A stretch of 64,000 nt of DNA from an uncultured Clostridia bacterium (GTDB lineage: Bacteria; Bacillota; Clostridia; Christensenellales; Borkfalkiaceae). Shown piece after piece: positions 1 through 64,000 of this stretch. Each line of letters starts with the position of its first letter. Position 1 is the first letter of the stretch. The notes beneath the pieces were generated by a model. That model worked only from the letters and a program-made list of their open reading frames with translations, was not told the origin of the DNA and ran no database searches. Both the position numbers and the translations under genes were made by a program. The DNA lies in the NCBI GenBank assembly GCA_944328495.1, contig CALVHR010000010.1, positions 1 to 64,000 on the forward strand, given 5' to 3'.

Positions 1-192
1 CCAACGAGCCTTACAAAATCATTCTTCCTGAATAATTTTCCCTTTATCTGCTTGACTTTTCATAGCTGGTCTTTTTTGCAAAGCCGCTTGACTTTTGTTT
101 GTATATCATTATAATTGAAAAAAAGATATATTCAATAGAATAAATAAACTGAAAATTCGCTTTTTCAAACTTTTATTTGTGGGGAGAGGACC
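1..192. other. Upstream region of the AraC-type gene
   Basis: No coding sequence is visible. The segment is AT-rich and carries an 11-base direct repeat GCTTGACTTTT at 50-60 and again at 86-96 (36 bp apart). The second copy contains the -35 box of the promoter reading into the downstream regulator. A strong ribosome binding site (GGGGAGAGGA) sits just before 193. The window begins inside this region, so an upstream gene end cannot be judged. Confidence 0.5.
88..115 (+). promoter_or_regulatory. Sigma-A promoter of the AraC-family gene
   Basis: TTGACT (88-93), 16-bp spacer, TATAAT (110-115). The -35 lies in the second copy of a direct repeat, which would suit a regulator that binds its own promoter; that last part is inference. 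Confidence 0.6.
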
Positions 193-1050
193 ATGGCAGT
201 CATTCGAAGCAAATATTCGTTGTATGAAGAAAAGACGTTGTCTTTTCATTATCTGGCGGTTCCGCAGGATAAGATGCTGTTCTATTATGCAACGAGCGCC
301 GGGCGGGAATGTCTTCGGTCAGACTATTATGTTGAACGGGAGAAGATCAATATTTATATGATCAATTACGTTCTGCGCGGCGAGGGGATTCTTCGAGTAG
401 ATGGCAAGGAATATCGTTTGCATGCAGGAGATCTGACTTTTCTTCATCTCGCCGAGCGTTCGGTATTTTTTCCTGCCGAAGACGGGCTGGAAATCATTTA
501 TTTTCATGTGCTCGGTGCGCAGACACAGGACATATACAGTGCCTTTCTCGAAAAGCACGCGCAAGATTATGTATTGCGGAATTTTCCCGAAAAAACAGTG
601 ACCGATTGCTTCAATGCCTATGTAGCCGAGATTGGTGTGCAGGACGGTTTTTACAAGCAATCGCGCATTTTGTATTTTTTGCTTACGGAAATTTTGCGCG
701 TTCGCCGCAGTGAAACGGTGCAAAAATATCCGAAACTGATCGACAATATCATGTGTTGGATTTTGTACAAATGTCCTCTGCCCACGCCTGCGGAAGTGTC
801 CGCTCATTTCGGCTATAATTCTGTATATTTGGAGCGGTTGTTCAAACATTATGTGGGCGAGTCGATGCGCTCGTACATTCTTCGGCAGAAATATGCCTTT
901 GCGTGCCGCTTTCTTGCGGATACCGACTTGTCCGTGGAACAGATTGCTCAAAAGGTCGGATACAGCGATACAAAAGGATTGATCGTACTTTTTTCAAAGT
1001 TCGGCGGTCTCACGCCGCTCGCATACCGAAAACGAGTGCGCGGCAAATAA
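193..1050 (+). CDS. AraC/XylS-family transcriptional regulator
   Basis: A 285-residue one-component regulator. Residues about 50-110 look like a cupin-type ligand-binding fold (segments GEGILRVDGKEYRLHAGD and EIIYFHVLG). The C-terminal 95 residues are the paired helix-turn-helix DNA-binding domain of the family, ending in the typical second HTH (VEQIAQKVGYSD followed by F-SKFGG-TPLAYRK). Such proteins usually sense sugars or other small metabolites; the ligand cannot be read from the sequence. It has its own promoter and is closed off by a hairpin terminator at 1063-1098, so it is a monocistronic unit. No transporter or enzyme gene for it to control is next to it; upstream neighbours lie outside the window. 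Confidence 0.88.
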   Translation: MAVIRSKYSLYEEKTLSFHYLAVPQDKMLFYYATSAGRECLRSDYYVEREKINIYMINYVLRGEGILRVDGKEYRLHAGDLTFLHLAERSVFFPAEDGLEIIYFHVLGAQTQDIYSAFLEKHAQDYVLRNFPEKTVTDCFNAYVAEIGVQDGFYKQSRILYFLLTEILRVRRSETVQKYPKLIDNIMCWILYKCPLPTPAEVSAHFGYNSVYLERLFKHYVGESMRSYILRQKYAFACRFLADTDLSVEQIAQKVGYSDTKGLIVLFSKFGGLTPLAYRKRVRGK

Positions 1051-1062
1051 TCAAAAAATTTT

Positions 1063-1098
1063 AACTGTCAAGTAAAAATGCTTGACAGTTGTTTTTTT
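1063..1098 (+). terminator. Intrinsic terminator of the AraC gene, overlapping the rpsP promoter
   Basis: Perfect 10-bp stem AACTGTCAAG (1063-1072) / CTTGACAGTT (1081-1090), 8-nt loop, then GTTTTTTT. The 3' arm of the stem contains the TTGACA -35 box of rpsP, so one sequence ends one unit and starts the next. Confidence 0.8.
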
Positions 1099-1110
1099 GT
1101 TCGCTATAAT
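1082..1110 (+). promoter_or_regulatory. Sigma-A promoter of the rpsP operon
   Basis: Perfect consensus: TTGACA (1082-1087), 17-bp spacer, TATAAT (1105-1110). As expected for a ribosomal protein operon. Confidence 0.9.
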
Positions 1111-1174
1111 AGAGCGGTAATCGGCAAAAGCCGCAAAAAAAGCAAATTATTTTACCGTAAAAGGAGATATCATC
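1111..1174 (+). promoter_or_regulatory. Structured 5' leader of rpsP
   Basis: The leader can fold as an outer helix CGGTAA (1115-1120) / TTACCG (1152-1157) enclosing a small hairpin CGGC-AAAA-GCCG (1122-1133). The outer helix ends three bases before the Shine-Dalgarno AAGGAG. It may be a translational control site, but I do not recognise it as a named leader family. Confidence 0.35.
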
Positions 1175-1468
1175 ATGGCAGTAAAAATGAGACTGACGAG
1201 ATTGGGTGACAAAAAGAGCCCGTTCTATCGTATTGTCGTAGTAGACGGAAGGAAGGCGCGTGACGGCGAGTACATCGAGAAGATCGGACATTATAATCCC
1301 ACGTCCAATCCCGAAGAGATCGTGATCGATGCGGACAAGGCGAAAGATTGGCTGTCCAAAGGCGTTCAGCCTACGGAAACGGTCAAGACTCTTCTGATCC
1401 GTCAGGGTATTGTGGAAAAGTCGACCAAACTTTCGGCGCCCCGCACGAAGACCCGTAAAAAGAAGTAA
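1175..1468 (+). CDS. rpsP: 30S ribosomal protein S16
   Basis: Small-subunit ribosomal protein S16, 97 residues, normal for the family. The N-terminus [19 protein letters not shown] and the following Y-IVVVD-R-ARDG-YIE-IGHYNP segment are the diagnostic S16 signature. The tail is Lys/Arg-rich (TKTRKKK). The start is fixed by AAAGGAG at 1159-1165. First gene of an rpsP-khpA-rimM operon, the order found in Bacillus and Clostridia. Confidence 0.97.
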
Positions 1469-1488
1469 TCGGAAAGGGGGATTAGCAG

Positions 1489-1734
1489 ATGCTGGATCTC
1501 GTGAAATACGTGGTGGAGCAGTTTGCAGAGCATAAAGACGCCATCGAATATCAGGTGAACGAGAAAGGCAACGCGACGGAGATCGTGGTGCTGCTCGAAG
1601 AATCGGATATGGGCAAAGTGATCGGAAAGCAGGGCAAGATCGCCAAGGCGCTCCGCACGCTCGTTCGCTGTGCTTCCGCCAAAGAAGGCAAAAAATATAA
1701 CATTGAAATCAAGGAAAAGGAAAAAGCGGAATAA
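1489..1734 (+). CDS. khpA: KH-domain RNA-binding protein KhpA (YlqC)
   Basis: Single KH-domain protein of 81 residues. The GxxG loop that contacts RNA is visible as IGKQGK at residues 45-50, preceded by the strand EIVVLLEES. In Gram-positives KhpA pairs with KhpB/Jag and affects cell size, division and small RNA binding. It lies 20 bp after rpsP with RBS AAAGGGGG. The ylqD gene that sits between khpA and rimM in Bacillus is absent here. Confidence 0.93.
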   Translation: MLDLVKYVVEQFAEHKDAIEYQVNEKGNATEIVVLLEESDMGKVIGKQGKIAKALRTLVRCASAKEGKKYNIEIKEKEKAE

Positions 1735-1794
1735 TTTTCCGCTTCTTTTCTTTTTCGGAATAATGCACCGAGCGGTGCGGCAAGAGGAGAATGT

Positions 1795-2298
1795 ATGCAG
1801 GAAACCATCGTCATCGGCGAAATTTTAAAGCCGCAGGGAATTCGCGGCGAGCTGAAAGTGCGGCCCCTTCTCGACGAAGTTGCAGACATTAAAAAATTCC
1901 GCCGCGTCTTTATTGAAGGGAAAGAATATAAAGTGCTTTCGGCGCGTACGGATACGCAGGCGGCGTATCTTGCGCTGAGCGGCATCGCAGACCGCAATGC
2001 GGCGGAGCTGTATCGCGGCAAGCAAATGGAAGCGCTGCGCAGCGAGGCGCCCGCGCTTGCGGAAGGAAGATACTATATCGTCGATCTGATCGGCTGCGCG
2101 GCTGTTACGGAATCGGGCGAACGCATCGGAGAGATCACGGACGTCTTATCGGCGCATACGGACGTATTCGTGATGCAGGACGGAGACAGAGAATATATGT
2201 TTCCCGCCGCGGAAGGGGTGATCGTGCGCTTCGACGCGGAGAAAAAAATCCTGATGCTCGACGCCGCGCGCTTAAAACAAGTTATTGTCGAGCAGTAA
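1795..2298 (+). CDS. rimM: 16S rRNA processing protein RimM
   Basis: Assembly factor for the 30S head domain, binding S19 and helping 16S rRNA maturation. 167 residues: the N-terminal RimM domain begins with IGEILKPQGIRGELKV, and residues from about 95 form the PRC-barrel (YIVDLIGCAAVTESGERIGEI). RBS AAGAGGAG at 1781-1788. The last gene of the operon: a very strong bidirectional terminator follows and the next gene is on the other strand. Confidence 0.95.
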   Translation: MQETIVIGEILKPQGIRGELKVRPLLDEVADIKKFRRVFIEGKEYKVLSARTDTQAAYLALSGIADRNAAELYRGKQMEALRSEAPALAEGRYYIVDLIGCAAVTESGERIGEITDVLSAHTDVFVMQDGDREYMFPAAEGVIVRFDAEKKILMLDAARLKQVIVEQ

Positions 2299-2304
2299 AA
2301 GAAA

Positions 2305-2349
2305 AAACAAATCGCCGCCGCGGGAGAATCCCGCGGCGGCGATTTGTTT
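2305..2349. terminator. Bidirectional intrinsic terminator between rimM and the amidase gene
   Basis: Perfect 20-bp stem (2305-2324 with 2330-2349) and a 5-nt loop, with an A-run on the left and T-run on the right so it works on both strands. It serves the two converging genes. Confidence 0.92.
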
Positions 2350-2362
2350 ATAAAAAGGAGAG

Positions 2363-2860
2363 TTATTCTTGCGGCGCATCTTTACGCACGCCGAGGATAT
2401 GCAGATAGCGTGCCTGCTCGAAAGAATAGGAAAGAAGCGGGCGGTCGAAAGCGTCATAGGAATGCGCCGCCACGAGCGGGAACCCGAAACGAAAACCGGT
2501 TACGAGCAGGGTATGGTAAAAATCGCCCGTCGCGCGCCCGAGCTGTATGACGTCGCCGATCTTTAAATCGCGCGGGCGCACTTCTTCGGCAAACGGGCCT
2601 TCACCTTCGTTTTTGGTCAGAAAATTATAGAAAAACTGCACGCCCGTCCAGGATGCGGTGCGATCGGAGGGGGTGCGGAAATACCATCCGAATACGGGGG
2701 TATAGTTCATGACGCCCGCGCCCGCAAACACGCATTGGGAGATGAAGTTGGTGCAGTCGCCGCCGAGTCCGTCAAAGGAATAGTATTGCGGATTGCGCGA
2801 AAATGCCCAGCGCCGCGCATATAGGACCGCTTTCAGGCGATCGTATTCGAAAGTCTTCAT
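2363..2860 (-). CDS. Amidase_6-type putative peptidoglycan/peptide amidase
   Basis: 165 residues, resembling the putative amidase domain family (PF12671). The papain-like signature is visible: catalytic Cys36 in GGDCTNFISQC, and HTLLVTGF (His116) followed by AAHSYDAFDRPL, where the family has its conserved His and the substrate-side residues. There is no signal peptide or membrane segment, so secretion is not supported. The gene is on the reverse strand inside an otherwise forward translation block (rimM before, trmD after), so it looks inserted relative to the usual rimM-trmD adjacency. The ribosome binding site is weak. Substrate unknown. Confidence 0.72.
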   Translation of the reverse strand: MKTFEYDRLKAVLYARRWAFSRNPQYYSFDGLGGDCTNFISQCVFAGAGVMNYTPVFGWYFRTPSDRTASWTGVQFFYNFLTKNEGEGPFAEEVRPRDLKIGDVIQLGRATGDFYHTLLVTGFRFGFPLVAAHSYDAFDRPLLSYSFEQARYLHILGVRKDAPQE

Positions 2861-2903
2861 GCTTCATATATATGCCCCTTCGCAAAGCTGCGTGAAAAAA
2901 GGC

Positions 2904-2932
2904 TTGTAAAAATCGGCTGTTTATGGTAAAAT
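2904..2932 (+). promoter_or_regulatory. Sigma-A promoter of trmD
   Basis: TTGTAA (2904-2909), 17-bp spacer, TAAAAT (2927-2932). It gives trmD its own promoter after the operon was broken by the reverse-strand gene, and rules out an in-frame start at 2931. Confidence 0.7.
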
Positions 2933-2984
2933 GAAAGGCGAAACACAAATAAAGGAAATACGCGCTTTGCGCGGAGCGGCAGAT

Positions 2985-3671
2985 ATGAGGATCGATATTT
3001 TGACGCTTTTTCCCGAAATGTTTGCGCCGCTTTCGGCGAGCATTTTGGGGCGGGCACAAAAAGAGAATAAAATCGAGATCAACGTGGTGAACATCCGCGA
3101 CTATACCGAAAACAAGCACTTGCGCTGCGACGATTATCCGTTCGGAGGGGGCGCGGGCATGGTGATGACGCCCCAGCCCATCGGTTCGGCGATCGACGCG
3201 CTCGATCCCGAACATAAGGCGCGGCGCATCTATCTTTCGCCAAAAGGGGAAACCTTCCGCCAGCAAAAAGTATTTGAACTTTTGGAATTTGAGCACATTA
3301 TTTTGCTTTGCGGGCATTATGAAGGAATTGACCAGCGCGTCATCGATTTGTTTATCGATGAGGAGATCAGCATCGGCGATTACGTTTTAACGGGCGGCGA
3401 ACTGCCTGCCATGGTCGTTGTGGATTGCCTTGCGCGCTATGTGGACGGCGTGATCAACACCTCGTCGCTGGTGCAGGAAAGTTTTTCGGAGAATGCGCTC
3501 GAATATCCGCAGTACACCCGTCCCGTCGAATACAGGGGGCTGGTCGTTCCCGAAGTTTTGCGCAGCGGCAATCATGCCGAGATCGATAAATGGCGGCGCG
3601 AACAATCCGAAAAGATCACGCGCGAAAAGCGCCCCGACCTGCTTTGCGGAACAAAAGACGATAAAGTATGA
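2985..3671 (+). CDS. trmD: tRNA (guanine-N1)-methyltransferase TrmD
   Basis: Makes m1G37 in tRNAs that read CNN and similar codons, using S-adenosylmethionine; needed for reading-frame maintenance. 228 residues from the start chosen here, which gives the family N-terminus MRIDILTLFPEMF; the longer frame to 2931 would overlap the promoter. The SPOUT trefoil-knot SAM site is seen as LLCGHYEGIDQRV and EISIGDYVLTGGELPA. The stop overlaps the ATG of the next gene (ATGA). Confidence 0.97.
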   Translation: MRIDILTLFPEMFAPLSASILGRAQKENKIEINVVNIRDYTENKHLRCDDYPFGGGAGMVMTPQPIGSAIDALDPEHKARRIYLSPKGETFRQQKVFELLEFEHIILLCGHYEGIDQRVIDLFIDEEISIGDYVLTGGELPAMVVVDCLARYVDGVINTSSLVQESFSENALEYPQYTRPVEYRGLVVPEVLRSGNHAEIDKWRREQSEKITREKRPDLLCGTKDDKV

Positions 3672-4126
3672 AAACGGCGATCATATACGCTTCGGGGCAT
3701 CATCACAATACCGAAAAAGTGGTTCGCGCAATGGCAGACGGACGGGATGTCGACCTGTTCACCCCCGCCGAGGCAAAAGATGCGGATTTGTCTGCATACG
3801 ATTGCGTCGGACTCGCGTCGGGGATCTATTTTTGCCGATTCCGCAAAGATCTGGTAGCGTGGGCGTGCGAAACGGACGCTCTGTGCGGCAAGGCAGTGTT
3901 TTTCGTCTATACTTGCGGGTTTCGTTACAAAGATTTTTCCAAACGCCTTCGGAAGGCGCTTTGCAAAAAAGATTGCCGCAATTTGGGGGTATTTTGGTGC
4001 CGCGGGTATGATACGTTCGGCATTTTAAAAGCGATGGGCGGCATCGCCAAGAGGCATCCCGACGCGCGCGATCTCAAACGTGCGCAAGACTTTATGGACG
4101 GCATTGCGGAGCAGATCAAGCAATAA
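3668..4126 (+). CDS. Flavodoxin-family protein
   Basis: 152 residues with a flavodoxin-like fold: the phosphate-binding loop is YASGHHHNTEKV at the first strand, followed by GLASGIYF and VYTCGF where flavin-ring loops lie in flavodoxins. Likely an FMN-binding electron carrier or a flavodoxin-domain protein related to protoporphyrinogen-oxidase-like flavodoxins; the exact role is not clear. Translationally coupled to trmD by a 4-base ATGA overlap, which is not a usual partner of trmD. A 351-bp repeat-bearing gap follows. Confidence 0.72.
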   Translation: MKTAIIYASGHHHNTEKVVRAMADGRDVDLFTPAEAKDADLSAYDCVGLASGIYFCRFRKDLVAWACETDALCGKAVFFVYTCGFRYKDFSKRLRKALCKKDCRNLGVFWCRGYDTFGILKAMGGIAKRHPDARDLKRAQDFMDGIAEQIKQ

Positions 4127-4477
4127 CAAATAGGGAGGAACCGCAGCCGAGCCGTAGGCTTGCGGCGGTGTCGCCCTTTGGTCGCGGAAAATCGCAGGGA
4201 ACAGCTTCCCGAGATTTTCGCGAAGTACAAAATTTTTTGCGCGCGCAAAAATCGCATTTTTTGCAAGCGCACTCAAGTTGCCGAAAACATTCGGCTTTTG
4301 CGGAAAAAGTGAATGCGGCGATCTAAAAAATAAGAGAGCCGTAACGTATCGCCGCAGAGAGAAAACCGAATGATAAGCCGCCGGGGGCGGCGAGCATCGG
4401 GTTTTCTCTAAAAAATCAAGCAAAAGCTCTCATCTCTTTTGAGAGCTTTTGCGCGAAGGAATAGCTAAAGGAGTTTT
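4127..4477. repeat. 351-bp intergenic region with a degenerate composite hairpin element (reverse orientation)
   Basis: No gene fits here. The region is a series of hairpins: GAAAATC..GATTTTC with inner GGGAA/TTCCC (4187-4219); a copy of the long two-hairpin module on the reverse strand (4226-4330, sharing TTGAGTGCGCTT, TGCGATTTT and CGCATTCAC blocks with the copy at about 18.0-18.1 kb); GCCGTAACG (4338-4346), also found at 18215-18223; a hairpin GAGAAAACC/GGTTTTCTC (4359-4408) related to hairpin II of other copies but enlarged by an inner GCCGCC/GGCGGC stem; and an 11-bp hairpin CAAAAGCTCTC/GAGAGCTTTTG (4421-4451). Hairpin I was not found here. No clear promoter for rbgA is visible. Confidence 0.7.
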
Positions 4478-5329
4478 ATGAAACACATTCAATGGTTTCC
4501 CGGTCACATGACCAAAGCGATGCGCATGATGGAGGAGAGCGTGAAGCTTGTGGACGGCGTTCTCGTCGTGCTCGATGCGCGCGCGCCTGCGGCGACATAC
4601 AATCGCAACCTTGCGGCGCTTTGCGGGACGAAGCCTGTTTTATATGTATTGAACAAGGCAGACCTTGCCGACGATAAAAAGACGGATGCGTTTATCGGTG
4701 AATTTGCAAAGAACGGCGCTTTTGCGCTCAAATGCAGTGCCACGGCGCCGCCCGCCGCGAAACAGATCGCGGGGAAGATCGCGCTTGTCCTGCGCGAAAA
4801 ATTTGCACGCGACGAACAAAAAGGAGTCGTGCGCCCTCCGAAAATGATGGTGTGCGGCGTTCCCAACACGGGCAAAAGCACGGTCATCAATGCGCTCAGC
4901 GGGCAAAAGCGCGCCGTGACGGGCGACAAAGCGGGGGTCACGCGCGGCAAACAGTGGATCCGCTGTACGGGGTTCGAGCTTCTCGATACGCCCGGCACGA
5001 TGCCGCCCTCTTTCGACAATCAGGAGCTGGCGCGGCACCTTGCATATATTGGGAGCATCAACGACGATATTTTGGACATGGACGATGTCGCACTCGAGCT
5101 TTTGCGCGAAATCGGGCAGACGTATCCGTCATTTTTGACCGAACGGTACGGGATCGAAGATTTTTCCTCGCCGCTGGCGATGTACGAACAGGTTTGCCGC
5201 AGGCGCGGGTTCATGCTCCGCGGCGGAGAATTTGATTATGAGCGCGGCGCAAAAGCCATTGTGGATGATTTCCGCAAGGGCAGGCTGGGCAGGATCACGC
5301 TGGACGAAGTGTCGGCGCTGACGCTGTAA
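4478..5329 (+). CDS. rbgA: Ribosome biogenesis GTPase RbgA (YlqF)
   Basis: Circularly permuted GTPase for late 50S assembly (L16/L27/L36 stage). 283 residues. The motif order is permuted as expected: G4 NKAD at 59-62, then G1 GVPNTGKS at 127-134, then G3 DTPG at 170-173. The N-terminus IQWFPGHMTKAMR is the family signature. RBS AAAGGAG at 4467-4473. It heads an rbgA-rnhB-yraN cluster; in Bacillus it directly follows rplS, which here has moved downstream of yraN. Confidence 0.97.
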   Translation: MKHIQWFPGHMTKAMRMMEESVKLVDGVLVVLDARAPAATYNRNLAALCGTKPVLYVLNKADLADDKKTDAFIGEFAKNGAFALKCSATAPPAAKQIAGKIALVLREKFARDEQKGVVRPPKMMVCGVPNTGKSTVINALSGQKRAVTGDKAGVTRGKQWIRCTGFELLDTPGTMPPSFDNQELARHLAYIGSINDDILDMDDVALELLREIGQTYPSFLTERYGIEDFSSPLAMYEQVCRRRGFMLRGGEFDYERGAKAIVDDFRKGRLGRITLDEVSALTL

Positions 5330-5346
5330 GACGAAGGGCAATACAG

Positions 5347-5994
5347 ATGAAAAAAAAGACGGAGTTCGCAGACAAACTGTTTTTTGAGAGAGAAATGCTT
5401 GCATCGGGCGCGCGGTACATTGCGGGTGCGGACGAAGTGGGCAGGGGACCTTTGGCAGGACCGGTCGTTTGTGCGGCAGTCATCTTGCCTTTGAGGGAAG
5501 ATGAGCTGATCGAGGGTATCGACGATAGCAAAAAACTGCGCGAGAGCGAGCGCGAGCGGCTGGCGGCGCTCATCAAAGAGCGCGCGATCGCTTACTGTAT
5601 TTGCGAGGAGAGTGAAGAGGTCATTGATTCGATCAACATTCTCGAAGCGACGAAGCGCTGTATGAAGCGCGCGGCGGAAGGGCTTTCAGTGCCGCCCGAC
5701 GTGCTGCTTGTGGACGGAAATTTCCGTATCGACGTGCCGTTTTTGCAAAAAGACATTGTCAAGGGTGACGCGCTCAGTTACAGTATCGGCGCGGCGAGCA
5801 TTCTTGCAAAGGTATACCGCGACAATCTGATGTGCGAATATGATAAAATATATCCGCAGTACGGGTTTGCGAAACATAAAGGATACGGCACCAAGGCGCA
5901 TACAGATGCGATCAGGGAGTACGGAATATGCAAAATTCATCGCAGGACGTTCGTAAAAAAGCTCTTGGCAGAAGCGGAGAAAAGCGGGCGGTAA
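5347..5994 (+). CDS. rnhB: Ribonuclease HII
   Basis: Cleaves the RNA strand of RNA-DNA hybrids and removes ribonucleotides from DNA. 215 residues. Acidic catalytic residues are visible: Asp29-Glu30 in GADEVGRGPLAGP, Asp123 in LVDGN, and the Asp of the SIGAASILAKVYRD segment. Lies 17 bp after rbgA with only a weak Shine-Dalgarno, suggesting coupling. The 3' end overlaps yraN by 67 bp. Confidence 0.96.
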   Translation: MKKKTEFADKLFFEREMLASGARYIAGADEVGRGPLAGPVVCAAVILPLREDELIEGIDDSKKLRESERERLAALIKERAIAYCICEESEEVIDSINILEATKRCMKRAAEGLSVPPDVLLVDGNFRIDVPFLQKDIVKGDALSYSIGAASILAKVYRDNLMCEYDKIYPQYGFAKHKGYGTKAHTDAIREYGICKIHRRTFVKKLLAEAEKSGR

Positions 5995-6305
5995 AATATC
6001 TGAAAAAGGCAGGACTGCGTATCGTCAAGGTCAATTATAAAACACCGTTCGGCGAGGCAGACATCGTCGCGCGGGAAGGGGAGACGTTTGTGCTGTGCGA
6101 AGTCAAAACGCGCACGGGCGAGACATTCGGCACGCCTGCGGAGGCGGTCGATTTTCAAAAGCGGGAACGTTATATAAATATAGCCAAGTATATGCAGATG
6201 CGCGCGGGAGAAGAACTTTCGGTGCGCCTCGACGTCGTGGAGGTCTTTGGGGACAAAATTAACCACATCGCGGGCGCATTCTCTGCGGAAAAAAGGAAAT
6301 TTTAA
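5928..6305 (+). CDS. YraN family (UPF0102) putative nuclease
   Basis: 125 residues with the PD-(D/E)xK nuclease-like core of this family: FGEADIVARE (Glu43, Asp45) and CEVKTR (Glu58, Lys60), after the GRSGEKRAVKYL N-terminal helix. Members are related to archaeal Holliday-junction resolvases in fold; function is not settled. The only ATG is 67 bp inside rnhB in another frame; no in-frame ATG, GTG or TTG that keeps the conserved N-terminus is seen downstream. rnhB-yraN adjacency is common in Firmicutes. Confidence 0.88.
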   Translation: MQNSSQDVRKKALGRSGEKRAVKYLKKAGLRIVKVNYKTPFGEADIVAREGETFVLCEVKTRTGETFGTPAEAVDFQKRERYINIAKYMQMRAGEELSVRLDVVEVFGDKINHIAGAFSAEKRKF

Positions 6306-6354
6306 AAAAATCGTATTTTGCGGCGAAAAATCGCAGATCGGCGCATAAAAACGG

Positions 6355-6383
6355 TTGCAAGACGTCAAAAATTATGATAAAAT
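6355..6383 (+). promoter_or_regulatory. Sigma-A promoter of rplS
   Basis: TTGCAA (6355-6360), 17-bp spacer, TAAAAT (6378-6383). A TTG-initiated frame beginning on this -35 box is not the real start of rplS. Confidence 0.75.
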
Positions 6384-6389
6384 AGCAAA

Positions 6390-6453
6390 AGACTTCGGGC
6401 GGTCCTCTGGCAACGCGAGCCACGAACGCTTAGTAACAATGGAGGTAAAGTCG
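6390..6453 (+). promoter_or_regulatory. Possible structured leader of rplS
   Basis: The 70-nt leader contains a hairpin TGGC-AACGCGA-GCCA with a flanking TTCG/CGAA pairing. Ribosomal protein L19 leaders exist in Firmicutes; I cannot confirm that this one belongs to the described class. Confidence 0.3.
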
Positions 6454-6798
6454 ATGAAAGGATTGATCGAAGCGATCGAGAAAGAGAACCTGAAAGACAG
6501 CGTTCCCGTATTCAACGTAGGCGACACCGTAAAAGTAAGCGTAAAAGTCGTCGAGGGCACGCGTGAAAGGTTGCAGGCGTTCGAAGGCGTCGTGATCGCG
6601 AAGAAAAACGGCGGGATCCGCGAAACGTTCACGGTAAGAAGGCTTTCTTACGGCGTAGGCGTGGAGCGTACGTTCCCGGTGCATTCCCCGAAAATTGCAG
6701 GGATCACCGTGATCCGCAAAGGCAAAGTCCGCAGGGCGAAACTGTATTATCTGCGCGGACGTACCGGTAAAGCGGCAAAAATCAAAGAAGTTCGTTAA
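6454..6798 (+). CDS. rplS: 50S ribosomal protein L19
   Basis: Large-subunit protein at the 30S-50S interface, 114 residues from the ATG at 6454, which is preceded by a strong GGAGG (6441-6445). Family signatures: [26 protein letters not shown] and [16 protein letters not shown]. Unlike in most relatives, where rplS follows trmD, it stands alone here, with its own promoter and terminator after yraN. Confidence 0.97.
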
Positions 6799-6805
6799 CC
6801 GAGCA

Positions 6806-6842
6806 AAAAGCTCCCCGATCGATCGGGGAGCTTTTGTTTTTT
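6806..6842 (+). terminator. Terminator of rplS
   Basis: 15-bp perfect palindrome AAAAGCTCCCCGATC / GATCGGGGAGCTTTT followed by GTTTTTT. Confidence 0.9.
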
Positions 6843-6893
6843 CGATAATTTCGCCGCAGTGCAAATTTCACGTATGAAAAAATGCAAAAACTG

Positions 6894-6922
6894 TTTACAG
6901 AACGGCGTTTTTGCGGTATAAT
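6894..6922 (+). promoter_or_regulatory. Sigma-A promoter of the membrane glycosyltransferase gene
   Basis: TTTACA (6894-6899), 17-bp spacer, TATAAT (6917-6922). Confidence 0.8.
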
Positions 6923-6956
6923 GGAATATACAAGATTTGTAACGGACGGATGACAC

Positions 6957-9104
6957 ATGGCAACGATCAAAGAGAGCAAAAAAGCAAAGATCAAAGCGTT
7001 CTTCGCAAAATATTCGAGGTTTGCCAAAGCTGCGGCGATCCTGGTGCTTGCCTTTTTCGTTTTAGGCGCATGCACGATCGGCGGATTCAATTCGCCGGGA
7101 GGGGCGTATTTTGCGGAAGAGGGGACGACGGTATCGGTCTATCTCGATTACAACAAGAACGAATCGGGATCTTCGGTTGCGCTGGATAAGGTGTATCTGA
7201 ACGTCGGTGCGATCTACGAAGAGGTCGGTTCGGATGTCACGCTGACTTTCCGCCACGCGTCCGCGACGCTGACGACGCTGAGCTGGAGCACGACGGGGCT
7301 CGGCAGCCTGAAACTGGGGAATTTATATTCTCAGTCGGGGGGCGTAACCAACGCAAATTATAATTGGGTCAAGGCATTCGATCTGACGGAGTCCGGCAAA
7401 ACCGTATCCACGACCCGCCGCATCATACAGATCTCATTCCCCTCGTCCATGGTGGTCAACGAAGTTGTCTTTGTGGATAAAGACGGCAATGTGATCCCCG
7501 CTTATACAGCCCGTGCCGAAGTAGAAAAGGTATTTGCCGATTCTTCCAAATGGACAACGTATCGCGATCTGTTTGCGAGCAATGATAAGTATGAAGGCGT
7601 GTCCGAACTTTTGGACGCGCAGAATAATTATCGTACGGGTTCGTCGGCGTATTTCAATTTTACACAAGATGAAATGTACACGCTGATGCAGATCGACGGG
7701 ATCCTGATCGGCAAGCATACCACGGGGGAGAATTATCTCACGAGTACCGATTTCGGGCCGCTTGCACCTCTCTTGTCTATGGTCGGCGTTGCGATATTCG
7801 GAAAGAGCCTTTTTGGGTTGCGCATCATGTCGGTGCTGTTCACTGCGGCGCTGGCGGGATTGGCGTATTTATTCGGCAAGCGGCTGTTCAAGAGCGAAGG
7901 ATTCGGGTTTTTGCTCGCCTGCCTGTTTGCGGGCGGCGGACTTGCTCTCACGGTCGGAAGGCTGGGGCTTGCGTATCCTTTCCTGGCATTCTTTGCGGTC
8001 GCCGCGTATTATTTCATGTTCAAGTTCTTTGAGGACGGAATATCGGAGGATGCGCCCGTGCGTTCGGCTCTCAATATTCTTTTCTCGGGCCTGATGTTTG
8101 CGCTCGCCGTTGCGGTCGATCCCAAAGCCGTGTTTGCGTTGATCGGACTTGCGGTCCTGTTTGTGATCGGAGCCGTGAAGCAGTCCCGCGCGCATAAAGA
8201 AGAAGCGCGCGCGATCCGCAAGGAGATGAGCGATAAAAATTTCAGCGAGCGTTCCGAAGAGGTGATGCAGGCGAACATTGACGAGTGCGAACGCAAAGAG
8301 CGCGTGCTCGCCGTCAATTACGGTTATAAAACGCGCATCATGTATGCTTTCCTGCTCGTGTCATTTATTGTCGCGACGGTGCTGTTCTATGTGCTTGCAT
8401 CCGTTCCTTCTTATTATTCATATGTGCGGCTGTATGAAGCGAACCCCGAAAGCCCGACACTCGGAATTTTCCGTTTGATCGGAAATGCGATCAAAGATGC
8501 GTTTACGGTCAGTGACGTCACCGCTTTTTCTGCGGGAAATGCAATGTCTGCATTCGGCTGGTTTATCGGACTCAAAGGAGCAACATTGTTCTCCGCATCT
8601 TCTGCACAGACTTATATGGCGATCAATGCACAGCTGAATATTGCAATGATCGTTACCGGTTTGGTCGGTTTCATCTTTGCGTCCGTATACGCCGTTCTGT
8701 ACTGCGTTACGGGCGGGAAGAGCGGTGCTTACGGATCGGAACATGCGGGGCATGCACTGCGCGCGTATGCCGTGCTCGCGCTCGGGCTTTTGACATCACT
8801 TTTGCAATACGCGTTTGCGGGCAATGTGAGCGCGTCGCAGGGATTTTTGTTTGATTTCTTCTATATCGGGTTCATCGTTTTGACGTTCTATATTTCGTAT
8901 GTGCACGACACGAGCCGCGTTTCGCGCGTTTTCGGAATCCGCATGAATACGACGCTGAAAGTGCTGGCAGGCATCCTTGCGGTGTATGCGGTGATCTTTG
9001 TGCTGTCGGTGCCGATGTATTTCGGGATCCCGATTTCGACGCTCGCGGCAACCATTTGTTTTGGTTGGACAACCTTTCTTTCCAACGGATATTACAGGTT
9101 CTGA
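6957..9104 (+). CDS. PMT/ArnT-type (GT39-like) membrane glycosyltransferase with an N-terminal extracytoplasmic domain
   Basis: 715 residues. A membrane helix at about 23-42 is followed by a soluble, Ser/Thr/Gly-rich region to about residue 235 with beta-strand-like alternation, then an acidic pair Asp238-Glu239 in FTQDEMY, and from about 262 a cluster of membrane helices (FGPLAPLLSMVGVAIFGKS, LRIMSVLFTAALAGLAYL and more) that continues, after a charged cytoplasmic loop at 405-450, to residue 705. The Asp-Glu pair followed by a PL-Y/L-GPLAP-like segment and the RIMSVLF helix is the layout of protein-mannosyltransferase/ArnT-like enzymes that use polyprenyl-phosphate sugars. Acceptor and sugar unknown. 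The inserted soluble domain before the acidic pair is unusual. Single-gene unit. Confidence 0.68.
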   Translation: MATIKESKKAKIKAFFAKYSRFAKAAAILVLAFFVLGACTIGGFNSPGGAYFAEEGTTVSVYLDYNKNESGSSVALDKVYLNVGAIYEEVGSDVTLTFRHASATLTTLSWSTTGLGSLKLGNLYSQSGGVTNANYNWVKAFDLTESGKTVSTTRRIIQISFPSSMVVNEVVFVDKDGNVIPAYTARAEVEKVFADSSKWTTYRDLFASNDKYEGVSELLDAQNNYRTGSSAYFNFTQDEMYTLMQIDGILIGKHTTGENYLTSTDFGPLAPLLSMVGVAIFGKSLFGLRIMSVLFTAALAGLAYLFGKRLFKSEGFGFLLACLFAGGGLALTVGRLGLAYPFLAFFAVAAYYFMFKFFEDGISEDAPVRSALNILFSGLMFALAVAVDPKAVFALIGLAVLFVIGAVKQSRAHKEEARAIRKEMSDKNFSERSEEVMQANIDECERKERVLAVNYGYKTRIMYAFLLVSFIVATVLFYVLASVPSYYSYVRLYEANPESPTLGIFRLIGNAIKDAFTVSDVTAFSAGNAMSAFGWFIGLKGATLFSASSAQTYMAINAQLNIAMIVTGLVGFIFASVYAVLYCVTGGKSGAYGSEHAGHALRAYAVLALGLLTSLLQYAFAGNVSASQGFLFDFFYIGFIVLTFYISYVHDTSRVSRVFGIRMNTTLKVLAGILAVYAVIFVLSVPMYFGIPISTLAATICFGWTTFLSNGYYRF

Positions 9105-9177
9105 TCCCGCACGGGAAGCGTTGTCCCCGCCGGGGAACGGAAATTTTGCGGGCGGTTTTGCCGCACGAGAACGGTTG

Positions 9178-9215
9178 ATTTCCGCGGCGCAGCGATGCGG
9201 CGCGGAAATTTTTTT
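9178..9215 (+). terminator. Terminator of the glycosyltransferase gene
   Basis: Stem ATTTCCGCG (9178-9186) / CGCGGAAAT (9201-9209) with a GC-rich inner part and a following run of seven T. It lies 51 bp upstream of the yifB start. Confidence 0.8.
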
Positions 9216-9266
9216 GATTGGATATCGCCTGCGGCGGATGGTTCGCGGGCGGACGGAGGTCGGCTT

Positions 9267-10790
9267 ATGCTTTCAAAGGTCATCAGTTTTGCGCTTGCGG
9301 GATTGGACGGCATCCCCGTGGAAGTGGAGACGGACATCAATAACGGGCTTCCTGCATACGAATTGGTCGGGCTACCCGACGCGGCGGTCAAAGAGAGCCG
9401 CGAACGGGTACGTTCCGCGCTGAAAAACAGCGGCAGAAAATTTCCCGCACAAAAGATCACCGTCAATCTTGCGCCTGCGGACGTAAAAAAAGAGGGGTCT
9501 TGTTTCGATCTTGCCATCGCGGTGGGAATTTTAAAAGCCACCGAACAGCTTACGGGTGCCGATCTTGCGGGTATCGTGTTTTTGGGCGAGCTTGCATTGG
9601 ACGGGAGCTTGCGCCCCGTTACGGGAATTTTGCCCCTGCTTATATCGGCGAAGGCGAAAGGATATACTTCTTTTATGATCCCCTCGGGCAACGCGAAAGA
9701 AGCGGCATACATTGCCGGAGTGCAGGTGTATGCGGCGCACACGCTTACCGAAGTTGTGGATCATTTAAGTAAACTTGCGCCCCTTCCCGCTTTGGAAACG
9801 GCAAAATATGCAGGCGCTTCGCCGCAGGATTACAATTGTGATCTGGCATATGTGAAGGGACAGGCGACCGCAAAGCGGGCGCTGGAAATCGCGGTAAGCG
9901 GCGGGCACAATATTTTGCTTGTGGGACCTCCGGGCGCAGGCAAGACCATGCTTGCTCGCTGTATCCCGACCATCATGCCCTCGATGACCTTTGAAGAGGC
10001 GTTGGAAGTGACGAAGATCCATTCGGTTGCGGGGATTTTGAGCGAAGAGGGGATCGTGTCGCTGCGGCCTTTTCGCACGCCGCATCACACGGCGACGACG
10101 GTTTCGCTGTGCGGCGGCGGGAACCGCACGATCAAGCCGGGCGAGATCAGCCTTGCGCATAACGGGGTTTTGTTTCTCGATGAGATGCCCGAATATTCCC
10201 GTTCGGCGCTCGAATCGCTGCGCCAGCCGCTCGAAGACGGCGTGATCACCGTTACCCGAAGCGGCGGTGCGGTCACGTTTCCCGCAAACTTTATGCTGTG
10301 CGCGAGCATGAATCCTTGTCCGTGCGGCAATTACGGGAGTGCGGATAAAATTTGTACCTGTACGCCTGCCGCCATACACAAATACCGTTCGCGCATCAGC
10401 GGTCCGCTGTTGGATCGTATCGACATACAAGTGGAAGTGGACTCGGTAAAGTATGACGATCTCGTGTCGGATGCTAAGGAGGAGAGTTCGGCGGCGGTCA
10501 AAGAGCGCGTGGAGCGTACCCGCGGTATCCAGCGCGCGCGGTTCAAAGAGGGAAAGGTGCGCGTCAATGCCGACATGGGCGAGAGGGAAATGCACGAATT
10601 TTGCGCGCTGTCGCGCGAATGCGAGGAGATTTTGCGCCTTTCGTTTGACAGGCTCAAACTGTCTGCCCGGGCCCGCGCGCGCATCATTAAAGTCGCGCGG
10701 ACGATCGCGGATATGGAGGGCGCGGAGCAGATCGCGCCTGCACATATTCTGGAAGCGGTATCCTACCGCACCTACGATAATTTTAATTGA
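9267..10790 (+). CDS. Mg-chelatase-like AAA+ ATPase YifB/ComM
   Basis: 507 residues from the ATG at 9267 (RBS GGAGG at 9255), which gives the family N-terminus MLSKVISFALAGLDGI. An N-terminal Lon-like fold (to about 170) is followed by an AAA+ module: Walker A GPPGAGKT at about 220-227, Walker B FLDE at about 303-306, and a C-terminal Mg_chelatase_C region. ComM proteins are hexameric branch-migration helicases that extend heteroduplex in natural transformation. It sits 69 bp before dprA, also a transformation/recombination gene, so a shared role in handling incoming DNA is plausible. Confidence 0.93.
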   Translation: MLSKVISFALAGLDGIPVEVETDINNGLPAYELVGLPDAAVKESRERVRSALKNSGRKFPAQKITVNLAPADVKKEGSCFDLAIAVGILKATEQLTGADLAGIVFLGELALDGSLRPVTGILPLLISAKAKGYTSFMIPSGNAKEAAYIAGVQVYAAHTLTEVVDHLSKLAPLPALETAKYAGASPQDYNCDLAYVKGQATAKRALEIAVSGGHNILLVGPPGAGKTMLARCIPTIMPSMTFEEALEVTKIHSVAGILSEEGIVSLRPFRTPHHTATTVSLCGGGNRTIKPGEISLAHNGVLFLDEMPEYSRSALESLRQPLEDGVITVTRSGGAVTFPANFMLCASMNPCPCGNYGSADKICTCTPAAIHKYRSRISGPLLDRIDIQVEVDSVKYDDLVSDAKEESSAAVKERVERTRGIQRARFKEGKVRVNADMGEREMHEFCALSRECEEILRLSFDRLKLSARARARIIKVARTIADMEGAEQIAPAHILEAVSYRTYDNFN

Positions 10791-10859
10791 TTTCGTGCGA
10801 GCAGAGCTTTTGGCGCCGAAAGCGCGGATTTATAAAATTGTTGGACGGAGTCGCGATCG

Positions 10860-11933
10860 ATGTACACGAAAGAAGAAAAAGCGGAGATATGGCTGGATTC
10901 CTTTCATTTGGATTACGGCAAAAAGGCGCGCCTGTATCAGTTGGCAAAACACCCTTTGGAGCTTGCGCGCAGATTTTCTTCCCTTCGCTCCGAGATCGAA
11001 AAGATCGTCGGCGATGCGATGTGCAATGCGCTCGCGTCATCGCTGGAAACATCCGAATATGTGAACGGTTTGATGCAGACGTATGCCGAAAAACGGATAC
11101 GATGCGTATCGTTTTCTTCGCCGCTGTATCCGGAACTTTTGCGGCAGATCCCCGATTCTCCTTTTGTTTTGTACTGCCGCGGCAAAGCCGAACTTTTGCA
11201 CGAGCGGAAATTTGCGATCGTCGGTTCGCGGCGCACTTTGCCGCAGATCTTGCGCACGGCGGAGAGGTATGCGCGCGATCTTTCGCCGTATTTCTCGATC
11301 GTTACGGGCATTGCCGACGGCGGCGACAGCGCGGTGATCGCCGGTGCGCTTGCAAGCGGAAAGCTCATTTCCGTACTCGCTTACGGGTTTGATTATGTCT
11401 ATCCCGAATGCAATCGCGTCCTGTTGGAAAAGGTCGAAAAACAGGGGCTTGTCCTGACCGAACATCTTCCCGACGAAGCCCCGCGCAGCTTTTTGTTTCC
11501 GGCGCGCAATCGCATTATCGCAGGGCTTAGCGAGGGTGTGCTCGTGATCAGCGGCGGCGAAAAGAGCGGTACGCGCATTACTGCCGATTACGCATATTCC
11601 TACGGCCGAGATGTGTTTGCTTTTCCGTATTCTTTGGGTGTAGAATCGGGCATCGGGTGCAACGCCATCCTCAAAGAATATGCAAAATTGACCGATAATT
11701 TAGTTGACATTGCCGACGCTTTTGGTATAAACTTGACCGAGGCGGAAGAGGTCTTGCTCACGGGAGCGGAGCTTGCCGTCTATAACAGCCTGAAAGACGG
11801 AGAGGCGCATATTTCGGAAATTGCGGAGCGGACGGGCCTGAAACAGCATGAAATTTCTTCCGTACTGATGCTACTGGAGATGAAAAAGCTCGCCGCACCC
11901 TGCGGCGGCAACCGCTGGGCGGCGGTGAAGTAG
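10860..11933 (+). CDS. dprA: DNA-processing protein DprA
   Basis: Loads RecA on single-stranded DNA in transformation. 357 residues: an N-terminal helical region, the Rossmann-fold DprA core (AIVGSRRTLPQ; YVYPECNR; FPARNRIIAGLSEGVLV), and a C-terminal winged helix (about 295-355). The usual SG-A-GID motif reads TGIADGGD here, so one of the most conserved core motifs is altered. Start ATG at 10860 after GGAG; follows yifB and precedes topA by 55 bp, likely one operon. Confidence 0.93.
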   Translation: MYTKEEKAEIWLDSFHLDYGKKARLYQLAKHPLELARRFSSLRSEIEKIVGDAMCNALASSLETSEYVNGLMQTYAEKRIRCVSFSSPLYPELLRQIPDSPFVLYCRGKAELLHERKFAIVGSRRTLPQILRTAERYARDLSPYFSIVTGIADGGDSAVIAGALASGKLISVLAYGFDYVYPECNRVLLEKVEKQGLVLTEHLPDEAPRSFLFPARNRIIAGLSEGVLVISGGEKSGTRITADYAYSYGRDVFAFPYSLGVESGIGCNAILKEYAKLTDNLVDIADAFGINLTEAEEVLLTGAELAVYNSLKDGEAHISEIAERTGLKQHEISSVLMLLEMKKLAAPCGGNRWAAVK

Positions 11934-11988
11934 TCCGTCTGTGCGTCCTGCCTTGTGCAAGCGGAGCGGGACGGATGAGGAGGTAACA

Positions 11989-14295
11989 ATGGATCTTATT
12001 ATAGTCGAATCGCCTTCCAAGGCGAAAACGATTTCCAAATATTTAAAGGGGAAATTCCGTGTGGACGCATCGGGCGGGCACGTGCGAGACCTGCCTGAAA
12101 AGCGGCTGGGCGTGGACATCGACAAGAACTTTGAACCGACTTACGTCATCAACCCCGATAAAAAGCAGGTGATCAAGCGGCTTGCGGACGAGGCGGCAAA
12201 GGCGGACAACGTCTATCTCGCGACCGACCCGGACCGCGAAGGGGAGGCCATTTCCTGGCATCTGAAAAACGTTCTCAAACTCAAAGACGGCAAGAGCTGC
12301 CGCATCGAATTCAATGAAATTTCGCCCGCGGCGGTCACCAATGCGCTCAAGCATCCGCGCGAGATCGATCAGAGTCTGGTCGACGCGCAGCAGGCGCGCC
12401 GCGTGCTTGACCGTCTTGTCGGTTACAAGCTTTCGCCTCTGCTTTGCAAGCGCATCCATTCCGGACTTTCGGCGGGCCGCGTGCAATCGGTCGCGCTGCG
12501 GCTGATCGTCGACCGCGAGCGCGAGATCCGCGCGTTCGTTCCCGAAGAATACTGGAACCTCACGGCGGAATTGCAGGACAAACCCAAGGCTTATTCTCCG
12601 TTCAAGGCGCTTCTGAGCGAAAAAGACGGTAAAAAATACAAACCCGCAAGCGCTGAGGAGAGCGATGCGGTGCAGGCACAGCTGCGAGACAATCCGTATA
12701 TCGTTTCCGAGATCAAAAAAGCGCTCGCGAAATCCCACGCGCCCGCGCCGTTCACCACTTCCACGCTGCAGCAGGATGCGTCCAATAAATTCGGTATGAC
12801 TTCGCCCGAAGTCATGCTCGTAGCACAGCACCTGTACGAGGGCATGGATACCGAAAAGGAAGGGCACATTGCTCTCGTTACCTATATCCGTACCGACTCC
12901 GTGCGCGTTTCCGCCGAAGCACAGGCAAAAGCGCGCGAATATATCGCCGAAAAATTCGGGAAAGAGTATATCCCCGAAAAACCCAATTTCTATAAATCCA
13001 AAAAAGACGCCCAGGACGCGCACGAGTGTATCCGTCCCATCGATATCACGCGTACGCCGGAAAGCCTGAAAGGCGTGCTGGATAAAAAGCATTGGAACGT
13101 CTATAAACTCATTTACGAGCGTTTCATGGCTTCGCAGATGAGCGAAGCGCTCTATAACAGCGTTCAGATCAAGATCAAAAACGGCATTTACGGCTTTAAG
13201 GCAAGCGGCAGGACGCTGAAATTTGCAGGGTTTACCGCCGTCTATCAGGAAATCAAAAAAGAGGACGAAGAGGGCGAAACGGGCAAACTCTTACCCGATC
13301 TCAAAGAGGGAGAAGAGCTCGATCTCGTCAAATTTACGGCGGAACAGAAATTTACAAAACCGCCGCAGCGCTATACGGACGCGTCTCTCGTCAAGGCGAT
13401 GGAAGATAAGGGGATCGGCAGGCCTTCTACCTATGCGAGCATCATTTCCGTGCTCACCCGCCGCAAATATGTTACCAAAGACGGAAAATACATGGTCCCC
13501 ACCGAGGTGGCGTTCCAGATCACCGATCTTTTGATGAAATATTTCACCGACATTATGGACGTCGGATTTACGGCGCACATGGAGGATCTTCTCGACGGCA
13601 TTGAGGAAGGGGACACCGATTGGCACAAGATCATTGCCGATTTTTATCCGCCGTTTGCCGAAAAACTCGTCTTTGCCGCCAACGACGGCGACGAAATGAC
13701 CGATATCCTCTGCGAAAAATGCGGGCACCCCATGATCCGCAAGAGCGGGCGTTACGGCAAGTTCCTCGCTTGTTCCAATTATCCCGAATGCTCCAACATC
13801 AAGAGCGAAGGCATGGAAGTTTCTGCGACGAAATGTCCCAAATGCGGCGCAAACATGGTCGTCAAGAGCGGCAAATACGGAAAATTCCTTGCCTGCCCCA
13901 ACTATCCCGAATGCAACGCGATCCTGCCTTTCGAGAGCGAACTTTCCAAGGAAAAATGCCCCAAATGCGGCGAACTGATGATCTACCGCAAAGGGCGCTA
14001 CGGAAAATATCTGAGCTGCCCCAAGTGCGGGACCAACCAGCCTATTTCCGAAATTGCGGGGGTGTGTCCCGTGTGCGGGGCTCCCACGCGGCGCATGAAG
14101 AGCAAATCCGGCAAGATATTTTACAGCTGTTCCAACTATCCGAAATGCAAATTCATGAGCTGGGACATGCCGCTTGCCGAAAAGTGCCCCAAGTGCGGCA
14201 AATACCTCGTGCGCAAGGCAAAACAGATCAAATGTTCCTCCTGCGATTATACGATCGACGCACCCGACGAAGAAAAAGATTCAAAAGAAGAATGA
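11989..14295 (+). CDS. topA: DNA topoisomerase I (type IA)
   Basis: Relaxes negative supercoils. 768 residues from the ATG at 11989 (RBS GAGGAGG), giving MDLIIVESPSKAKTI. The Toprim domain is at the N-terminus, with DPDREGEAI as the acidic metal site. Catalytic Tyr299 lies in the YIRTDS motif. The C-terminus carries five Cys4 zinc ribbons (CEKCGHP..., CPKCGAN..., CPKCGEL..., CPVCGAP..., CPKCGKY...), the last ending in CSSC. dprA-topA-trmFO order is as in Bacillus. Confidence 0.97.
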   Translation: MDLIIVESPSKAKTISKYLKGKFRVDASGGHVRDLPEKRLGVDIDKNFEPTYVINPDKKQVIKRLADEAAKADNVYLATDPDREGEAISWHLKNVLKLKDGKSCRIEFNEISPAAVTNALKHPREIDQSLVDAQQARRVLDRLVGYKLSPLLCKRIHSGLSAGRVQSVALRLIVDREREIRAFVPEEYWNLTAELQDKPKAYSPFKALLSEKDGKKYKPASAEESDAVQAQLRDNPYIVSEIKKALAKSHAPAPFTTSTLQQDASNKFGMTSPEVMLVAQHLYEGMDTEKEGHIALVTYIRTDSVRVSAEAQAKAREYIAEKFGKEYIPEKPNFYKSKKDAQDAHECIRPIDITRTPESLKGVLDKKHWNVYKLIYERFMASQMSEALYNSVQIKIKNGIYGFKASGRTLKFAGFTAVYQEIKKEDEEGETGKLLPDLKEGEELDLVKFTAEQKFTKPPQRYTDASLVKAMEDKGIGRPSTYASIISVLTRRKYVTKDGKYMVPTEVAFQITDLLMKYFTDIMDVGFTAHMEDLLDGIEEGDTDWHKIIADFYPPFAEKLVFAANDGDEMTDILCEKCGHPMIRKSGRYGKFLACSNYPECSNIKSEGMEVSATKCPKCGANMVVKSGKYGKFLACPNYPECNAILPFESELSKEKCPKCGELMIYRKGRYGKYLSCPKCGTNQPISEIAGVCPVCGAPTRRMKSKSGKIFYSCSNYPKCKFMSWDMPLAEKCPKCGKYLVRKAKQIKCSSCDYTIDAPDEEKDSKEE

Positions 14296-14302
14296 TTTAT
14301 AT

Positions 14303-14333
14303 GCGGACGCCCGACGGGCGTCCGCCCTTCTTT
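14303..14333 (+). terminator. Probable terminator after topA
   Basis: 10-bp stem GCGGACGCCC / GGGCGTCCGC with a 3-nt loop; only a broken T-tract (CCTTCTTT) follows, so efficiency is uncertain. Confidence 0.5.
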
Positions 14334-14380
14334 ACGAAACTATGGCGAAAAGAATATTTTTCCAATTGCGCAAAAAATCC

Positions 14381-14409
14381 TTGACATCTTGACCGTTTCG
14401 ATTTATAAT
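14381..14409 (+). promoter_or_regulatory. Sigma-A promoter of trmFO-hslV-hslU
   Basis: Perfect consensus TTGACA (14381-14386), 17-bp spacer, TATAAT (14404-14409). The start point should fall inside the CIRCE element that follows. Confidence 0.9.
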
Positions 14410-14413
14410 ACTT

Positions 14414-14440
14414 TTAGCACTCTTGATTTGAGAGTGCTAA
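14414..14440 (+). promoter_or_regulatory. CIRCE element (HrcA operator)
   Basis: TTAGCACTC (14414-14422), 9-bp spacer, GAGTGCTAA (14432-14440): an exact match to the classical CIRCE inverted repeat. It overlaps the transcription start of the promoter at 14381-14409, so HrcA should repress the trmFO-hslV-hslU unit and heat stress should release it. hrcA itself is not in the window. Confidence 0.95.
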
Positions 14441-14462
14441 AACAAAAACGGACGGAGAAAGG

Positions 14463-15791
14463 ATGGGTAAGACGGTAACGGTGATCGGCGCGGGGCTGGC
14501 GGGATGCGAGGCGGCGCAATATCTTGCGAAGCGCGGCATCCGCGTGCGGCTTTACGATTGCAAGCCGAAATCGTTCACGCCCGCGCATCACAGCGAAGGA
14601 TTGGCGGAGCTGGTGTGCAGCAATTCTCTCAAAAGCAACGACGTGTACGGCAATGCCTGCGGGCTTTTAAAGGAAGAGATGCGCATGCTCGGCTCGCTGA
14701 TCATCGAGGCGGCGGATGCGACGCGCGTTCCCGCGGGAGGGGCGCTTGCGGTGGACCGTGATGCTTTTTCCGCGTACGTTACCCGCAAAATCGAACAAAA
14801 TCCTTTGATCGAGTATGTCTGCGAAGAGGCGGAGGCGATTCCCGAAGGGTATGCGATCGTCGCGACGGGGCCGCTCACACAGGGCAAACTTGCCGAAGAT
14901 ATCGCCGCAAAGCTGGGCGGGAATCTCGCTTTTTACGATGCCGCGGCGCCCATTGTTTCGGCGCAGAGCATTGATTTTTCCAAGACGTTTACGGCAGACC
15001 GATACGGGAAAGGGGACGGTGACTACGTCAACTGTCCGCTGACCAAGGAAGAGTATGACGCATTTGTCGAGGCGCTGGGCAGCGCCGAGCGCGCCGTCGT
15101 GCACGATTTTGACAAGCGCGAAGTATTTGAGGGCTGTATGCCCGTTGAGATCATGGCGTCGCGCGGGAAAGATACGTTGCGGTTCGGCATGATGAAGCCT
15201 GTCGGGCTATATGACGAAAACGGAAAGCGGCCGTATGCAGTACTCCAATTGCGCAAGGAAAATTGCGCGGGCAGTGCATACAATTTGGTCGGGTTTCAGA
15301 CCAATTTGAAATTTTCCGAGCAAAAACGGGTGTTTTCCGTCATTCCGGCGCTGAAAAATGCCGAATACCTGCGTTACGGCGTCATGCATCGCAATACTTT
15401 TTTGAATGCGCCCGCCGTGCTCAATGCCGATTATTCGCTCAAAAGCGACCCGACAGTATTTTTTGCGGGGCAGATCACAGGCGTGGAGGGATACGTCGAG
15501 AGCGCGGGAAGCGGGCTGATCGCGGCGATCGCCTGCGCCGGGAAAATCGAAGGCCGCCCGCCCGTCGCGTGGGACGCGACGACCGTTTCGGGGGCGCTAT
15601 GCCTGCATATTTCGACACCCAATCCCGATTTTCAGCCGATGAACGCCAATTACGGCATTCTCGCGCCCCTTTTCGAACAGGCGCGCGATAAGGCTTTGAA
15701 AAAGAAAATGTTCGCCGAACGCGCGCTTTTACGCATCGGCGAGATCGCAAAAGAAGAATTCAATCACGGATCGGCAGAAATGCCGAAATAA
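14463..15791 (+). CDS. trmFO: Folate/FAD-dependent tRNA-U54 methyltransferase TrmFO
   Basis: Makes ribothymidine 54 in tRNA using methylene-tetrahydrofolate and FAD. 442 residues; the N-terminal dinucleotide loop VIGAGLAGCEAAQYLAKRG, then SNSLKSNDVYGNACGLLKEEM, and the C-terminal GQITGVEGYVESAGSGL segment are diagnostic. First gene after the CIRCE element, so this tRNA-modification gene is placed under heat-shock control with the protease genes that follow; the XerC/CodV gene found between trmFO and hslV in Bacillus is missing. Confidence 0.96.
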   Translation: MGKTVTVIGAGLAGCEAAQYLAKRGIRVRLYDCKPKSFTPAHHSEGLAELVCSNSLKSNDVYGNACGLLKEEMRMLGSLIIEAADATRVPAGGALAVDRDAFSAYVTRKIEQNPLIEYVCEEAEAIPEGYAIVATGPLTQGKLAEDIAAKLGGNLAFYDAAAPIVSAQSIDFSKTFTADRYGKGDGDYVNCPLTKEEYDAFVEALGSAERAVVHDFDKREVFEGCMPVEIMASRGKDTLRFGMMKPVGLYDENGKRPYAVLQLRKENCAGSAYNLVGFQTNLKFSEQKRVFSVIPALKNAEYLRYGVMHRNTFLNAPAVLNADYSLKSDPTVFFAGQITGVEGYVESAGSGLIAAIACAGKIEGRPPVAWDATTVSGALCLHISTPNPDFQPMNANYGILAPLFEQARDKALKKKMFAERALLRIGEIAKEEFNHGSAEMPK

Positions 15792-15827
15792 TTTTATAGG
15801 TTTTATTATCGAAAAAAGGAGGATATT

Positions 15828-16364
15828 ATGCCTGAATTCAGGGGAACAACTATATGTGCCGTTAAAAAGAACGGCAGTACGGCAATTGCCGGAGACGGTC
15901 AGGTCACGATGGGCGAATCCATCGTTTTTAAAAACAGCGCGGTGAAGGTGCGCCGCATTTACGGAGGCAAAGTCGTACTCGGCTTTGCGGGTTCGGTCAG
16001 CGACGCGTTTTCCCTTTCCGAACGTTTTGAGGGCATGCTCAATAAATTTTCGGGCAACCTCATGCGCTCGGCGGTAGAACTCGCGGAACTTTGGCGCAAT
16101 GACAAAATGGTGCGTAAACTCGAAGCCATGATGATCGTTGCCGACAAAGATCAGCTTTTGATGCTCAGCGGCAGCGGCGAGGTCATTGAACCGGACGGCG
16201 GCGTCTGCGCCATCGGCAGCGGCGGCAATTACGCACTCGCGGCGGCGCGCGCGCTCATCCAGGAGACCGATTACTCGGCGGAAGAGATCGCGTATAAGGC
16301 GTTGAAGATCGCCAGCGAGATCTGCGTATTTACAAACGATCATATCACCGTGGAAACGGTGTAA
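15828..16364 (+). CDS. hslV: ATP-dependent protease subunit HslV (ClpQ)
   Basis: Proteolytic core of the HslVU complex. 178 residues; the N-terminal stretch [12 protein letters not shown] shows the active-site threonine (Thr7 before processing), followed by [10 protein letters not shown], a hallmark of the family. RBS GGAGG 8 bp upstream. The 98-bp gap to hslU is filled by a hairpin repeat that begins 5 nt after this stop codon. Confidence 0.96.
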
Positions 16365-16369
16365 AAATG

Positions 16370-16438
16370 TTCACGCTTTTTGTTTTGAGCTGACAAAACG
16401 AAAAGTCGTGAATGAGGGAAAACCCGAACGGTTTTCCC
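16370..16438 (+). repeat. Composite hairpin element, short copy (hairpins I and II) between hslV and hslU
   Basis: Hairpin I: outer stem TTCACG (16370-16375)/CGTGAA (16407-16412), 1-nt bulge T, 11-bp inner stem 16376-16386/16395-16405 with one wobble, loop GAGCTGAC (16387-16394). Hairpin II: GGGAAAACC-CGAAC-GGTTTTCCC (16416-16438). It begins 5 nt after the hslV stop and ends 24 nt before the hslU start. Neither hairpin has a T-tract, so this is not an ordinary terminator; it could affect message stability or the HslV:HslU ratio. Confidence 0.8.
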
Positions 16439-16462
16439 GCAATTGAAAGAGGAGGACTATTT

Positions 16463-17773
16463 ATGAATCATCTGTCTCCGAAACAGATCGTAAACGAATT
16501 GGATAAATATATCATCGGGCAAGACAAGGCGAAACGCGCCGTCGCGATCGCTCTGCGCAACCGTTACCGCCGCAGTCAGCTGTCGGAAGCGGACCGCGAA
16601 GAGATCACGCCCAAAAACATTATTATGAAGGGGCCGACGGGTGTCGGCAAAACGGAGATCGCCCGCAGGCTTGCAAAGCTTGTCAAAGCGCCGTTCATCA
16701 AGGTGGAAGCGACCAAATACACCGAAGTGGGGTATGTCGGCAGGGATGTAGAGAGCATGATCCGCGACTTGGTGGAGTGTTCCATCCGTCTTGTGCGCGA
16801 AGAAAAGATGAAAGAAGTGGCGGTCCGTGCCGAAGGGACGGCGGAAAAGAAGATCGTCGCCGTACTTTCGGAAATGAAAAAGGGCGAGCGCGGAGAAATG
16901 TCGAAGGAAGTTTTCGACGCGAGGCTTTTGGAAGAACTCCGCGCGGGCAAATACAATGATACGCAGATCGAGATCGAAGTGGTGGACGCGCCCAAGAGCA
17001 TGGAGATCGTGCCGGGCGGCGCGGAGATCAACATCGGTTCGATTTTCGGCGACATGCTGCCGAAAAAGAAGAAGCGCCGCAAGATGACCGTAAAGCAGGC
17101 GATGCAGCAGATCATCAACGAAGAGTCGGAAAAACTTATCGATAATGACGCTGTCAATACCGAAGGGCTCGCGCGTGCCGAAGAACAGGGCATTATATTT
17201 ATCGACGAGATCGACAAGATCGCAGGCAAAGCCAATCAGGGCGGGGCGGATGTCTCCCGCGAAGGGGTGCAGCGCGATATCCTGCCCATCGTCGAAGGCT
17301 GTACGGTCATGACCAAGTACGGCGCGGTCAAGACAGACTTCATCCTGTTTATTGCAGCAGGGGCGTTCCACATTTCCAAAGTGGAAGATTTGATTCCCGA
17401 ATTGCAGGGGCGGTTCCCCATCAATGTGGAGCTGGAAAGCCTGACCAAAGAAGATTTTATCAAAATTCTGACCCAGCCGCAGAACGCGATCACGACCCAG
17501 TACGGAAAACTCCTTGCCGTGGACAATATTGACTTACAGTTTACGGAGGATGCCATCGAGGAGATCGCCTATATTTCCGCCGATATGAACGCGACGAGCG
17601 AAGATATCGGCGCGCGCCGTCTGCATACGGTCATGGAATATCTGTTGGAAGATATATCTTTCAATGCAGGCGGGGATTATCCGCAGGTCACGGTCACGAT
17701 CGATAAAAAGTATGTCGACGAGCATTTGGAAAAAATCATCAAAAACCGCGATTTGAAAAAATACGTACTGTGA
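16463..17773 (+). CDS. hslU: HslU (ClpY) ATPase subunit of the HslVU protease
   Basis: AAA+ unfoldase that feeds HslV. 436 residues from the ATG at 16463 (RBS GAGGAGG), giving [20 protein letters not shown]. Walker A GPTGVGKT at 57-64; the inserted I-domain follows at about 105-225; Walker B IIFIDEID with Asp248-Glu249; sensor region [10 protein letters not shown]-terminal tail ...KKYVL typical for docking into HslV. A frame running further upstream would start inside the repeat and is not used. Confidence 0.96.
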
Positions 17774-17778
17774 CGCGG

Positions 17779-17871
17779 TTCACGCTTTTTCTTTCGAGCT
17801 GACGAAAGAAAAAGTCGAGATTTGAGGGCTCTGCCCTCTGCGGCGCGCCTTTTTTAGGGCACACCGAATAT
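17779..17871 (+). repeat. Composite hairpin element, copy after hslU
   Basis: Starts 5 nt after the hslU stop. Hairpin I has a perfect 11-bp inner stem CTTTTTCTTTC (17785-17795)/GAAAGAAAAAG (17804-17814) and loop GAGCTGAC; the right outer arm (CGAGAT) matches the next copy rather than its own left arm TTCACG, as if the two copies had recombined. Hairpin II GAGGGC-TCT-GCCCTC (17824-17838). A hairpin III-like stretch with TTAGGGCACA follows. Confidence 0.75.
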
Positions 17872-18112
17872 TCTCACTTTTCTCGCGCAAAGGCGCTGCG
17901 AAAAGTCGAGATTCTGAGGGCTGCGCCCTCGGCTTGCAATATTTAAGAGCTTTGCACAAATTTGAATTGCAAGCCTTCACCCGCTATTCGGTTGGCTTGC
18001 TTATCAAATCGCGCGCCGCATTCACCCGCTTGAGGTCGCAGGTATGCGACAAATTGAGTGCGCTTATCCAAAATTGCGATTTTGGAACGCGCAGAAATTA
18101 TTTAATAAAAAA
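17872..18112 (+). repeat. Composite hairpin element, long copy with two-hairpin module
   Basis: Hairpin I variant (17872-17912) with outer stem TCTC/GAGA and a degenerate loop; hairpin II GAGGGC-TGC-GCCCTC (17916-17930); hairpin III GGCTTGCAAT (17931-17940)/ATTGCAAGCC (17966-17975); then the long module, with hairpins TCGCA-GGTA-TGCGA and CCAAAAT-TGCG-ATTTTGG and the shared blocks CGCATTCACCCGC, TTGAGTGCGCTT and CGCGCAGAAA. The long module is homologous to 4226-4330 (reverse) and about 29095-29186. Confidence 0.75.
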
Positions 18113-18115
18113 TTG

Positions 18116-18146
18116 AAAAAGCCGAAATCACACTTTTGGCTTTTTC
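18116..18146 (+). terminator. Probable intrinsic terminator upstream of hisS
   Basis: AAAAAGCC (18116-18123) pairs with GGCTTTTT (18138-18145), extended by AAA/TTT inside; a T-run is included in the 3' arm. It probably ends transcripts coming from hslU. Confidence 0.6.
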
Positions 18147-18180
18147 CCCCGATTTGCCGTAGGCTTACGGAAGAGGTGAA

Positions 18181-18298
18181 GTTACGGCATTAGAAATAAG
18201 GGTGCCCTTATATATGCCGTAACGAGGGGAAAACCGTTCGGGTTTCCCCTGAAACTCACGGAAATTTCTTTTGTCAGCTCAAAAGAAATTTCGTGAAC
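18181..18298 (-). repeat. Composite hairpin element, inverted copy upstream of hisS
   Basis: Read on the reverse strand: hairpin I (18298 to 18256) with outer TCACG/CGTGA, 1-nt bulge C, perfect 11-bp inner stem AAATTTCTTTT/AAAAGAAATTT and loop GAGCTGAC; hairpin II AGGGGAAACC-like stem (18225-18249); hairpin III GTTACGGCAT/ATGCCGTAAC (18181-18190 with 18214-18223) enclosing ATAAGGG-TG-CCCTTAT. The stem sequence differs completely from the forward copies but pairing and loop are kept. Confidence 0.78.
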
Positions 18299-18315
18299 AA
18301 ATAGAAGGAGTTTTT

Positions 18316-19575
18316 ATGATTAACATACCCAAAGGTACAAAGGACGTTTTGCCTGCCGAAGCCTATAAATGGCATTTTGTTGAAAACACGGCAAGGCGTG
18401 TCGCGGCGCTTTATAATTTAAAAGAGATCCGTACGCCTGTTTTCGAGCATACCGAGTTGTTTTTGCGCGGTGTGGGCGATACGACGGACATTGTCAACAA
18501 GGAGATGTATACGTTCCTTGACAAGGGCAACCGTTCCATCACGTTAAAGCCCGAGGGTACGGCGGGAGTCGTGCGTTCGTTTATCGAAAACGGGCTTGCG
18601 GGCGGCGTATTGCCTTTGAAGATGTATTATATCACGCCCGTATTCCGTTATGAACGCCCGCAGGCGGGGCGGCTCCGCGAACATCACCAGTTCGGCGTGG
18701 AAATATTCGGCGGGAAGGGCCCCGAAACGGATGCGGAAGTCATCATGCTTGCGCGCGATTACATCGCGGCGCTGGGCGTGGAAGGCGTAGAGCTCAACCT
18801 CAATTCGATCGGCTGCAAACACTGCCGTCCGAAATTCAACGAAGCGCTCAAAGAGTATCTGCGTCCGCACCTTTCCGAGATGTGCCCGACCTGCAATGCG
18901 CGGTTTGAAAAAAATCCGCTGCGCATCCTCGACTGTAAGGAAGAAGTGTGCTCCAAAATCAACGAAAATGCGCCCAAGACCACCGATTTTCTGTGTGATG
19001 AATGCCGTGAGCATTTTGAAAAGCTCAAAGCCATTCTCGATGCCTGCGGCGTAAAATACAAACTCAACCCCAAGCTCGTGCGCGGGTTGGACTATTATTC
19101 CAAAACGGTGTTTGAATTTGTGTCGACGTCCATCGGGGCGCAGGGCACGGTGCTCGGCGGCGGCAGGTATGACACTCTCATCGAAAATTTGGGCGGACCG
19201 CAGGTGCCGGCGGTCGGATTCGGCAGCGGAATTGAGCGCATGTTGCTCGTTTTGGAAAATACAGGCAAACACATTCCCGAGGAGCCTGCTCTCGACGTAT
19301 ATGTTGCGGGCTTGGACGATGCGGGCAGGGCGGCGGCGTTTGCCCTGGCGGACAAGCTGCGCAAGGCAGGCCTTTCCGCAGATACAGACCATGCGGCGCG
19401 TTCGGTCAAGGCGCAGTTCAAATATGCGGGCAAGATCGGCGCACGATTTGTCGTCGTCATCGGTTCCGACGAGCTCGCAAGCGGCAAATATACCATCAAA
19501 AATATGGCGGAATCGACGTCCGAGTCGGTAAATGCCGAAGACGTCGTCGACTTTTTGGTGCATAAAAGCAGATGA
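18316..19575 (+). CDS. hisS: Histidyl-tRNA synthetase
   Basis: Class II aminoacyl-tRNA synthetase, 419 residues from the ATG at 18316 (RBS AGAAGGAG), giving MINIPKGTKDVLP. Motif 2 RYERPQAGRLREHHQFGVE and the histidine-binding GLDYYSKTVFE and GGGRYDTL segments are clear; a C-terminal anticodon-binding domain follows (from about 325). The stop overlaps the next start (ATGA). No T-box leader was recognised in the hairpin-rich upstream gap. Confidence 0.96.
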   Translation: MINIPKGTKDVLPAEAYKWHFVENTARRVAALYNLKEIRTPVFEHTELFLRGVGDTTDIVNKEMYTFLDKGNRSITLKPEGTAGVVRSFIENGLAGGVLPLKMYYITPVFRYERPQAGRLREHHQFGVEIFGGKGPETDAEVIMLARDYIAALGVEGVELNLNSIGCKHCRPKFNEALKEYLRPHLSEMCPTCNARFEKNPLRILDCKEEVCSKINENAPKTTDFLCDECREHFEKLKAILDACGVKYKLNPKLVRGLDYYSKTVFEFVSTSIGAQGTVLGGGRYDTLIENLGGPQVPAVGFGSGIERMLLVLENTGKHIPEEPALDVYVAGLDDAGRAAAFALADKLRKAGLSADTDHAARSVKAQFKYAGKIGARFVVVIGSDELASGKYTIKNMAESTSESVNAEDVVDFLVHKSR

Positions 19576-20072
19576 AAGAGATCGCGACCGTCGTAAAGAC
19601 GGCGGGCAAAATCGCCGTCGTACAGATCGAAAAACATCCCGAATGCGAAGGATGCAAGATATGCGCGTTCAAAGACGGCAAGTCCCGCGTAAAAGTCAAG
19701 GCACTCAACAGCGCGAAAGCCCGAGCGGGCGAGCGCGTCATCGTGCAGGCGGAAAAGGACAATCGATTGCTTGCATCGTTCATTGTCTATATTATCCCCG
19801 TGCTTTTGGGCGGTATCGGCGTGTTGATCGGGGCACTGTGCTTTGAACGGGAGTTCTGGGCGCCCGTACTGTTTTTTGCAGGACTTGCGCTCGGGTTCGG
19901 AGCGGTATTCGCATGCGATCGGCTCTTTTCAAAAACGCGCGGGTTCGGAATGGAAGTTGTCGAAATTCTGCATACTGACGAAAAGGAAACGTCCCTTGAA
20001 CGGGATGCTGCATTGTTTTCGGACAATCAAAAATTATCGGAGGAGGAAAACAAATATGGTAGAAAAATTTGA
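19572..20072 (+). CDS. RseC/MucC-family membrane protein
   Basis: 166 residues. An N-terminal Cys cluster (HPECEGCKIC), two adjacent membrane helices (about 66-86 and 91-112) and a polar C-terminal tail match the RseC/MucC family (SoxR-reducing-system and Rnf-associated proteins). Role probably in membrane redox, but no rnf genes are nearby. Coupled to hisS by a 4-base overlap, and its end overlaps the thioredoxin start by 17 bp, so redox coupling with thioredoxin is a reasonable inference. Confidence 0.75.
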   Translation: MKEIATVVKTAGKIAVVQIEKHPECEGCKICAFKDGKSRVKVKALNSAKARAGERVIVQAEKDNRLLASFIVYIIPVLLGGIGVLIGALCFEREFWAPVLFFAGLALGFGAVFACDRLFSKTRGFGMEVVEILHTDEKETSLERDAALFSDNQKLSEEENKYGRKI

Positions 20073-20370
20073 TGCTGCTGCATTTGCGGCGGCGATGGCG
20101 GAGAAAAAGACGCTCGTTGTGGATTTTTATGCCGATTGGTGCGGCCCTTGCCGTATGCTTTCGCCCGTAATGGAAGCGCTGAGCGAGGAAATGAGCGGCA
20201 AAGCGACGTTTGTCAAGATCAATGTCGATGACAATCCCGACCTTGCTCGCGAATACTCGATCATGAGCATTCCGTGCGTGATGGTATTTAAAGACGGCGG
20301 GCTCGCGGGTAAAAATATCGGCTTTGCTCCCAAAGATGCCATGAAAGAATTTGTAGAAAAGATTATCTGA
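20056..20370 (+). CDS. trxA: Thioredoxin
   Basis: 104 residues, a standard-size thioredoxin. Active site WCGPC at 28-32, cis-Pro in SIPCVMVFKDG (here preceded by Ile, and followed by an extra Cys), Gly-rich end. The ATG at 20056 follows AGGAGG (20041-20046); a longer upstream frame is not needed. Last gene of hisS-rseC-trx, followed by a terminator. Confidence 0.95.
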   Translation: MVEKFDAAAFAAAMAEKKTLVVDFYADWCGPCRMLSPVMEALSEEMSGKATFVKINVDDNPDLAREYSIMSIPCVMVFKDGGLAGKNIGFAPKDAMKEFVEKII

Positions 20371-20388
20371 TCGAAAGATCGCAAAATT

Positions 20389-20427
20389 AAAGCGACAGGG
20401 CGCGAAATATCGTCCTGCCGCTTTTTG
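20389..20427 (+). terminator. Terminator after thioredoxin
   Basis: AAAGCG-A-CAGG pairs with CCTG-C-CGCTTT (one mismatch), followed by TTTTTG. Confidence 0.75.
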
Positions 20428-20550
20428 TTGCGTGCGGGTTCGCCGAAAAAGGTATTTGCAAAGATTTATGTCCGCTGCATGAAAAGCCGTTGTCGCTTTT
20501 GTGAAAGAGTGCTTTTTTCAAAAAGATTTTTTCTGGCGGCCGTGTATTTA

Positions 20551-20579
20551 TTGACAGTTTCGCTCGGTTTTGCTATATT
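20551..20579 (+). promoter_or_regulatory. Sigma-A promoter of the secreted beta-helix protein gene
   Basis: TTGACA (20551-20556), 17-bp spacer, TATATT (20574-20579). Gives a leader of about 60 nt. Confidence 0.82.
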
Positions 20580-20647
20580 GTTCATACCAAATTGCGCAAT
20601 CAAGATCGATATAAAAATTTGAATCATTTACAAAGGAGAACGGAATC

Positions 20648-22468
20648 ATGATTTTACGGAAACGGTTGAAAGCGATTTTTGCGTTTTTTGCCGCGGCGTG
20701 TTTTTTGTGCGTTTGTCTGAGCTGTGCCGCGATTTTGCAGGCGGGTGCCGCAGAAACAGACTACGCGGAAACGGGTATTGATTTGCTCACTTCGCCGCCG
20801 ACTGCGGAAACGGTATACAAAGCCGGGGCGGGCACGGTTACATACAAACCCGCAGCGGACGGCGCGGCGCAGATCGTTTTGCAGGACGCGGAGCTGTATG
20901 CGGGAACGAAAGTGACATATTCGCCGGGAAATTGGACGTACACGGCGCTTGCCGCGCAGGGTGACGTAGAGTTGGTGTTGCAGGGTGAAAGCACAATTTA
21001 TCTCGCGCCGAGCGGCATCAATAAGGGGCTGTTGTTCTATGACAGCAATCTGACGGTGAAGGGAGAAGGTTCGGTCTGGATCGGGTATAAAGAAGAAACG
21101 TCCAGGAACCGGAATGCATATCCGATGGATGTGCTTGAAAAATCGGGCGCGGAGACAGATGAAAGCGGTAACTTTACGCTGGAGAGCGGCACGCTTACTT
21201 TGAATGCCGTAGGTTCGACCAAAAGAGGATGCCTGACGGTCAATCATAAGATCGAGATCCGCGGCGGCGAACTGAAAACGAACGGTCAGATGGCGGGCGT
21301 GTATTCGACGTATGGAGATATCGAAATAACGGGCGGCAAGTGCACGATCGAAAATTTCAATGAATACGGTCTGTTTGCGCGGCAGGGTGACGTGACGATC
21401 GGCGGCGATGCGCAGGTTTCGGTTTCCAGTACTGCCCGCGATTCCGGCATCGGGATCTGCGGCGGCAATATCGAAACCGAGGACGGAAACGTTTACATAC
21501 GGGGCGGAAAGATCTCCGTCGACGTGCTTTATCTGGGTATCTTTACGCAGCGCATGGAAAACGGCGGAAATATCGAAATTTCGGGCGGCGAGCTGGATAT
21601 AAACGTTCCGAGCACGAGCAAGCTGGGCGTCGGGATCTACACGCGGGGCGAGGGCGGTTCGATTGCCGTAAGCGGCGGAACGGTGAACGTTTCGGCGAGC
21701 GTTACCCGAAATACCGAAGGCGAACAGGCAGTCGGCATTTACAGCGACGGAGCGGTGACGGTTACGGGCGGTTCGGTGCGCGCGGGAGCGAGTTGCGGCA
21801 TCGGCGAGGCGGTCGGCATTTCCTGCCAGGGCGAATTTACGATCGACGGCGGCGAAGCGGTGTTCTTCGGCGATTCGAGAGCGTTGGACAAAGCGCCCGT
21901 CGTTTCGGATAATTTGATCGTTTCGGCGGCGTCCGATGTGCAGGGCACGCAGAAAACGGAATACGATCCCGAAAACTACGGCGATTATAAATATGTCGCG
22001 ATAAAAGTACCCGCAACGGTAACGGGTGTCACAGTCACTCCCGAAAGCGCTTCGGTGGAAGTCGGAAAAACGCAGACTTTCCGCGCGGAAGTGGCGGGGA
22101 CGGGCGAGTTCGGCACGGGCGTTGTCTGGAGCGTGAGCGGAGCAAACAGCGCGGGTACTTCCATCGACGAAAACGGAACCCTGACGGTCGCGGCGGACGA
22201 AACGGCGCAGACGCTCACGGTCATCGCCGCTTCGGAATTTGACGAGACAAAGAGCGCGAGCGCGACCGTCACCGTAACGAAGACGGATGCGGGGACGGAT
22301 GGCGGAAATACGTCGGATGAGGACGGCAACACGGATGACGGAACGACGGTCAAAGCGGGTTGCAGCGGCAATATGGGCACGGGGATTGCCGTGGCGGCGG
22401 TTGTGCTGGCAGGTACGGCGGCAGTTTTTTGCGTGACGAAACGCGGCTTACAAAGACGCAATAAATAA
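20648..22468 (+). CDS. Secreted beta-helix / Big2-domain surface protein with C-terminal membrane anchor
   Basis: 606 residues. N-terminal signal peptide (RKRLKAIF then a hydrophobic core to about 32, cleavage near AGA-AET). Residues about 110-430 repeat short units of the type GDIEITGGKCTI, GNIEISGGELDI, GSIAVSGGTVNV, typical of right-handed beta-helix surface proteins. Residues about 455-540 form a bacterial Ig-like (Big2) domain (VTGVTVTPESASVEVGKTQT). After an Asp/Gly/Thr linker, a C-terminal helix (about 580-598) and RRNK charge anchor it; no LPxTG motif is seen. Probably a cell-surface adhesin or wall-associated protein; ligand unknown. Monocistronic. Confidence 0.72.
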   Translation: MILRKRLKAIFAFFAAACFLCVCLSCAAILQAGAAETDYAETGIDLLTSPPTAETVYKAGAGTVTYKPAADGAAQIVLQDAELYAGTKVTYSPGNWTYTALAAQGDVELVLQGESTIYLAPSGINKGLLFYDSNLTVKGEGSVWIGYKEETSRNRNAYPMDVLEKSGAETDESGNFTLESGTLTLNAVGSTKRGCLTVNHKIEIRGGELKTNGQMAGVYSTYGDIEITGGKCTIENFNEYGLFARQGDVTIGGDAQVSVSSTARDSGIGICGGNIETEDGNVYIRGGKISVDVLYLGIFTQRMENGGNIEISGGELDINVPSTSKLGVGIYTRGEGGSIAVSGGTVNVSASVTRNTEGEQAVGIYSDGAVTVTGGSVRAGASCGIGEAVGISCQGEFTIDGGEAVFFGDSRALDKAPVVSDNLIVSAASDVQGTQKTEYDPENYGDYKYVAIKVPATVTGVTVTPESASVEVGKTQTFRAEVAGTGEFGTGVVWSVSGANSAGTSIDENGTLTVAADETAQTLTVIAASEFDETKSASATVTVTKTDAGTDGGNTSDEDGNTDDGTTVKAGCSGNMGTGIAVAAVVLAGTAAVFCVTKRGLQRRNK

Positions 22469-22492
22469 TGTAAGAAGACGCACGGAATATTG

Positions 22493-22535
22493 ATATGCAC
22501 CCCAAAATTCGGAAACTTTTGGGGTGCATATTTTT
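22493..22535 (+). terminator. Terminator of the surface protein gene
   Basis: 15-bp stem ATATGCACCCCAAAA / TTTTGGGGTGCATAT, 9-nt loop, T-run after it. Confidence 0.9.
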
Positions 22536-22630
22536 ATGGAAAGAAAGATGTAATTGAATGCATAGTATGTTAAGACACGGAAACATGGAAAATATTGAAG
22601 TTGCTGCAAGAAACGGCTTCGGAAATATTT

Positions 22631-22671
22631 GAGCGGCGCGCGCAAAAAAATTTTCGCGCGCCGCTCTTTTT
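22631..22671 (+). terminator. Second terminator, directly upstream of the glyA promoter
   Basis: 12-bp stem GAGCGGCGCGCG / CGCGCGCCGCTC followed by TTTTT. The -35 box of glyA starts two bases later, so it insulates glyA from upstream transcription. Confidence 0.8.
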
Positions 22672-22672
22672 C

Positions 22673-22701
22673 TTGAAAAATGCCGAAATTTGCGCTATAA
22701 T
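22673..22701 (+). promoter_or_regulatory. Sigma-A promoter of glyA
   Basis: TTGAAA (22673-22678), 17-bp spacer, TATAAT (22696-22701). Confidence 0.82.
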
Positions 22702-22736
22702 AAAAAAGTGAATAAAATTCTTACGGAGATAAAACG

Positions 22737-23987
22737 ATGATCGATCTTACGACAGTGAAAAACGCCGACAAAGAAGTGTATGACGCAATGAAGCTCGAAC
22801 TTGACCGCCAGCGCGGGAACATCGAGCTGATCGCGAGCGAGAACTTTGTTTCCCCCGCGGTGATGGCGGCGGTGGGTTCGCACCTGACCAACAAATACGC
22901 CGAGGGGCTGCCCGGCAAGCGTTATTACGGCGGCTGTCAGTACGTCGACATCGTCGAAAATCTCGCGATCGAGCGCTGCAAACAGCTGTTCGGCTGCGAT
23001 CATGTCAATGTACAGCCGCACAGCGGCGCGCAGGCAAACACCGCGGTGTACTTCGCGCTTTTGAATCCCGGCGATACCATTCTCGGCATGAACCTTTCCC
23101 ATGGCGGACACCTCACGCACGGTTCTCCCGTCAACATTTCGGGGAAATATTTCAAGATCGTGCCGTACGGCGTTTCCAAAGAGGATGAGCGCATCGATTA
23201 CGATGCATTGGAACAGCTCGCGATCGAAAACAAACCCAAAATGATCGTAGCCGGAGCGAGCGCATATCCGCGCATCATCGATTTTCCCCGTCTGCGCGCG
23301 ATCGCGGACAAAGTCGGGGCATATCTCATGGTCGACATCGCGCACATCGCGGGGCTGGTCGCGGCGGGACTGCATCCTTCGCCCGTGCCGTACGCGGATA
23401 TCGTGACGACGACTACGCACAAGACCTTGCGCGGCCCGCGCGGCGGCGTGATCATGTGCAAAGAGCAGTACGCCAAAGCGATCGACAAGGCAGTGTTCCC
23501 CGGCATGCAGGGCGGCCCGCTCATGCACGTCATTGCGGGCAAAGCGGTCGCGTTCAAGGAAGCGCTTTCGGACGAATTCAAAGAATACCAGAAACAGGTC
23601 GTCAAAAATGCCGCGGCGATGGCGGACGAATTCAAGAAATGCGGCGTGCGTCTCGTTTCGGGCGGCACGGACAACCACCTGATGCTCGTCGACCTTCGCG
23701 ACAAGAACATGACGGGCAAAGAGCTGGAAAAAATGCTGGACGAAGTGAACATCACGGTCAACAAGAACACCATCCCGTTCGAGGAGACCTCACCGTTCAT
23801 TACGAGCGGCATCCGCATCGGCACGCCGAGCATTACCACGCGCGGATTTAAGGAAGAGGATGCGCGCAAGGTCGCACAGCTCATTTCCAAGATCATTGCC
23901 GAAAAGGAAGGGGCGTTCGATGCTGTGCGCGCGGAAGTCAAAAAGCTTTGCGAAAAATATCCGCTGTACGCAAACGATATTATGTAA
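22737..23987 (+). CDS. glyA: Serine hydroxymethyltransferase
   Basis: PLP enzyme that converts serine and tetrahydrofolate to glycine and methylene-THF. 416 residues, the usual length. [26 protein letters not shown] and the PLP-lysine motif [14 protein letters not shown] (Lys229) are intact. RBS CGGAG. Its product methylene-THF is the methyl donor for TrmFO encoded earlier in the window. Single-gene unit. Confidence 0.98.
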
Positions 23988-24085
23988 GATAAGAATAATT
24001 TGACGAAATAAAACGCGCGCATGAGATCATCGGGCAAGATTCCGTTTTGCATCGAAAAAATCGCCGCGTATTCTTTTCATAGCGA

Positions 24086-24114
24086 TTGACAGCGCGCTAT
24101 GTTTGTATTATAAT
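24086..24114 (+). promoter_or_regulatory. Sigma-A promoter of the FMN riboswitch-ribU unit
   Basis: Perfect consensus TTGACA (24086-24091), 17-bp spacer, TATAAT (24109-24114). Confidence 0.9.
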
Positions 24115-24130
24115 AGGAGTAATCAAAAAA

Positions 24131-24247
24131 CGATTCTTTGGGGCGGGGTGAAATTCCCCACCGGCAGTGAAAGTCTGCGAAAGGCGCGAGCCTCCGAACG
24201 GGTGCAATTCCCGTACCGACGGTACAGTCCGGAAAGGAAAAGAATGT
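24131..24247 (+). promoter_or_regulatory. FMN riboswitch (RFN element)
   Basis: All landmark blocks are present in order: closing helix ATTCTTT/AAAGAAT, GGGGCGGGGTGAAATTCCCC, ACCGGC-GT, AGCC-CCGAAC, GGTGCAATTCC, ACCGACGGTA and AGTCCGGA. An intrinsic terminator follows at 24305-24330, so FMN should lower expression of the riboflavin transporter gene by premature termination. Confidence 0.96.
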
Positions 24248-24304
24248 TTTTGGAATTCACCCGCGCGGGAAAAATTGCAGCGCGCCGAACGATTTCAAAA
24301 AAGC

Positions 24305-24334
24305 GCCCCGTTCTATCGAACGGGGCTTTTCTTT
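24305..24334 (+). terminator. Regulatory terminator of the FMN riboswitch
   Basis: GCCCCGTTC-TATC-GAACGGGGC followed by TTTTC, 37 bp upstream of the ribU ATG; probably the riboswitch expression platform. Confidence 0.85.
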
Positions 24335-24366
24335 GCCCCTTGAAAATATTTTTTTCGAGGTGTTTT

Positions 24367-25032
24367 ATGAAGGAAGAACGATTGCAGGAAGTTCCCGCAG
24401 AGGAGAACAAACCTGTGAGCACGGCGAAAAAGAGGTTTTTCTCTGCTTCCACGCTCGCAAAAATCGGAATGTTTGCCGCTCTGGCCGCAGTCTTGCAGCT
24501 TATACGCATTCCCATGCCCGTGCTTTTTCCGCCGTGGCTGGAACTCAATTTTGCAGATATCCCCGCACTGATCGGAACATTTGCGCTCGGACCCGTATCG
24601 GGATCGATCATTGTCGTGATCAAAATCTGTATTAAACTGATATTGCAAGGTACCGCTTCTGCCTTTACGGGCGATCTTTCCGACTTGATTTGCGGCCTGA
24701 CTCTTGTGGTTCCCGCCGGTCTCATTTATAAATATAACCGTACTTTCCGCGGTGCGCTCATCGCTCTTTTGGTCGGCACTCTTTGCTCCACGGGTGTTTC
24801 TGTTTTGTCCAACCGTTTTATTATTGTACCCGCATATGCCAAAGCTTTCGGAGGGATCGATGCGATTGCGGGCATGGTGACATCACTGTTCCCCTCGGTA
24901 ACGAGTGAAAACTTCTATGCTTACTATTTGCCGCTTTCCGTAGTTCCGTTCAATCTTTTGCGTTGCATTATTGCTTCGGCGGTCACGCTTTTGTTGTATA
25001 AGAGAATTTCTCGCCTTTTAAACAAGTTTTAA
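24367..25032 (+). CDS. ribU: Riboflavin ECF transporter S component RibU
   Basis: Substrate-binding membrane subunit that takes up riboflavin together with the shared ECF energizing module (not in this window). 221 residues from the ATG at 24367; six hydrophobic segments from about residue 30. The first helix and loop (LAKIGMFAALAAVLQLI, LNFADIPALIGTFALGP, KICIKLIL) match RibU-type S components. The FMN riboswitch upstream confirms the substrate class. A long leader before the ATG holds the riboswitch. Confidence 0.93.
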   Translation: MKEERLQEVPAEENKPVSTAKKRFFSASTLAKIGMFAALAAVLQLIRIPMPVLFPPWLELNFADIPALIGTFALGPVSGSIIVVIKICIKLILQGTASAFTGDLSDLICGLTLVVPAGLIYKYNRTFRGALIALLVGTLCSTGVSVLSNRFIIVPAYAKAFGGIDAIAGMVTSLFPSVTSENFYAYYLPLSVVPFNLLRCIIASAVTLLLYKRISRLLNKF

Positions 25033-25061
25033 TTGCAAAATCGCGCTCGATATACTATAAT
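25033..25061 (+). promoter_or_regulatory. Sigma-A promoter of tsaE
   Basis: TTGCAA (25033-25038) begins on the base after the ribU stop codon; 17-bp spacer; TATAAT (25056-25061). Transcription should start near 25068, inside the terminator hairpin that follows. Confidence 0.82.
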
Positions 25062-25096
25062 AGAATCGGTCTTGTTCGGGCCGATTCTCTTTTTTT
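25062..25096 (+). terminator. ribU terminator overlapping the tsaE start point
   Basis: AGAATCGG (25062-25069) / CCGATTCT (25081-25088), 11-nt loop, then C and seven T. Only transcripts coming from ribU contain the full stem; those from the tsaE promoter lose its 5' arm. Confidence 0.72.
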
Positions 25097-25106
25097 GGAG
25101 AGGGAA

Positions 25107-25502
25107 ATGATCTCAGACAGCGAAAAAAACACCATTCAAATTGCAAAAGAATACGCAAAAACTCTTGTCCCGGGCGATGTCGTTTTGCTCGAAGGAGAGA
25201 TGGGCGCGGGAAAAACGGTGTTCGTCAAGGGCATCGCGGAGGCGCTCGGCATTCCCGACGAGATCACCAGTCCCACCTACGCGTATATGAACGATTATGG
25301 CGGAAAACTCTACCATTATGACTGTTACCGGCTCACGAGCGGGGCGCAGGCGGAGGCGCTGGGGCTTTGCGATTATTTTTACGGGAAGGGTATTTGCGTC
25401 ATTGAATGGGCGGAAAACATCGCCGAATTGCTTCCCGAGCATTGCAAACGGGTCCGCATCGTGAAGCGCGGCGAAAATGAAAGGGAGATCGTATGCGACT
25501 GA
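25107..25502 (+). CDS. tsaE: tRNA t6A synthesis ATPase TsaE
   Basis: ATPase partner of TsaB-TsaD in making N6-threonylcarbamoyl-adenosine 37 of tRNA. 131 residues from the ATG at 25107 (RBS GGAGAGGG). Walker A LEGEMGAGKT (Gly30-Thr37), then SPTYAYMNDY and YHYDCYRL, and W-E in CVIEWAENI. Overlaps tsaB by 10 bp in the common tsaE-tsaB-rimI order; tsaD is not in the window. Confidence 0.95.
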   Translation: MISDSEKNTIQIAKEYAKTLVPGDVVLLEGEMGAGKTVFVKGIAEALGIPDEITSPTYAYMNDYGGKLYHYDCYRLTSGAQAEALGLCDYFYGKGICVIEWAENIAELLPEHCKRVRIVKRGENEREIVCD

Positions 25503-26101
25503 ATAATTTTCTTGCCATCGATACGAGCGGCGAACATCTGAGCGTGATCGCCTGCAAAGACGGAAAGGCGGAGACGGTGTTTGAGGAAAACTGTGCCATG
25601 CAGCACTCCGTTCGCCTGATGGACGCAGTGGACGAAGCGCTTTCACGCGCACATCTTTCCCCCGAAGACTGCGATTTTTTCTGTGCGGTCACGGGCCCGG
25701 GCTCGTTTACGGGCATCCGTATCGGAATTTCGGCGGCGAAGGGGTTTTGCGCGGCGGCAGGAAAGCCTGCGCTCGGCATAACATCTTTCGAAACGCTGGC
25801 ATATAATACAGAGACAAAGGCGCTCGCCGCGATCCCTGCGGGCCGCGGCAATTTTTATGTATGCGGGTTTGCTGCGGATAAGAGTATTTTGCTTTCCCCG
25901 CAAATTGTCGGTGCCGACGAACTTGCCCGTTTGGCGGGTGAATATACTGTCTGCGCCGCGACGCCTCTGTCTGTTCCGTATTTAAAAGCCGATCCCGCGG
26001 CGGGGCTATTGCGTGCGATTTGCGCTAAGAGTGAAAAGGATTTGGGCGATTTGGCGGCATTTTATTTAAAAAAGAGCCAGGCGGAAGAGAACGCGCATTG
26101 A
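25493..26101 (+). CDS. tsaB: tRNA t6A synthesis protein TsaB
   Basis: Scaffold subunit of the threonylcarbamoyl-transferase complex. 202 residues, ASKHA fold. FLAIDTSGEHLSV at the N-terminus, then MQHSVRLMDAVDEAL and the signature VTGPGSFTGIRIGISAAKG. The C-terminal half is short, as usual for Gram-positive TsaB. Coupled to tsaE. Confidence 0.95.
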   Translation: MRLNNFLAIDTSGEHLSVIACKDGKAETVFEENCAMQHSVRLMDAVDEALSRAHLSPEDCDFFCAVTGPGSFTGIRIGISAAKGFCAAAGKPALGITSFETLAYNTETKALAAIPAGRGNFYVCGFAADKSILLSPQIVGADELARLAGEYTVCAATPLSVPYLKADPAAGLLRAICAKSEKDLGDLAAFYLKKSQAEENAH

Positions 26102-26135
26102 AAAGACGGTGCGATAAAGATGGGGTAGAGCGGGT

Positions 26136-26582
26136 ATGACATACAGAAAATGGGTGTACGAAGACATATTGCAAATTGCGGAGCTGGAAAAAGAGTGCTT
26201 TTCGGATCCTTGGACGTACCGCATGCTTGCCGATTCTTTTTTCAATGAAAGCGTGCGCACCGTCGCTGCCGAAGAAGACGGCAGGATCGTCGGATATGGT
26301 TTTATCACGGCGGCAGGAGAAGACGCGGATCTTGCGAACATTGCGGTAAGAGAGGCGTATCGCCGCAAGGGGATTGCGGGCAAGATCCTTGACGCGCTTG
26401 AAGAGGAAGCCGTGAGCCTGGGCGTCGAAAGGATGTTTTTGGAAGTGCGCGTGTCCAATGCGGCGGCAATGCTTTTATATTTGAAACACGGGTATGTCGG
26501 GCGCTACGTGCGGCCGCGCTATTACGGCGACGGCGAGGATGCGCTCATCATGGAAAAGCCGCTCAAAAAGCGGCAGGAATAA
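26136..26582 (+). CDS. rimI: Ribosomal protein S18-alanine N-acetyltransferase RimI
   Basis: GNAT acetyltransferase, 148 residues. Acetyl-CoA loop: NIAVREAYRRKGIAGKIL, matching the R/Q-x-x-G-x-G/A motif; C-terminal VRVSNAAAMLLYLKHGYVGRYVRPRYY is typical of RimI. Its position right after tsaB supports the assignment over other GNAT enzymes. RBS is weak. Confidence 0.9.
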   Translation: MTYRKWVYEDILQIAELEKECFSDPWTYRMLADSFFNESVRTVAAEEDGRIVGYGFITAAGEDADLANIAVREAYRRKGIAGKILDALEEEAVSLGVERMFLEVRVSNAAAMLLYLKHGYVGRYVRPRYYGDGEDALIMEKPLKKRQE

Positions 26583-27317
26583 TTGCGGGAGGGGACAAAG
26601 ATCGTCATCGGAGGAAAGGAAATTTCGCTCTTGCAGGAAGGGGAAGGCGAGCCGCTCGTCATGCTGCACGGTTACCTCTCTTGCAAAGAAAGTTTTTACC
26701 ATCAGATACGGTTTTTTTCGCAATATTATCGCGTGACGGCTTTCGATTTCGTCGGTATGGGCAAGAGCTCGCAGCTTTGCGAGCCTTGGTCCGTGGACGA
26801 TTACTGCGCGCATACACTGGAAATTTTCGATGCGCTCGGAATCGGCAAATGCCGCATCCTTGCGCATTCCTTCGGCGGGCGAGTCGCGCTCAAATTGCTT
26901 GCAAATTACCCGCAGCGTTTTTCCCGCGCCCTTTTAACGGGCTGTGCGGGCATACCGCCGCGGCGCGGTTTGCGGTATGCGTTGCGGGTAAAATGGTACC
27001 GCATTGTCAAAAAAGCGGCGCCGAAATTTGCCGAACGGCACTTCGGGTCCAAGGAGTTCCGCACCCTGTCTCCCGTCATGCGCGAGAGTTTTAAAAAAAT
27101 CGTCAACGAGGATCTGACTCCGTGCCTTGCGCGCATTGAAGTTCCCGTGCTGTACGTTTTCGGGGATCGGGACACCGCCACGCCGCCGTATATGGCGCGC
27201 ATTCTTTCGGCGGGAACGCGCGGGAGCGGTCTGATATGGATGAAGGATTGCACTCATTTTTGTTTCTGCGAACGGCCGCAGGAATTTAACGCCGTTGCGC
27301 GCGAGTTTTTCCGCTGA
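26583..27317 (+). CDS. Alpha/beta-hydrolase-fold protein
   Basis: 244 residues. Oxyanion loop HGYLS, nucleophile elbow AHSFGGR (Ser96), acid Asp197 in FGDRDTATP and His225 in KDCTHFCF form a complete triad. Substrate unknown; related to MhpC/BioH-type esterases. The start is odd: the only usual start codon is TTG at 26583, directly after the rimI stop, while a strong GGGAGGGG (26587-26594) stands six bases before an ATC codon (26601). Either TTG is used with the AGGAA of the rimI end, or an unusual start is. It follows the tsaE-tsaB-rimI cluster. Confidence 0.85.
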   Translation: MREGTKIVIGGKEISLLQEGEGEPLVMLHGYLSCKESFYHQIRFFSQYYRVTAFDFVGMGKSSQLCEPWSVDDYCAHTLEIFDALGIGKCRILAHSFGGRVALKLLANYPQRFSRALLTGCAGIPPRRGLRYALRVKWYRIVKKAAPKFAERHFGSKEFRTLSPVMRESFKKIVNEDLTPCLARIEVPVLYVFGDRDTATPPYMARILSAGTRGSGLIWMKDCTHFCFCERPQEFNAVAREFFR

Positions 27318-27367
27318 TACAATACGGAAAAAAGCGCGCCGTACATTCTTAGGAAAAAGGAGATCGG

Positions 27368-28987
27368 ATGTTTACACTGACCGCAATCATTGAATATGTG
27401 ATCGTATCGCTCGCGTGCGCACTGTTGTTCGCGCTCTGTTCGTTCACCCTTTTGGGTGCGCTGCAACAGGCGGGTTACGGCGGAAAACGTTATCTTGCAT
27501 GGCTTTTCCGCAAAGGGAACATGGCGCGTTCGCGCTTTACTTTGCTTGCTTTTCTGATCGCTCTGTCTTCACTCGTGCTCGGATTGTGCTTTTCGTTTGC
27601 TGGAAAGTGGGCGGCGTACATATCGATCGTACCCGTGCTTTTGTTTTGTGCGGTCTGGTGTGCGGCGGAAAGGAATGCCCTGAAAGTGCCGCTTTCGCCT
27701 ACGGCGCGCGCAAAACGCGTGTACGTTCTGCATATTTTAGTGCTGTTTGTCGCGGCATTTTTGATCGTTCTCGCGGCGAACGCTATCGCGTATTACTCCA
27801 AGCATGAATTGGTCGGGCATCTGCGCTATATTCTGATCGCACTTCTGCCTCTCTGCGAGCCGATGCTCCTGCTCGCGGCGAATGCTTTGGAAAAGCCTTT
27901 CTCTTCGCATAAAAACAAAAAATATCTCGCGGCCGCACGCGAAAAACTGCACGGCACAAAATGCGTAAAGATCGGCATTACGGGCAGCTGCGGCAAGACC
28001 AGCGTCAAAAATTTTCTGGCAGTCATTCTTTCCGAAAAATACAAAGTGCTTGCGACGCCCGAATCGTACAATACGCCTTTGGGCATCGCGAAGGCGATCG
28101 AAAACGCGGACCTGAACGCATATGATTTCTTTGTTGCGGAGATGGGGGCGCGCCACACGGGAGATATTTCCGAGCTTTGCGAGCTTGTTCGGCCCGATCA
28201 TTGCATCGTGACGGGAATCTGCCCGCAGCATTTGGAATCTTTCGGGACAATCGAAAATGTGATCGCCGCCAAAGGCGAAATATTAAAAGGTACGAAGGCG
28301 GGCGGTTTCGCCGTCATCGGCATGGACGAAAATACCGCAAAGCTCGATCCGAAAGGAGCGGGGCTTGTCAAGGTGGGAGTGGGCGAGCATGGCGAATGCG
28401 GCGCGATCGAGATAAAATGCACTGCGCACGGCACCGATTTCAAACTTGCGCTCGGGATTTTCCAAACGGACGCGCACACCAAACTTTTGGGAGCGCACAG
28501 CGCGCAGAACATTGCCTTGGCCGCGGCAATGGCGTTCAAACTCGGGCTTACCAAAGAAGAGATCGTGCGCGGCATCGCAAAGATCGATTATATCCCGCAT
28601 CGCTTACAGCCCTTCGAAGCGAACGGCGTCACCGTTTTGGACGACGCTTACAACTCGAATGTACTCGGCGCGGCGGCGGCTGTGGAAACGCTTCGGCTAT
28701 TTGAAGGCAGAAAATTTGTAATTACACCCGGACTTGTCGAGTTGGGCGTCCTGGAAGAGAGTGAAAATATGGCGCTCGGCGAACGGCTCGTTGGATTGGA
28801 CTGCATCATTTTAGTGGGTGCAACGCTTATCACCGCCGTCAAAAAGGGGTATCTCGCGGCGGGCGGCGACCCCGAAAAGCTTACGATCGTCCCCACGCTG
28901 GATAAAGCGCAGGAACTTCTCGAAACGCAATTGCAGGCGGGAGATACCGTGCTGTTTTTGAACGATCTTCCGGATATATATAATTAA
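27368..28987 (+). CDS. murF: MurF-type Mur ligase with N-terminal membrane domain
   Basis: UDP-MurNAc-tripeptide:D-Ala-D-Ala ligase family. 539 residues: the first 200 contain about five hydrophobic helices (7-27, 58-78, 83-102, 118-138, 149-168), then the Mur ligase core with P-loop GSCGKTS (206-212), TPESYNTPLG, VAEMGARHTGDI, CPQHLESFG, HSAQNIALAAAMA and DDAYNSN. The following gene is D-Ala-D-Ala ligase, which makes the substrate. Soluble MurF is about 450 residues without helices; this one is membrane-anchored, a layout seen in some Clostridia. Alternatively a related Mur-like ligase. RBS AAAGGAG. Confidence 0.85.
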   Translation: MFTLTAIIEYVIVSLACALLFALCSFTLLGALQQAGYGGKRYLAWLFRKGNMARSRFTLLAFLIALSSLVLGLCFSFAGKWAAYISIVPVLLFCAVWCAAERNALKVPLSPTARAKRVYVLHILVLFVAAFLIVLAANAIAYYSKHELVGHLRYILIALLPLCEPMLLLAANALEKPFSSHKNKKYLAAAREKLHGTKCVKIGITGSCGKTSVKNFLAVILSEKYKVLATPESYNTPLGIAKAIENADLNAYDFFVAEMGARHTGDISELCELVRPDHCIVTGICPQHLESFGTIENVIAAKGEILKGTKAGGFAVIGMDENTAKLDPKGAGLVKVGVGEHGECGAIEIKCTAHGTDFKLALGIFQTDAHTKLLGAHSAQNIALAAAMAFKLGLTKEEIVRGIAKIDYIPHRLQPFEANGVTVLDDAYNSNVLGAAAAVETLRLFEGRKFVITPGLVELGVLEESENMALGERLVGLDCIILVGATLITAVKKGYLAAGGDPEKLTIVPTLDKAQELLETQLQAGDTVLFLNDLPDIYN

Positions 28988-29294
28988 AAAGGATTCACGC
29001 TTTTTCTTTCAAGCCGATGAAAGAAAAAGCCGTGCGTTTAAGGGCCCTGCTCTCTATCCGCGATTGATAAGGGCACAAACAGAATTATAATCGCGGATAT
29101 TCACCCGCCGAGGCGCTCACGCACAAACAGGGTGCGCTGCCGCAAAAGCGCGGTTTTGCTTCGCGCAGAAAAAGATTTGATTCCCGCGATTTGACGCAGT
29201 CTGCATGTTTAAGAAAAAAGCCGTGCGTTTTGGCACGACAATAAAAATACTTTTGAAGCACCAAAGCAAACACTATTTGCGGAGGTGTTTTTTT
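28988..29294. other. 307-bp gap between murF and ddl
   Basis: Filled mainly by the most complete copy of the composite hairpin element (28994-29190). After it come about 100 bp of AT-rich sequence with the ddl ribosome binding site GGAGGTG (29281-29287). TTGACG at 29192 could be a -35 box, but no matching -10 is seen. Confidence 0.7.
28994..29190 (+). repeat. Composite hairpin element, most complete copy (murF-ddl gap)
   Basis: Begins 6 nt after the murF stop. Hairpin I: CACG/CGTG outer stem, 1-nt bulge C, perfect 11-bp inner stem 29000-29010/29019-29029, loop AAGCCGAT. Hairpin II: AGGGC-CCT-GCTCT (29041-29053). Hairpin III: ATCCGCGATT (29056-29065)/AATCGCGGAT (29089-29098) enclosing ATAAGGGCACAAA. 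Long module: TTCACCCGC, GCG-CTCA-CGC, GGTGCGCT, GCAAAA-GCGCGG-TTTTGC and CGCGCAGAAA. Confidence 0.8.
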
Positions 29295-30422
29295 ATGCAA
29301 AAAAACGTTGCTGTGTTTTTCGGGGGAAGATCCTGCGAAAATGAAGTTTCTGTCATAACAGGCACGATGGCGGCAAACCTTCTGCGCGGGATGTATGCTG
29401 TGTTTCCGATATACATAGCGCAGAACGGCGGAATGTACTGCGGGGCAGATCTTTTTGATACGGCATCTTTCCGCAATGCCGCTTTTCAGAAAACATGTTC
29501 GGAAGCGGTCATTGCAGGGGGGGCTTTGTGGCAAAAGAAGGGGCGCAAGCTCAAAGAGCTCGCAAAAATCGACTGTGCTCTGAATTGCTGTCACGGCATG
29601 GGCGGCGAGGACGGGGCGCTTGCAGGACTTCTCGATCTGAACGGGATCCCGAACGCGTCGCCGGATATGGCGGCGTCGGCTCTGTTTATGGATAAAGTGC
29701 TCACCAAACATTTTGCAAAAGGCATCGGAGTAAAGACGGTGCCGTATTTTAAGATCGAAGAGCATGATTTTCGTAAGCGCGGCGCGATTGCGGTCAAATG
29801 CGTGGAGGAGCGTCTCGGGTATCCCGTTATCATCAAACCTGCGAGGCTGGGATCGAGCATCGGCGTGGCAGTAGCCGAGGATCGTGCGCGGCTTGTACTT
29901 GCGATCGAAGCGGGGTTTGCTTATGATTCGGTGCTTCTTGCCGAAAAGTATCTCGCCGAGCGGCGCGAGATCAACTGCGCGGCAATGCGCCGCGGCGATG
30001 AAATCTTAGTTTCCGATTGTGAAGAACCCAAAACCGAGCATACGTTTTTGACATTTTCGGACAAATATTTAGATGGGGGCAAGGGCGACCGCGGCGATTT
30101 TCCCGCGAAGATCTCCAAAGCGAGCGCCGATCTCGTCAAGGGATACACCAAACTTTTATACCGACGCGCGCAGCTGCGCGGGGTGGTACGCGCCGATTTT
30201 CTTTTGAGCGGCGGCGAAGTGTATTTCAACGAAATGAATACGGTGCCCGGCGCACTGGGGTGGTATTTCTTTTCCGATCGTCTGTCCGATTTTGCCGAGG
30301 TTCTGTCCGCGCTTGTCGAGCAGGGCATCTGCGATGCGCGGGAGCATGCAGGCAAGCGTCTTTTGAAAAACAGCGGGATTTTGGGCGGGTTTTCTTCGCG
30401 CGGCAAGGCGCGCAGGAACTGA
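29295..30422 (+). CDS. ddl: D-alanine--D-alanine ligase
   Basis: ATP-grasp enzyme that makes D-Ala-D-Ala for the peptidoglycan precursor. 375 residues from the ATG at 29295 (strong GGAGGTG upstream); an upstream ATG at 29205 lies too close to the repeat and adds a poorly hydrophobic, non-family extension. GGRSCENEVSVITG (substrate loop), KPARLGSSIGVAVAED (ATP-grasp), EINC-type segment and FNEMNTVPGALG (metal site) are present. Paired with murF, so the two steps of dipeptide making and adding are linked. Confidence 0.94.
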   Translation: MQKNVAVFFGGRSCENEVSVITGTMAANLLRGMYAVFPIYIAQNGGMYCGADLFDTASFRNAAFQKTCSEAVIAGGALWQKKGRKLKELAKIDCALNCCHGMGGEDGALAGLLDLNGIPNASPDMAASALFMDKVLTKHFAKGIGVKTVPYFKIEEHDFRKRGAIAVKCVEERLGYPVIIKPARLGSSIGVAVAEDRARLVLAIEAGFAYDSVLLAEKYLAERREINCAAMRRGDEILVSDCEEPKTEHTFLTFSDKYLDGGKGDRGDFPAKISKASADLVKGYTKLLYRRAQLRGVVRADFLLSGGEVYFNEMNTVPGALGWYFFSDRLSDFAEVLSALVEQGICDAREHAGKRLLKNSGILGGFSSRGKARRN

Positions 30423-30467
30423 ATCCGATCATGGTGCAAAAGCGCCGCAAGTTTCATGTTCATGTAC

Positions 30468-30527
30468 AGCGATTGCCCCGTCCCTGCGGAAAATTCCCGC
30501 GGGGACGGGGCAATCGCTTGTATTTTT
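30468..30527 (+). terminator. Terminator of ddl, abutting the icd promoter
   Basis: A 22-bp stem with one mismatch (30468-30489 with 30497-30518), then TGTATTTTT. The last base of the stem is the first base of the icd -35 box. Confidence 0.85.
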
Positions 30528-30546
30528 ATGCAAAATCTGTTAAAAT
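30518..30546 (+). promoter_or_regulatory. Sigma-A promoter of icd
   Basis: TTGTAT (30518-30523), 17-bp spacer that includes the terminator T-tract, TAAAAT (30541-30546). Confidence 0.72.
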
Positions 30547-30578
30547 ATACGAGAAATTTATTTGGTGAGGAGAAAACA

Positions 30579-31808
30579 TTGAGCAAAAAAATTGTGATGA
30601 AGACACCGCTTGTCGAAATGGACGGCGACGAAATGACCCGCGTTTTATGGCAATGGATCAAGGAAGATCTCATCCTTCCGTATGTTGATTTGAAAACGGA
30701 GTATTATGATCTTGGGCTTGTCGAACGTGATAAAACGGACGATCAGGTCACGGTCGCGGCGGCGGAAGCGAACAAAAAATACGGAGTCGGCGTCAAATGT
30801 GCGACCATTACTCCCAATGCGCAGCGTGTGGAGGAGTACAAGCTCAAACAGATGTGGAAGAGTCCGAACGGAACAATTCGCCGCATTTTGGACGGTACGG
30901 TGTTCCGCGCGCCCATCCTCGCCAAGGGCATCACGCCGTATATTCCGGGATGGAAAAAGCCCATCGTGCTCGCCCGTCATGCGTACGGCGACGTGTATTC
31001 GGGGGTGGAGATGCGCACGGCGAAAGGGGACAAGGCATTTCTTGTCGTGGAGGATGCAGAGGGCAATGTAAAGGAAAAGTTGCTGGTGCAGGATTTTAAA
31101 AACAGCGACGGGATCGTGCAGGCGGTGCATAATCTCGATGCTTCCATCAGAAGTTTTGCGCGTTCCTGTTTCAATTATGCACTGGACGTAAAGATGCCGT
31201 TATGGTTCGCGACGAAAGATACGATTTCCAAAAAATACGATCACCGATTCAAGGATATTTTTGCGGAGATTTTTGAGACCGAATACAAAGAGAAATTCGC
31301 GGCGGCGGGCATCGAATACATGTACACGCTCATCGACGACGCCGTGGCGCGCGTGGTGCGCTCGGAAGGCGGCATCCTGTGGGCTTGCAAGAATTACGAC
31401 GGCGACGTAATGAGCGACATGGTCGCCACCGCTTACGGTTCATTGGGGCTTATGAGCTCGGTGCTCGTGTCCCCCGAAGGGAATTATGAATTTGAAGCGG
31501 CGCACGGGACGGTTACCCGCCATTATTACAAGCATTTGAAAGGTGAAGAGACATCCACCAATTCGGTGGCGACCATCTTTGCCTGGACGGGTGCGCTTGC
31601 AAAGCGCGGCGAGCTGGATCATATTCCCGAGCTGACTGCTTTTGCCAAAAAATTGGAAAGCGCGACGGTGCGCACCATCGAGGAAGGGGAAATGACGGGC
31701 GATCTGATTCCTCTGTTCTCGGCGGAAGGCGTTACGCCCAAAAAGCTTACCAGCCGTGAATTTTTAAAAGCGGTCGCAAGGCGTTTGGAAGAGGAAATGA
31801 ACGCCTGA
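30579..31808 (+). CDS. icd: NADP-dependent isocitrate dehydrogenase
   Basis: Oxidative decarboxylation of isocitrate to 2-oxoglutarate. 409 residues from a TTG at 30579 (GAGGAG at 30567-30572), giving MSKKIVMKTPLVEMDGDEM; an ATG at 30597 is possible but lacks a ribosome site. This is the eukaryote-like, homodimeric subfamily (PNGTIRRILDGTVFR, KPIVLARHAYGDVY, YDGDVMSDMVATAYGSLGLM, ETSTNSVATIFAW). No other TCA cycle gene is in the window; the likely role is glutamate precursor and NADPH supply. Confidence 0.95.
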   Translation: MSKKIVMKTPLVEMDGDEMTRVLWQWIKEDLILPYVDLKTEYYDLGLVERDKTDDQVTVAAAEANKKYGVGVKCATITPNAQRVEEYKLKQMWKSPNGTIRRILDGTVFRAPILAKGITPYIPGWKKPIVLARHAYGDVYSGVEMRTAKGDKAFLVVEDAEGNVKEKLLVQDFKNSDGIVQAVHNLDASIRSFARSCFNYALDVKMPLWFATKDTISKKYDHRFKDIFAEIFETEYKEKFAAAGIEYMYTLIDDAVARVVRSEGGILWACKNYDGDVMSDMVATAYGSLGLMSSVLVSPEGNYEFEAAHGTVTRHYYKHLKGEETSTNSVATIFAWTGALAKRGELDHIPELTAFAKKLESATVRTIEEGEMTGDLIPLFSAEGVTPKKLTSREFLKAVARRLEEEMNA

Positions 31809-31847
31809 TTCAAAAATGCAAGCGGAATTTACAAGCAGATGATATCG

Positions 31848-31875
31848 AAGCGGACAGAATTTTGTCCGCTTTTTA
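31848..31875 (+). terminator. Terminator of icd
   Basis: AAGCGGACA / TGTCCGCTT stem followed by TTTTA. Confidence 0.8.
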
Positions 31876-31961
31876 CTTTTTAACGGAGTTTTTACGGGGA
31901 AGATGCTCTCTGTCGGCGAGCGGATGAAATTATAAAAATATTGCATAATCTATTTTTTGGC

Positions 31962-31990
31962 TTGCAATTTGCGCGCGTGGGTGTTATAAT
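31962..31990 (+). promoter_or_regulatory. Sigma-A promoter of the large surface protein gene
   Basis: TTGCAA (31962-31967), 17-bp spacer, TATAAT (31985-31990). A leader of about 107 nt precedes the start codon. Confidence 0.82.
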
Positions 31991-32104
31991 ACAGACATAG
32001 CAGGTTTTTCCATAAAAAATCACTGCTCGGGATACGCAGGATTGCGCGTATAGGATTCGGCATAAGCATTTGAACAAAAACAAGAAAGGATAAGGAGTAA
32101 TGAC

Positions 32105-35100
32105 ATGAAAGCAGTCAACGGAACGAAACGGAGGACATTGATTTTGTCCGTGCTGGTCGTCGTGAGTTGTGTCGCGCTGATCGCGGGGGCGACGCTGGCG
32201 ATCTTTTCGAACGTGTCCAAGTTTCCGTTTGATGTAAGCAGCGGTACAGTCGAATTTGAAGCGGATGTTTCGATCGACGCGGCGTGGAGTCAGGCGGAAG
32301 ATTCCGATCGTCTCTACATGAAAGACGTAAGCGCCAATCCGCTCACCATCACCGACGAAAACGGCTTGCAGATGGGCACGGTTGCGTTTGCCGATGCTTC
32401 GGGCGCGGACGAAGGTATCGTCAAGAGCGTTTCGATGCGCGATATCGGCAAAGGCGTAGGGGTGCGGTTCAGTCTTTCCGTGACGAACAAGAGCACGATC
32501 GCAACGAAATACATCGTGTATTTGGATATGGGCGCAACGGAATTTGCGCAAAACCTCTCCGTGGCGGCTTACGGCGATACGACCGTGGGCAAGGACGGTA
32601 CGGCGTATGTATTCACGCAAACATCGGAAGGAACGGCGGGCTGGGCGTATGCGAACGCGGTTGCCGATGCCGCCGCGGGCGTGCAGACTACGTTCTCGTT
32701 TGAAATTTCGCTGCCCTGGACGGCGACGGCGGAAGGAAGTGCCGATGATATCGAACTGGTAGTCGAGGCTGTGCAATCCAATGCGTTTACGGGCGACGTC
32801 AGTTTCGGCGGTGAGGAATTTTCCACGCTGGAAGAGGCGTTCGATCAAATTGCGCAAAGCGGTGAGACGGACGCGACCGTGTATCTGGGAGACGGGGTCC
32901 AGACTGTTCCTGCCGACCTTTCGGCGTTGGAAAACAAGAATGTCACCCTTGTGGGAAGCGGCGCGACCGAAACGACGGTCAGCGGTACATTTACCCTCCC
33001 TGCGGGCAGCTCGCTGACCCTTTCCGATATGACGTATTCTTCGGGAGAACAAACGTATGCGATTCAATCGCAAAGCTCTGACTTTGGAGATATCACTATT
33101 GACAATGCGATTGTAGAAGGTGATATTTGCTTGCTGAAGGGCAGTTCGGATACGAGCGAGAACGGAAATATTACGATCACCGATTCTGTGGTGAACGGCA
33201 AAATTACATACAGTAACGATTCGAAGAGTGCATTGGATGCCAATTGCACGATCGTCAATTCCACTTTAAACAAAGGTATTGCATATCGTGGATCGGGCAA
33301 CGGCGCAGTATCTTCGCTTTCCGCCCGTACGATGAGCCTTACAAGCGGCGCACAGCGCGCAGCTATTGTGATCGACGGGGGTCAAGTTCGCCGGAAATTG
33401 CACAATGTCCTTCCAATGTGCAAACGTGACGATCACCGATACCACGATCGATTTTACATATTCCAAGACATCAGGGCAGACACCTGCGATCATCTGGTTC
33501 ACGGATGCGACGGCTTCTCTGGTGAACACGACCGTCAACGGAGTTTATTCGGTAAGTCCGCAAAGAGCAATGTATGCTTTCAGTTGCTCCAAAGCATCGG
33601 AGGTAACTTTTACGGACAGCACGCTGGACATCGATATCGGCGCATATTCTTCAGCGGGTTCCGTTGTGCTGGGGGCGGCCAAAGTGAACGGCGGCAGCAG
33701 CCTTACTTTTGCAGGGGAGTCCAAAGTTTTTGCAAACGATGACAGCGAAGTGCTTCCCGGAGATGTTGCGACCGCATTTGAAGTGACGGGCTCAGGGTCT
33801 GTTCTGCAATTGCAGGATAATGCCGAGGCAGTTGTATACCGCGGCGCGTACGTAGATGACGGCGGTACGGTGAACATTGTCGGCAATGCTTCGATTTCGG
33901 CGGCATCGGTTGCTTTGGAAGGCAACAATTTATATGGGACATCTAACATCAACATTTCAGAAAATGCTTATGTCGCAAGTAATTTTGACGCGGCGATCTA
34001 TATACCGAATGCGGCAAACCTCATGATGACGGGCGGAACGGTGCAGGGCAATTATGCAGGTATCCATGCAAAAATGGGCACGATTTCCGTCCTCGGCGGT
34101 ACAGTCCGTGCAACGGGTGAAAAGTATGTTGCTTCTGCGTCTTCCGAGGTTAGCGGCGGCTCTTCTTGTGCGGATGGCTCCGCGATCGTTCTGCATGCAT
34201 ATCTGTACAATGTGACGCCTTCTTCCAATAATGATTACGAAGAGACGGGCGCGACGAACGCTTTGCATGTTACGATCGGCGAAAACGTCGTTCTTGATTC
34301 GAAAAACTGGAATTCGATCACCTATTATGATTGGGCGAAAGAAGAACAATCCGTTACGATCGACAGCGGCAGTTATTCGGTATATACGGTAGCGACGGAT
34401 AAAGTTTCGCTTGCTCGGATTGCGGATAAACAGGTGACGGCCTTTGCGTATCATGAAATCCTTTTAAATTCGGACATCAACGATGTCACGGACGACAGTA
34501 TTCGTTTTTATACCGAAGGGCAAGAAGTGGTGTTCGATCTCGGCGGACATACTATTTCGGGCGACGACCAAACGGGGAACTGTCTTATCCGATTCTGTTC
34601 TCATAATGCAGACGGGACGAGCAATCTGACCATTCGCAACGGTGCGCTCGAAGCGGGGAGTAATTCTTACTGTGCGATCATAGCAAGCATTGATGCAGGC
34701 GAGCTGATCTTGCAGGATCTTACGATCAGCAATTGCCGCAATTACGGCATGGCTGTCAAGATTTTCTATGGCGAAAATCATCTGACCATGGAAAATGTGA
34801 CCGTCAATTCCCAAGTCGGCGGCGGCCTGGAAGTGCAGGCGCAGGCAGATGTGCGGAATTGTACCTTCAATCAGTCGGGCGTATATGATCACACGAGCTC
34901 CAACGTTGCGGTATCAAACAACGGTATTGTGAATATTTACGGCGGAACATATACGGCGGACAATGTCGGCGGTTATTCGATGTATGTGTATAACAGCGGC
35001 GGCACGATCAACGTTTACGGCGGTACGGTCGCGGCGGCCGGTACGGCGATCCGTTCGGACGGAGATACGGACGGAAGCGAAAGTCCCGAGGGCGCATACG

Positions 35101-36410
35101 TAAATATATACGGCGGAGAATTTTCGGGCAAGTTCAACTGTCTGAACAATACGAAAGTGACAGTGCACGGTGCAGAAGGTCTGAAAGCTTTGTCTGGTTT
35201 TTCTTCGAGCGTCGGGGATATCGTTCTCGTGGATGATGACGGCGATAATGTCATCGACATTGGCGGCGAAGAATGGACGCCCATTGCAGCGGGCACACGT
35301 TCGGGCAATACATATACGGCAGACAGCAAAGTATTCAAAGGTACATTCGACGGCAACAACATCACTCTCCGCAATCTTACGGTTACAAAACTTCCCGAAG
35401 GAGCTTCGGCAGATTATGGTGTAGGGCTGTTCGGCGTCGTGAACGGCGGAACGGTCAAAAACCTCAAATTTGCGGATGTAAACATCGCGGTTTCGGGCAG
35501 TGAATGCGCGGGCAGTGCGGTCGGCATTCTGCTTGGCGGCGGCACGGTCGAAAACGTGACGGTTGAGTCGGGTACAGTCGAGGCGGTGCGCGGCAACGGC
35601 GGCGTCGTGGGGCGCATGCTTGTAAGCGGAACGATCGCAAAATGCACCAATCACGCGAAAATTATCGCGACGGGCGCAAATGCAGGCGGCATCGTAGGCG
35701 CGGCGTATTATACGGCAGTCGGCAAAGAGATGACTGTTTCGGATTGCACCAATTACGGCGTCATTACGGGCACGTCGGCCGTCGGAGGCATCGTCGGGCT
35801 CTCGGCGGCAAACGTGAGCGGATGTGTGAACGGTGCTTCCGTTTCCGGCAACGGATTTTCGGTGGGCGGCATTGTCGGCGAACAGCAAAATTACGGTTCT
35901 GTGACGGGATGCACCAACGAAGCCGATATTTTCAACGGCAACAATAGCGCCGATGAGAAAGATGCAAGCGGCTTTGGTACGGGCGGCATTGTCGGATGGG
36001 TGCGTTACAGCGGTGCGGATTCCGCCTATCCCGCAAAAGAGATGATCGAAGTTTGCGAAAACACCAATACCGGCAACGTCAACGGCGGCGTTTCGGCGGG
36101 TGGCATCGTGGGGCATGTTTATAACGTCGCGGTCATTGAAAACAATATAAATAAAGCGGAAAGCATTTCTGCGACGATCTTTGCGGCGGGCATTGCGGGA
36201 TCTTTGCAGTATGCTTCGGGCAATACGTTTACCGAAGATGCGTGCGATATTTCCGTGCAGTACAACGTTTCGACCACTTCCATTGACAATATAGCCGTAA
36301 ACGGCAGCTGCAAATCGGAATATGCGTACAATAACCGTGATGCGCAGCGCGGTTTTGTCGTGGCGAACAACTATGCGAGCGAAGCGGATAAGGAAGCAGC
36401 GGCCGCATAA
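32105..36410 (+). CDS. Large surface protein with SipW-type signal, beta-helix and GLUG repeats, split by a +1 frameshift
   Basis: Reading frame 1 runs 32105-33742 but turns to nonsense after IVIDGG at about 33380; the protein-like sequence continues in the +1 frame (VKFAGNCTMSFQCANVTITD) to 36410. The break maps to a run of five G (33377-33381); four G would restore one frame of about 1,435 residues. The N-terminus (RRTLILSVLVVVSCVALIAG then ATLAIFSN) resembles SipW/TasA-type signal sequences. Residues about 45-220 form a Ser/Thr-rich beta domain; then parallel beta-helix repeats; the last 350 residues have GLUG-type units (GGIVGAAYY, VGGIVGLSA, VGGIVGEQ, TGGIVGWV, AGGIVGHV). No sortase motif or C-terminal helix. 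Probably a surface adhesin or matrix protein. RBS AGAAAGGATAAGGAG. Confidence 0.72.
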
Positions 36411-36438
36411 TCGTGCCCAAATCCAAGAACAACACGGC

Positions 36439-36473
36439 TTGCGCCGCGCGGAAAGCGCGGCGCAAATTTTTTT
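36439..36473 (+). terminator. Terminator of the large surface protein gene
   Basis: 11-bp stem TTGCGCCGCGC / GCGCGGCGCAA, loop GGAAA, then ATTTTTTT. Confidence 0.9.
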
Positions 36474-36574
36474 GCAAAATATCTCTGATTGTATTTGAGC
36501 AGAGCGTTTTCGCGCATGATTTTTGATAAAAAGACAAACACTGCTATTGAATTTTTTGTTCGGAGGGGGAAATT

Positions 36575-37537
36575 ATGTGCACGGCGATCGCACAATACGG
36601 AAAAAAATTTTTATTCGGGAGGAATTTGGATCTGGAATACGGGTTCGGTGAGCGTGTCACGCGCGTCCCGCGCCGCGTTCCGCTGCGTTTTTTTGCCGAA
36701 CAGACGCTCGAAGAGCATTATGCGATGATCGGCATGGCGTCGCAAGACGGGGAATTTCCGCTGTTTGCGGACGGCATGAACGAGCGCGGACTATGCGCGG
36801 CGGGACTGAATTTTCCCGAAAGCGCGGTATATGCCGGCGGGATGCTTTCGGGCGCCTACAACGTAGCTCCGCACGAGCTCATCGCATGGGTATTGGCAAA
36901 GTGTGCGAGCGTGGACGAGGCGGAACAGCTCCTGCGCAATACGCGCATTGTCGCCGTACCTTACAAAGGGTACCCCGTAGCGCCTCTGCACTGGGCGGTT
37001 GCGGATAAAAAACGCTGTATCGTCATTGAACCGCGGGCGGAAGGGCTTCGCATTTTTGACGATCCTGCGGGAGTTCTTGCCAACGAACCGCCTTTTGAAT
37101 TTCACGCGCAAAATCTGCGCAATTATCTGAATCTTACGGCGGCTTTCCCGCAGGAAAGGTTTGCGTCTCTCGGGCTTCGCCCCTGTTCTGTCGGAACGGG
37201 CGCATTCGGGCTTCCGGGTGACTGTTCGTCGGCATCGAGGTTTGTCCGTGCGGCGTATTATGTGCACAACAGCGCCGCGGAAAATTCGGATTTCGGTGAC
37301 GTGTCGCAATTTTTTCATATTCTTTCGAGCGTGGAAATGCCGCGCGGCGGCATTTTGACGGCGGGCGGCGATCAGGATTATACCCGCTATTCCTGTTGTA
37401 TGGATGCCGAGCGCGGAGTTTATTTTTTCCGTACCTACGGCAACGCGCGGTTGCGGGCATGCAGTTTGCGCACGGACGGAGAATCGTTGGAGCAAAAAGA
37501 GATCGGCGGCGGCGAAGATGTTTTGATTGTTGATTGA
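36575..37537 (+). CDS. Choloylglycine-hydrolase family protein (bile salt hydrolase / penicillin V acylase)
   Basis: N-terminal nucleophile amidohydrolase of 320 residues. Cys2 becomes the nucleophile after Met removal (MCTAIAQYG), Arg16 and Asp19 lie in FGRNLDLEYG, and an Asn in LANEPPFEFH matches the oxyanion Asn of bile salt hydrolases (near 175). GTGAFGLPGDCSSASRFVRA is the family Arg-containing segment. No signal peptide, so cytoplasmic. Hydrolyses amides such as glycine/taurine-conjugated bile acids or penicillin V; which one cannot be decided by eye. Strong RBS CGGAGGGGG. A possible weak promoter TTGATA-16-TATTGA lies about 50 bp upstream. Suggests life in an animal gut. Confidence 0.87.
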   Translation: MCTAIAQYGKKFLFGRNLDLEYGFGERVTRVPRRVPLRFFAEQTLEEHYAMIGMASQDGEFPLFADGMNERGLCAAGLNFPESAVYAGGMLSGAYNVAPHELIAWVLAKCASVDEAEQLLRNTRIVAVPYKGYPVAPLHWAVADKKRCIVIEPRAEGLRIFDDPAGVLANEPPFEFHAQNLRNYLNLTAAFPQERFASLGLRPCSVGTGAFGLPGDCSSASRFVRAAYYVHNSAAENSDFGDVSQFFHILSSVEMPRGGILTAGGDQDYTRYSCCMDAERGVYFFRTYGNARLRACSLRTDGESLEQKEIGGGEDVLIVD

Positions 37538-37560
37538 TTATTTTGAAGATATATTTGATA

Positions 37561-37606
37561 AAAAGGGGCGCACCCGGCGTTACAGCCGGGTGCGCCCCTT
37601 TTATTA
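37561..37606 (+). terminator. Terminator of the choloylglycine hydrolase gene
   Basis: Perfect 18-bp stem (37561-37578 with 37585-37602), 6-nt loop, T-rich end. Confidence 0.92.
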
Positions 37607-37700
37607 AAACTTTACAAGAAAATCGACGTATTGGAAAGAGGGAAATTTTTCGGCATTTTCGCAGAGGCGGCGGCATAGGATAGAGGGGGGAGGACAGGGA

Positions 37701-39140
37701 ATGAAAAGGGTATTCTGTTTTTTATTGACGCTCGCGGTGCTGCCTGCGCCTTTTTTGCTGGGCGGATGTCAAAAGGATGAAGAGCCGCGAAGCAAGTACA
37801 CGATCGACGCCGAGTATGCGGACGGTGTGCTCGAAGCGGTTTTGGATCTTTCGTATTATAACGATACGGATACGGAAATGCAGAAATTATCTTTCAATCT
37901 GTACGGGAATGCGTATCGGGAAGGGTCGGCTTTTTCGCCAGTGTCGTCCGCATTTTCGGCGGCGGCGTACTATGACGGTAAAAGTTACGGCGGTATGGAG
38001 ATCGCCTCGGTGTCGCCGTGTGCGTCCTATGCGATCGAAGGGCAGGACGAAAATGTTTTAAGCGTGACGTTGCAGGAAAGCGTGTCTCCCGGAAAGAGGA
38101 CGGATTTGCGCATCGAATACAGTCTGAAACTTGCAGATATTGAACACCGTACGGGGGTTGCGCGCCATGCCGTAAATCTCGGGAATTTTTATCCTGTTCT
38201 GTGCGTGGCGGACGAAGAAGGAAATTTTTATGAATGTGAATATTATTCGAACGGCGATCCGTTTTACAGCGAATGTGCCGATTATTCTGTGACGCTGACG
38301 GCGGATAGCGATTACACCGTCGCGTCGTCGGGAAAGACGGTTTCGGCGCAGGTGACACAAACGAGTAAAACGCAGGAATTTTCGCTGAAAAACGCGCGCG
38401 ATTTTGCGCTCGTGCTCGGCACGGAGTTTTCCGTGCTCGAATCGGACGGGAGCGGAACCGCGATATCCTATTACTATTACGACGACGAAAATGCGGCAGA
38501 AACGCTGACTCTGATCGAAAATGCGGTTGCATTTTTCGGCAAAACGTTCGGCGCATATCCTTACGAAACGTTTGCGGCGGTGCAGACGGGCTTTTGTTAC
38601 GGGGGGATGGAATATCCGGGGCTTGTAATGCTGTCCGATGCTCTTTCGGAAAAAGACTATATGTATACTGCCGTCCATGAAACGGCGCACCAATGGTGGT
38701 ATGCCGCGGTCGGAAACAACCAGCTCGAAGAGGGCTGGCTGGACGAGGGGCTCGCGGAATATTCGACGGCATGTTTTTTTGACGCGTACCCGCAATATTC
38801 TTTGACGCGCGCACAGCTCGTGGACGGCGCACGTTCCGCGTACAAGGCATTTTGCAGTGTCGAAGCGCAGTTGTTCGGCGGCGCGGACACGACGATGGAT
38901 CGCAAATTATGCGATTATAAGGAATACGAATACGTCAACATCGCTTACAACAAGGGCATGCTTTTGTTCGATACTTTGCGCGACGCGGTGGGCGATTCCA
39001 AGTTTTTCGCGGGACTGCGGCGTTACTATTCTTCCAACGCGGGCAAGATCGCGTGCGAGGAGGACCTGATCGCCGCGTTCGGCAATGCGGGCGCAGAAGG
39101 TGTCATACGCTCGTTTATCGAAGGGGAAGCGATCATATAA
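37701..39140 (+). CDS. M1-family zinc metallopeptidase lipoprotein
   Basis: 479 residues. Signal peptide with lipobox LLGGC (Cys23) for lipid anchoring on the outer membrane face. The N-terminal beta domain (about 35-250) is followed by the M1 catalytic domain: GGMEYPG substrate motif, zinc site HETAH (His326, Glu327, His330), exactly 18 residues, then Glu349 in DEGLAEY. The conserved Tyr region ...EYVNIAYNKGMLLFDTLR follows. Shorter than classical aminopeptidase N because the C-terminal domain is absent. Likely trims peptides outside the cell. RBS GGGGGAGG. Confidence 0.9.
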   Translation: MKRVFCFLLTLAVLPAPFLLGGCQKDEEPRSKYTIDAEYADGVLEAVLDLSYYNDTDTEMQKLSFNLYGNAYREGSAFSPVSSAFSAAAYYDGKSYGGMEIASVSPCASYAIEGQDENVLSVTLQESVSPGKRTDLRIEYSLKLADIEHRTGVARHAVNLGNFYPVLCVADEEGNFYECEYYSNGDPFYSECADYSVTLTADSDYTVASSGKTVSAQVTQTSKTQEFSLKNARDFALVLGTEFSVLESDGSGTAISYYYYDDENAAETLTLIENAVAFFGKTFGAYPYETFAAVQTGFCYGGMEYPGLVMLSDALSEKDYMYTAVHETAHQWWYAAVGNNQLEEGWLDEGLAEYSTACFFDAYPQYSLTRAQLVDGARSAYKAFCSVEAQLFGGADTTMDRKLCDYKEYEYVNIAYNKGMLLFDTLRDAVGDSKFFAGLRRYYSSNAGKIACEEDLIAAFGNAGAEGVIRSFIEGEAII

Positions 39141-39149
39141 TAAAAATAC

Positions 39150-39195
39150 AAGGAGCGCCGCGGAATTGTTTAACAATTCCGCGGCGCTCCTTTTG
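39150..39195. terminator. Bidirectional terminator between the M1 peptidase and FmdB genes
   Basis: 21-bp perfect palindrome arms 39150-39170 and 39172-39192, with T-tract on the right and A-rich left flank; serves two convergent genes. Confidence 0.9.
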
Positions 39196-39208
39196 ATTAC
39201 GCGGAAGA

Positions 39209-39406
39209 TCATTTGCATCCGCCGCATGTTTTACAGTTACCGCTGCATTTTTTGACCGTTTTGCCCGTCGCCGAAAAAATTTCTCCGTTCCAATCGCGCG
39301 CGGAGGGGGTGCCGCATGCGGGACAGCGCGCTTCATCGTCGTATTTTTTGACCAATTCTTCAAATTTTTTTCCGCATTTCGGACAAACGTATTGTAATAT
39401 CGGCAT
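39209..39406 (-). CDS. FmdB-family zinc ribbon protein
   Basis: 65 residues with MPILQYVCPKCGKKFEELV and RCPACGT (two CxxC knuckles forming the zinc ribbon of putative regulatory proteins of the FmdB type), plus a Cys-rich tail CSGNCKTCGGCK that could hold more metal. Function unknown. RBS GGAGGCTT. Directly downstream of, and 1 bp from, the end of the DUF2238-like gene, so co-transcribed with it. Confidence 0.85.
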   Translation of the reverse strand: MPILQYVCPKCGKKFEELVKKYDDEARCPACGTPSARDWNGEIFSATGKTVKKCSGNCKTCGGCK

Positions 39407-39407
39407 T

Positions 39408-40118
39408 TCAAGCCTCCTTTTCAGCCTGCGTTTTTTTTGTGCGTTTTTTGGAAAAATCGCGCTTCATCGTATCCAGCAACAGGGATTTGCCGCTGAATAC
39501 GTGCGCCGTATAGTGTATCGCGAATAAAACAGCGCCGCAAAGATTGCAGATGATATCTTCCATCGTATCGTTTACGAGAGTCGCATATGTTCCGTCGGCA
39601 AGTTCTACGGGAAATCCCTGCGCCGTGCCGTCGAGCAAAACGTCGGTGGTAAATTCGAACACTTCCCACAGTCCCGCGAACATGATCGAAACGGCAAAAC
39701 AGACGAAAATGACAAACACGGGCCGCAGATTTTCGATTTTTTCCAACTTGCAGATGAAAAAGAGCCCGATGATGCTCCCGAGGTAGCCGAATGTAAAATG
39801 CATGGCGAGGTCATACCACCACACCGATCCGTAAAATTCGAGCACCGAACCGAGGAAAGAAGCGAGAAATGTGAAGATGACAAAAACGGCATAGACGACG
39901 TCGCCGATCCCGTCTTTGAAGATCGGGCGGAACACGAAGGGGATGAGCCAAAGCAGCGTATTTGAAATAAGCACGGCGATGCGTCCGTGTGTCGTGTCCG
40001 TCGCGACGCGGTATATGGTCAGCGTCAGCATCACGGCGAACATGACAGCCGATGCGATCAAGACCGCCAAGCGCAATGCAGGGATTCTTTTGTGAGCGGC
40101 CGTCTGCGAATTATCCAT
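39408..40118 (-). CDS. DUF2238 (YjdF-like) membrane protein
   Basis: 236 residues from the ATG at 40118 (RBS GGGAGG). Six or so hydrophobic helices. The family pattern is visible: WYDLAMHFTFGYLGSI, then FAGLWEVFEFTTDVLL and a DTMEDIICNLCGAVLF helix, with the acidic/His residues in membrane segments. Function unknown. A basic tail (KRDFSKKRTKKTQAEKEA) ends the protein in the cytoplasm. A longer upstream frame is less likely. Confidence 0.8.
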   Translation of the reverse strand: MDNSQTAAHKRIPALRLAVLIASAVMFAVMLTLTIYRVATDTTHGRIAVLISNTLLWLIPFVFRPIFKDGIGDVVYAVFVIFTFLASFLGSVLEFYGSVWWYDLAMHFTFGYLGSIIGLFFICKLEKIENLRPVFVIFVCFAVSIMFAGLWEVFEFTTDVLLDGTAQGFPVELADGTYATLVNDTMEDIICNLCGAVLFAIHYTAHVFSGKSLLLDTMKRDFSKKRTKKTQAEKEA

Positions 40119-40178
40119 AAGACCTCCCGTTGCGGCAAACCTTCTGCGCAGGCACGGTAAGCCGAATTTGCATTCAAT

Positions 40179-40207
40179 ATTATAGCAGAGCGCGCGCGGA
40201 AATGCAA
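40179..40207 (-). promoter_or_regulatory. Sigma-A promoter of the DUF2238-like gene
   Basis: On the reverse strand TTGCAT (40207-40202), 17-bp spacer, TATAAT (40184-40179). It lies 10 bp from the -35 of the divergent sporulation promoter. Confidence 0.75.
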
Positions 40208-40216
40208 GCGGCGATC

Positions 40217-40245
40217 TCATAAAAGGGCGCCAAAAAACATACAAT
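40217..40245 (+). promoter_or_regulatory. Sigma-E-type sporulation promoter of yqfC-yqfD
   Basis: TCATAAA (40217-40223), 14-bp spacer, CATACAAT (40238-40245). The -10 is a full match to the mother-cell sigma-E consensus (CATACA-T), and spacing and -35 fit. In Bacillus yqfCD is sigma-E dependent. Confidence 0.72.
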
Positions 40246-40276
40246 AGGAAGAAAGAAAGAAAGCGGAGGAAGATCC

Positions 40277-40549
40277 GTGCGACTGTTTGAAGAGATCATG
40301 TCCGTATTGGGGCCGGACGGCGAAGTGCTGTTCGGCGGGGCGAAAGTCGTTTTGTATGCGGGCAAATGTGCCTATTTCGAAAATGTCAAGAGCATTTCGT
40401 CTTTTTCGGACGGGGAGCTCGTGCTGTCGCTGAAAGAGGGCTCGGTAACGGCGGAGGGAAGCGGATTTTCGATTGCTCGGTACGGCGACGGCGATCTTTT
40501 GCTGAAAGGGGATGTGCGCAGTGTGCGCGTCGGGGGAGAAGAGGTATGA
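40277..40549 (+). CDS. yqfC: Sporulation protein YqfC (YabP/YqfC family)
   Basis: 90 residues, GTG start with GGAGG 9 bases upstream. The segments GEVLFGGAKVVLYAGKCAYFENVKS in spaced form (VLYAGKCAYFENV, SDGELVLSL, IARYGDGDLLLKGDV) match the YabP/YqfC family; position next to yqfD makes it YqfC. Made in the mother cell in Bacillus; precise activity unknown. Overlaps yqfD (ATGA). Confidence 0.9.
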   Translation: MRLFEEIMSVLGPDGEVLFGGAKVVLYAGKCAYFENVKSISSFSDGELVLSLKEGSVTAEGSGFSIARYGDGDLLLKGDVRSVRVGGEEV

Positions 40550-41454
40550 CGCCGCTCTTTTGCGATGAGATCGGGATCGTCGGGATTTCACCGCAGCGCG
40601 CCCTTGACAAACTTGCGCGCGCGGGCATAGAAGTGTTCGACGTTCGAAAAACGGGTGCCGCAAGCCTGAATTTGCGTGTAAAATGCAAAGAAACCGAAAA
40701 AATTTTTGCAATTTTTTCCGGTTCGTGTTATACTGTAACAAAGAAAGGTCCGCGCCGACTGAGACGTTTGGCTCTATGGGCAGGAAAGCGTGCGGGAGCG
40801 GCGGCGGGTGCGCTGCTGGTTTTGTTGTGCGCGGCTGCGGGCAATGCGTTTGTATTGCGCGTGGAAGTGGAAGGCAGCGGAGCGCGCTATGACGAGCGCG
40901 TGCGGGAGATCCTCGCGGAGGAAGGCGTAAAGGCCTTTCGTCTGTACGACGAAGAGAGTGCGGAGAATGCGCGCGAGCGTATGCTGGCGTTGCCGGGGAT
41001 CGTTTTTGCGGAATTGGAAAAGAGCGGAAGCGTTCTGACCGTGACGCTGGAAGAGAGTGAAGAAATCCTTCCTCCTGCGCGGGAAACGGCGCTTGTTGCG
41101 CCTGCTTCGGGCACGGTGGAAGAGCTGACCGTTCTGCGCGGTACCGCGCTTGTTGCGGAAGGTGACGCCGTCGCCGCGGGGCAGACGCTTGCGGACGGGT
41201 TCTTTCTGACGGAGAACGGCGAGCGGCGGGACACGTTTGCGATCGCGCGGTGCAGCATTCTGAGCGAATATACGCAATCGGTGCGCGCGGAGTCGGACGG
41301 CGAAGACGCGCGCGAAGACGCGATCGCCGCTGCGCACATGAATGCGGGCGGAGAGCTTGTGGAAAGCGAGGCGACGGCGCGCGCCGATGGCGACGGATTT
41401 ATTTTTGAAGTGCGGCTTTGCGTGCGCATCCGCGCTTCGGTAAACATGGAATGA
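40546..41454 (+). CDS. yqfD: Sporulation protein YqfD
   Basis: 302 residues from the ATG at 40546, within the family though shorter than the roughly 400 of Bacillus. One membrane helix (about 80-100) separates a short N-terminal cytoplasmic part from an outer domain with VEGSGARYDERVREIL and a GTVEELTVLRGTALVAEGDAV-like region recalling biotinyl/hybrid motif folds, as in YqfD. Together with yqfC the best evidence for spore formation in this organism, or for its recent loss. Confidence 0.88.
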   Translation: MTPLFCDEIGIVGISPQRALDKLARAGIEVFDVRKTGAASLNLRVKCKETEKIFAIFSGSCYTVTKKGPRRLRRLALWAGKRAGAAAGALLVLLCAAAGNAFVLRVEVEGSGARYDERVREILAEEGVKAFRLYDEESAENARERMLALPGIVFAELEKSGSVLTVTLEESEEILPPARETALVAPASGTVEELTVLRGTALVAEGDAVAAGQTLADGFFLTENGERRDTFAIARCSILSEYTQSVRAESDGEDAREDAIAAAHMNAGGELVESEATARADGDGFIFEVRLCVRIRASVNME

Positions 41455-41483
41455 CCGCTTTTTTGCGGTAGAAAGGGAAATAT

Positions 41484-42461
41484 ATGGAACAAACGAAAAC
41501 GGTGATCGACGCGGGAAACCTCGACGATCTGCAAAAACTTTTGGGCACGTTTGACGAAAATCTGAACATTGTGACCCGCGAGCTGGGCGTGATGGCGCAG
41601 GTGGAAGGGGCACGCCTGAAAATTACGGGCGATGCAGAGAATGTCGCGCTTGCGCAGCGGGTCCTGGACGGTATTTTAAAACTCATCCGCGCGGGGGAAT
41701 CGGTGGATAAATCGCGCATCGTCTATTGCATCGAACTTGCAAGGGAAGGCAACCTCGACGATATCGAACAGGTGATGAGCGGGGTGGTCGCGATCACGTC
41801 GCGCGGCAAACAGATCAAGTGCAAGACGGTCGGTCAGAAAAAGTATGTCGACGCGATCAAAAACAATACGGTCGTGTTCGGCGTGGGGCCTGCGGGCACG
41901 GGCAAAACCTATCTTGCCGTCTGCCTCGCCGCGAGCGCGTACAAGGGCAAGCAGGTCGAGAAGATCATCCTGACCCGCCCCGCCGTGGAGGCGGGCGAAA
42001 AGCTCGGGTTTCTGCCCGGCGATCTGCAGACAAAGGTCGACCCGTACCTGCGGCCGCTCTATGACGCGCTGCAGGAGATGTTCGGCATGGAAAACTACCT
42101 TAAACTCATGGAAAAAGGGGTCATCGAGATCGCGCCGCTCGCGTATATGCGGGGCAGGACGCTTTCCAATGCGTTCATCATCCTCGATGAGGCGCAGAAC
42201 ACCACCTGCGAACAGATGAAGATGTTTTTGACGCGCATGGGCGACGGGAGCAAAGTAGTCGTCACAGGCGACGTCACCCAAATCGATCTGCCCGACGGCA
42301 AGCGCAGCGGGCTCAAACATGCCATTTCCATTCTGAAAAACATTGAAGGGATCGAGACGGTGACGCTGACGGCGAAAGACATCGTGCGCCATCCGCTGGT
42401 CATGCAGATCGTGCGCGCGTATGAGCGCGAGAATACGCGAGAGGAAAGGAAAAGAAGATGA
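41484..42461 (+). CDS. phoH: PhoH-like ATPase
   Basis: 325 residues. KH-like N-terminal part, then a P-loop domain: Walker A GPAGTGKT (135-142), RPAVEAGEKLGFLPGDL, and Walker B ILDEAQN with the following T-C-E-QMKMFLTRMG. Family members are linked to RNA metabolism with YbeY. Gene order yqfD-phoH-pgpH-ybeY-era is as in Bacillus. Overlaps the next gene by 4 bp. Confidence 0.95.
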   Translation: MEQTKTVIDAGNLDDLQKLLGTFDENLNIVTRELGVMAQVEGARLKITGDAENVALAQRVLDGILKLIRAGESVDKSRIVYCIELAREGNLDDIEQVMSGVVAITSRGKQIKCKTVGQKKYVDAIKNNTVVFGVGPAGTGKTYLAVCLAASAYKGKQVEKIILTRPAVEAGEKLGFLPGDLQTKVDPYLRPLYDALQEMFGMENYLKLMEKGVIEIAPLAYMRGRTLSNAFIILDEAQNTTCEQMKMFLTRMGDGSKVVVTGDVTQIDLPDGKRSGLKHAISILKNIEGIETVTLTAKDIVRHPLVMQIVRAYERENTREERKRR

Positions 42462-43948
42462 GATATACCGATCCCGTCGAAGTAAAAAAATTCGGAAAGA
42501 ACGAGTGCGCCAAGAGCATCTTTGTGTTTTTTCTCAATTACCTGCTCGTTCTCTTGATCGTCGCCATGTTCATTTGGATGAACACCATCGGGCAGGAAGG
42601 GGAAACGTTCCGCGCGTATGTCACCGAGCATTTCAACACCGTCGTCTATCTGATGGCGAGCATGCTCGTACTGTTTTTGACAGTTTATTTTTATTATTTT
42701 TTCGAAGATAAAGGGGTGCTTTGCGTTTCCAAAAGCATTTGGCTGATCTTTTTGCTTTTGGATGTGAGCATCATCATTTGCTATTTCTTCGGCTTTTTCT
42801 TCAATGTTTATTCGCGCCCGGTAGCGCTCCTTGCGCTCTTGGCGCTCACCCTTCTGGGACGGCGCGATGCGATCTTTCTGAACGTCATCTTTGCCCTGCA
42901 AATGTTCTCCATCGACAGTTTTACCAATTTTTCGGCGATCAACGATTATACGGAGGCGCTTCTCATCACGCCCTTGATGATCTTTTCGGCGGGCATGATC
43001 GCGATCTTTGTCGGAAGCAGAGTCAAGACCCGCCTGCGCTCGTTTTTGACGGGTTTTGCCGTATGCGTGCCCGTCATTGCACTCACCGCCTGCCTCGAAT
43101 ACGAACGCGGCACCGGCATGCTGTACCTGTTGTTGTACGGGCTGGAAGCGGGGGTGTTTTCCGCCGTGTTCTTCATGGCTCTTCTGCCTGCGTTTGAGGT
43201 GATGTTCAACTGCATCACCGATTATCGGCTGCGGGAGCTGACCGACCACGACGCGCCGCTCATGCGCGAACTCAAAGACCGAGCGCCGGGCACGTTCAAC
43301 CACAGCATCGTCGTGGCGCACCTCGCCGAAGCCTGTGCGATCGCGCTGGACGAGGACACCGCGCTGGCACGCGCGGCGGCGTATTATCACGACGTCGGCA
43401 AACTCCGCCAGCCCGAATATTTTACCGAAAACCAAACGGGGTATAACCCGCATAACGAGCTTTCGCCCGAACTTTCGGTCGACATCATCCGCTCGCACGC
43501 GAAGGACGGTTACGAACTCATCCGCTCCAAGCATTTGCCCAAAATGCTCGCCGATGTGGCGTTGCAGCATCACGGCACCATGCCCATCAAATATTTTTAC
43601 GCCCGTGCATTGAAAATGACGGACGGCGAGCTGAATATTGAAGATTTTTCGTATGCGGGGCCCAAGCCGCAGACGAAAATTGCGGCGATCGTGATGATCG
43701 CGGACGCGAGCGAGGCGATCTCGCGCACGCTGCCCGACCGCACGCCCGAAAAGGTTGAGAGCGCCGTGCGCGACATCATCGAGGAGCGCATGGATCTCGA
43801 TCAGTTTGACGAATGCGACATTACCATGAAAGATTTGACCGTGATCAAGGAAACCATCGTGAGCTGTCTGACGGGCGTCTATCACAGCCGCGTGCAATAT
43901 CCCAAACTTAAACTCAAACGCACCGAAGAGGAGAGCAAAAATGGCTGA
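42458..43948 (+). CDS. HD-domain membrane phosphohydrolase, PgpH-like but without the extracellular sensor domain
   Basis: 496 residues: one N-terminal helix (about 24-44), a short loop of about 20 residues, six to seven more helices (about 66-255), then an HD domain with AAYYHDVGKLRQPEYF (His311-Asp312), VLQHHG and further metal ligands. PgpH degrades cyclic di-AMP; typical PgpH is about 700 residues with a roughly 200-residue extracellular 7TMR-HDED domain between helix 1 and 2. That domain is missing here, so the activity is expected to be kept but the external input lost. The gene position is that of pgpH. Confidence 0.85.
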   Translation: MRYTDPVEVKKFGKNECAKSIFVFFLNYLLVLLIVAMFIWMNTIGQEGETFRAYVTEHFNTVVYLMASMLVLFLTVYFYYFFEDKGVLCVSKSIWLIFLLLDVSIIICYFFGFFFNVYSRPVALLALLALTLLGRRDAIFLNVIFALQMFSIDSFTNFSAINDYTEALLITPLMIFSAGMIAIFVGSRVKTRLRSFLTGFAVCVPVIALTACLEYERGTGMLYLLLYGLEAGVFSAVFFMALLPAFEVMFNCITDYRLRELTDHDAPLMRELKDRAPGTFNHSIVVAHLAEACAIALDEDTALARAAAYYHDVGKLRQPEYFTENQTGYNPHNELSPELSVDIIRSHAKDGYELIRSKHLPKMLADVALQHHGTMPIKYFYARALKMTDGELNIEDFSYAGPKPQTKIAAIVMIADASEAISRTLPDRTPEKVESAVRDIIEERMDLDQFDECDITMKDLTVIKETIVSCLTGVYHSRVQYPKLKLKRTEEESKNG

Positions 43949-44435
43949 ACTGATCGTTGACTGTGAAGACGAAAGCTTTGAAAGCGAATCGTTCGCGCGC
44001 TGCGCCGGCGAAGGCATCGACAGCGACGTGCCGCTTGCCGTCGAGATCGTATTTACCGACGGAGAGGGGATCCGCGAACTGAACGCGTCCGCGCGCGGCA
44101 AAGACGCCGTGACCGACGTGCTCAGCTTTCCCAATCTCGACGGCATAAAAGGGATGCCGCTGCGCGGGGAAGAACATCCTTTCGACATGGACGAAGAGGG
44201 CCGCCTGTTTTTAGGCAGCGTCGTCATCTGCCGCGAGCGCGCGGCGGAGCAGGCAGAGGAATACGGGCATTCTCTGCGCCGCGAGATCTATTATCTTGCC
44301 GTGCACGGGCTGTGCCATCTGCTGGGCTACGATCACGAAACGGAAGAGGAAAAAGCGGAAATGCGCGCGCGGGAGGAATCCATTCTGTCCCGTATGGGGA
44401 TCGTGCGCGAAGAAGGCGCAAAGGAGCAGGCATGA
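43941..44435 (+). CDS. ybeY: Endoribonuclease YbeY
   Basis: Metal-dependent RNase for 16S rRNA maturation and ribosome quality control. 164 residues; zinc motif HGLCHLLGYDH (His122, His126, His132) and TDVLSFP are intact. Overlaps pgpH by 8 bp and era by 4 bp; the dgkA and cdd genes that separate ybeY from era in Bacillus are absent. Confidence 0.95.
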   Translation: MAELIVDCEDESFESESFARCAGEGIDSDVPLAVEIVFTDGEGIRELNASARGKDAVTDVLSFPNLDGIKGMPLRGEEHPFDMDEEGRLFLGSVVICRERAAEQAEEYGHSLRREIYYLAVHGLCHLLGYDHETEEEKAEMRAREESILSRMGIVREEGAKEQA

Positions 44436-45334
44436 AGAGCGGATTTGTTGCCGTGATCGGCAAAGCCAATGCAGGCAAAAGCACGCTGGTGAACGTGCTT
44501 GTAGGCGAAAAAGTCGCCATCGTTTCCCCCAAACCGCAGACGACGCGCGACCGCATTCTCGGGGTGTGGAATACCGAAGGTGCGCAGGTCGCGTTTGTCG
44601 ATACGCCGGGGATCTATAAATCCAAAACGGCGCTGTCCGATCTGATGATGCGCACGGCGGAACAGTCCGCCAAGGACGTCGAACTCATTCTGTACGTTCA
44701 CGACGGACACAAGGGCATTGCCGATTCGGATATTTCTTTGATGAAGCATTATCTTGCGTTCGGGGTGCCCATGCTCGTCGCTTATACGAAGACGGACATC
44801 ATGCCCGAAGAGAACATTCCCGCCGATGCGAAGAGATTGTACGAAGAGGGGATCGAGTGCGACGTCGTGCCCGTTTCGGCGCGCCGCGGCAAGAACATGG
44901 ACAAGCTCAAAGCGGCGATCATTGAAAAATTGCCCGAGGGCGAGCCCCTCTTCCCCGAAGACGTGCTTTCGGACAAGAGCGAGAAGTTCATGATCGGCGA
45001 GATCATGCGCGAAAAGATCTTGCTGCGCTACGACAAGGAGATCCCGCACGGCGTCGCCGTGCTCGTGAACACGTTCAAAAAGCGGGAAGAGGGAAACCTG
45101 TACGATATCGATCTCGACATCATCTGCGAGAAGCCCAATCATAAGGCGATTTTGATCGGAAAACAGGGCAAAGCGCTCAAAGACACGCTGTCCTTTGCCC
45201 GCAAGAACATGGAGGAGTTTCTCGGCGCCAAAGTGTTTTTGACCGCATACGTCAAGGTCAAGGATGATTGGCGCGACAAAGCGAACTTGCTCAAAGAATA
45301 CGGCTACGAAGACGGTTCGCACACAGAATTTTGA
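44432..45334 (+). CDS. era: GTPase Era
   Basis: Binds the 3' end of 16S rRNA in 30S assembly. 300 residues from the ATG at 44432. G1 GKANAGKST (10-18), G2 region PQTTRDRILG, G3 DTPGIYK, G4 TKTD (in place of the usual NK-D), and a C-terminal KH domain with ERKNHKAILIGKQG-like segment (KPNHKAILIGKQGK). Last gene of the sporulation-ribosome operon; recO, common after era, does not follow. Confidence 0.96.
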   Translation: MKSGFVAVIGKANAGKSTLVNVLVGEKVAIVSPKPQTTRDRILGVWNTEGAQVAFVDTPGIYKSKTALSDLMMRTAEQSAKDVELILYVHDGHKGIADSDISLMKHYLAFGVPMLVAYTKTDIMPEENIPADAKRLYEEGIECDVVPVSARRGKNMDKLKAAIIEKLPEGEPLFPEDVLSDKSEKFMIGEIMREKILLRYDKEIPHGVAVLVNTFKKREEGNLYDIDLDIICEKPNHKAILIGKQGKALKDTLSFARKNMEEFLGAKVFLTAYVKVKDDWRDKANLLKEYGYEDGSHTEF

Positions 45335-45346
45335 GGTAAAAAGAAA

Positions 45347-45389
45347 CGGGGCGGAGGCGCTGTAAGCGCCTCCGCCCCGAAATTTTTTT
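45347..45389. terminator. Bidirectional terminator between era and thiT
   Basis: 15-bp stem 45347-45361 with 45365-45379, then AAATTTTTTT. Convergent genes on both sides. Confidence 0.9.
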
Positions 45390-45391
45390 GC

Positions 45392-46186
45392 TTAGGAGCG
45401 TTGTACGGGATCGGTTTTATCTGCTTGTTTAGACGCATCCGTTTGGGTCGCGGAAGGCTGATCGTCGGCAGGGGCGGCGTTTTTCGCGGTTGCGGCGGCA
45501 AAAACGCTCGGGCGAAGCATGTGCAAAAGCACATCCAGCGTTCCCGTCTTTGCGAGAATTACGAAGACGATCGCGCAGATCGCACCGTCGGGAATGACGT
45601 ACACAAGGTTGTAGAGCAGGCTGTAAACAAACGCGTTCGGCGTAGGCAGGTCGACCCAGATGGCGTCTTCGGCGAAATAGATCATGCCCGAGAACAGGTG
45701 CATGACGAAGCGCGCCATTACAGCGATCACCGTGCCGAGAATGACGTTCGTAAGCGTGGATTTGGTGAATTTGCGGGCAAATCCCATCAGGCCAACCATG
45801 GCGAACGCGAGGATATAATCGAGTACGAAAGTGAACGGCGTAAGGATGTACGGGCCCGAGATAAAATTAAGAACGCCGAAGATGATGCCGACGAGGAAAC
45901 CGCGCGGCGCTCCGAAAGCGTAAGCGTAAATGAGTACGGGGACCCAGCTTGCGAGCGTGATCGAACCGCCGTACATCACGGGCGAGACCTTGATGAAGGA
46001 AAGCACGAACGACGTTGCCAGGCACACGGCGGCATAGGCGAGCGACTTGGTGTCGAACTTTTTGCCGCGGGTCGCGAGGCAGATCGCAAGGACGATCACG
46101 GCGAGCAGTGCGACGGCGCCGATGGCGATGTACTGCACCAGGTCGGTCGTCTGTTCGCTCGCTTCCAAAAGGGAATTGAGAAACAT
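45392..46186 (-). CDS. thiT: Thiamine ECF transporter S component ThiT
   Basis: 264 residues from the ATG at 46186 (RBS AAAGGAGG). Hydrophobic helices: one leading helix (about 18-38) and about five to six in the S-component core (AAVCLATSFVLSFIK, GGSITLASWVPVLIYAYAFG, GFLVGIIFGVLNFISGPY). The GGS-T-ASWVP segment is typical of ThiT. The TPP riboswitch upstream supports thiamine as substrate. An Ala/Asp/Gln-rich tail of about 35 residues is extra. ECF energizing genes are elsewhere. Confidence 0.92.
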   Translation of the reverse strand: MFLNSLLEASEQTTDLVQYIAIGAVALLAVIVLAICLATRGKKFDTKSLAYAAVCLATSFVLSFIKVSPVMYGGSITLASWVPVLIYAYAFGAPRGFLVGIIFGVLNFISGPYILTPFTFVLDYILAFAMVGLMGFARKFTKSTLTNVILGTVIAVMARFVMHLFSGMIYFAEDAIWVDLPTPNAFVYSLLYNLVYVIPDGAICAIVFVILAKTGTLDVLLHMLRPSVFAAATAKNAAPADDQPSATQTDASKQADKTDPVQRS

Positions 46187-46215
46187 AAAAAAACCTCCTT
46201 TGTCCGCCGATGACG

Positions 46216-46248
46216 TATAAAAATACGGTGCCCCCTGCGGGAGCACCG
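46216..46248 (-). terminator. Regulatory terminator of the TPP riboswitch
   Basis: Reverse-strand hairpin CGGTGC-CCC type stem (46226-46248) followed by TATTTTTAT, between aptamer and thiT start. Confidence 0.8.
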
Positions 46249-46263
46249 ATACGATCTTTGAAA

Positions 46264-46333
46264 CCTCCCGTTCAAGCATTATCTTGTCCGGTTCAAAGGG
46301 TATAATCTCAGCTTTTTAAAGCACCCCCGGCGG
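46264..46333 (-). promoter_or_regulatory. TPP riboswitch (THI element)
   Basis: On the reverse strand the conserved blocks GGGGGTGC, GCTGAGA, ACCCTTTGAACC, GATAATGC and CGGGAGG appear in order. With the terminator at 46216-46248, thiamine pyrophosphate should switch off thiT. Confidence 0.93.
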
Positions 46334-46421
46334 ATATCTGATTGTATATTCACGCAGGCGAACCCGCCTGCCGCGAATGCGTTTTCCTGCGCACTTGGCG
46401 CGTTCTTTGAAAACCGTAAAA

Positions 46422-46450
46422 ATTATAGTATAAAGCGCCGCGAAAGTCAA
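46422..46450 (-). promoter_or_regulatory. Sigma-A promoter of thiT
   Basis: Reverse strand TTGACT (46450-46445), 17-bp spacer, TATAAT (46427-46422). Confidence 0.85.
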
Positions 46451-46459
46451 TCGTATGAA

Positions 46460-46488
46460 TTGATATAAATAAAAATTTATGTTACAAT
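46460..46488 (+). promoter_or_regulatory. Sigma-A promoter of the YfbR-like gene
   Basis: TTGATA (46460-46465), 17-bp spacer, TACAAT (46483-46488). Divergent to thiT; the two -35 boxes are 9 bp apart. Confidence 0.78.
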
Positions 46489-46525
46489 ACATACTGTATT
46501 TGTACAATATTGCGGAGGGGAAAGC

Positions 46526-47110
46526 ATGGCTTACAATTTTTACGCTTTTTTGGACAGAATGAAATACATACGGCGCTGGGCGCTCATGCGCTCTTCGCAG
46601 GAAGAAAATATCATGGAACATTCCCAGCAGGTGGCGATGTTTGCGCACGCGCTCGCCGTCATCGATACGGACGTGTTCAAACATTCCCCCGATATGCTCA
46701 AAACGGTGCTGTTTGCTCTGTATCATGAGAGCAGTGAGGTCATGACGGGCGATCTTCCCACGCCGATCAAGTACTATAACCCCGCCATTCGCGGCGCTTA
46801 CCGTCAGATCGAGGATTGCGCGACGGATAAACTTTTGTCCATGCTTCCCGACGAATTGCAAGGCGGCATTGCGCCGTACGTCAAGCCCGATGCCGACAGT
46901 TATGAGTATAAACTCGTCAAGGCGGCGGACAAATTGTCGGCGTACGTCAAGTGCCTGGAAGAACTCAAAGCGGGCAACGCCGAATTCAAAAAGGCAAAAG
47001 AGAGCATCGAACGCGAGCTCAAAGAAAAGAAAATGCCTTGCGTCGATTACTTTATGGAGAAATTTATACCCGGTTTTTCGCTTACTCTCGATGAAATGGA
47101 GGCGCTGTGA
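46526..47110 (+). CDS. YfbR-like 5'-deoxynucleotidase
   Basis: HD-domain phosphohydrolase that removes phosphate from deoxynucleoside monophosphates. 194 residues, alignable with YfbR: EENIMEHSQQVA (first metal His), YHESSEVMTGDLPTPIKYYN, VKAADKLSAYVKCLEEL, DYFMEKF-P-F. In YfbR the second motif is His-Asp; here it reads His-Glu, so one metal ligand is changed to a longer acid. RBS CGGAGGGG. Confidence 0.9.
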   Translation: MAYNFYAFLDRMKYIRRWALMRSSQEENIMEHSQQVAMFAHALAVIDTDVFKHSPDMLKTVLFALYHESSEVMTGDLPTPIKYYNPAIRGAYRQIEDCATDKLLSMLPDELQGGIAPYVKPDADSYEYKLVKAADKLSAYVKCLEELKAGNAEFKKAKESIERELKEKKMPCVDYFMEKFIPGFSLTLDEMEAL

Positions 47111-47141
47111 GAGTTATTTTTGCCAAAATATGACACGGAGA

Positions 47142-47170
47142 TTGCATTTTTGTCATACTTATGGTATACT
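47142..47170 (+). promoter_or_regulatory. Sigma-A promoter of the acyltransferase gene
   Basis: TTGCAT (47142-47147), 17-bp spacer, TATACT (47165-47170). Confidence 0.75.
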
Positions 47171-47200
47171 ATGTAATGAAAAACCATTATTCGGAATGAT

Positions 47201-48106
47201 ATGGCAAAGATAAATTACAAAGAGAGAGAAAAAGATCTGGAGAGGCGCGGGCTGTACGACGTGGATATGATCGAAGAGCACCGCTATTTCGATGCGATGG
47301 TCATCGACTCCGATTATAATTATCTGCCGACAAAAATCACCGAAAAATTGCGCCGATTGTATGTGCTGTCGGTCGTCAAGCTGGTCGGGCCGATCATTAC
47401 CTGGATCGGCATGGGCGCAAAAGTCAAAGGCAGGGAAAATTTGCGCGCTTTGGGGAAAAGCGGTGCCATTTCGGTGTGCAATCACGTGCACAATCTCGAT
47501 ACTCTTCTCATGAAAAATGCATTGGGGCCTTTCCGCGTGTTCCATACGGGGAACTATTATCTTTTAAAACGCGGATGGCTGGGCAAGATTTTCAAGTCGG
47601 GCGGCTTTTTACCCGTCGGTACGGAGATCTCGGATATCAAACGCTTGCAGGAAACGGTCGGAACGCTGGTTGGGTCAGGCAAAATCGTCAATTTTTATCC
47701 CGAGCACGCGCTGTGGCCGCGCTATGAAAATCTGCGCCCTTTCAAACCGGGAGCTTTCCGCTATGCGGTAAAGTTCGGCGTGCCCGTTCTTCCCGTGTTT
47801 ATTGAGTTTAAAATGACAAAACTGCGCCGCTTTCTGCGCCGCAAAAAGAAAATGATCGTGCACATTCTCCCCGCGATGTATGCGCCCGAAGGCGGCAGCG
47901 TGCGCGCCCGCGCAGAAGCGCTCGAACGGCAGGTTTTTGCCGCTATGTGTGCGGAAGGGGAACGCCTGTACGGAAGGAATGTTGACTGTCTGGCGCCTGA
48001 AAACCGTCCGCAGGAAGAGCCTTGCGGCGCGCGCAGGTCGGAAGCTGCGGCGGCAGTGTATCCCGAACAGGAGAGCGACGCTTTGCCCGCGCCGGAGCGT
48101 TCATAA
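47201..48106 (+). CDS. PlsC-type 1-acylglycerol-phosphate acyltransferase
   Basis: 301 residues. The acyltransferase HX4D motif is seen as NHVHNLD, followed by the FKSGGFLPVGTEIS and FYPEHALWPRYE blocks where the family has its lysophosphatidate-binding and PEG motifs, and FRYAVKFGVPVLPVFIEFK. Weak ribosome binding site (CGGA). Transfers an acyl chain to a lysophospholipid; a specialised role cannot be excluded because the N-terminal 60 residues and a C-terminal polar tail are not typical. Monocistronic. Confidence 0.85.
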   Translation: MAKINYKEREKDLERRGLYDVDMIEEHRYFDAMVIDSDYNYLPTKITEKLRRLYVLSVVKLVGPIITWIGMGAKVKGRENLRALGKSGAISVCNHVHNLDTLLMKNALGPFRVFHTGNYYLLKRGWLGKIFKSGGFLPVGTEISDIKRLQETVGTLVGSGKIVNFYPEHALWPRYENLRPFKPGAFRYAVKFGVPVLPVFIEFKMTKLRRFLRRKKKMIVHILPAMYAPEGGSVRARAEALERQVFAAMCAEGERLYGRNVDCLAPENRPQEEPCGARRSEAAAAVYPEQESDALPAPERS

Positions 48107-48156
48107 GCCTGCGGCATGCCGAGCAAAATCGGCCGATCTCGCATAAGTGAATGGAA

Positions 48157-48193
48157 AGTGCTGTCCGAAAGTTTTTCGGACAGCACTCTTTAT
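48157..48193 (+). terminator. Terminator of the acyltransferase gene
   Basis: 14-bp stem AGTGCTGTCCGAAA / TTTCGGACAGCACT, short loop, then CTTTAT. Confidence 0.85.
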
Positions 48194-48209
48194 GTTGCGG
48201 AGGAAACGG

Positions 48210-48238
48210 TTGCCTTTTTGATTTTAAAAGATTATAAT
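48210..48238 (+). promoter_or_regulatory. Sigma-A promoter of the MFS transporter gene
   Basis: TTGCCT (48210-48215), 17-bp spacer, TATAAT (48233-48238). Confidence 0.78.
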
Positions 48239-48262
48239 TAGAAAGGTTGTGAGGGAATATAT

Positions 48263-49555
48263 ATGACTTCAGCGGATTATCGGCGCACAAAGCGCGCGTG
48301 CTATTTTTCCTATTTTTCCATGACGTCGGTGTTTTGTTTGCCGCCGCTCTTGTTTGCGACTTTTCGTGAAAGCTACGGCATTTCTTTTACCCTTCTCGGA
48401 ACACTGGTCTTGGTCAATTTTCTCACGCAGCTCGGGATCGATCTGGTTTTTACGTTTTTTCATAAACATTTCAACTTAAAGATCGTCGTGCGCGTGATGC
48501 CGCTTTTGACTTCGGTCGGACTTTTCATCTACGCGCTTATTCCCATGTTTTTGCCGCAGTACGCATACGTCGGACTGCTTTGCGGTACCGTCGTGTTTTC
48601 CGTTTCGGCGGGGTTGAGCGAAGTTTTGCTCAGTCCGATCATAGCAGCCATTCCTTCGAAAAATCCCGAGCGCGACATGAGCCTTCTGCATTCGCTGTAT
48701 GCGGTCGGTTTGGTTTGGGTCATCTTGGTCAGCACCCTCTTTCTCCGTATATTCAGTACCGAAAACTGGATGTATCTGACCATTTTCTGGGCAGTGCTGC
48801 CGATCGTGTGCTTTGCCCTGTTTGCTCTTTCGCCCATGCCGCAGATACAGATCTCGCACGAAAAGGGGTCTTCCGAACAGGCAAAACGCCGAGTTTTCGG
48901 GCTTGCACTGTGCCTGGTTTGCATTTTTTTGGGCAGTGCCACAGAAAATTCCATGACGAACTGGATCTCCGTTTACATGGAAAGTGCGCTCGGCATCCCC
49001 AAGGTATGGGGCGATGTTTTGGGGATGGCCGTCTTTGCGGTCTTGCTCGGCCTGGGCAGAATGCTGTACGCAAAGTACGGGAGAAATATTTCTCTGATCA
49101 TGCTTTTGGGAATGATCGGGGCAACGGTATGTTATGTCGTTGCGGGAATTTCCCCCAATTTTGTCGTCGCGATGATAGCCTGTGTGCTTACAGGACTTTG
49201 CACGTCCATGCTTTGGCCGGGAACGCTCATCTTGATGGAAGAAAAGATGCCGCGCCTCGGCGTGGTCGCGTACGCGATGATGGCGGCGGGCGGCGATTTC
49301 GGCGCAGCAGTCGTGCCGCAGCTTGTGGGGGGCGTCGTGGATTCGGTATCGGCAAGCGGTTGGGCGGCAGAGTTGGGACAGACCCTTTCTCTTACTTCCG
49401 AACAAATCGGTATGAAAGCCGGTATGCTTACCGCCGCAATTTTTCCGCTAATAGGCATTTTTGTGCTTTTGGCGATGCGAAAGTTCTTTAAAAAGACGGA
49501 TGCTGGACAAAGTCTTTGCGAGCTTTCAAAAGAAGACGAAAATTTATCCGAATGA
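48263..49555 (+). CDS. MFS transporter
   Basis: 430 residues with about 12 hydrophobic helices in two halves separated by a charged loop (about residues 195-215, HEKGSSEQAKRR). The pattern ATENSMTNWISVYME and LGLGRMLYAKYG is found in FucP/sugar-permease-like MFS members. Substrate unknown, direction not clear. RBS GAAAGG... is moderate. Single-gene unit ended by a terminator shared with the convergent dipeptidase. Confidence 0.85.
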   Translation: MTSADYRRTKRACYFSYFSMTSVFCLPPLLFATFRESYGISFTLLGTLVLVNFLTQLGIDLVFTFFHKHFNLKIVVRVMPLLTSVGLFIYALIPMFLPQYAYVGLLCGTVVFSVSAGLSEVLLSPIIAAIPSKNPERDMSLLHSLYAVGLVWVILVSTLFLRIFSTENWMYLTIFWAVLPIVCFALFALSPMPQIQISHEKGSSEQAKRRVFGLALCLVCIFLGSATENSMTNWISVYMESALGIPKVWGDVLGMAVFAVLLGLGRMLYAKYGRNISLIMLLGMIGATVCYVVAGISPNFVVAMIACVLTGLCTSMLWPGTLILMEEKMPRLGVVAYAMMAAGGDFGAAVVPQLVGGVVDSVSASGWAAELGQTLSLTSEQIGMKAGMLTAAIFPLIGIFVLLAMRKFFKKTDAGQSLCELSKEDENLSE

Positions 49556-49590
49556 AAACAGCCCGGCGCTACACGCCGGGCTGTTTTTTC
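49555..49590. terminator. Bidirectional terminator between MFS gene and dipeptidase
   Basis: AAAACAGCCCGGCG / CGCCGGGCTGTTTT (14 bp), 5-nt loop. Confidence 0.9.
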
Positions 49591-50875
49591 AGTTTTTTGT
49601 TTCGCCGGTAAGCGCCTCGATCGCCGCGCAATAGATGTCCAGTAATTTTTGTACGTTTGATAGAGAAATGTATTCGTCTTTTTGGTGAATGGTGGAGGGT
49701 TCGTCGGGGAATTGCGGGCCGAATCCTGCTCCGTTTTTTAAAGCCCGCGCATATGTGCCGCCGCCGATCGCGATCGGTTCCGCTTCTTTGCCCGTACACG
49801 CTGCATATACTTTCCGTAAGGTAGAGATCAAAAATCCGTTCCGATCGTTATACAGCGGTTTCTGGCAGTGCAAAAGCTTGTACGAAAATCCGCCCTTGTC
49901 CAACATTTGCAGGATGCGTTCCTGTGAAAACGTGGCAGGGTAGCGAATGTCTGTCGTGATCGTAAGCACTCCGTCCGAAAAATTTGCGACGTTCGGGGAC
50001 ATCGTCAGCGCGCCCGTTTCGTCAAAAAGGGCGCAAAGACCGAGCGAATCGGCAAAGAATATATCATAGATTTTTGCGATTTGTTTGTTTTGCGCGGCAA
50101 AAAAGCGCAGCATTTTTTTGAGAGCGTTGTCGCCCTGTTCGGGCGTGGAGGCATGTGCGGAGATGCCGCGCGCGGCCAGTTTCCCGTTTTCGACACGCAC
50201 GCCGCATTGTTCGGCAAGCGCCGCATCGCAGGCGGCACCCTCCGCACAGACAAGTTCGCATACCATGTTGGCGCGTTCGCCGCCGTAAAGCGCCGTGAAC
50301 GGCGCATTTTGCAGGGGAAATTCGGCGCTGAATTGCAGAATACCTTTTTCCGCCCAGATGACGGGGAAATCGGCGTCGGGAGAAAAACCGTTTTCGGGCA
50401 TATGCGCGCAGCGATTATAATGTGCGATGCATTCCCAACCGTTTTCTTCATTGCACCCGACGATGAGCTTTATTTTCTTTTTGGGCAAAAATCCTGCGTC
50501 TTTGAGCGCCTTCAAACAGTACAGGCAGATGATCGCGGGGCCCTTGTCGTCCATCGTCCCTCGGCCGTACAGCCGTCCGTTTTCGATCACTCCTTCGAAG
50601 GGCGGGTATGTCCAGCCCGTCCCTGCGGGAACCACGTCAAGATGGCAGAGGATGGCGAACTCTTCCCCTTCGCCGAAAAGCACTTCGCCCGCGTAGTTGT
50701 CGTAATTATGCACGGCAAACCCCATACTTTTTGCCAGGTTCAGAAAATAGGCAAGGGAATCTGCCGCACCTTTGCCGAACGGCATGCCCGGCAGTGCGGG
50801 AGCCTGCGAACTGTCAAATTTAATGATTTCGCCGATACTCCTGACGCAATCTTGAAAATATCTTTGCGTGTTCAT
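49589..50875 (-). CDS. pepV: M20 metallodipeptidase, PepV/Sapep type
   Basis: 428 residues. Di-metal site CHLDVVPAG, GRGTMDDKGPA, and the catalytic GCNEENGW of the PepV/Sapep family; the inserted lid domain is in the middle (about 185-310), then AIGGGTYAR and the C-terminal His region (FGPQFPDEPSTIHQKDEY). Cuts dipeptides with broad specificity in the cytoplasm, which suits an organism with external M1 peptidase. RBS GAGAGG. Downstream of argF with a hairpin between. Confidence 0.92.
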   Translation of the reverse strand: MNTQRYFQDCVRSIGEIIKFDSSQAPALPGMPFGKGAADSLAYFLNLAKSMGFAVHNYDNYAGEVLFGEGEEFAILCHLDVVPAGTGWTYPPFEGVIENGRLYGRGTMDDKGPAIICLYCLKALKDAGFLPKKKIKLIVGCNEENGWECIAHYNRCAHMPENGFSPDADFPVIWAEKGILQFSAEFPLQNAPFTALYGGERANMVCELVCAEGAACDAALAEQCGVRVENGKLAARGISAHASTPEQGDNALKKMLRFFAAQNKQIAKIYDIFFADSLGLCALFDETGALTMSPNVANFSDGVLTITTDIRYPATFSQERILQMLDKGGFSYKLLHCQKPLYNDRNGFLISTLRKVYAACTGKEAEPIAIGGGTYARALKNGAGFGPQFPDEPSTIHQKDEYISLSNVQKLLDIYCAAIEALTGETKN

Positions 50876-50887
50876 TCAAAACCTCTC

Positions 50888-50926
50888 AAAATTTGCCGCG
50901 GGCTTTCCGGATCGGAAAGCCCGCGG
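50888..50926 (-). terminator. Probable terminator after argF (reverse strand)
   Basis: Perfect 14-bp stem CCGCGGGCTTTCCG / CGGAAAGCCCGCGG with a 3-nt loop; only four T follow on the reverse strand, so some read-through into the dipeptidase gene is likely. Confidence 0.65.
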
Positions 50927-50949
50927 ATATTTCGGTAAATTCCGTCCGT

Positions 50950-51891
50950 TTATCGGACTAAAAGCGCCAGCGCCGCTTTGTTGATGTGCAGACGGTTTTC
51001 CGCCTGATCGTAAACAATGGATTGCGGGCCGTCAATGACTTCCGCGGATACTTCTTCGCCGCGGTGCGCCGGCATGCAATGCATGAAGACGGCATCCTCT
51101 TTTGCCAGTTTCATCACTTCCGGCGTGACGCGGTAGCGTGCGAGTTTTTTCTTTTTTGCTTCGTCGTCTTCGTCGCTCATGGAAATAAAAACGTCGGTGT
51201 ACACCACGTCTGCGTCCTTTACGGCTTCGGCAATGTCGTCGGTAATGAGCACGTTGCCGAACTGCATGCCGCGCTCTACGATGCTCTTTGCGGGGCTGTA
51301 TCCGTTCGGGCTGGCGATCGCAATGTCCATGTTCACTTTGGAACAGCCCATGATCAGGGAATTTGCGATATTGTTTCCGTCGCCGATGTAAGCGATTTTC
51401 AGGTTGTCCAGCCTGCCCTTGATCTCCCAGACCGTGAACAGATCGGAAAGCACTTGCAGGGGATGCCCTTCGTCCGAAATCCCGTTGATGACGGGAATGC
51501 TACTGTACTGCGCAAATTCGCGTACCTGCCCGCCCGTAAATCCGCGCAGCACGATCGCGGAGATACCGTAACGCGCCAGCATGACGGCGGTGTCTTTGAT
51601 GCTTTCCCCGCGCGAAAGCTGCGTCTCGTTTTTGGGAAGGAAGATAAAATCTCCGCCAAGCTGTCGGATGCCGATCTCGAAGGAAACGCGCGTACGTGTG
51701 GAAACGTTGTCAAACAAAAGAGCAACGGTCTTGCCTTTGAGCATGGGGCTGTGTTCGCCCACGCGGAACCGCTTTTTCATGGAACGCGCGGCATAGAGAA
51801 ATTCAAATATTTCCTCGGCGGAAAGTTCGGTCAGGCTGAGCAGATTTTCCGTCCGTATTTTGAACTTCGGGACGTATTTATTGATATCCAT
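50950..51891 (-). CDS. argF: Ornithine carbamoyltransferase
   Basis: Ornithine + carbamoyl phosphate to citrulline. 313 residues. Carbamoyl phosphate loop STRTR (64-68) within FDNVSTRTRVSFE, RGESIKDTA, and ornithine/active-site Cys motif HCMPAHRG (HCLP in most relatives). No other arg genes are close, so anabolic or catabolic role is open; the Asp-Asn-Val before STRTR instead of the usual Glu-Lys-Pro is a subfamily feature. RBS GGAGGGGAAAC just upstream. Confidence 0.94.
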   Translation of the reverse strand: MDINKYVPKFKIRTENLLSLTELSAEEIFEFLYAARSMKKRFRVGEHSPMLKGKTVALLFDNVSTRTRVSFEIGIRQLGGDFIFLPKNETQLSRGESIKDTAVMLARYGISAIVLRGFTGGQVREFAQYSSIPVINGISDEGHPLQVLSDLFTVWEIKGRLDNLKIAYIGDGNNIANSLIMGCSKVNMDIAIASPNGYSPAKSIVERGMQFGNVLITDDIAEAVKDADVVYTDVFISMSDEDDEAKKKKLARYRVTPEVMKLAKEDAVFMHCMPAHRGEEVSAEVIDGPQSIVYDQAENRLHINKAALALLVR

Positions 51892-51952
51892 GTTTCCCCT
51901 CCGGTAAACTGCGTAATGCGGGCCGGGAGTTTGCCGTACCGCTACATTCTAT

Positions 51953-51981
51953 ATTATAACAAAAACAGAATAAAAAAACAA
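51953..51981 (-). promoter_or_regulatory. Sigma-A promoter of argF
   Basis: Reverse strand TTGTTT (51981-51976), 17-bp spacer, TATAAT (51958-51953). No clear ArgR box was noticed. Confidence 0.72.
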
Positions 51982-52066
51982 CCCGTCGCACAAAAAAAGT
52001 AAAAAGAGGGCAAAAGCGTTGGGCAAATTTAACAGATTCAAAAAGATTATTTGTAATTATTGCCCA

Positions 52067-52095
52067 TTGCCTTTTTTTTTGAAATGTAGTAAAAT
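52067..52095 (+). promoter_or_regulatory. Sigma-A promoter of the ABC ATPase gene
   Basis: TTGCCT (52067-52072), 17-bp spacer with T-run, TAAAAT (52090-52095). Confidence 0.7.
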
Positions 52096-52137
52096 AAATG
52101 TAATAAAATCAAAACCAATATCAGGGAGGAATATTTT

Positions 52138-53562
52138 ATGGCAAGCCTTTTGTTAAAAGGTATTTACAAGGTGTATCCTTCCGGCGTTACCGCCGTTACG
52201 GATTTCAACCTGGATATCAAAGACAAGGAGTTCATCGTTTTCGTCGGACCTTCCGGCTGCGGTAAGTCCACGACGCTGCGTATGATCGCGGGCCTCGAAG
52301 AGATTTCCAAGGGTGAACTTTACATCGACGGCAAGCTCGTCAACGACGTTGTGCCGAAAGACAGGGATATCGCAATGGTGTTCCAGAACTACGCGCTGTA
52401 TCCGCACATGACCGTGTACGATAACATGGCGTTCGGTCTGAAACTGCGCAAAGTGCCGAAGGCGATCATTGACGAACGCGTGAAAGAAGCGGCGGCGATC
52501 CTCGGCATCACCGATTATCTGACCCGTAAACCGAAGGCTCTGTCCGGCGGTCAGCGCCAGCGTGTTGCGCTCGGCCGTGCGATCGTCCGTGAGCCGAAAG
52601 TATTCCTGCTCGACGAACCTCTGTCCAACCTCGACGCGAAACTGCGCGCACAGATGAGGACGGAGATTTCCAAACTGCACGCTCGCCTTGCGACGACGTT
52701 CATTTACGTTACGCATGACCAGATCGAAGCGATGACGATGGGTACGCGTATCGTCGTTATGAAAGACGGATTCATGCAGCAGGTCGACACCCCGCAGAAC
52801 CTCTACGACTATCCGATCAACCAGTTCGTTGCGGGCTTTATCGGCACGCCGCAGATGAACTTCTTCCCCGCGACTCTTACGAAAGTCAAGGGCAAGGTAT
52901 ATGTCGAGTTCACGAACAACAAGATCCTTTTGCCCAAGTCGGTCGAGGCGAGGATCCGCAATATCGAAGATTATGTCAATACGGGCAAACCCATTGTTTT
53001 GGGTGTTCGTCCCGAAGATATCCATGACGAAGAGAGCTTTATCGCCGCTTCGCCCGACACCGTTATCAAGGCGTTTGTCGAAGTTGTCGAAAAACTCGGT
53101 GCCGAGACGCAGATCTACTGCAAGCTCGACTTCAAAGAGGGCGAAGAAGTAACTTCCGTCATCGGCGATTCCACGAACATGATCGCGAAGATCGATTCGC
53201 GCAGTGTCGTGAACCGCGGCGAGGTCGTGGAACTGGCGATGGATGCTCGTCACATTCACATTTTCGACGGTGCGACCGAAATGTCGCTTTTGGCACGTGA
53301 CGAAGGCTATGAAGTGACGCCCGAGAACGAAGCGTCTTCGGCGTTTGTCCCGCTGACCCCGCAGGAGATGCGGGCGATCATCGAGAAGAACCGCGTCGTG
53401 ACCAAGGAAGAAAAGGCCGCTATGCGCCGCGAAGCGCGTGCCGCAGCCCGCAAGGAGAAAGCGGAAGCGAAGGCTGCCGCCGAAGCAGCAGCCGAGGCCG
53501 AGGCCAAGGAAGAGGGCGCTGCGGAAGAAGCTCCCGAAGAAAACAAAGAAGACAAAGAATAA
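52138..53562 (+). CDS. msmX: MsmX/UgpC-type carbohydrate ABC transporter ATPase with long charged tail
   Basis: 474 residues. Walker [10 protein letters not shown] (37-45), signature LSGGQ (131-135), Walker B FLLDE (Asp155-Glu156), H-loop YVTHDQ, then regulatory TOBE/OB domains to about 390. The family is about 365-380 residues; here a further 75-residue Lys/Glu/Ala-rich extension (from about RAIIEKN to the end) follows, predicted to be a helical, highly charged tail. No permease or binding-protein gene is near, consistent with a shared, multitask ATPase for several sugar uptake systems. RBS AGGGAGG. Confidence 0.92.
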
Positions 53563-53573
53563 TCCCTGAGTAC

Positions 53574-53606
53574 AAAAGCCTCTCCGCAAAAGCGGGGAGG
53601 CTTTTT
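53574..53606 (+). terminator. Terminator of the ABC ATPase gene
   Basis: AAAAGCCTCTCCGC / GCGGGGAGGCTTTT with a G-T wobble, then T. Confidence 0.88.
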
Positions 53607-53660
53607 GATGCGCTTTGCGGTTTTTTCGTGAAAAAACGCAAGGCAAGAGCGTGAAAATGC

Positions 53661-53689
53661 TTGCGTTTGCGTGTCGCATCGCGTATAAT
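53661..53689 (+). promoter_or_regulatory. Sigma-A promoter of the permease gene
   Basis: TTGCGT (53661-53666), 17-bp spacer, TATAAT (53684-53689). Confidence 0.72.
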
Positions 53690-53773
53690 TTGAATTCCGG
53701 ATCCCGTCCGTTCGTTCGAGCGTGCGGGAAAAGATCTTTGCAAGAAAAAGGATGCTTGCGGGGGAGGAAAACT

Positions 53774-54652
53774 ATGGCGGATGTCTTTCTGGACGCCTTT
53801 TTGGACAGTTTAAAGGTTTTTCCTTTTCTGTTTTTGTTGTATGTTTTGATTGAATTTTTGGAGCACCGCACCGACGTGACGCGGCACGAAAACCTGTTAA
53901 AGGGAAATTTGGCGCCGCTGCTCGGCGCGGCGACGGGATTGATACCGCAGTGCGGGTTTTCCGTAATGGCGGCAAAGCTGTATGACAAGAAACTCATTCG
54001 CACCGGTACGGTCCTGGCAGTATTTCTTGCCACCAGCGACGAAGCGCTCATTATCCTTTTGTCGCATGTCACCGACGGCAGTAAAGCGGCGGCGATCATG
54101 CCCATCATCGCGATCAAATTTATCGTTGCGGTGGGCGTAGGATATCTTGCGAACGCGATCTTGCGCCGCGAAGCGGTGGGGGAGCTGAATGAAGGCGAAG
54201 TGATCTGCGGAAATGCGTGTGGGCAAGACCACGAAGAGGACGGCAAGTTTCAACGCTATTTTCTTCATCCGCTTTTGCACTCGCTGGAAATTTTTGTTTA
54301 CATCTTTATCGTAAATATTTTGTTCGGCGTGATTTTGTATTTTGTGGGCGAGGACAAACTTGCCGCGGCGTTGCAAAGCGCTTACTGGCTGCAACCGCTC
54401 GTTGCGGCGGCGATCGGGCTTATTCCCAACTGTGCTTCCAGCGTGGTGATCACCGAAACGTTTATTCTCGGCGGACTTTCTTTCGGCGGATGCGTTGCAG
54501 GCCTGTGTGCCAATGCGGGGCTGGGCTTTGTTACACTCTTCAAAAACACCCGCGCATGGAAGCGCAATCTGTTGCTCGCGCTGACCTTGTACGCAGTCGG
54601 CGTTGCGGTCGGCTACGCGGTGGACGCCGTCATGATCGCGATCGGCATTTGA
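53774..54652 (+). CDS. ArsP_2-type putative heavy-metal/manganese permease
   Basis: 292 residues from the ATG at 53774 (RBS GGGGAGG), with about eight to ten hydrophobic segments. Repeat-like pairs of the family are visible: GLIPQCGFSVMAAKLY and GLIPNCASSVVITETFI, each with a conserved Pro-x-Cys, plus ATSDEALIILL. An intervening Asp/Glu/His/Cys-rich loop (CGNACGQDHEEDGK) may bind metal. Members are predicted 10-helix exporters (PF11449); substrate uncertain. Confidence 0.8.
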   Translation: MADVFLDAFLDSLKVFPFLFLLYVLIEFLEHRTDVTRHENLLKGNLAPLLGAATGLIPQCGFSVMAAKLYDKKLIRTGTVLAVFLATSDEALIILLSHVTDGSKAAAIMPIIAIKFIVAVGVGYLANAILRREAVGELNEGEVICGNACGQDHEEDGKFQRYFLHPLLHSLEIFVYIFIVNILFGVILYFVGEDKLAAALQSAYWLQPLVAAAIGLIPNCASSVVITETFILGGLSFGGCVAGLCANAGLGFVTLFKNTRAWKRNLLLALTLYAVGVAVGYAVDAVMIAIGI

Positions 54653-54657
54653 TGCAA

Positions 54658-54694
54658 AGAAAAAAGCTTCCCGGAATCGAGGGAAGCTTTTTTG
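54658..54694 (+). terminator. Terminator of the permease gene
   Basis: AAAAAAGCTTCCC / GGGAAGCTTTTTT stem, then TG. Confidence 0.88.
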
Positions 54695-54699
54695 TGTTT

Positions 54700-54731
54700 G
54701 AACGGGGAAGGCGTTTGCCTTCCCCGTTGTC
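54700..54731 (-). terminator. Terminator of the lipoprotein gene (reverse strand)
   Basis: GAACGGGGAAGGC / GCCTTCCCCGTT stem with a 4-nt loop, ending 23 bp past the stop codon at 54754. Confidence 0.65.
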
Positions 54732-54753
54732 CGTTCGTTTTGCTTGTGAGGCG

Positions 54754-55827
54754 TCAGCGCGTATGCGTTGCGCTTTTGAGGCTGTAAACATAGCTGCCCA
54801 TATTATAAGCGAGCGGTTCTTCGATTTGTACGGGCAGATTGTAAAGAGTATTTTCCGAGCCCGAAGTTTTCTGCGCATAGGTGACCGTGCGCGACTGACC
54901 TGTATAAATGTCTCCGTTCTGAATGGAGAATTTTACTTTGGCAACGGCAAAAGAAGAATTTGTATCCGCGGCCTGTCCGTCCAATGCAAAAGTACGGGAA
55001 AGGGAACTCAGTTCGGTGCAGGTGAGCGTTACGGTGTTCTTGCCCGCTTCGCTGACCGTCGTGACGGTCTGCGTCGTATCTTCGCCGAAAGTGATGCCCC
55101 GCGCCATAAAATACAGCTGTGCCGCATCGAAAACCGAGTAATTTTTTTGCAGTTTATCGTAAGTGCGGTCCTCTGTGGACGTAAGGGACGCTTTGACAAC
55201 GTAATCGCTGACCTGGCGTTCTTCGTCGGGGGTATCGGCGTAGTTGTCAACGTAGTGTACGGTCGCTTGCGAACAGTCGGCATTGTAATTGATCGTGATT
55301 TGGTAATCGAACAGCCATACCGCGCGCGCAGTAAGCGAATCGGCGGTTACGTTGGTCAGCGAGTGCGAGCGGACGGTATGTTGGCTGTAAATGGGTTCGA
55401 GGTTGTTGCCGTTTTCGAGAGAACGGAAATACACGTCCGAAACGAGTGTATCGGGTTCGCCGTTTTCGCCGCCGAAGGCCGCGATCACTGTTTTTTGGCC
55501 GTCTTTTTCGGCGACATACGACGCGGCGACTTTCAGCTCCGAATGGATATGATAGATGTTGGTTGCGGAATAACCTTCGCCGCTGTGTGCTTCGGTCATT
55601 ACAGTGTAGGAACTGTTCGCTTCGTCCAGCTCAATGGTAATCCCGGAATCCGAATCTTCGGTAGGCGTAAACGAAATTCCGTATTCGAGAAGTTCATAAT
55701 AAGCAGAATCATAACTTTGGTTTTTGTGCCAGTTCGCGCTCATTTCCGTTTTGATCTGCACGGAGCAGGCGGAAAAGGCGAACAGGGCGGAAACGCACAA
55801 GGCGATAAGAGCAAGTTTCTTTTTCAT
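54754..55827 (-). CDS. Lipoprotein of unknown function
   Basis: 357 residues from the ATG at 55827, giving MKKKLALIALCVSALFAFSAC: a signal peptide with lipobox FSAC. The mature part (from Cys21) is rich in Ser, Thr, Glu and Tyr with beta-type alternation (ITINYNADCSQATVHYVDNY, SSFAVAKVKFSI) and no recognisable motif. It is anchored outside the membrane. Not close to any family I can name. RBS is weak (GGGG then 12 bases). Monocistronic, own promoter and terminator. Confidence 0.7.
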   Translation of the reverse strand: MKKKLALIALCVSALFAFSACSVQIKTEMSANWHKNQSYDSAYYELLEYGISFTPTEDSDSGITIELDEANSSYTVMTEAHSGEGYSATNIYHIHSELKVAASYVAEKDGQKTVIAAFGGENGEPDTLVSDVYFRSLENGNNLEPIYSQHTVRSHSLTNVTADSLTARAVWLFDYQITINYNADCSQATVHYVDNYADTPDEERQVSDYVVKASLTSTEDRTYDKLQKNYSVFDAAQLYFMARGITFGEDTTQTVTTVSEAGKNTVTLTCTELSSLSRTFALDGQAADTNSSFAVAKVKFSIQNGDIYTGQSRTVTYAQKTSGSENTLYNLPVQIEEPLAYNMGSYVYSLKSATHTR

Positions 55828-55870
55828 GAAATTCTTAACCCCATAGTTCGGAAATGTTCTTGTAAGCAAC

Positions 55871-55899
55871 AGTATACCACAAATTGCAGGTTTTGTAAA
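55871..55899 (-). promoter_or_regulatory. Sigma-A promoter of the lipoprotein gene
   Basis: Reverse strand TTTACA (55899-55894), 17-bp spacer, TATACT (55876-55871). Confidence 0.78.
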
Positions 55900-55920
55900 A
55901 ACAAAAAGAGTGAAATTTGC

Positions 55921-55949
55921 TTAAAAAATCCGCGAAAATGTGTTATACT
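55921..55949 (+). promoter_or_regulatory. Sigma-A promoter of addB-addA
   Basis: TTAAAA (55921-55926), 17-bp spacer, TATACT (55944-55949). Divergent to the lipoprotein promoter. Confidence 0.65.
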
Positions 55950-55999
55950 GGAAAAAATGTTGAAAACCGCGCTGTCGCGGCAAACGAAAAGAGGAGAGC

Positions 56000-58900
56000 A
56001 TGAAGGTCCGCATTTATATCGCGCCCACGGTCGGCGAGCTCGTACATTTTCTTGCGCAGCTTCCTGCCGGGCAAAAAAACGTAATATTCTGCGAGGACAG
56101 GCTCACGCTGGAAGCGGAGCGCGCCGTTGCGGGTGCGCAAGGCGCCGTATTTGACACAAAAGTCACGACTTTTTCGCGTTTTCTCGGCGGGAAATACCGT
56201 AAAAAAACGCTTTCCAAACAGGGTTCGGTGATGGTCGTAGGCTCCATTGCTGCGGAAAACGCCGCAAAACTCAGGTGTTTCGGCAAGAACCCCGCGGGCT
56301 GTGCGGGCAGTCTTTATGAAACCATTGCCCAGCTGCGCGCGGCGCTCGTCACGCCCGAAATGCTGGAAGAAGCGGCGAGGGACACCGAAAAAATGCTCGC
56401 CGAAAAACTGACGGACATCGCGCTCGTTTACCGCGGGTATCTTTCCTTCCTCGAACGCGGCTATGTGGACGAAAGCGGGATCTTGTCCCTGCTTCCCGAA
56501 GAGATCGGGCGCGGCGCGCTCGGCGGCGCGCACGTCGTGTTTGCGGGTTTTTCTTCCTTCACGCGGCAGGCTGCGGAAGGGATCCGCGCCGCGATCGGGC
56601 ATGCCGAAAGCGTGTGCGGCGTATTTATCGGCGGAGAGGAGGATATCTACACCAACGAGGCGGCGCGCGATTTTGAGCGATGCTGTGCGCTTGCGGGCGC
56701 GCAGTGCGAATACACCTGTCTCCCTTCCGAATTGTGTACGGAGGCGGAAGGTCTGCGCCGCAGTCTTTTCGATCCCGCAAGCAAACAGCGCATTGCAACC
56801 GACCGCGTGCGCGTGTTCGAGGCGGCGGACAAAGAGGACGAACTTGCGTTTATTGCGGCGATGATCAAGAGCGAAGTGCTCGACCGCGGCTTGCGTTATC
56901 GCGACATTGCCATTTTTCTTTCGGACGTGAAGGATTATGCCGTGCGCATGGAAAAGGTGTTTGCGGAGTACAAGATCCCGTATTACGCCGACGTAAAAAA
57001 GAGCGCGGCGGCGCATCCGCTCGCCAAATTCGTGCTGGGCTGGCTGAAAGTGATCGCGGAAGGGTTCGACCCCGCCGATGTCGACGCATTCGTCGGCAAT
57101 CCTTTTTTCAGAGCGGAAGAAAAGACGCGGGACGATTACCGCAATTACCTGATCAAATACGCGAACTATCGCGGCGGTGCGAAGCGGCCGATCAAAGAAG
57201 AAGCGGAAAATCCGCTCGTTCTGACCGCGGCGCGCGCACGCTTTCTTTCTGCGTTTGAAGGTGTGTCTTCGTCCATGACGGGCGGGCAATACTGCGCGCT
57301 TGCGCTGAAACTGATCGAGACCTTTGATTGCCGGAAGATGCAGGACGGGATCGCAATGCGCCTTGCGGAAGCGGGAGCTGCGGCGGAGAGCGAATATTTT
57401 TCCAAGGGCTGTGACAGCGTTTTGCAAGTGCTGGGCGAGCTTGCCGAGCTTTCGCAGGGCATCAAAATGCGTGCGGAAGAGTTTTACGCCGTACTGGGAG
57501 AAGGGCTGAACGGTTTGGAGATTTCCCTCATTCCGCAAAACCTGGACGCGGTGTTTGTGGGGGATATTGCCGAGAGCCGCAAGAGTACGGCAAAAGCAGT
57601 GTTTGCGGCGCGCATGACCGATGCCGTGCCCGCCTGCGGCGCGGACACGGCGCTGATCACCGATCGCGATATCGATCGTCTGCGTTCCCTGCGCGTCGAG
57701 ATCACGCCGAAGATCCGCGAAGTCAACGCGCGTGCGCGTGAGAATGCGGGGTTGGCGCTGTGCGGATTTTGCGAACGGCTGTATCTTTCCTATCCGCTCG
57801 CGCTGGGCGGGGACGAATGCAAGCGCAGTGAAATTTTTGAAACAGTGTTTTCGCTGTTTACCGATCAGAAGGGCAGGCCGCTTTCCGTGTTGGATCGCGC
57901 GGCTTTGGAGCGGGCCGAGCGCACAAATGCGGCGGCGTATCTTCGGTATCTTTCCTGTGTGGCGAGCGAGCGCGCGCCTGCCGCGCGCGAGCTTTTGCTG
58001 CGCGCGGATGCTTTCCGCCGCGGAAAGAGCGATTTTGCGGCGCATACGGGACTTTTGGCGGCACTGCGCGAGCGGGGTGTCTCGCCCGAAACGCTTTTGT
58101 TCCGCGAAAGTGCGCCGTCTGTAAACGTTCCCGCGGCGGCCAAGCTGATCTTCCGCGGCAAAAATACCGTCGCACCCACCGTCATCGAGGGGTATTTTAA
58201 CTGTCCTTATCGCAATTTTGCAGAGCGCGGCCTGCTTCTTGCCGAACGGGAGGAAGCAAGCGTGCGCGTCACAGACACGGGCAATTTTATGCACGACGTG
58301 CTCCGCATTCTCGCTTGCGAGTACACAAAACCCGAAGCGGAGGCGGACTGCGCGGCGTTTGTGCGCGCAAAGGCGGAAGAGCTGTTGAAACAGCCGCCGT
58401 ATTGCTATCTGTTTGACACCGAAAAGGGAAGTTATTCGGCAGAAGCCATCGTGAACGAAGCGGTGATCGTCGGCATGAACATGGTCGAACAGCTCAAAAA
58501 TTCCGATTTCCGCGTTTTGGCGGCGGAGGAATCGTTCGGGTACCCGAATTCTCCCTTCCGCGGCATTCCGCTGTATTCGGGAGAGAAGCAGATCTTTCTT
58601 GCGGGGCGCATCGACCGCGTGGACGAGAGCGGCGAATATGTGCGCGTCATCGATTACAAAACGGGCTCGTTCGACACCGCTCCCGAACCGTATTATACCG
58701 GCCGCAAATTGCAGCTGGAACTGTATCTGTCCGCCGTTTCGCGTGCGCGCAGGGCGGCGGGCGCCTATTATTTCCCCGCGCGCGTGGGGTTCCGCGCCAA
58801 AGCGGACGAATATCCTTTTGCGATGCAGGGGTTCACCGTGGGGAGCGACGAAGTGGTTCGCCTGAGCGACAAGACGGTGGAGGAAGGCAAGAAAAGCCGC

Positions 58901-59173
58901 TATATCGACGCATTTTACGGGCGCAAGAGCAAAAAAGCGCTGGAAGAAGAGGATTTTGAAGCGTTCATTGAATATTCGGTGCTGGCTGCGCGCGGCTGTG
59001 CGCGCGAAACGGCGGCGGGATGTGTAGCGGCGTCGCCGTACGAGGGCGCTTGCGATTACTGCCCTTACGGGAGTGTGTGCGGCCATGATCCCGGGGAGGG
59101 AGCGCGCAAAGAAGAGAAGATCACGGGCGAAGAGATCGTTCGGATCGTGAAAAAGAGGAGGGGTGAGCTATGA
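56000..59173 (+). CDS. addB: AddB subunit of the helicase-nuclease AddAB
   Basis: 1,057 residues. AddB has an inactivated helicase-like part and a RecB-type nuclease domain. The iron-sulfur cysteines are in the same pattern as Bacillus AddB: Cys735 (YFNCPYRNF) and a C-terminal cluster Cys1018-x2-Cys1021-x5-Cys1027. The nuclease core is visible as GRIDRVDESGEY and VIDYKTG. Processes double-strand breaks with addA, which overlaps its end by 4 bp. Start ATG at 56000 after GAGGAG. Confidence 0.95.
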   Translation: MKVRIYIAPTVGELVHFLAQLPAGQKNVIFCEDRLTLEAERAVAGAQGAVFDTKVTTFSRFLGGKYRKKTLSKQGSVMVVGSIAAENAAKLRCFGKNPAGCAGSLYETIAQLRAALVTPEMLEEAARDTEKMLAEKLTDIALVYRGYLSFLERGYVDESGILSLLPEEIGRGALGGAHVVFAGFSSFTRQAAEGIRAAIGHAESVCGVFIGGEEDIYTNEAARDFERCCALAGAQCEYTCLPSELCTEAEGLRRSLFDPASKQRIATDRVRVFEAADKEDELAFIAAMIKSEVLDRGLRYRDIAIFLSDVKDYAVRMEKVFAEYKIPYYADVKKSAAAHPLAKFVLGWLKVIAEGFDPADVDAFVGNPFFRAEEKTRDDYRNYLIKYANYRGGAKRPIKEEAENPLVLTAARARFLSAFEGVSSSMTGGQYCALALKLIETFDCRKMQDGIAMRLAEAGAAAESEYFSKGCDSVLQVLGELAELSQGIKMRAEEFYAVLGEGLNGLEISLIPQNLDAVFVGDIAESRKSTAKAVFAARMTDAVPACGADTALITDRDIDRLRSLRVEITPKIREVNARARENAGLALCGFCERLYLSYPLALGGDECKRSEIFETVFSLFTDQKGRPLSVLDRAALERAERTNAAAYLRYLSCVASERAPAARELLLRADAFRRGKSDFAAHTGLLAALRERGVSPETLLFRESAPSVNVPAAAKLIFRGKNTVAPTVIEGYFNCPYRNFAERGLLLAEREEASVRVTDTGNFMHDVLRILACEYTKPEAEADCAAFVRAKAEELLKQPPYCYLFDTEKGSYSAEAIVNEAVIVGMNMVEQLKNSDFRVLAAEESFGYPNSPFRGIPLYSGEKQIFLAGRIDRVDESGEYVRVIDYKTGSFDTAPEPYYTGRKLQLELYLSAVSRARRAAGAYYFPARVGFRAKADEYPFAMQGFTVGSDEVVRLSDKTVEEGKKSRYIDAFYGRKSKKALEEEDFEAFIEYSVLAARGCARETAAGCVAASPYEGACDYCPYGSVCGHDPGEGARKEEKITGEEIVRIVKKRRGEL

Positions 59174-62100
59174 GCGGACGTACGCCGACGCCCGAACAGC
59201 AGGCGGCGATCGACGCCGAGGGCGAAGTTCTGGTTTCCGCATCGGCGGGGAGCGGAAAGACCTTCGTGATGATCGAAAAGATCATCGGGCTCATCGAATC
59301 GGGCAAAGCGGAGGTAGGATCGGTGCTCGCCGTGACTTTTACCAATCTCGCGGCGGCAGAAATGAAAGAGCGGCTGCGCGCGGCGCTTGTCGCGCGCGCA
59401 GCCGCCGAAGCGGACACTGCCGTCCGCGCGCGGCTCAAAGCGCAGATCGCGGAGATCGCGGCGTCGGACATCTGTACCGTGCACTCGTTCTGTGTAAACA
59501 TCATCCGCCGTTACTTTTACGAGACGGATGTGGACGGGAATTTCCGCATTGCCGACGATACCGAATCGGCAAAGATCCGCTCCCGTGCGCTGGATGCGCT
59601 GTTTGAACGTATGCTCGCCGAAAAATCCCAATCGTTTTTGCGGCTTTCGCGCGCGTTTGCAGGCAGCCGCGGATTTTCGAAACTTGGCGAGATCGTGCTC
59701 AAAGCATACGAAAAAATCTCCGTGAAAGCAGATCCTGCCGCCTTTTTGAAGGGGATCCCCGCCATGTACGGCGAGGAAAATTTTGAAAAGCTTTGCGAAG
59801 AAGCGCTCGCTCCCGTGCGCGAAGCGGCGCGCCGCCTGCGCAAAAAATGCGATTTGTTTTTGCAGGAACTTGCGCCGCTGATCGAACAAAAACGGATGAG
59901 CGATAAATACGCGGCGTTTGTGCTTGCACGCGCGGCGCTTTGCGACGAATTGATCGGTGCCGCAGACGTGTTTGCCGCGGCAAAGCTGTTCGAAGGGCTC
60001 AAATTGATGAGTAAGCCCCCGAATACCAAACTCAAAGCGCCCGGATTTGAGGAAGAACTGGCGCTGGACGAGCGGCTGACAAGTCTGCGCGACGACACGG
60101 ACGCCATTAAAAAGATGCTTGCCGCGTTTGCTGCGCGCGAAGACGAGTACTCCCGTTTTCTGCAAGCGGGGCAGATCGCTTCGGCGCTTTCCGAGCTGTT
60201 GCTCGGTTTTGACGAGAACTATACGGCGCTCAAACGGCGGGCGGGGGTGCTGGATTTTTCCGATCTCGAACATCAATGTCTCAAACTTTTGCAAAAGCCC
60301 GATGTGCGAGAGGAAGTGCGCGGCCGCTATACCCACGTATTCGTGGACGAATACCAGGACGTCAATCCCGCGCAGGAGGAAATTCTTTCCCTCATCGCTG
60401 GGGAAAACGTGTTTATGGTGGGAGATGTAAAGCAATCCATTTACGGCTTCCGCGGGTGCAGTGCGGCGTTTTTCGCCAAGAAATACGCCCGCCTCAAAAA
60501 AGAGGGCAGGGCACTCGAACTCAACGGCAATTTCCGAAGCGCTTCGAAAATTCTGGAAGCGGTAAATACTCTTTTTTCGGGCGTGATGACCGAAGAAACT
60601 GCGTCTGTCGATTATGCAAAGACGTCGATGATGACGGCGGGGAGCCCCAAGCAGACGGGCGGGCGCGTGTGTTTTGCTTTTGTGCCCGAACCTGCCGAAA
60701 AGGAACAAAATGAGCGGGACGTATATTCCGTTTCGGAGCATCTTGCCCCCAAAGAGGACGAGGAATATGCCGAAGGCGCTCTGATCGCGTCCGTCATTGC
60801 AAGCGAGATCGGGCAAAAGCGGCACGATCCCGCGACAGGCGAGGAAGTTTCGACGGGGTTCGGCGATATAGTGGTTTTGGCGCGCGGAAAAAAGGGTAAG
60901 ACGGCGCGCATCGTGCACGAGTTGGTGCGGCGGGGCATTCCCGTCGCGGCGGATACGGAGATCAATATTTGCGATTATCCCGAAGTCAAAACGCTCATCG
61001 CGATCTTGCAGTTTTTGGACAACGGTTCCCAGGATATTCCTCTGGCGGCGGCGCTCAAAAGTGCGCTCGGTTCCGTCACGGACGCGGAACTTTCCGCGGT
61101 GCGCCTGGCGTCGGGGCCGAAAGAGGCGTTTTATCTTGCCTGCGAGCGCTACGCACAGGAAAAGACGGATGCGCTTTCCGAAAAATTGCGGGCGTTTTAT
61201 GCGCGCGCAGCGCGCTATCGCCTTTTTATGAACGTGAAAGGTGCGGCAGAGATTTTGACCATGCTTTTGAGCGAAACGGGCATGGAGGCAGAGCTCTTGT
61301 CTATGCCGCTCGGCGCGGAGCGGCTGCGCCGCGCCGAGCGGCTCATCGCCGAGTGCGGCGATATGTCCGTTCCCGAATTTCTCGACAGGCTCAAAAGCGG
61401 CGGGTACAAAGTCGGGTTTTCGGAGAGCGGCGGAGCGAACGCCGTGCGCGTGATGACTATGCACGCTTCCAAGGGATTGGAATTTCCCGTCGTGATCGCT
61501 GCGGGGCTGAGCGCAAGGTTCAGCGGTGAAGATTTCCGCGGAATTCTCTTTGATGACGAGTGGGGTTTTGCTCCCTGCGCATACGACTTTGAAAATTTTG
61601 TCAATTCGGAAACCATTTTACGCACGGTGGTGCGCACTCGCCTGCGGCATAAGCGAGCCGAAGATGAAATGCGCCTCTTTTATGTGGCGGCTACACGCGC
61701 GAAGAGCTGTCTGTACCTGATTTTCGAAAAGGAGCAGGATTTTGATTTTGCGAACGTGCGGGAGGCGAGCTGCTTTGCCGATTTTGTGGATTTTGAAAAA
61801 TTCCGCGACTTCGTCGTGCCCGTGTTCGGCGGAGAACTGGAAGAGCCTGCGGTGCGTGTTCTTTCTGCGGGAAAAGCGGACGAAGAGGCTAAGCGCGCGG
61901 TGCTTTCCCGCTTTGAGGTGCCGTATCCGCATGCGGAAAGCGTATCTCTTCCCGTCAAGACGAGCGCGTCGGCACTGATTGCTCGCCGCGCAGCGTCCGA
62001 AGAGGATTTCGGCTTTGACGCAGGTGAATTTTATGAGAGCGACGCCGATGCGGAAACGGGTACGGCGTATCATGCATTTTTAGAACACGCTGACTTTGAC

Positions 62101-62523
62101 GCATCAGCCTGCGAAGAGGCGGCGCGCGTATGCGATCTTCTTGACAGCGAAGGAGCGGGCGGCAAGGTGGATCGCAAAAAAGCGGAAAAGATTTTGCAAA
62201 TGCCCGTGTTTTCCAAACTGCAAGGCTTTACTCTGTACCGCGAGCGCGAATTCCTGCTGGCCCTCCCCGCGTGTGAGATCCTGCCCACTTCGTCGCGCGA
62301 CGAGATCCTCTTGCAGGGCAAGATCGATCTGATGGCGCTACGAGGAGAGGAATGCATCATTGTCGACTATAAGTATTCTTCGCATTCTGCCGAGCGTGTT
62401 CTTGCCGATTACGCCCAACAGCTCAACATTTACGCCGCGGCGGCAAAGCGGCTTCCCGGCGTGAAAAAAGTGTCCGCTTACATCGTCAATATTTTGCGTG
62501 AGTATATGGTGCAGGCGCTGTAA
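59170..62523 (+). CDS. addA: AddA subunit of the helicase-nuclease AddAB
   Basis: 1,117 residues, UvrD/RecB-type helicase with C-terminal nuclease. Walker A ASAGSGKT (24-31), FTNLAAAEMKERL, motif II VDEYQDVNPAQEE (near 392-404), GDVKQSIYGFRG, motif V/VI MTMHASKGLEFPVV and RLFYVAATRA. Nuclease: LQGKIDLMA and VDYKYSS (Asp1066, Lys1068). With AddB it resects DNA ends for RecA loading. Chi-like sites cannot be judged. Confidence 0.97.
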   Translation: MSGRTPTPEQQAAIDAEGEVLVSASAGSGKTFVMIEKIIGLIESGKAEVGSVLAVTFTNLAAAEMKERLRAALVARAAAEADTAVRARLKAQIAEIAASDICTVHSFCVNIIRRYFYETDVDGNFRIADDTESAKIRSRALDALFERMLAEKSQSFLRLSRAFAGSRGFSKLGEIVLKAYEKISVKADPAAFLKGIPAMYGEENFEKLCEEALAPVREAARRLRKKCDLFLQELAPLIEQKRMSDKYAAFVLARAALCDELIGAADVFAAAKLFEGLKLMSKPPNTKLKAPGFEEELALDERLTSLRDDTDAIKKMLAAFAAREDEYSRFLQAGQIASALSELLLGFDENYTALKRRAGVLDFSDLEHQCLKLLQKPDVREEVRGRYTHVFVDEYQDVNPAQEEILSLIAGENVFMVGDVKQSIYGFRGCSAAFFAKKYARLKKEGRALELNGNFRSASKILEAVNTLFSGVMTEETASVDYAKTSMMTAGSPKQTGGRVCFAFVPEPAEKEQNERDVYSVSEHLAPKEDEEYAEGALIASVIASEIGQKRHDPATGEEVSTGFGDIVVLARGKKGKTARIVHELVRRGIPVAADTEINICDYPEVKTLIAILQFLDNGSQDIPLAAALKSALGSVTDAELSAVRLASGPKEAFYLACERYAQEKTDALSEKLRAFYARAARYRLFMNVKGAAEILTMLLSETGMEAELLSMPLGAERLRRAERLIAECGDMSVPEFLDRLKSGGYKVGFSESGGANAVRVMTMHASKGLEFPVVIAAGLSARFSGEDFRGILFDDEWGFAPCAYDFENFVNSETILRTVVRTRLRHKRAEDEMRLFYVAATRAKSCLYLIFEKEQDFDFANVREASCFADFVDFEKFRDFVVPVFGGELEEPAVRVLSAGKADEEAKRAVLSRFEVPYPHAESVSLPVKTSASALIARRAASEEDFGFDAGEFYESDADAETGTAYHAFLEHADFDASACEEAARVCDLLDSEGAGGKVDRKKAEKILQMPVFSKLQGFTLYREREFLLALPACEILPTSSRDEILLQGKIDLMALRGEECIIVDYKYSSHSAERVLADYAQQLNIYAAAAKRLPGVKKVSAYIVNILREYMVQAL

Positions 62524-62597
62524 AGCCAAAAGCCGAAAAAAGACAGAATTCGTCAAAACTTTCCAAAACAGTGCGCAAAGCGCGTGCAAATACGGTC

Positions 62598-62603
62598 TAT
62601 AAT
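62598..62603 (+). promoter_or_regulatory. Possible -10 box of the membrane protein gene
   Basis: TATAAT at 62598-62603, 28 bp before the start; no good -35 at 17 bp upstream. Confidence 0.35.
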
Positions 62604-62630
62604 GAAGTCAGTTTGGTTTCGGAGGGCTGT

Positions 62631-63314
62631 ATGCCGTATTTTGACGATTTTCTTTCGCTGTTTGAAAGCGTGGGAGGTTTGTTTAGCGACGCTTTGGCGT
62701 TTGTCTTGTTGCTCCTTCCCGCCGCGGCGTTTCTCGTATTTTTTCTGCTTCGCATTTTTTGGCGGCGCATCCGCTGTCTGCCGCGCGCATGGTATCCGCT
62801 CTTTTGCGATATTTGCCTGCTGATTTTTCTCGCACTGTTCTTGACGGGCGGAAACCGCGAACAGATCTATCTTGTTGCCGCACTCGTCTTTGCGGAAAAA
62901 GCCGCGACGATTTTGCTCTATGGGCTGTTGTTTATACCTTTTCCGCGGAAAAAATCAAAGCTGCCCGGGAAGAAAAGAAAACAAAAGTTTGCGGCAAAGA
63001 TGGCGGAGGAATGCGTTGAAATTCCCGCCGCGCCCATCGATCAGGACGTACCTGCCAGACCTCCTATGGTGCGTTGTTTTGCGGGCGCAGAGCCTGTGCG
63101 CATCGAAAAGGACGTACGGCTCGATCACATATATTCGGTGCTGGAACGGCTCAAAGAAATGCCGCTTCGCCCCGGCGATCGCCTGGAAGCCCAAAAGACG
63201 GGTGAAATGCTGGACGTGTATCGTGCCAAGGGCGAATTGTCGGCGGAAGAAGCGGATACGCTCAATGATATGCTCGCATCTCTTTTGAAGATGATGGCAA
63301 AATACGATATGTAA
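62631..63314 (+). CDS. Membrane protein of unknown function
   Basis: 227 residues from the ATG at 62631 (RBS CGGAGG). Three hydrophobic segments (about 18-40, 53-72, 77-99) are followed by a Lys/Arg-rich stretch (RKKSKLPGKKRKQK) and a soluble C-terminal half that ends with two amphipathic helices (HIYSVLERLKEM; EEADTLNDMLASLLKMMAKYDM). No family recognised. Follows addA in the same direction after 107 bp, with a strong terminator behind it. Confidence 0.65.
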   Translation: MPYFDDFLSLFESVGGLFSDALAFVLLLLPAAAFLVFFLLRIFWRRIRCLPRAWYPLFCDICLLIFLALFLTGGNREQIYLVAALVFAEKAATILLYGLLFIPFPRKKSKLPGKKRKQKFAAKMAEECVEIPAAPIDQDVPARPPMVRCFAGAEPVRIEKDVRLDHIYSVLERLKEMPLRPGDRLEAQKTGEMLDVYRAKGELSAEEADTLNDMLASLLKMMAKYDM

Positions 63315-63340
63315 CGAAACGATTTTAAAAAAGAATGACC

Positions 63341-63381
63341 AAAAGCCGCGCGGCGCAATTTTTGCGCCGCGCGGCTTTTTC
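63341..63381. terminator. Bidirectional terminator
   Basis: 18-bp perfect stem (63341-63358 with 63362-63379), 3-nt loop, T and A flanks; serves the membrane protein gene and the convergent PRC-barrel gene. Confidence 0.92.
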
Positions 63382-63415
63382 CGCGGGGTCGGTTGTGATC
63401 GATACTATTTACCGC

Positions 63416-64000
63416 TCAGCGGTATTGTTCTGTACAAAGCAGGGTGAGTGCAAACAATTTATTATGCGCGAGAGCGCGGCGGATGATATCGGGCGTGACG
63501 GTCGCTCCTGCGGCGGCAATTACGTTTCCGCGCGCGTCGACGAGCGGAGCGGGGAGGGTCTTGCCCGTTAAAAGGGCGCTTCCCGCCATTTTATGCGCGG
63601 AAGGGCGCGAAAAACGGACTTCTTGCGCGGCAGGTGTTTGTTCAAAATTTGCTTCTTCGGCGATCAGCACTTCGTAGTCGCTTTCGGTCGCCGCGGCAGT
63701 CGCCGCCGTGCCCGCCGTCTGCTCCGCAGCGTCTACGCCGTTTTCCTTTGAAGTTTGCGGCAAGGCTCGTGCCGTTCTTTTTTTTGCGGCGCGGGGCGGG
63801 CGGCGCACTGCGGTGCCCGATAAATCGACGATCGCACTGTCTGCGGCGCTTACCAGCCTGTCGGCGGGTACTTTTTGACCGCCCGAAAGGATATAATGCG
63901 TAATGACAAAGTTTTCCCGCACGAAATCGGCGAGGGTGCCCAGTTTATCCCCCGTTTCCGAAAAAACCTCAATGCCGAAAGGCGCGGAAATGCAGTTTTT
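63416..64000 (-). CDS. PRC-barrel domain protein, truncated by the window end
   Basis: The reverse-strand frame is open from 64000 to the stop at 63416 (194 residues seen) with no start needed inside the window; a GTG at 63922 is not a convincing start because the coding-like sequence continues past it. The edge part (ISAPFGIEVFSETGDKLG, then ITHYILSGGQKVPADRLVSA) reads as a PRC-barrel-like beta strand pair, then a long Ala/Thr/Glu-rich linker and a tail with PDIIRRALAHNKLF. Role unknown; PRC-barrels act as small adaptor domains. Confidence 0.65.
   Translation of the reverse strand, partial: KNCISAPFGIEVFSETGDKLGTLADFVRENFVITHYILSGGQKVPADRLVSAADSAIVDLSGTAVRRPPRAAKKRTARALPQTSKENGVDAAEQTAGTAATAAATESDYEVLIAEEANFEQTPAAQEVRFSRPSAHKMAGSALLTGKTLPAPLVDARGNVIAAAGATVTPDIIRRALAHNKLFALTLLCTEQYR

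Follow-up and report, generated by a model that had tools for sequence, protein, structure and literature searches.

Integron attC sites work as folded single-stranded DNA, with extrahelical bases and a free stem sequence. In the Bacillus cereus group, bcr1 is said, in the title of one study, to have features of a mobile element. The dispersed repeats of that group, bcr1 among them, are 100 to 200 nt long and have a predicted fold, according to the available part of their description (PMC2267715). REP, REPIN and BIME sequences, which occur with RAYT (TnpA-REP), are described in the available parts of four reports (PMC3116915, PMC8266576, PMC3733652, PMC2817692) as intergenic palindromes that form inverted doublets, mosaics and clusters, have a stem bulge and undergo compensatory hairpin changes. 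IS200/IS605 elements, which also have internally deleted derivatives, end in one left and one right hairpin. Their hairpins carry an unpaired base and function as single-stranded DNA (PMC8266576, available part).

Here we report that hairpins in a 64,000-nt stretch of DNA from an uncultured Clostridia bacterium (the window) are terminal parts of a large DNA repeat that looks mobile and has dozens of copies in a group of uncultured gut bacteria. Our literature search returned no description of such a repeat. It shares the listed features of REP, REPIN and BIME sequences, but whereas a REP or REPIN is a single palindrome of 20 to 40 nt with a GTAG/CGTC tag at its base, the unit found here is 170 to 230 nt long, has five or six stems and lacks the tag, its head being TTCACR. 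Inverted doublets, as in REPINs, are present, but in the three genomes counted their units stand tail-to-tail only. At 30 Y1 loci no RAYT-type gene flanked by the repeats was found, and Y1 genes do not follow the units in number. The hairpins with an unpaired base also recall IS200/IS605, from which the family differs in that no Y1 gene was seen in or beside the units and in that the head hairpin (HpA) stands at both ends of inverted doublets. The Bacillus cereus group repeats are likewise dispersed with a predicted fold; they belong to another host group and are set apart by their description, the available part of which lacks a multi-hairpin tail-to-tail mosaic (PMC2267715).

Results

The hairpin is the head of a multi-hairpin unit

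The sequence-only reading had singled out five intergenic copies of HpA, and we recovered all five where it had placed them, although the copy at 17872 is imperfect and was recognised by eye. The distance from stop codon to hairpin, reported as 5 to 6 nt for three copies, is 5, 5 and 6 nt for those at 16370, 17779 and 28994. The conserved loop, GAGCTGAC, occurs six times in the window, where 0.88 occurrences are expected and 100 shuffles gave four at most, and the pattern TTCACG-N11-GAGCTGAC with up to two mismatches has 40 matches genome-wide, against 7 for the reversed control. The proposed arrangement of an 8-nt loop on an 11-bp inner stem stands as a layout, but the loop is better described as AGCTGA, or as a GCTG core, with a closing pair that is G-C or A-T, so that the inner stem has 12 bp in most perfect copies. 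The bulge is a single base in 116 of 131 perfect hairpins.

As the element itself, this hairpin is real but incomplete, being one of the five or six stems of the unit, at its 5′ end. The covariance model of the unit comprises 172 positions, 46 pairs and six helices, and on one strand the unit is predicted to fold into HpA, HpB, HpC, a CACC/GGTG stem around HpD, HpE and an AT-rich tail. HpA has the outer stem TTCACR/YGTGA, one bulged base, 11 to 12 bp and the loop AGCTGA; HpC carries the inner motif GGGCAC, and HpE has the loop AAGTGTGATT. Units occur singly, in tandem or tail-to-tail with an AT-rich spacer. Among 143 units of three genomes (41 of the 45 own-genome matches, with four weak or overlapping ones omitted, plus 47 listed for G008 and 55 for G012), we counted 65 close junctions, 36 tail-to-tail, 29 same-direction and 0 head-to-head, with three same-direction gaps taking negative values because matches overlap in nested copies. 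The spacer measures 21 to 25 nt in all 36 tail-to-tail junctions, and such a doublet, some 400 nt long, has an HpA at each outer end.

TABLE 1 Units and parts of units in the window
Feature	Position	Strand	Basis or remark
Full unit: HpA, long HpB, HpC, HpD, HpE	4239..4457	-	R1 match, 77.9 bits; fold
Unit cut off after second hairpin	16370..16439	+	R1, 41.1 bits; fold
HpA of cut-off unit	16370-16411	+	Followed by second hairpin GGGAAAACC/GGTTTTCCC
Full unit, 5 nt past hslU stop	17779..18092	+	HpC loop interrupted by nested unit
Nested partial unit in HpC loop of unit 17779	17871..18009	+	Sequence comparison, limits by eye
AT-rich spacer (22 nt) of tail-to-tail doublet	18093..18114		Sequence; spacer length typical
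Full unit, second type (HpE outer stem GAAA/TTTC)	18115..18297	-	R1, 152 bits
Full unit	28994..29166	+	R1, 157.5 bits

The positions of the units in the window are given in Table 1. The first of them, absent from the earlier list of hairpins, adjoins the 5′ side of an ORF that starts at 4478. By gene family assignment, the cut-off unit lies between hslV (stop at 16362-16364) and hslU. The nested unit consists of a divergent HpA (the 17872 copy), HpB, HpC and the start of the D region; R1 matches over this region, from separate runs, cover 17779-17937, 17951-18092 and 17871-18092, and contig C11 carries an uninterrupted near-copy of the unit at 17779. The head of the second-type unit is just 5′ of the Shine-Dalgarno sequence of hisS (by family match). 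The last unit begins 6 nt past the stop of a Mur ligase ORF (27368-28987) and precedes a D-Ala-D-Ala ligase ORF, and the orthologous gap is also occupied by units in G012.

Units are dispersed and differ in presence between congeners

That HpA belongs to a dispersed family with one layout was borne out when a covariance model was used to look for further copies, many of which were found in the genome and its relatives. The unit model R1 was built from 10 hand-picked units of the own genome, so its matches lean towards their type. It has 45 matches in this 2.1-Mb genome. With at most the best 43 candidates scored per genome, 35 of the 37 genomes of the genus, this one among them, gave matches, and 15 gave at least 40 each; two genomes had none and three more had one or two. 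Across the order, at least 24 of 297 genomes have matches, with 8 candidates scored in each. One exact pattern had 0 matches in viral contigs, and blastn gave no match for one unit compared with phages or for one doublet compared with plasmids.

A gap between the same genes can be occupied in one congener and empty in another. Of 20 loci around hslU from the genus, 12 contain units by the model; the remaining loci, judged by eye, include two with a broken unit or lone HpA and six with none. The hslV-hslU gap itself is free of units in 17 of 20 same-genus genomes (by eye and model); G000 has a unit there and G003 a larger array. Six of nine G012 sites have their two flanks in G014, where the model matches nothing in between. 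One of these G014 gaps (site L206) has a lone perfect hairpin, which could be a remnant. Unit-free sites could thus be located, but the flanking intergenic DNA of the compared species is too diverged for junctions to be read, and we identified no target-site duplication. In seven pairs of orthologous arrays of G008 and G012 with both flanks aligned, positions are common and contents mostly replaced, so that stem changes cannot be polarised. The right HpA of L328/L345 differs by one paired change, though conversion by a different unit could also have produced it.

Of 79 heads, 42 follow the stop codon of a long ORF by no more than 60 nt, 28 of them by 0 to 9 nt. For 24 heads, no stop or start codon lies within 60 nt, and units occur in both orientations relative to genes. 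Hairpins placed directly past stop codons would suit intrinsic terminators or transcription insulators. The region 16300-18400, however, contains 0 terminator-like sites, against 2.9 in shuffles, the window's units are not followed by a T-tract, and units stand between hslV and hslU in G000 and, as a larger array, in G003. We consider this explanation extremely unlikely, in agreement with the earlier view that the hairpins are not plain terminators.

The position past stop codons, strict DNA pairing, one extrahelical base and arrays of non-identical units also bring to mind recombination sites that are read as folded single strands of DNA, like integron attC. Against this, the units have long conserved loops, and the flanking genes looked at (ten loci in other genera plus the hslVU locus) are housekeeping genes rather than cassettes, with no cassette exchange or integrase association seen; we regard such sites as very unlikely. 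By eye, the neighbouring ORFs of the ten loci include no gene common to all. Some resemble hslU, groEL, a tyrosine recombinase and others.

Paired changes follow strict Watson-Crick rules

Covariation, which the sequence-only reading had seen in the HpA stems, is strongly supported: its value is 0.611, while shuffles give 0.165 and slid controls 0.147 or less. Supported with it is the claim that changed stems with kept pairing reflect selection on, or copying of, the folded form. In the unit model, 45 of 46 pairs change on both sides. The 145 distinct units have 75 different HpA 5′ arms, and 129 of them have no non-Watson-Crick pair outside one T.C column. Units are also mosaic, with four-gamete combinations numbering 8 between HpA and HpC, 35 between HpA and HpE and 13 between HpC and HpE.

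We scored pairing cells in 150 matches (145 distinct), the best of 165. The core covarying stems, made up of the inner HpA stem, HpC, the outer HpE stem and the four covarying pairs of the inner HpE stem, contain 18 G.T and 14 A.C cells of 3,990; leaving the other three HpE inner pairs out of this core removes 1 G.T and 25 A.C cells, all 25 from one column pair. Over all 33 covarying pairs, the counts are 38 and 24 of 4,693. Over all 46 modelled pairs, A.C (183) exceeds G.T (67) in 6,556 cells because four column pairs hold 49, 37, 47 and 25 A.C cells; these may reflect wobble on the opposite strand. For RNase P, the covarying pairs contain 28 G.T (6.8%) and 0 A.C in 413 cells within the genus, and 79 (7.6%) and 19 in 1,039 cells for 30 sequences. 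An FMN riboswitch control (29 of 30 loci) gave 12 G.T and 1 A.C in 895 cells, and 3 and 1 in the 261 cells of its covarying pairs, a set so small that RNase P was taken as the main control; tRNAs, of which 9 were found in the loci, were left out. Units were aligned to the structure of the model and the controls by MAFFT and RNAalifold, so the steps differ; cells are not independent, and p-values of the comparison with RNase P are descriptive.

Structured RNA tolerates G.U above A.C, and the core stems show no such tolerance. Since G.T is not commoner than A.C there, unlike in RNase P, the fold is most likely kept as DNA, either through folded single strands or by copying of one arm from the other. 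A structured RNA family (a 3′-UTR element or small RNA) that spread by duplication and is selected as RNA would account for the strong covariation, the compact predicted folds and the heads just past stop codons. We judge it quite improbable given this pairing, the two orientations to genes, the location between hslV and hslU and the same-genus genomes with no or few matches; comparison with Rfam gave no match for the units at the gathering threshold, with sub-threshold matches only in 16300-18310. An RNA gene or riboswitch was rejected on the Rfam result and the pairing statistics against RNase P.

The choice between selection and a copying process had been left undecided by the sequence-only reading; the near absence of G.U beside RNase P points to a DNA fold. 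If a replication fork copied one arm from the other, double changes would arise in one step, mismatches would vanish and the fold would need no function. Such intrastrand template switching fixes stems and keeps the loop, rarely inverts loops and itself predicts strict pairing, in the available part of its description (PMC8794818). Intermediates are indeed nearly absent (5 G.T and 4 A.C in 1,570 cells of the HpA inner stem), and among the 131 perfect hairpins a single one, in L035, carries its loop in inverted form (GTCTGCTT). However, the loops, the bulge, the T.C mismatch of one HpA type (kept in 44 of 144 units) and the unpaired GGGCAC and TTCACC are conserved, which counts against arm copying because it would erase mismatches and free the loops. 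Unit L042 retains a chimeric, badly paired HpA, and dispersal and doublet geometry would be left unexplained. We hold template switching to be an unlikely explanation. Of the original interpretation, dispersal, covariation, the fold and the non-terminator character stood, while the scale of the unit and its mosaics had been missed.

Y1 transposases do not follow the units

Y1_Tnp matches were found in 27 of 61 genomes and do not track unit copy number. There are 5 matches in G002 and 3 in G005, neither of which has units, while G001, G003, G009, G026 and G032 have 41 to 43 units (at most the best 43 candidates scored) and no Y1, which is weak evidence because these are draft genomes. At 30 Y1 loci with flanks of up to 1.5 kb, some cut by contig ends, we found no unit and no HpA-like hairpin. 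The mismatch in numbers and the absence of units from these 30 loci led us to reject a Y1 transposase as the likely mover. An ORF inside a wide doublet (G012, L366 1001-1228) was likewise rejected, as it appears by eye to encode a small helix-turn-helix-like protein and not a transposase. The tetranucleotides GTAG, CTAC, CGTC and GACG occur 1, 3, 1 and 2 times within 10 nt before the 143 heads and 2, 0, 1 and 0 times after the tails, against about 3.9 expected each.

Discussion

The family is probably a non-autonomous interspersed DNA element that works like REPIN or BIME sequences and is much larger. Copying or movement of such an element would take place in a folded, single-stranded state, as could arise on the lagging strand; a trans-acting enzyme would read the bulge and the conserved loops, leaving stem letters free provided that pairing holds, and recombination or tandem duplication between copies may generate the mosaics and arrays. 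More tentatively, the working form could be the multi-hairpin single-stranded DNA doublet of about 400 nt, made of two five-hairpin units, read through bulge and loops by an enzyme other than a Y1 (HUH) one, with both arms rewritten together. We call the unit a new form of interspersed palindromic mobile DNA, without the GTAG/CGTC tag, the small size or a visible Y1 link.

In a genus of uncultured Clostridia from the gut, the family occupies many of the gaps between genes. No sign of functional RNA is commonly given more weight than covariation, and if the doublet is the working form, a non-RNA element mimics RNA covariation. Such families could pass for RNA genes in covariation screens, and the ratio of G.T to A.C, set against RNase P of the same genome, offers a simple discriminator.

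Architecture of the repeat unit

All five hairpins that the sequence-only reading had placed in the window were found there, the copy at 17872 being imperfect and judged by eye. The layout described for them is indeed shared, while the loop notation could be refined to AGCTGA, closed by either a G-C or an A-T pair; of 131 distinct perfect hairpins whose foot resembles TTCAC, 61 have AGCTGA and 23 have GCTG. GAGCTGAC is enriched in the window, with 6 occurrences versus 0.88 expected. Reading the 2.12 Mb of the window's own genome identified about 20 heads of the form TTCAC-stem-GAGCTGAC, and a pattern search of that genome for the head with up to 2 mismatches gave 40 raw matches, compared with 7 in the control.

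By aligning the hairpin copies plus the DNA 3' of them, we found a unit of 170 to 230 nt in which this hairpin (HpA) is the 5' end, or head. It is followed by HpB (GAGGG...CCCTC or a longer arm), HpC (a freely varying stem with inner GGGCAC), a CACC/GGTG stem enclosing HpD, HpE (loop AAGTGTGATT or relatives), and an AT-rich tail. R1, a covariance model built from ten units, matched the own genome 45 times; a few of these matches are weak or overlap. The flanking genes belong to Pfam families for a proteasome-type subunit (hslV by position), AAA ATPase (hslU), histidyl-tRNA synthetase, Mur ligase, and D-Ala-D-Ala ligase.

Features located in the window
Feature	Position	Strand	Description
Unit	4239-4457	-	R1 match; unusual HpA (arm CAAAAGCTCTCA), long HpB; absent from the sequence-only reading
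Truncated unit	copy at 16370		Ends after HpB
Nested unit	copy at 17872		Inside HpC loop of the unit at 17779
FMN riboswitch	24130-24248	+	RF00050, 101.2 bits

Distribution among genomes

Of 61 related genomes, 36 had R1 matches; within the genus the figure was 35 of 37 (own genome included), with no match in G002 and G005 and few in G004 (one), G014 (two), and G033 (two). Fifteen genomes had at least 40 matches and 9 of these at least 43, with up to 43 candidates scored per genome. In an order-wide sample with 8 candidates scored per genome, at least 24 of 297 genomes matched; these belong to three genera within the own family and to three further families, each represented by a single genus. 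A one-pattern search returned 16 named stretches, all uncultured Clostridia MAGs and several labelled chicken; one exact pattern had no copy in viral contigs, and blastn with one unit against phages and with one doublet against plasmids gave no match.

Covariation and maintenance of the fold

The proposed covariation was borne out on 145 distinct units, with a value of 0.611 compared to 0.165 for shuffled and at most 0.147 for slid alignments. Both sides change in 45 of 46 pairs, and 1,598 cells are altered on both sides versus 51 (a table sum) on one side. HpA has 75 different 5' arms in the 145 units, 129 of which have no non-Watson-Crick HpA pair outside one column; that column is T.C in 44 of 144.

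Template switching between arms would also yield co-change of the stem with the loop retained; PMC8794818 describes this outcome, with rare loop inversion. An inverted loop, seen in 1 of the 131 perfect hairpins, fits such a process. However, the conserved loops, bulge, and T.C mismatch would be lost under pure arm copying, and dispersal and the geometry of doublets (two units tail-to-tail) require more than arm copying. We favor recognition of folded single-stranded DNA, with arm copying possibly helping. The one hairpin with an inverted loop (GTCTGCTT) is the HpA at locus L035 (1895, minus strand), which has its bulge at the usual position and is a possible template-switch inversion.

RNA stems tolerate G.U, while G.T is not favored over A.C in DNA stems. 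Pairs of HpA inner, HpC, HpE outer, and covarying HpE inner stems contained 18 G.T and 14 A.C in 3,990 cells. As a control, we aligned the RNase P RNAs of the same genomes with MAFFT and RNAalifold. The 18 sequences from the genus had 28 G.T and 0 A.C among 413 covarying cells; the 30 sequences obtained by adding other families had 79 and 19 among 1,039. FMN riboswitches had 12 G.T and 1 A.C of 895 (all pairs) or 3 and 1 of 261 (covarying pairs). Given this balance relative to the RNase P control, and the tolerance of RNA stems for G.U, the unit fold is therefore most likely maintained as DNA. Counting against a DNA fold, A.C (183) exceeds G.T (67) over all 46 pairs. These A.C cells are concentrated in one column pair each of HpB (37), HpD (47), HpE (25), and the HpA foot (49). 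Such pairs resemble conserved irregularities, or an alternative pairing next to the bulge, but may be wobble on the opposite strand.

Arrangement and gene context

Three genomes with 143 units gave 65 junctions with gaps of no more than 60 nt. Of these, 36 are tail-to-tail and span 21 to 25 nt, 29 are same-direction, and none is head-to-head, so that heads face outward in the arrays counted. The stop codon of a long open reading frame (ORF) lies within 60 nt upstream of 42 of 79 heads (at 0 to 9 nt in 28), 13 heads precede a start codon (9 at 16 to 21 nt, directly 5' of the Shine-Dalgarno sequence), and 24 have neither within 60 nt. Because tight gene spacing alone could give such positions, we claim no target preference. 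Locus L087 (641-1644) holds a tandem array in which the units, together with a similar spacer, recur about every 282 nt. In G012, a 75-amino-acid ORF between both units of a wide doublet (L366, 1001-1228, plus strand) resembles, by eye, a helix-turn-helix protein.

Differences between relatives and mosaicism

The hslU neighborhood was compared across 20 loci of the genus, the own one among them, and R1 units occur in 12; by eye, L184 has a broken unit, L192 a lone HpA, and six loci no unit. The hslV-hslU gap holds a unit in 3 of the 20. For 6 of 9 unit-bearing G012 sites, both flanks are present in the relative G014 and enclose no R1 match; species divergence is too high to read target duplications. 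One of the two G014 matches sits elsewhere (L254). Seven arrays with both flanks orthologous between G008 and G012 have position in common and mostly different content. The gap 3' of hslU in G004 (L187), a genome with one R1 match only, is long and filled with short GAAAAAGCAGTTGTC-type repeats. Also 3' of hslU, at L184 and L190, another palindromic repeat, one that looks unrelated (around GCCGATTTTGC), sits, by eye, within HpA of units in two genomes.

HpA at L042 is chimeric. At L225, L206, L184, and L034 (contig C9), each complete head has one or two truncated HpA heads (13 to 29 nt) immediately before it, as though copying had begun, halted, and begun again. The chimeric HpA, truncated heads before complete ones (contig C9, L206, and L225), and tandem copies suggest that units recombine with one another.

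Relation to known repeats

REPINs are described in PMC3116915 as pairs of REPs in inverted orientation that fold into hairpins and show compensatory changes, and PMC8266576 reports that TnpA-REP activity on Escherichia coli REPs requires a stem bulge. The present element works in the manner of REPINs and REPs. We do not class it as a REPIN, since tests for three defining features, the tag, the size, and a linked Y1 transposase, were all negative. We found no description of this repeat family in the literature. The family is real and abundant, and consists of mosaic, palindromic DNA that looks mobile.
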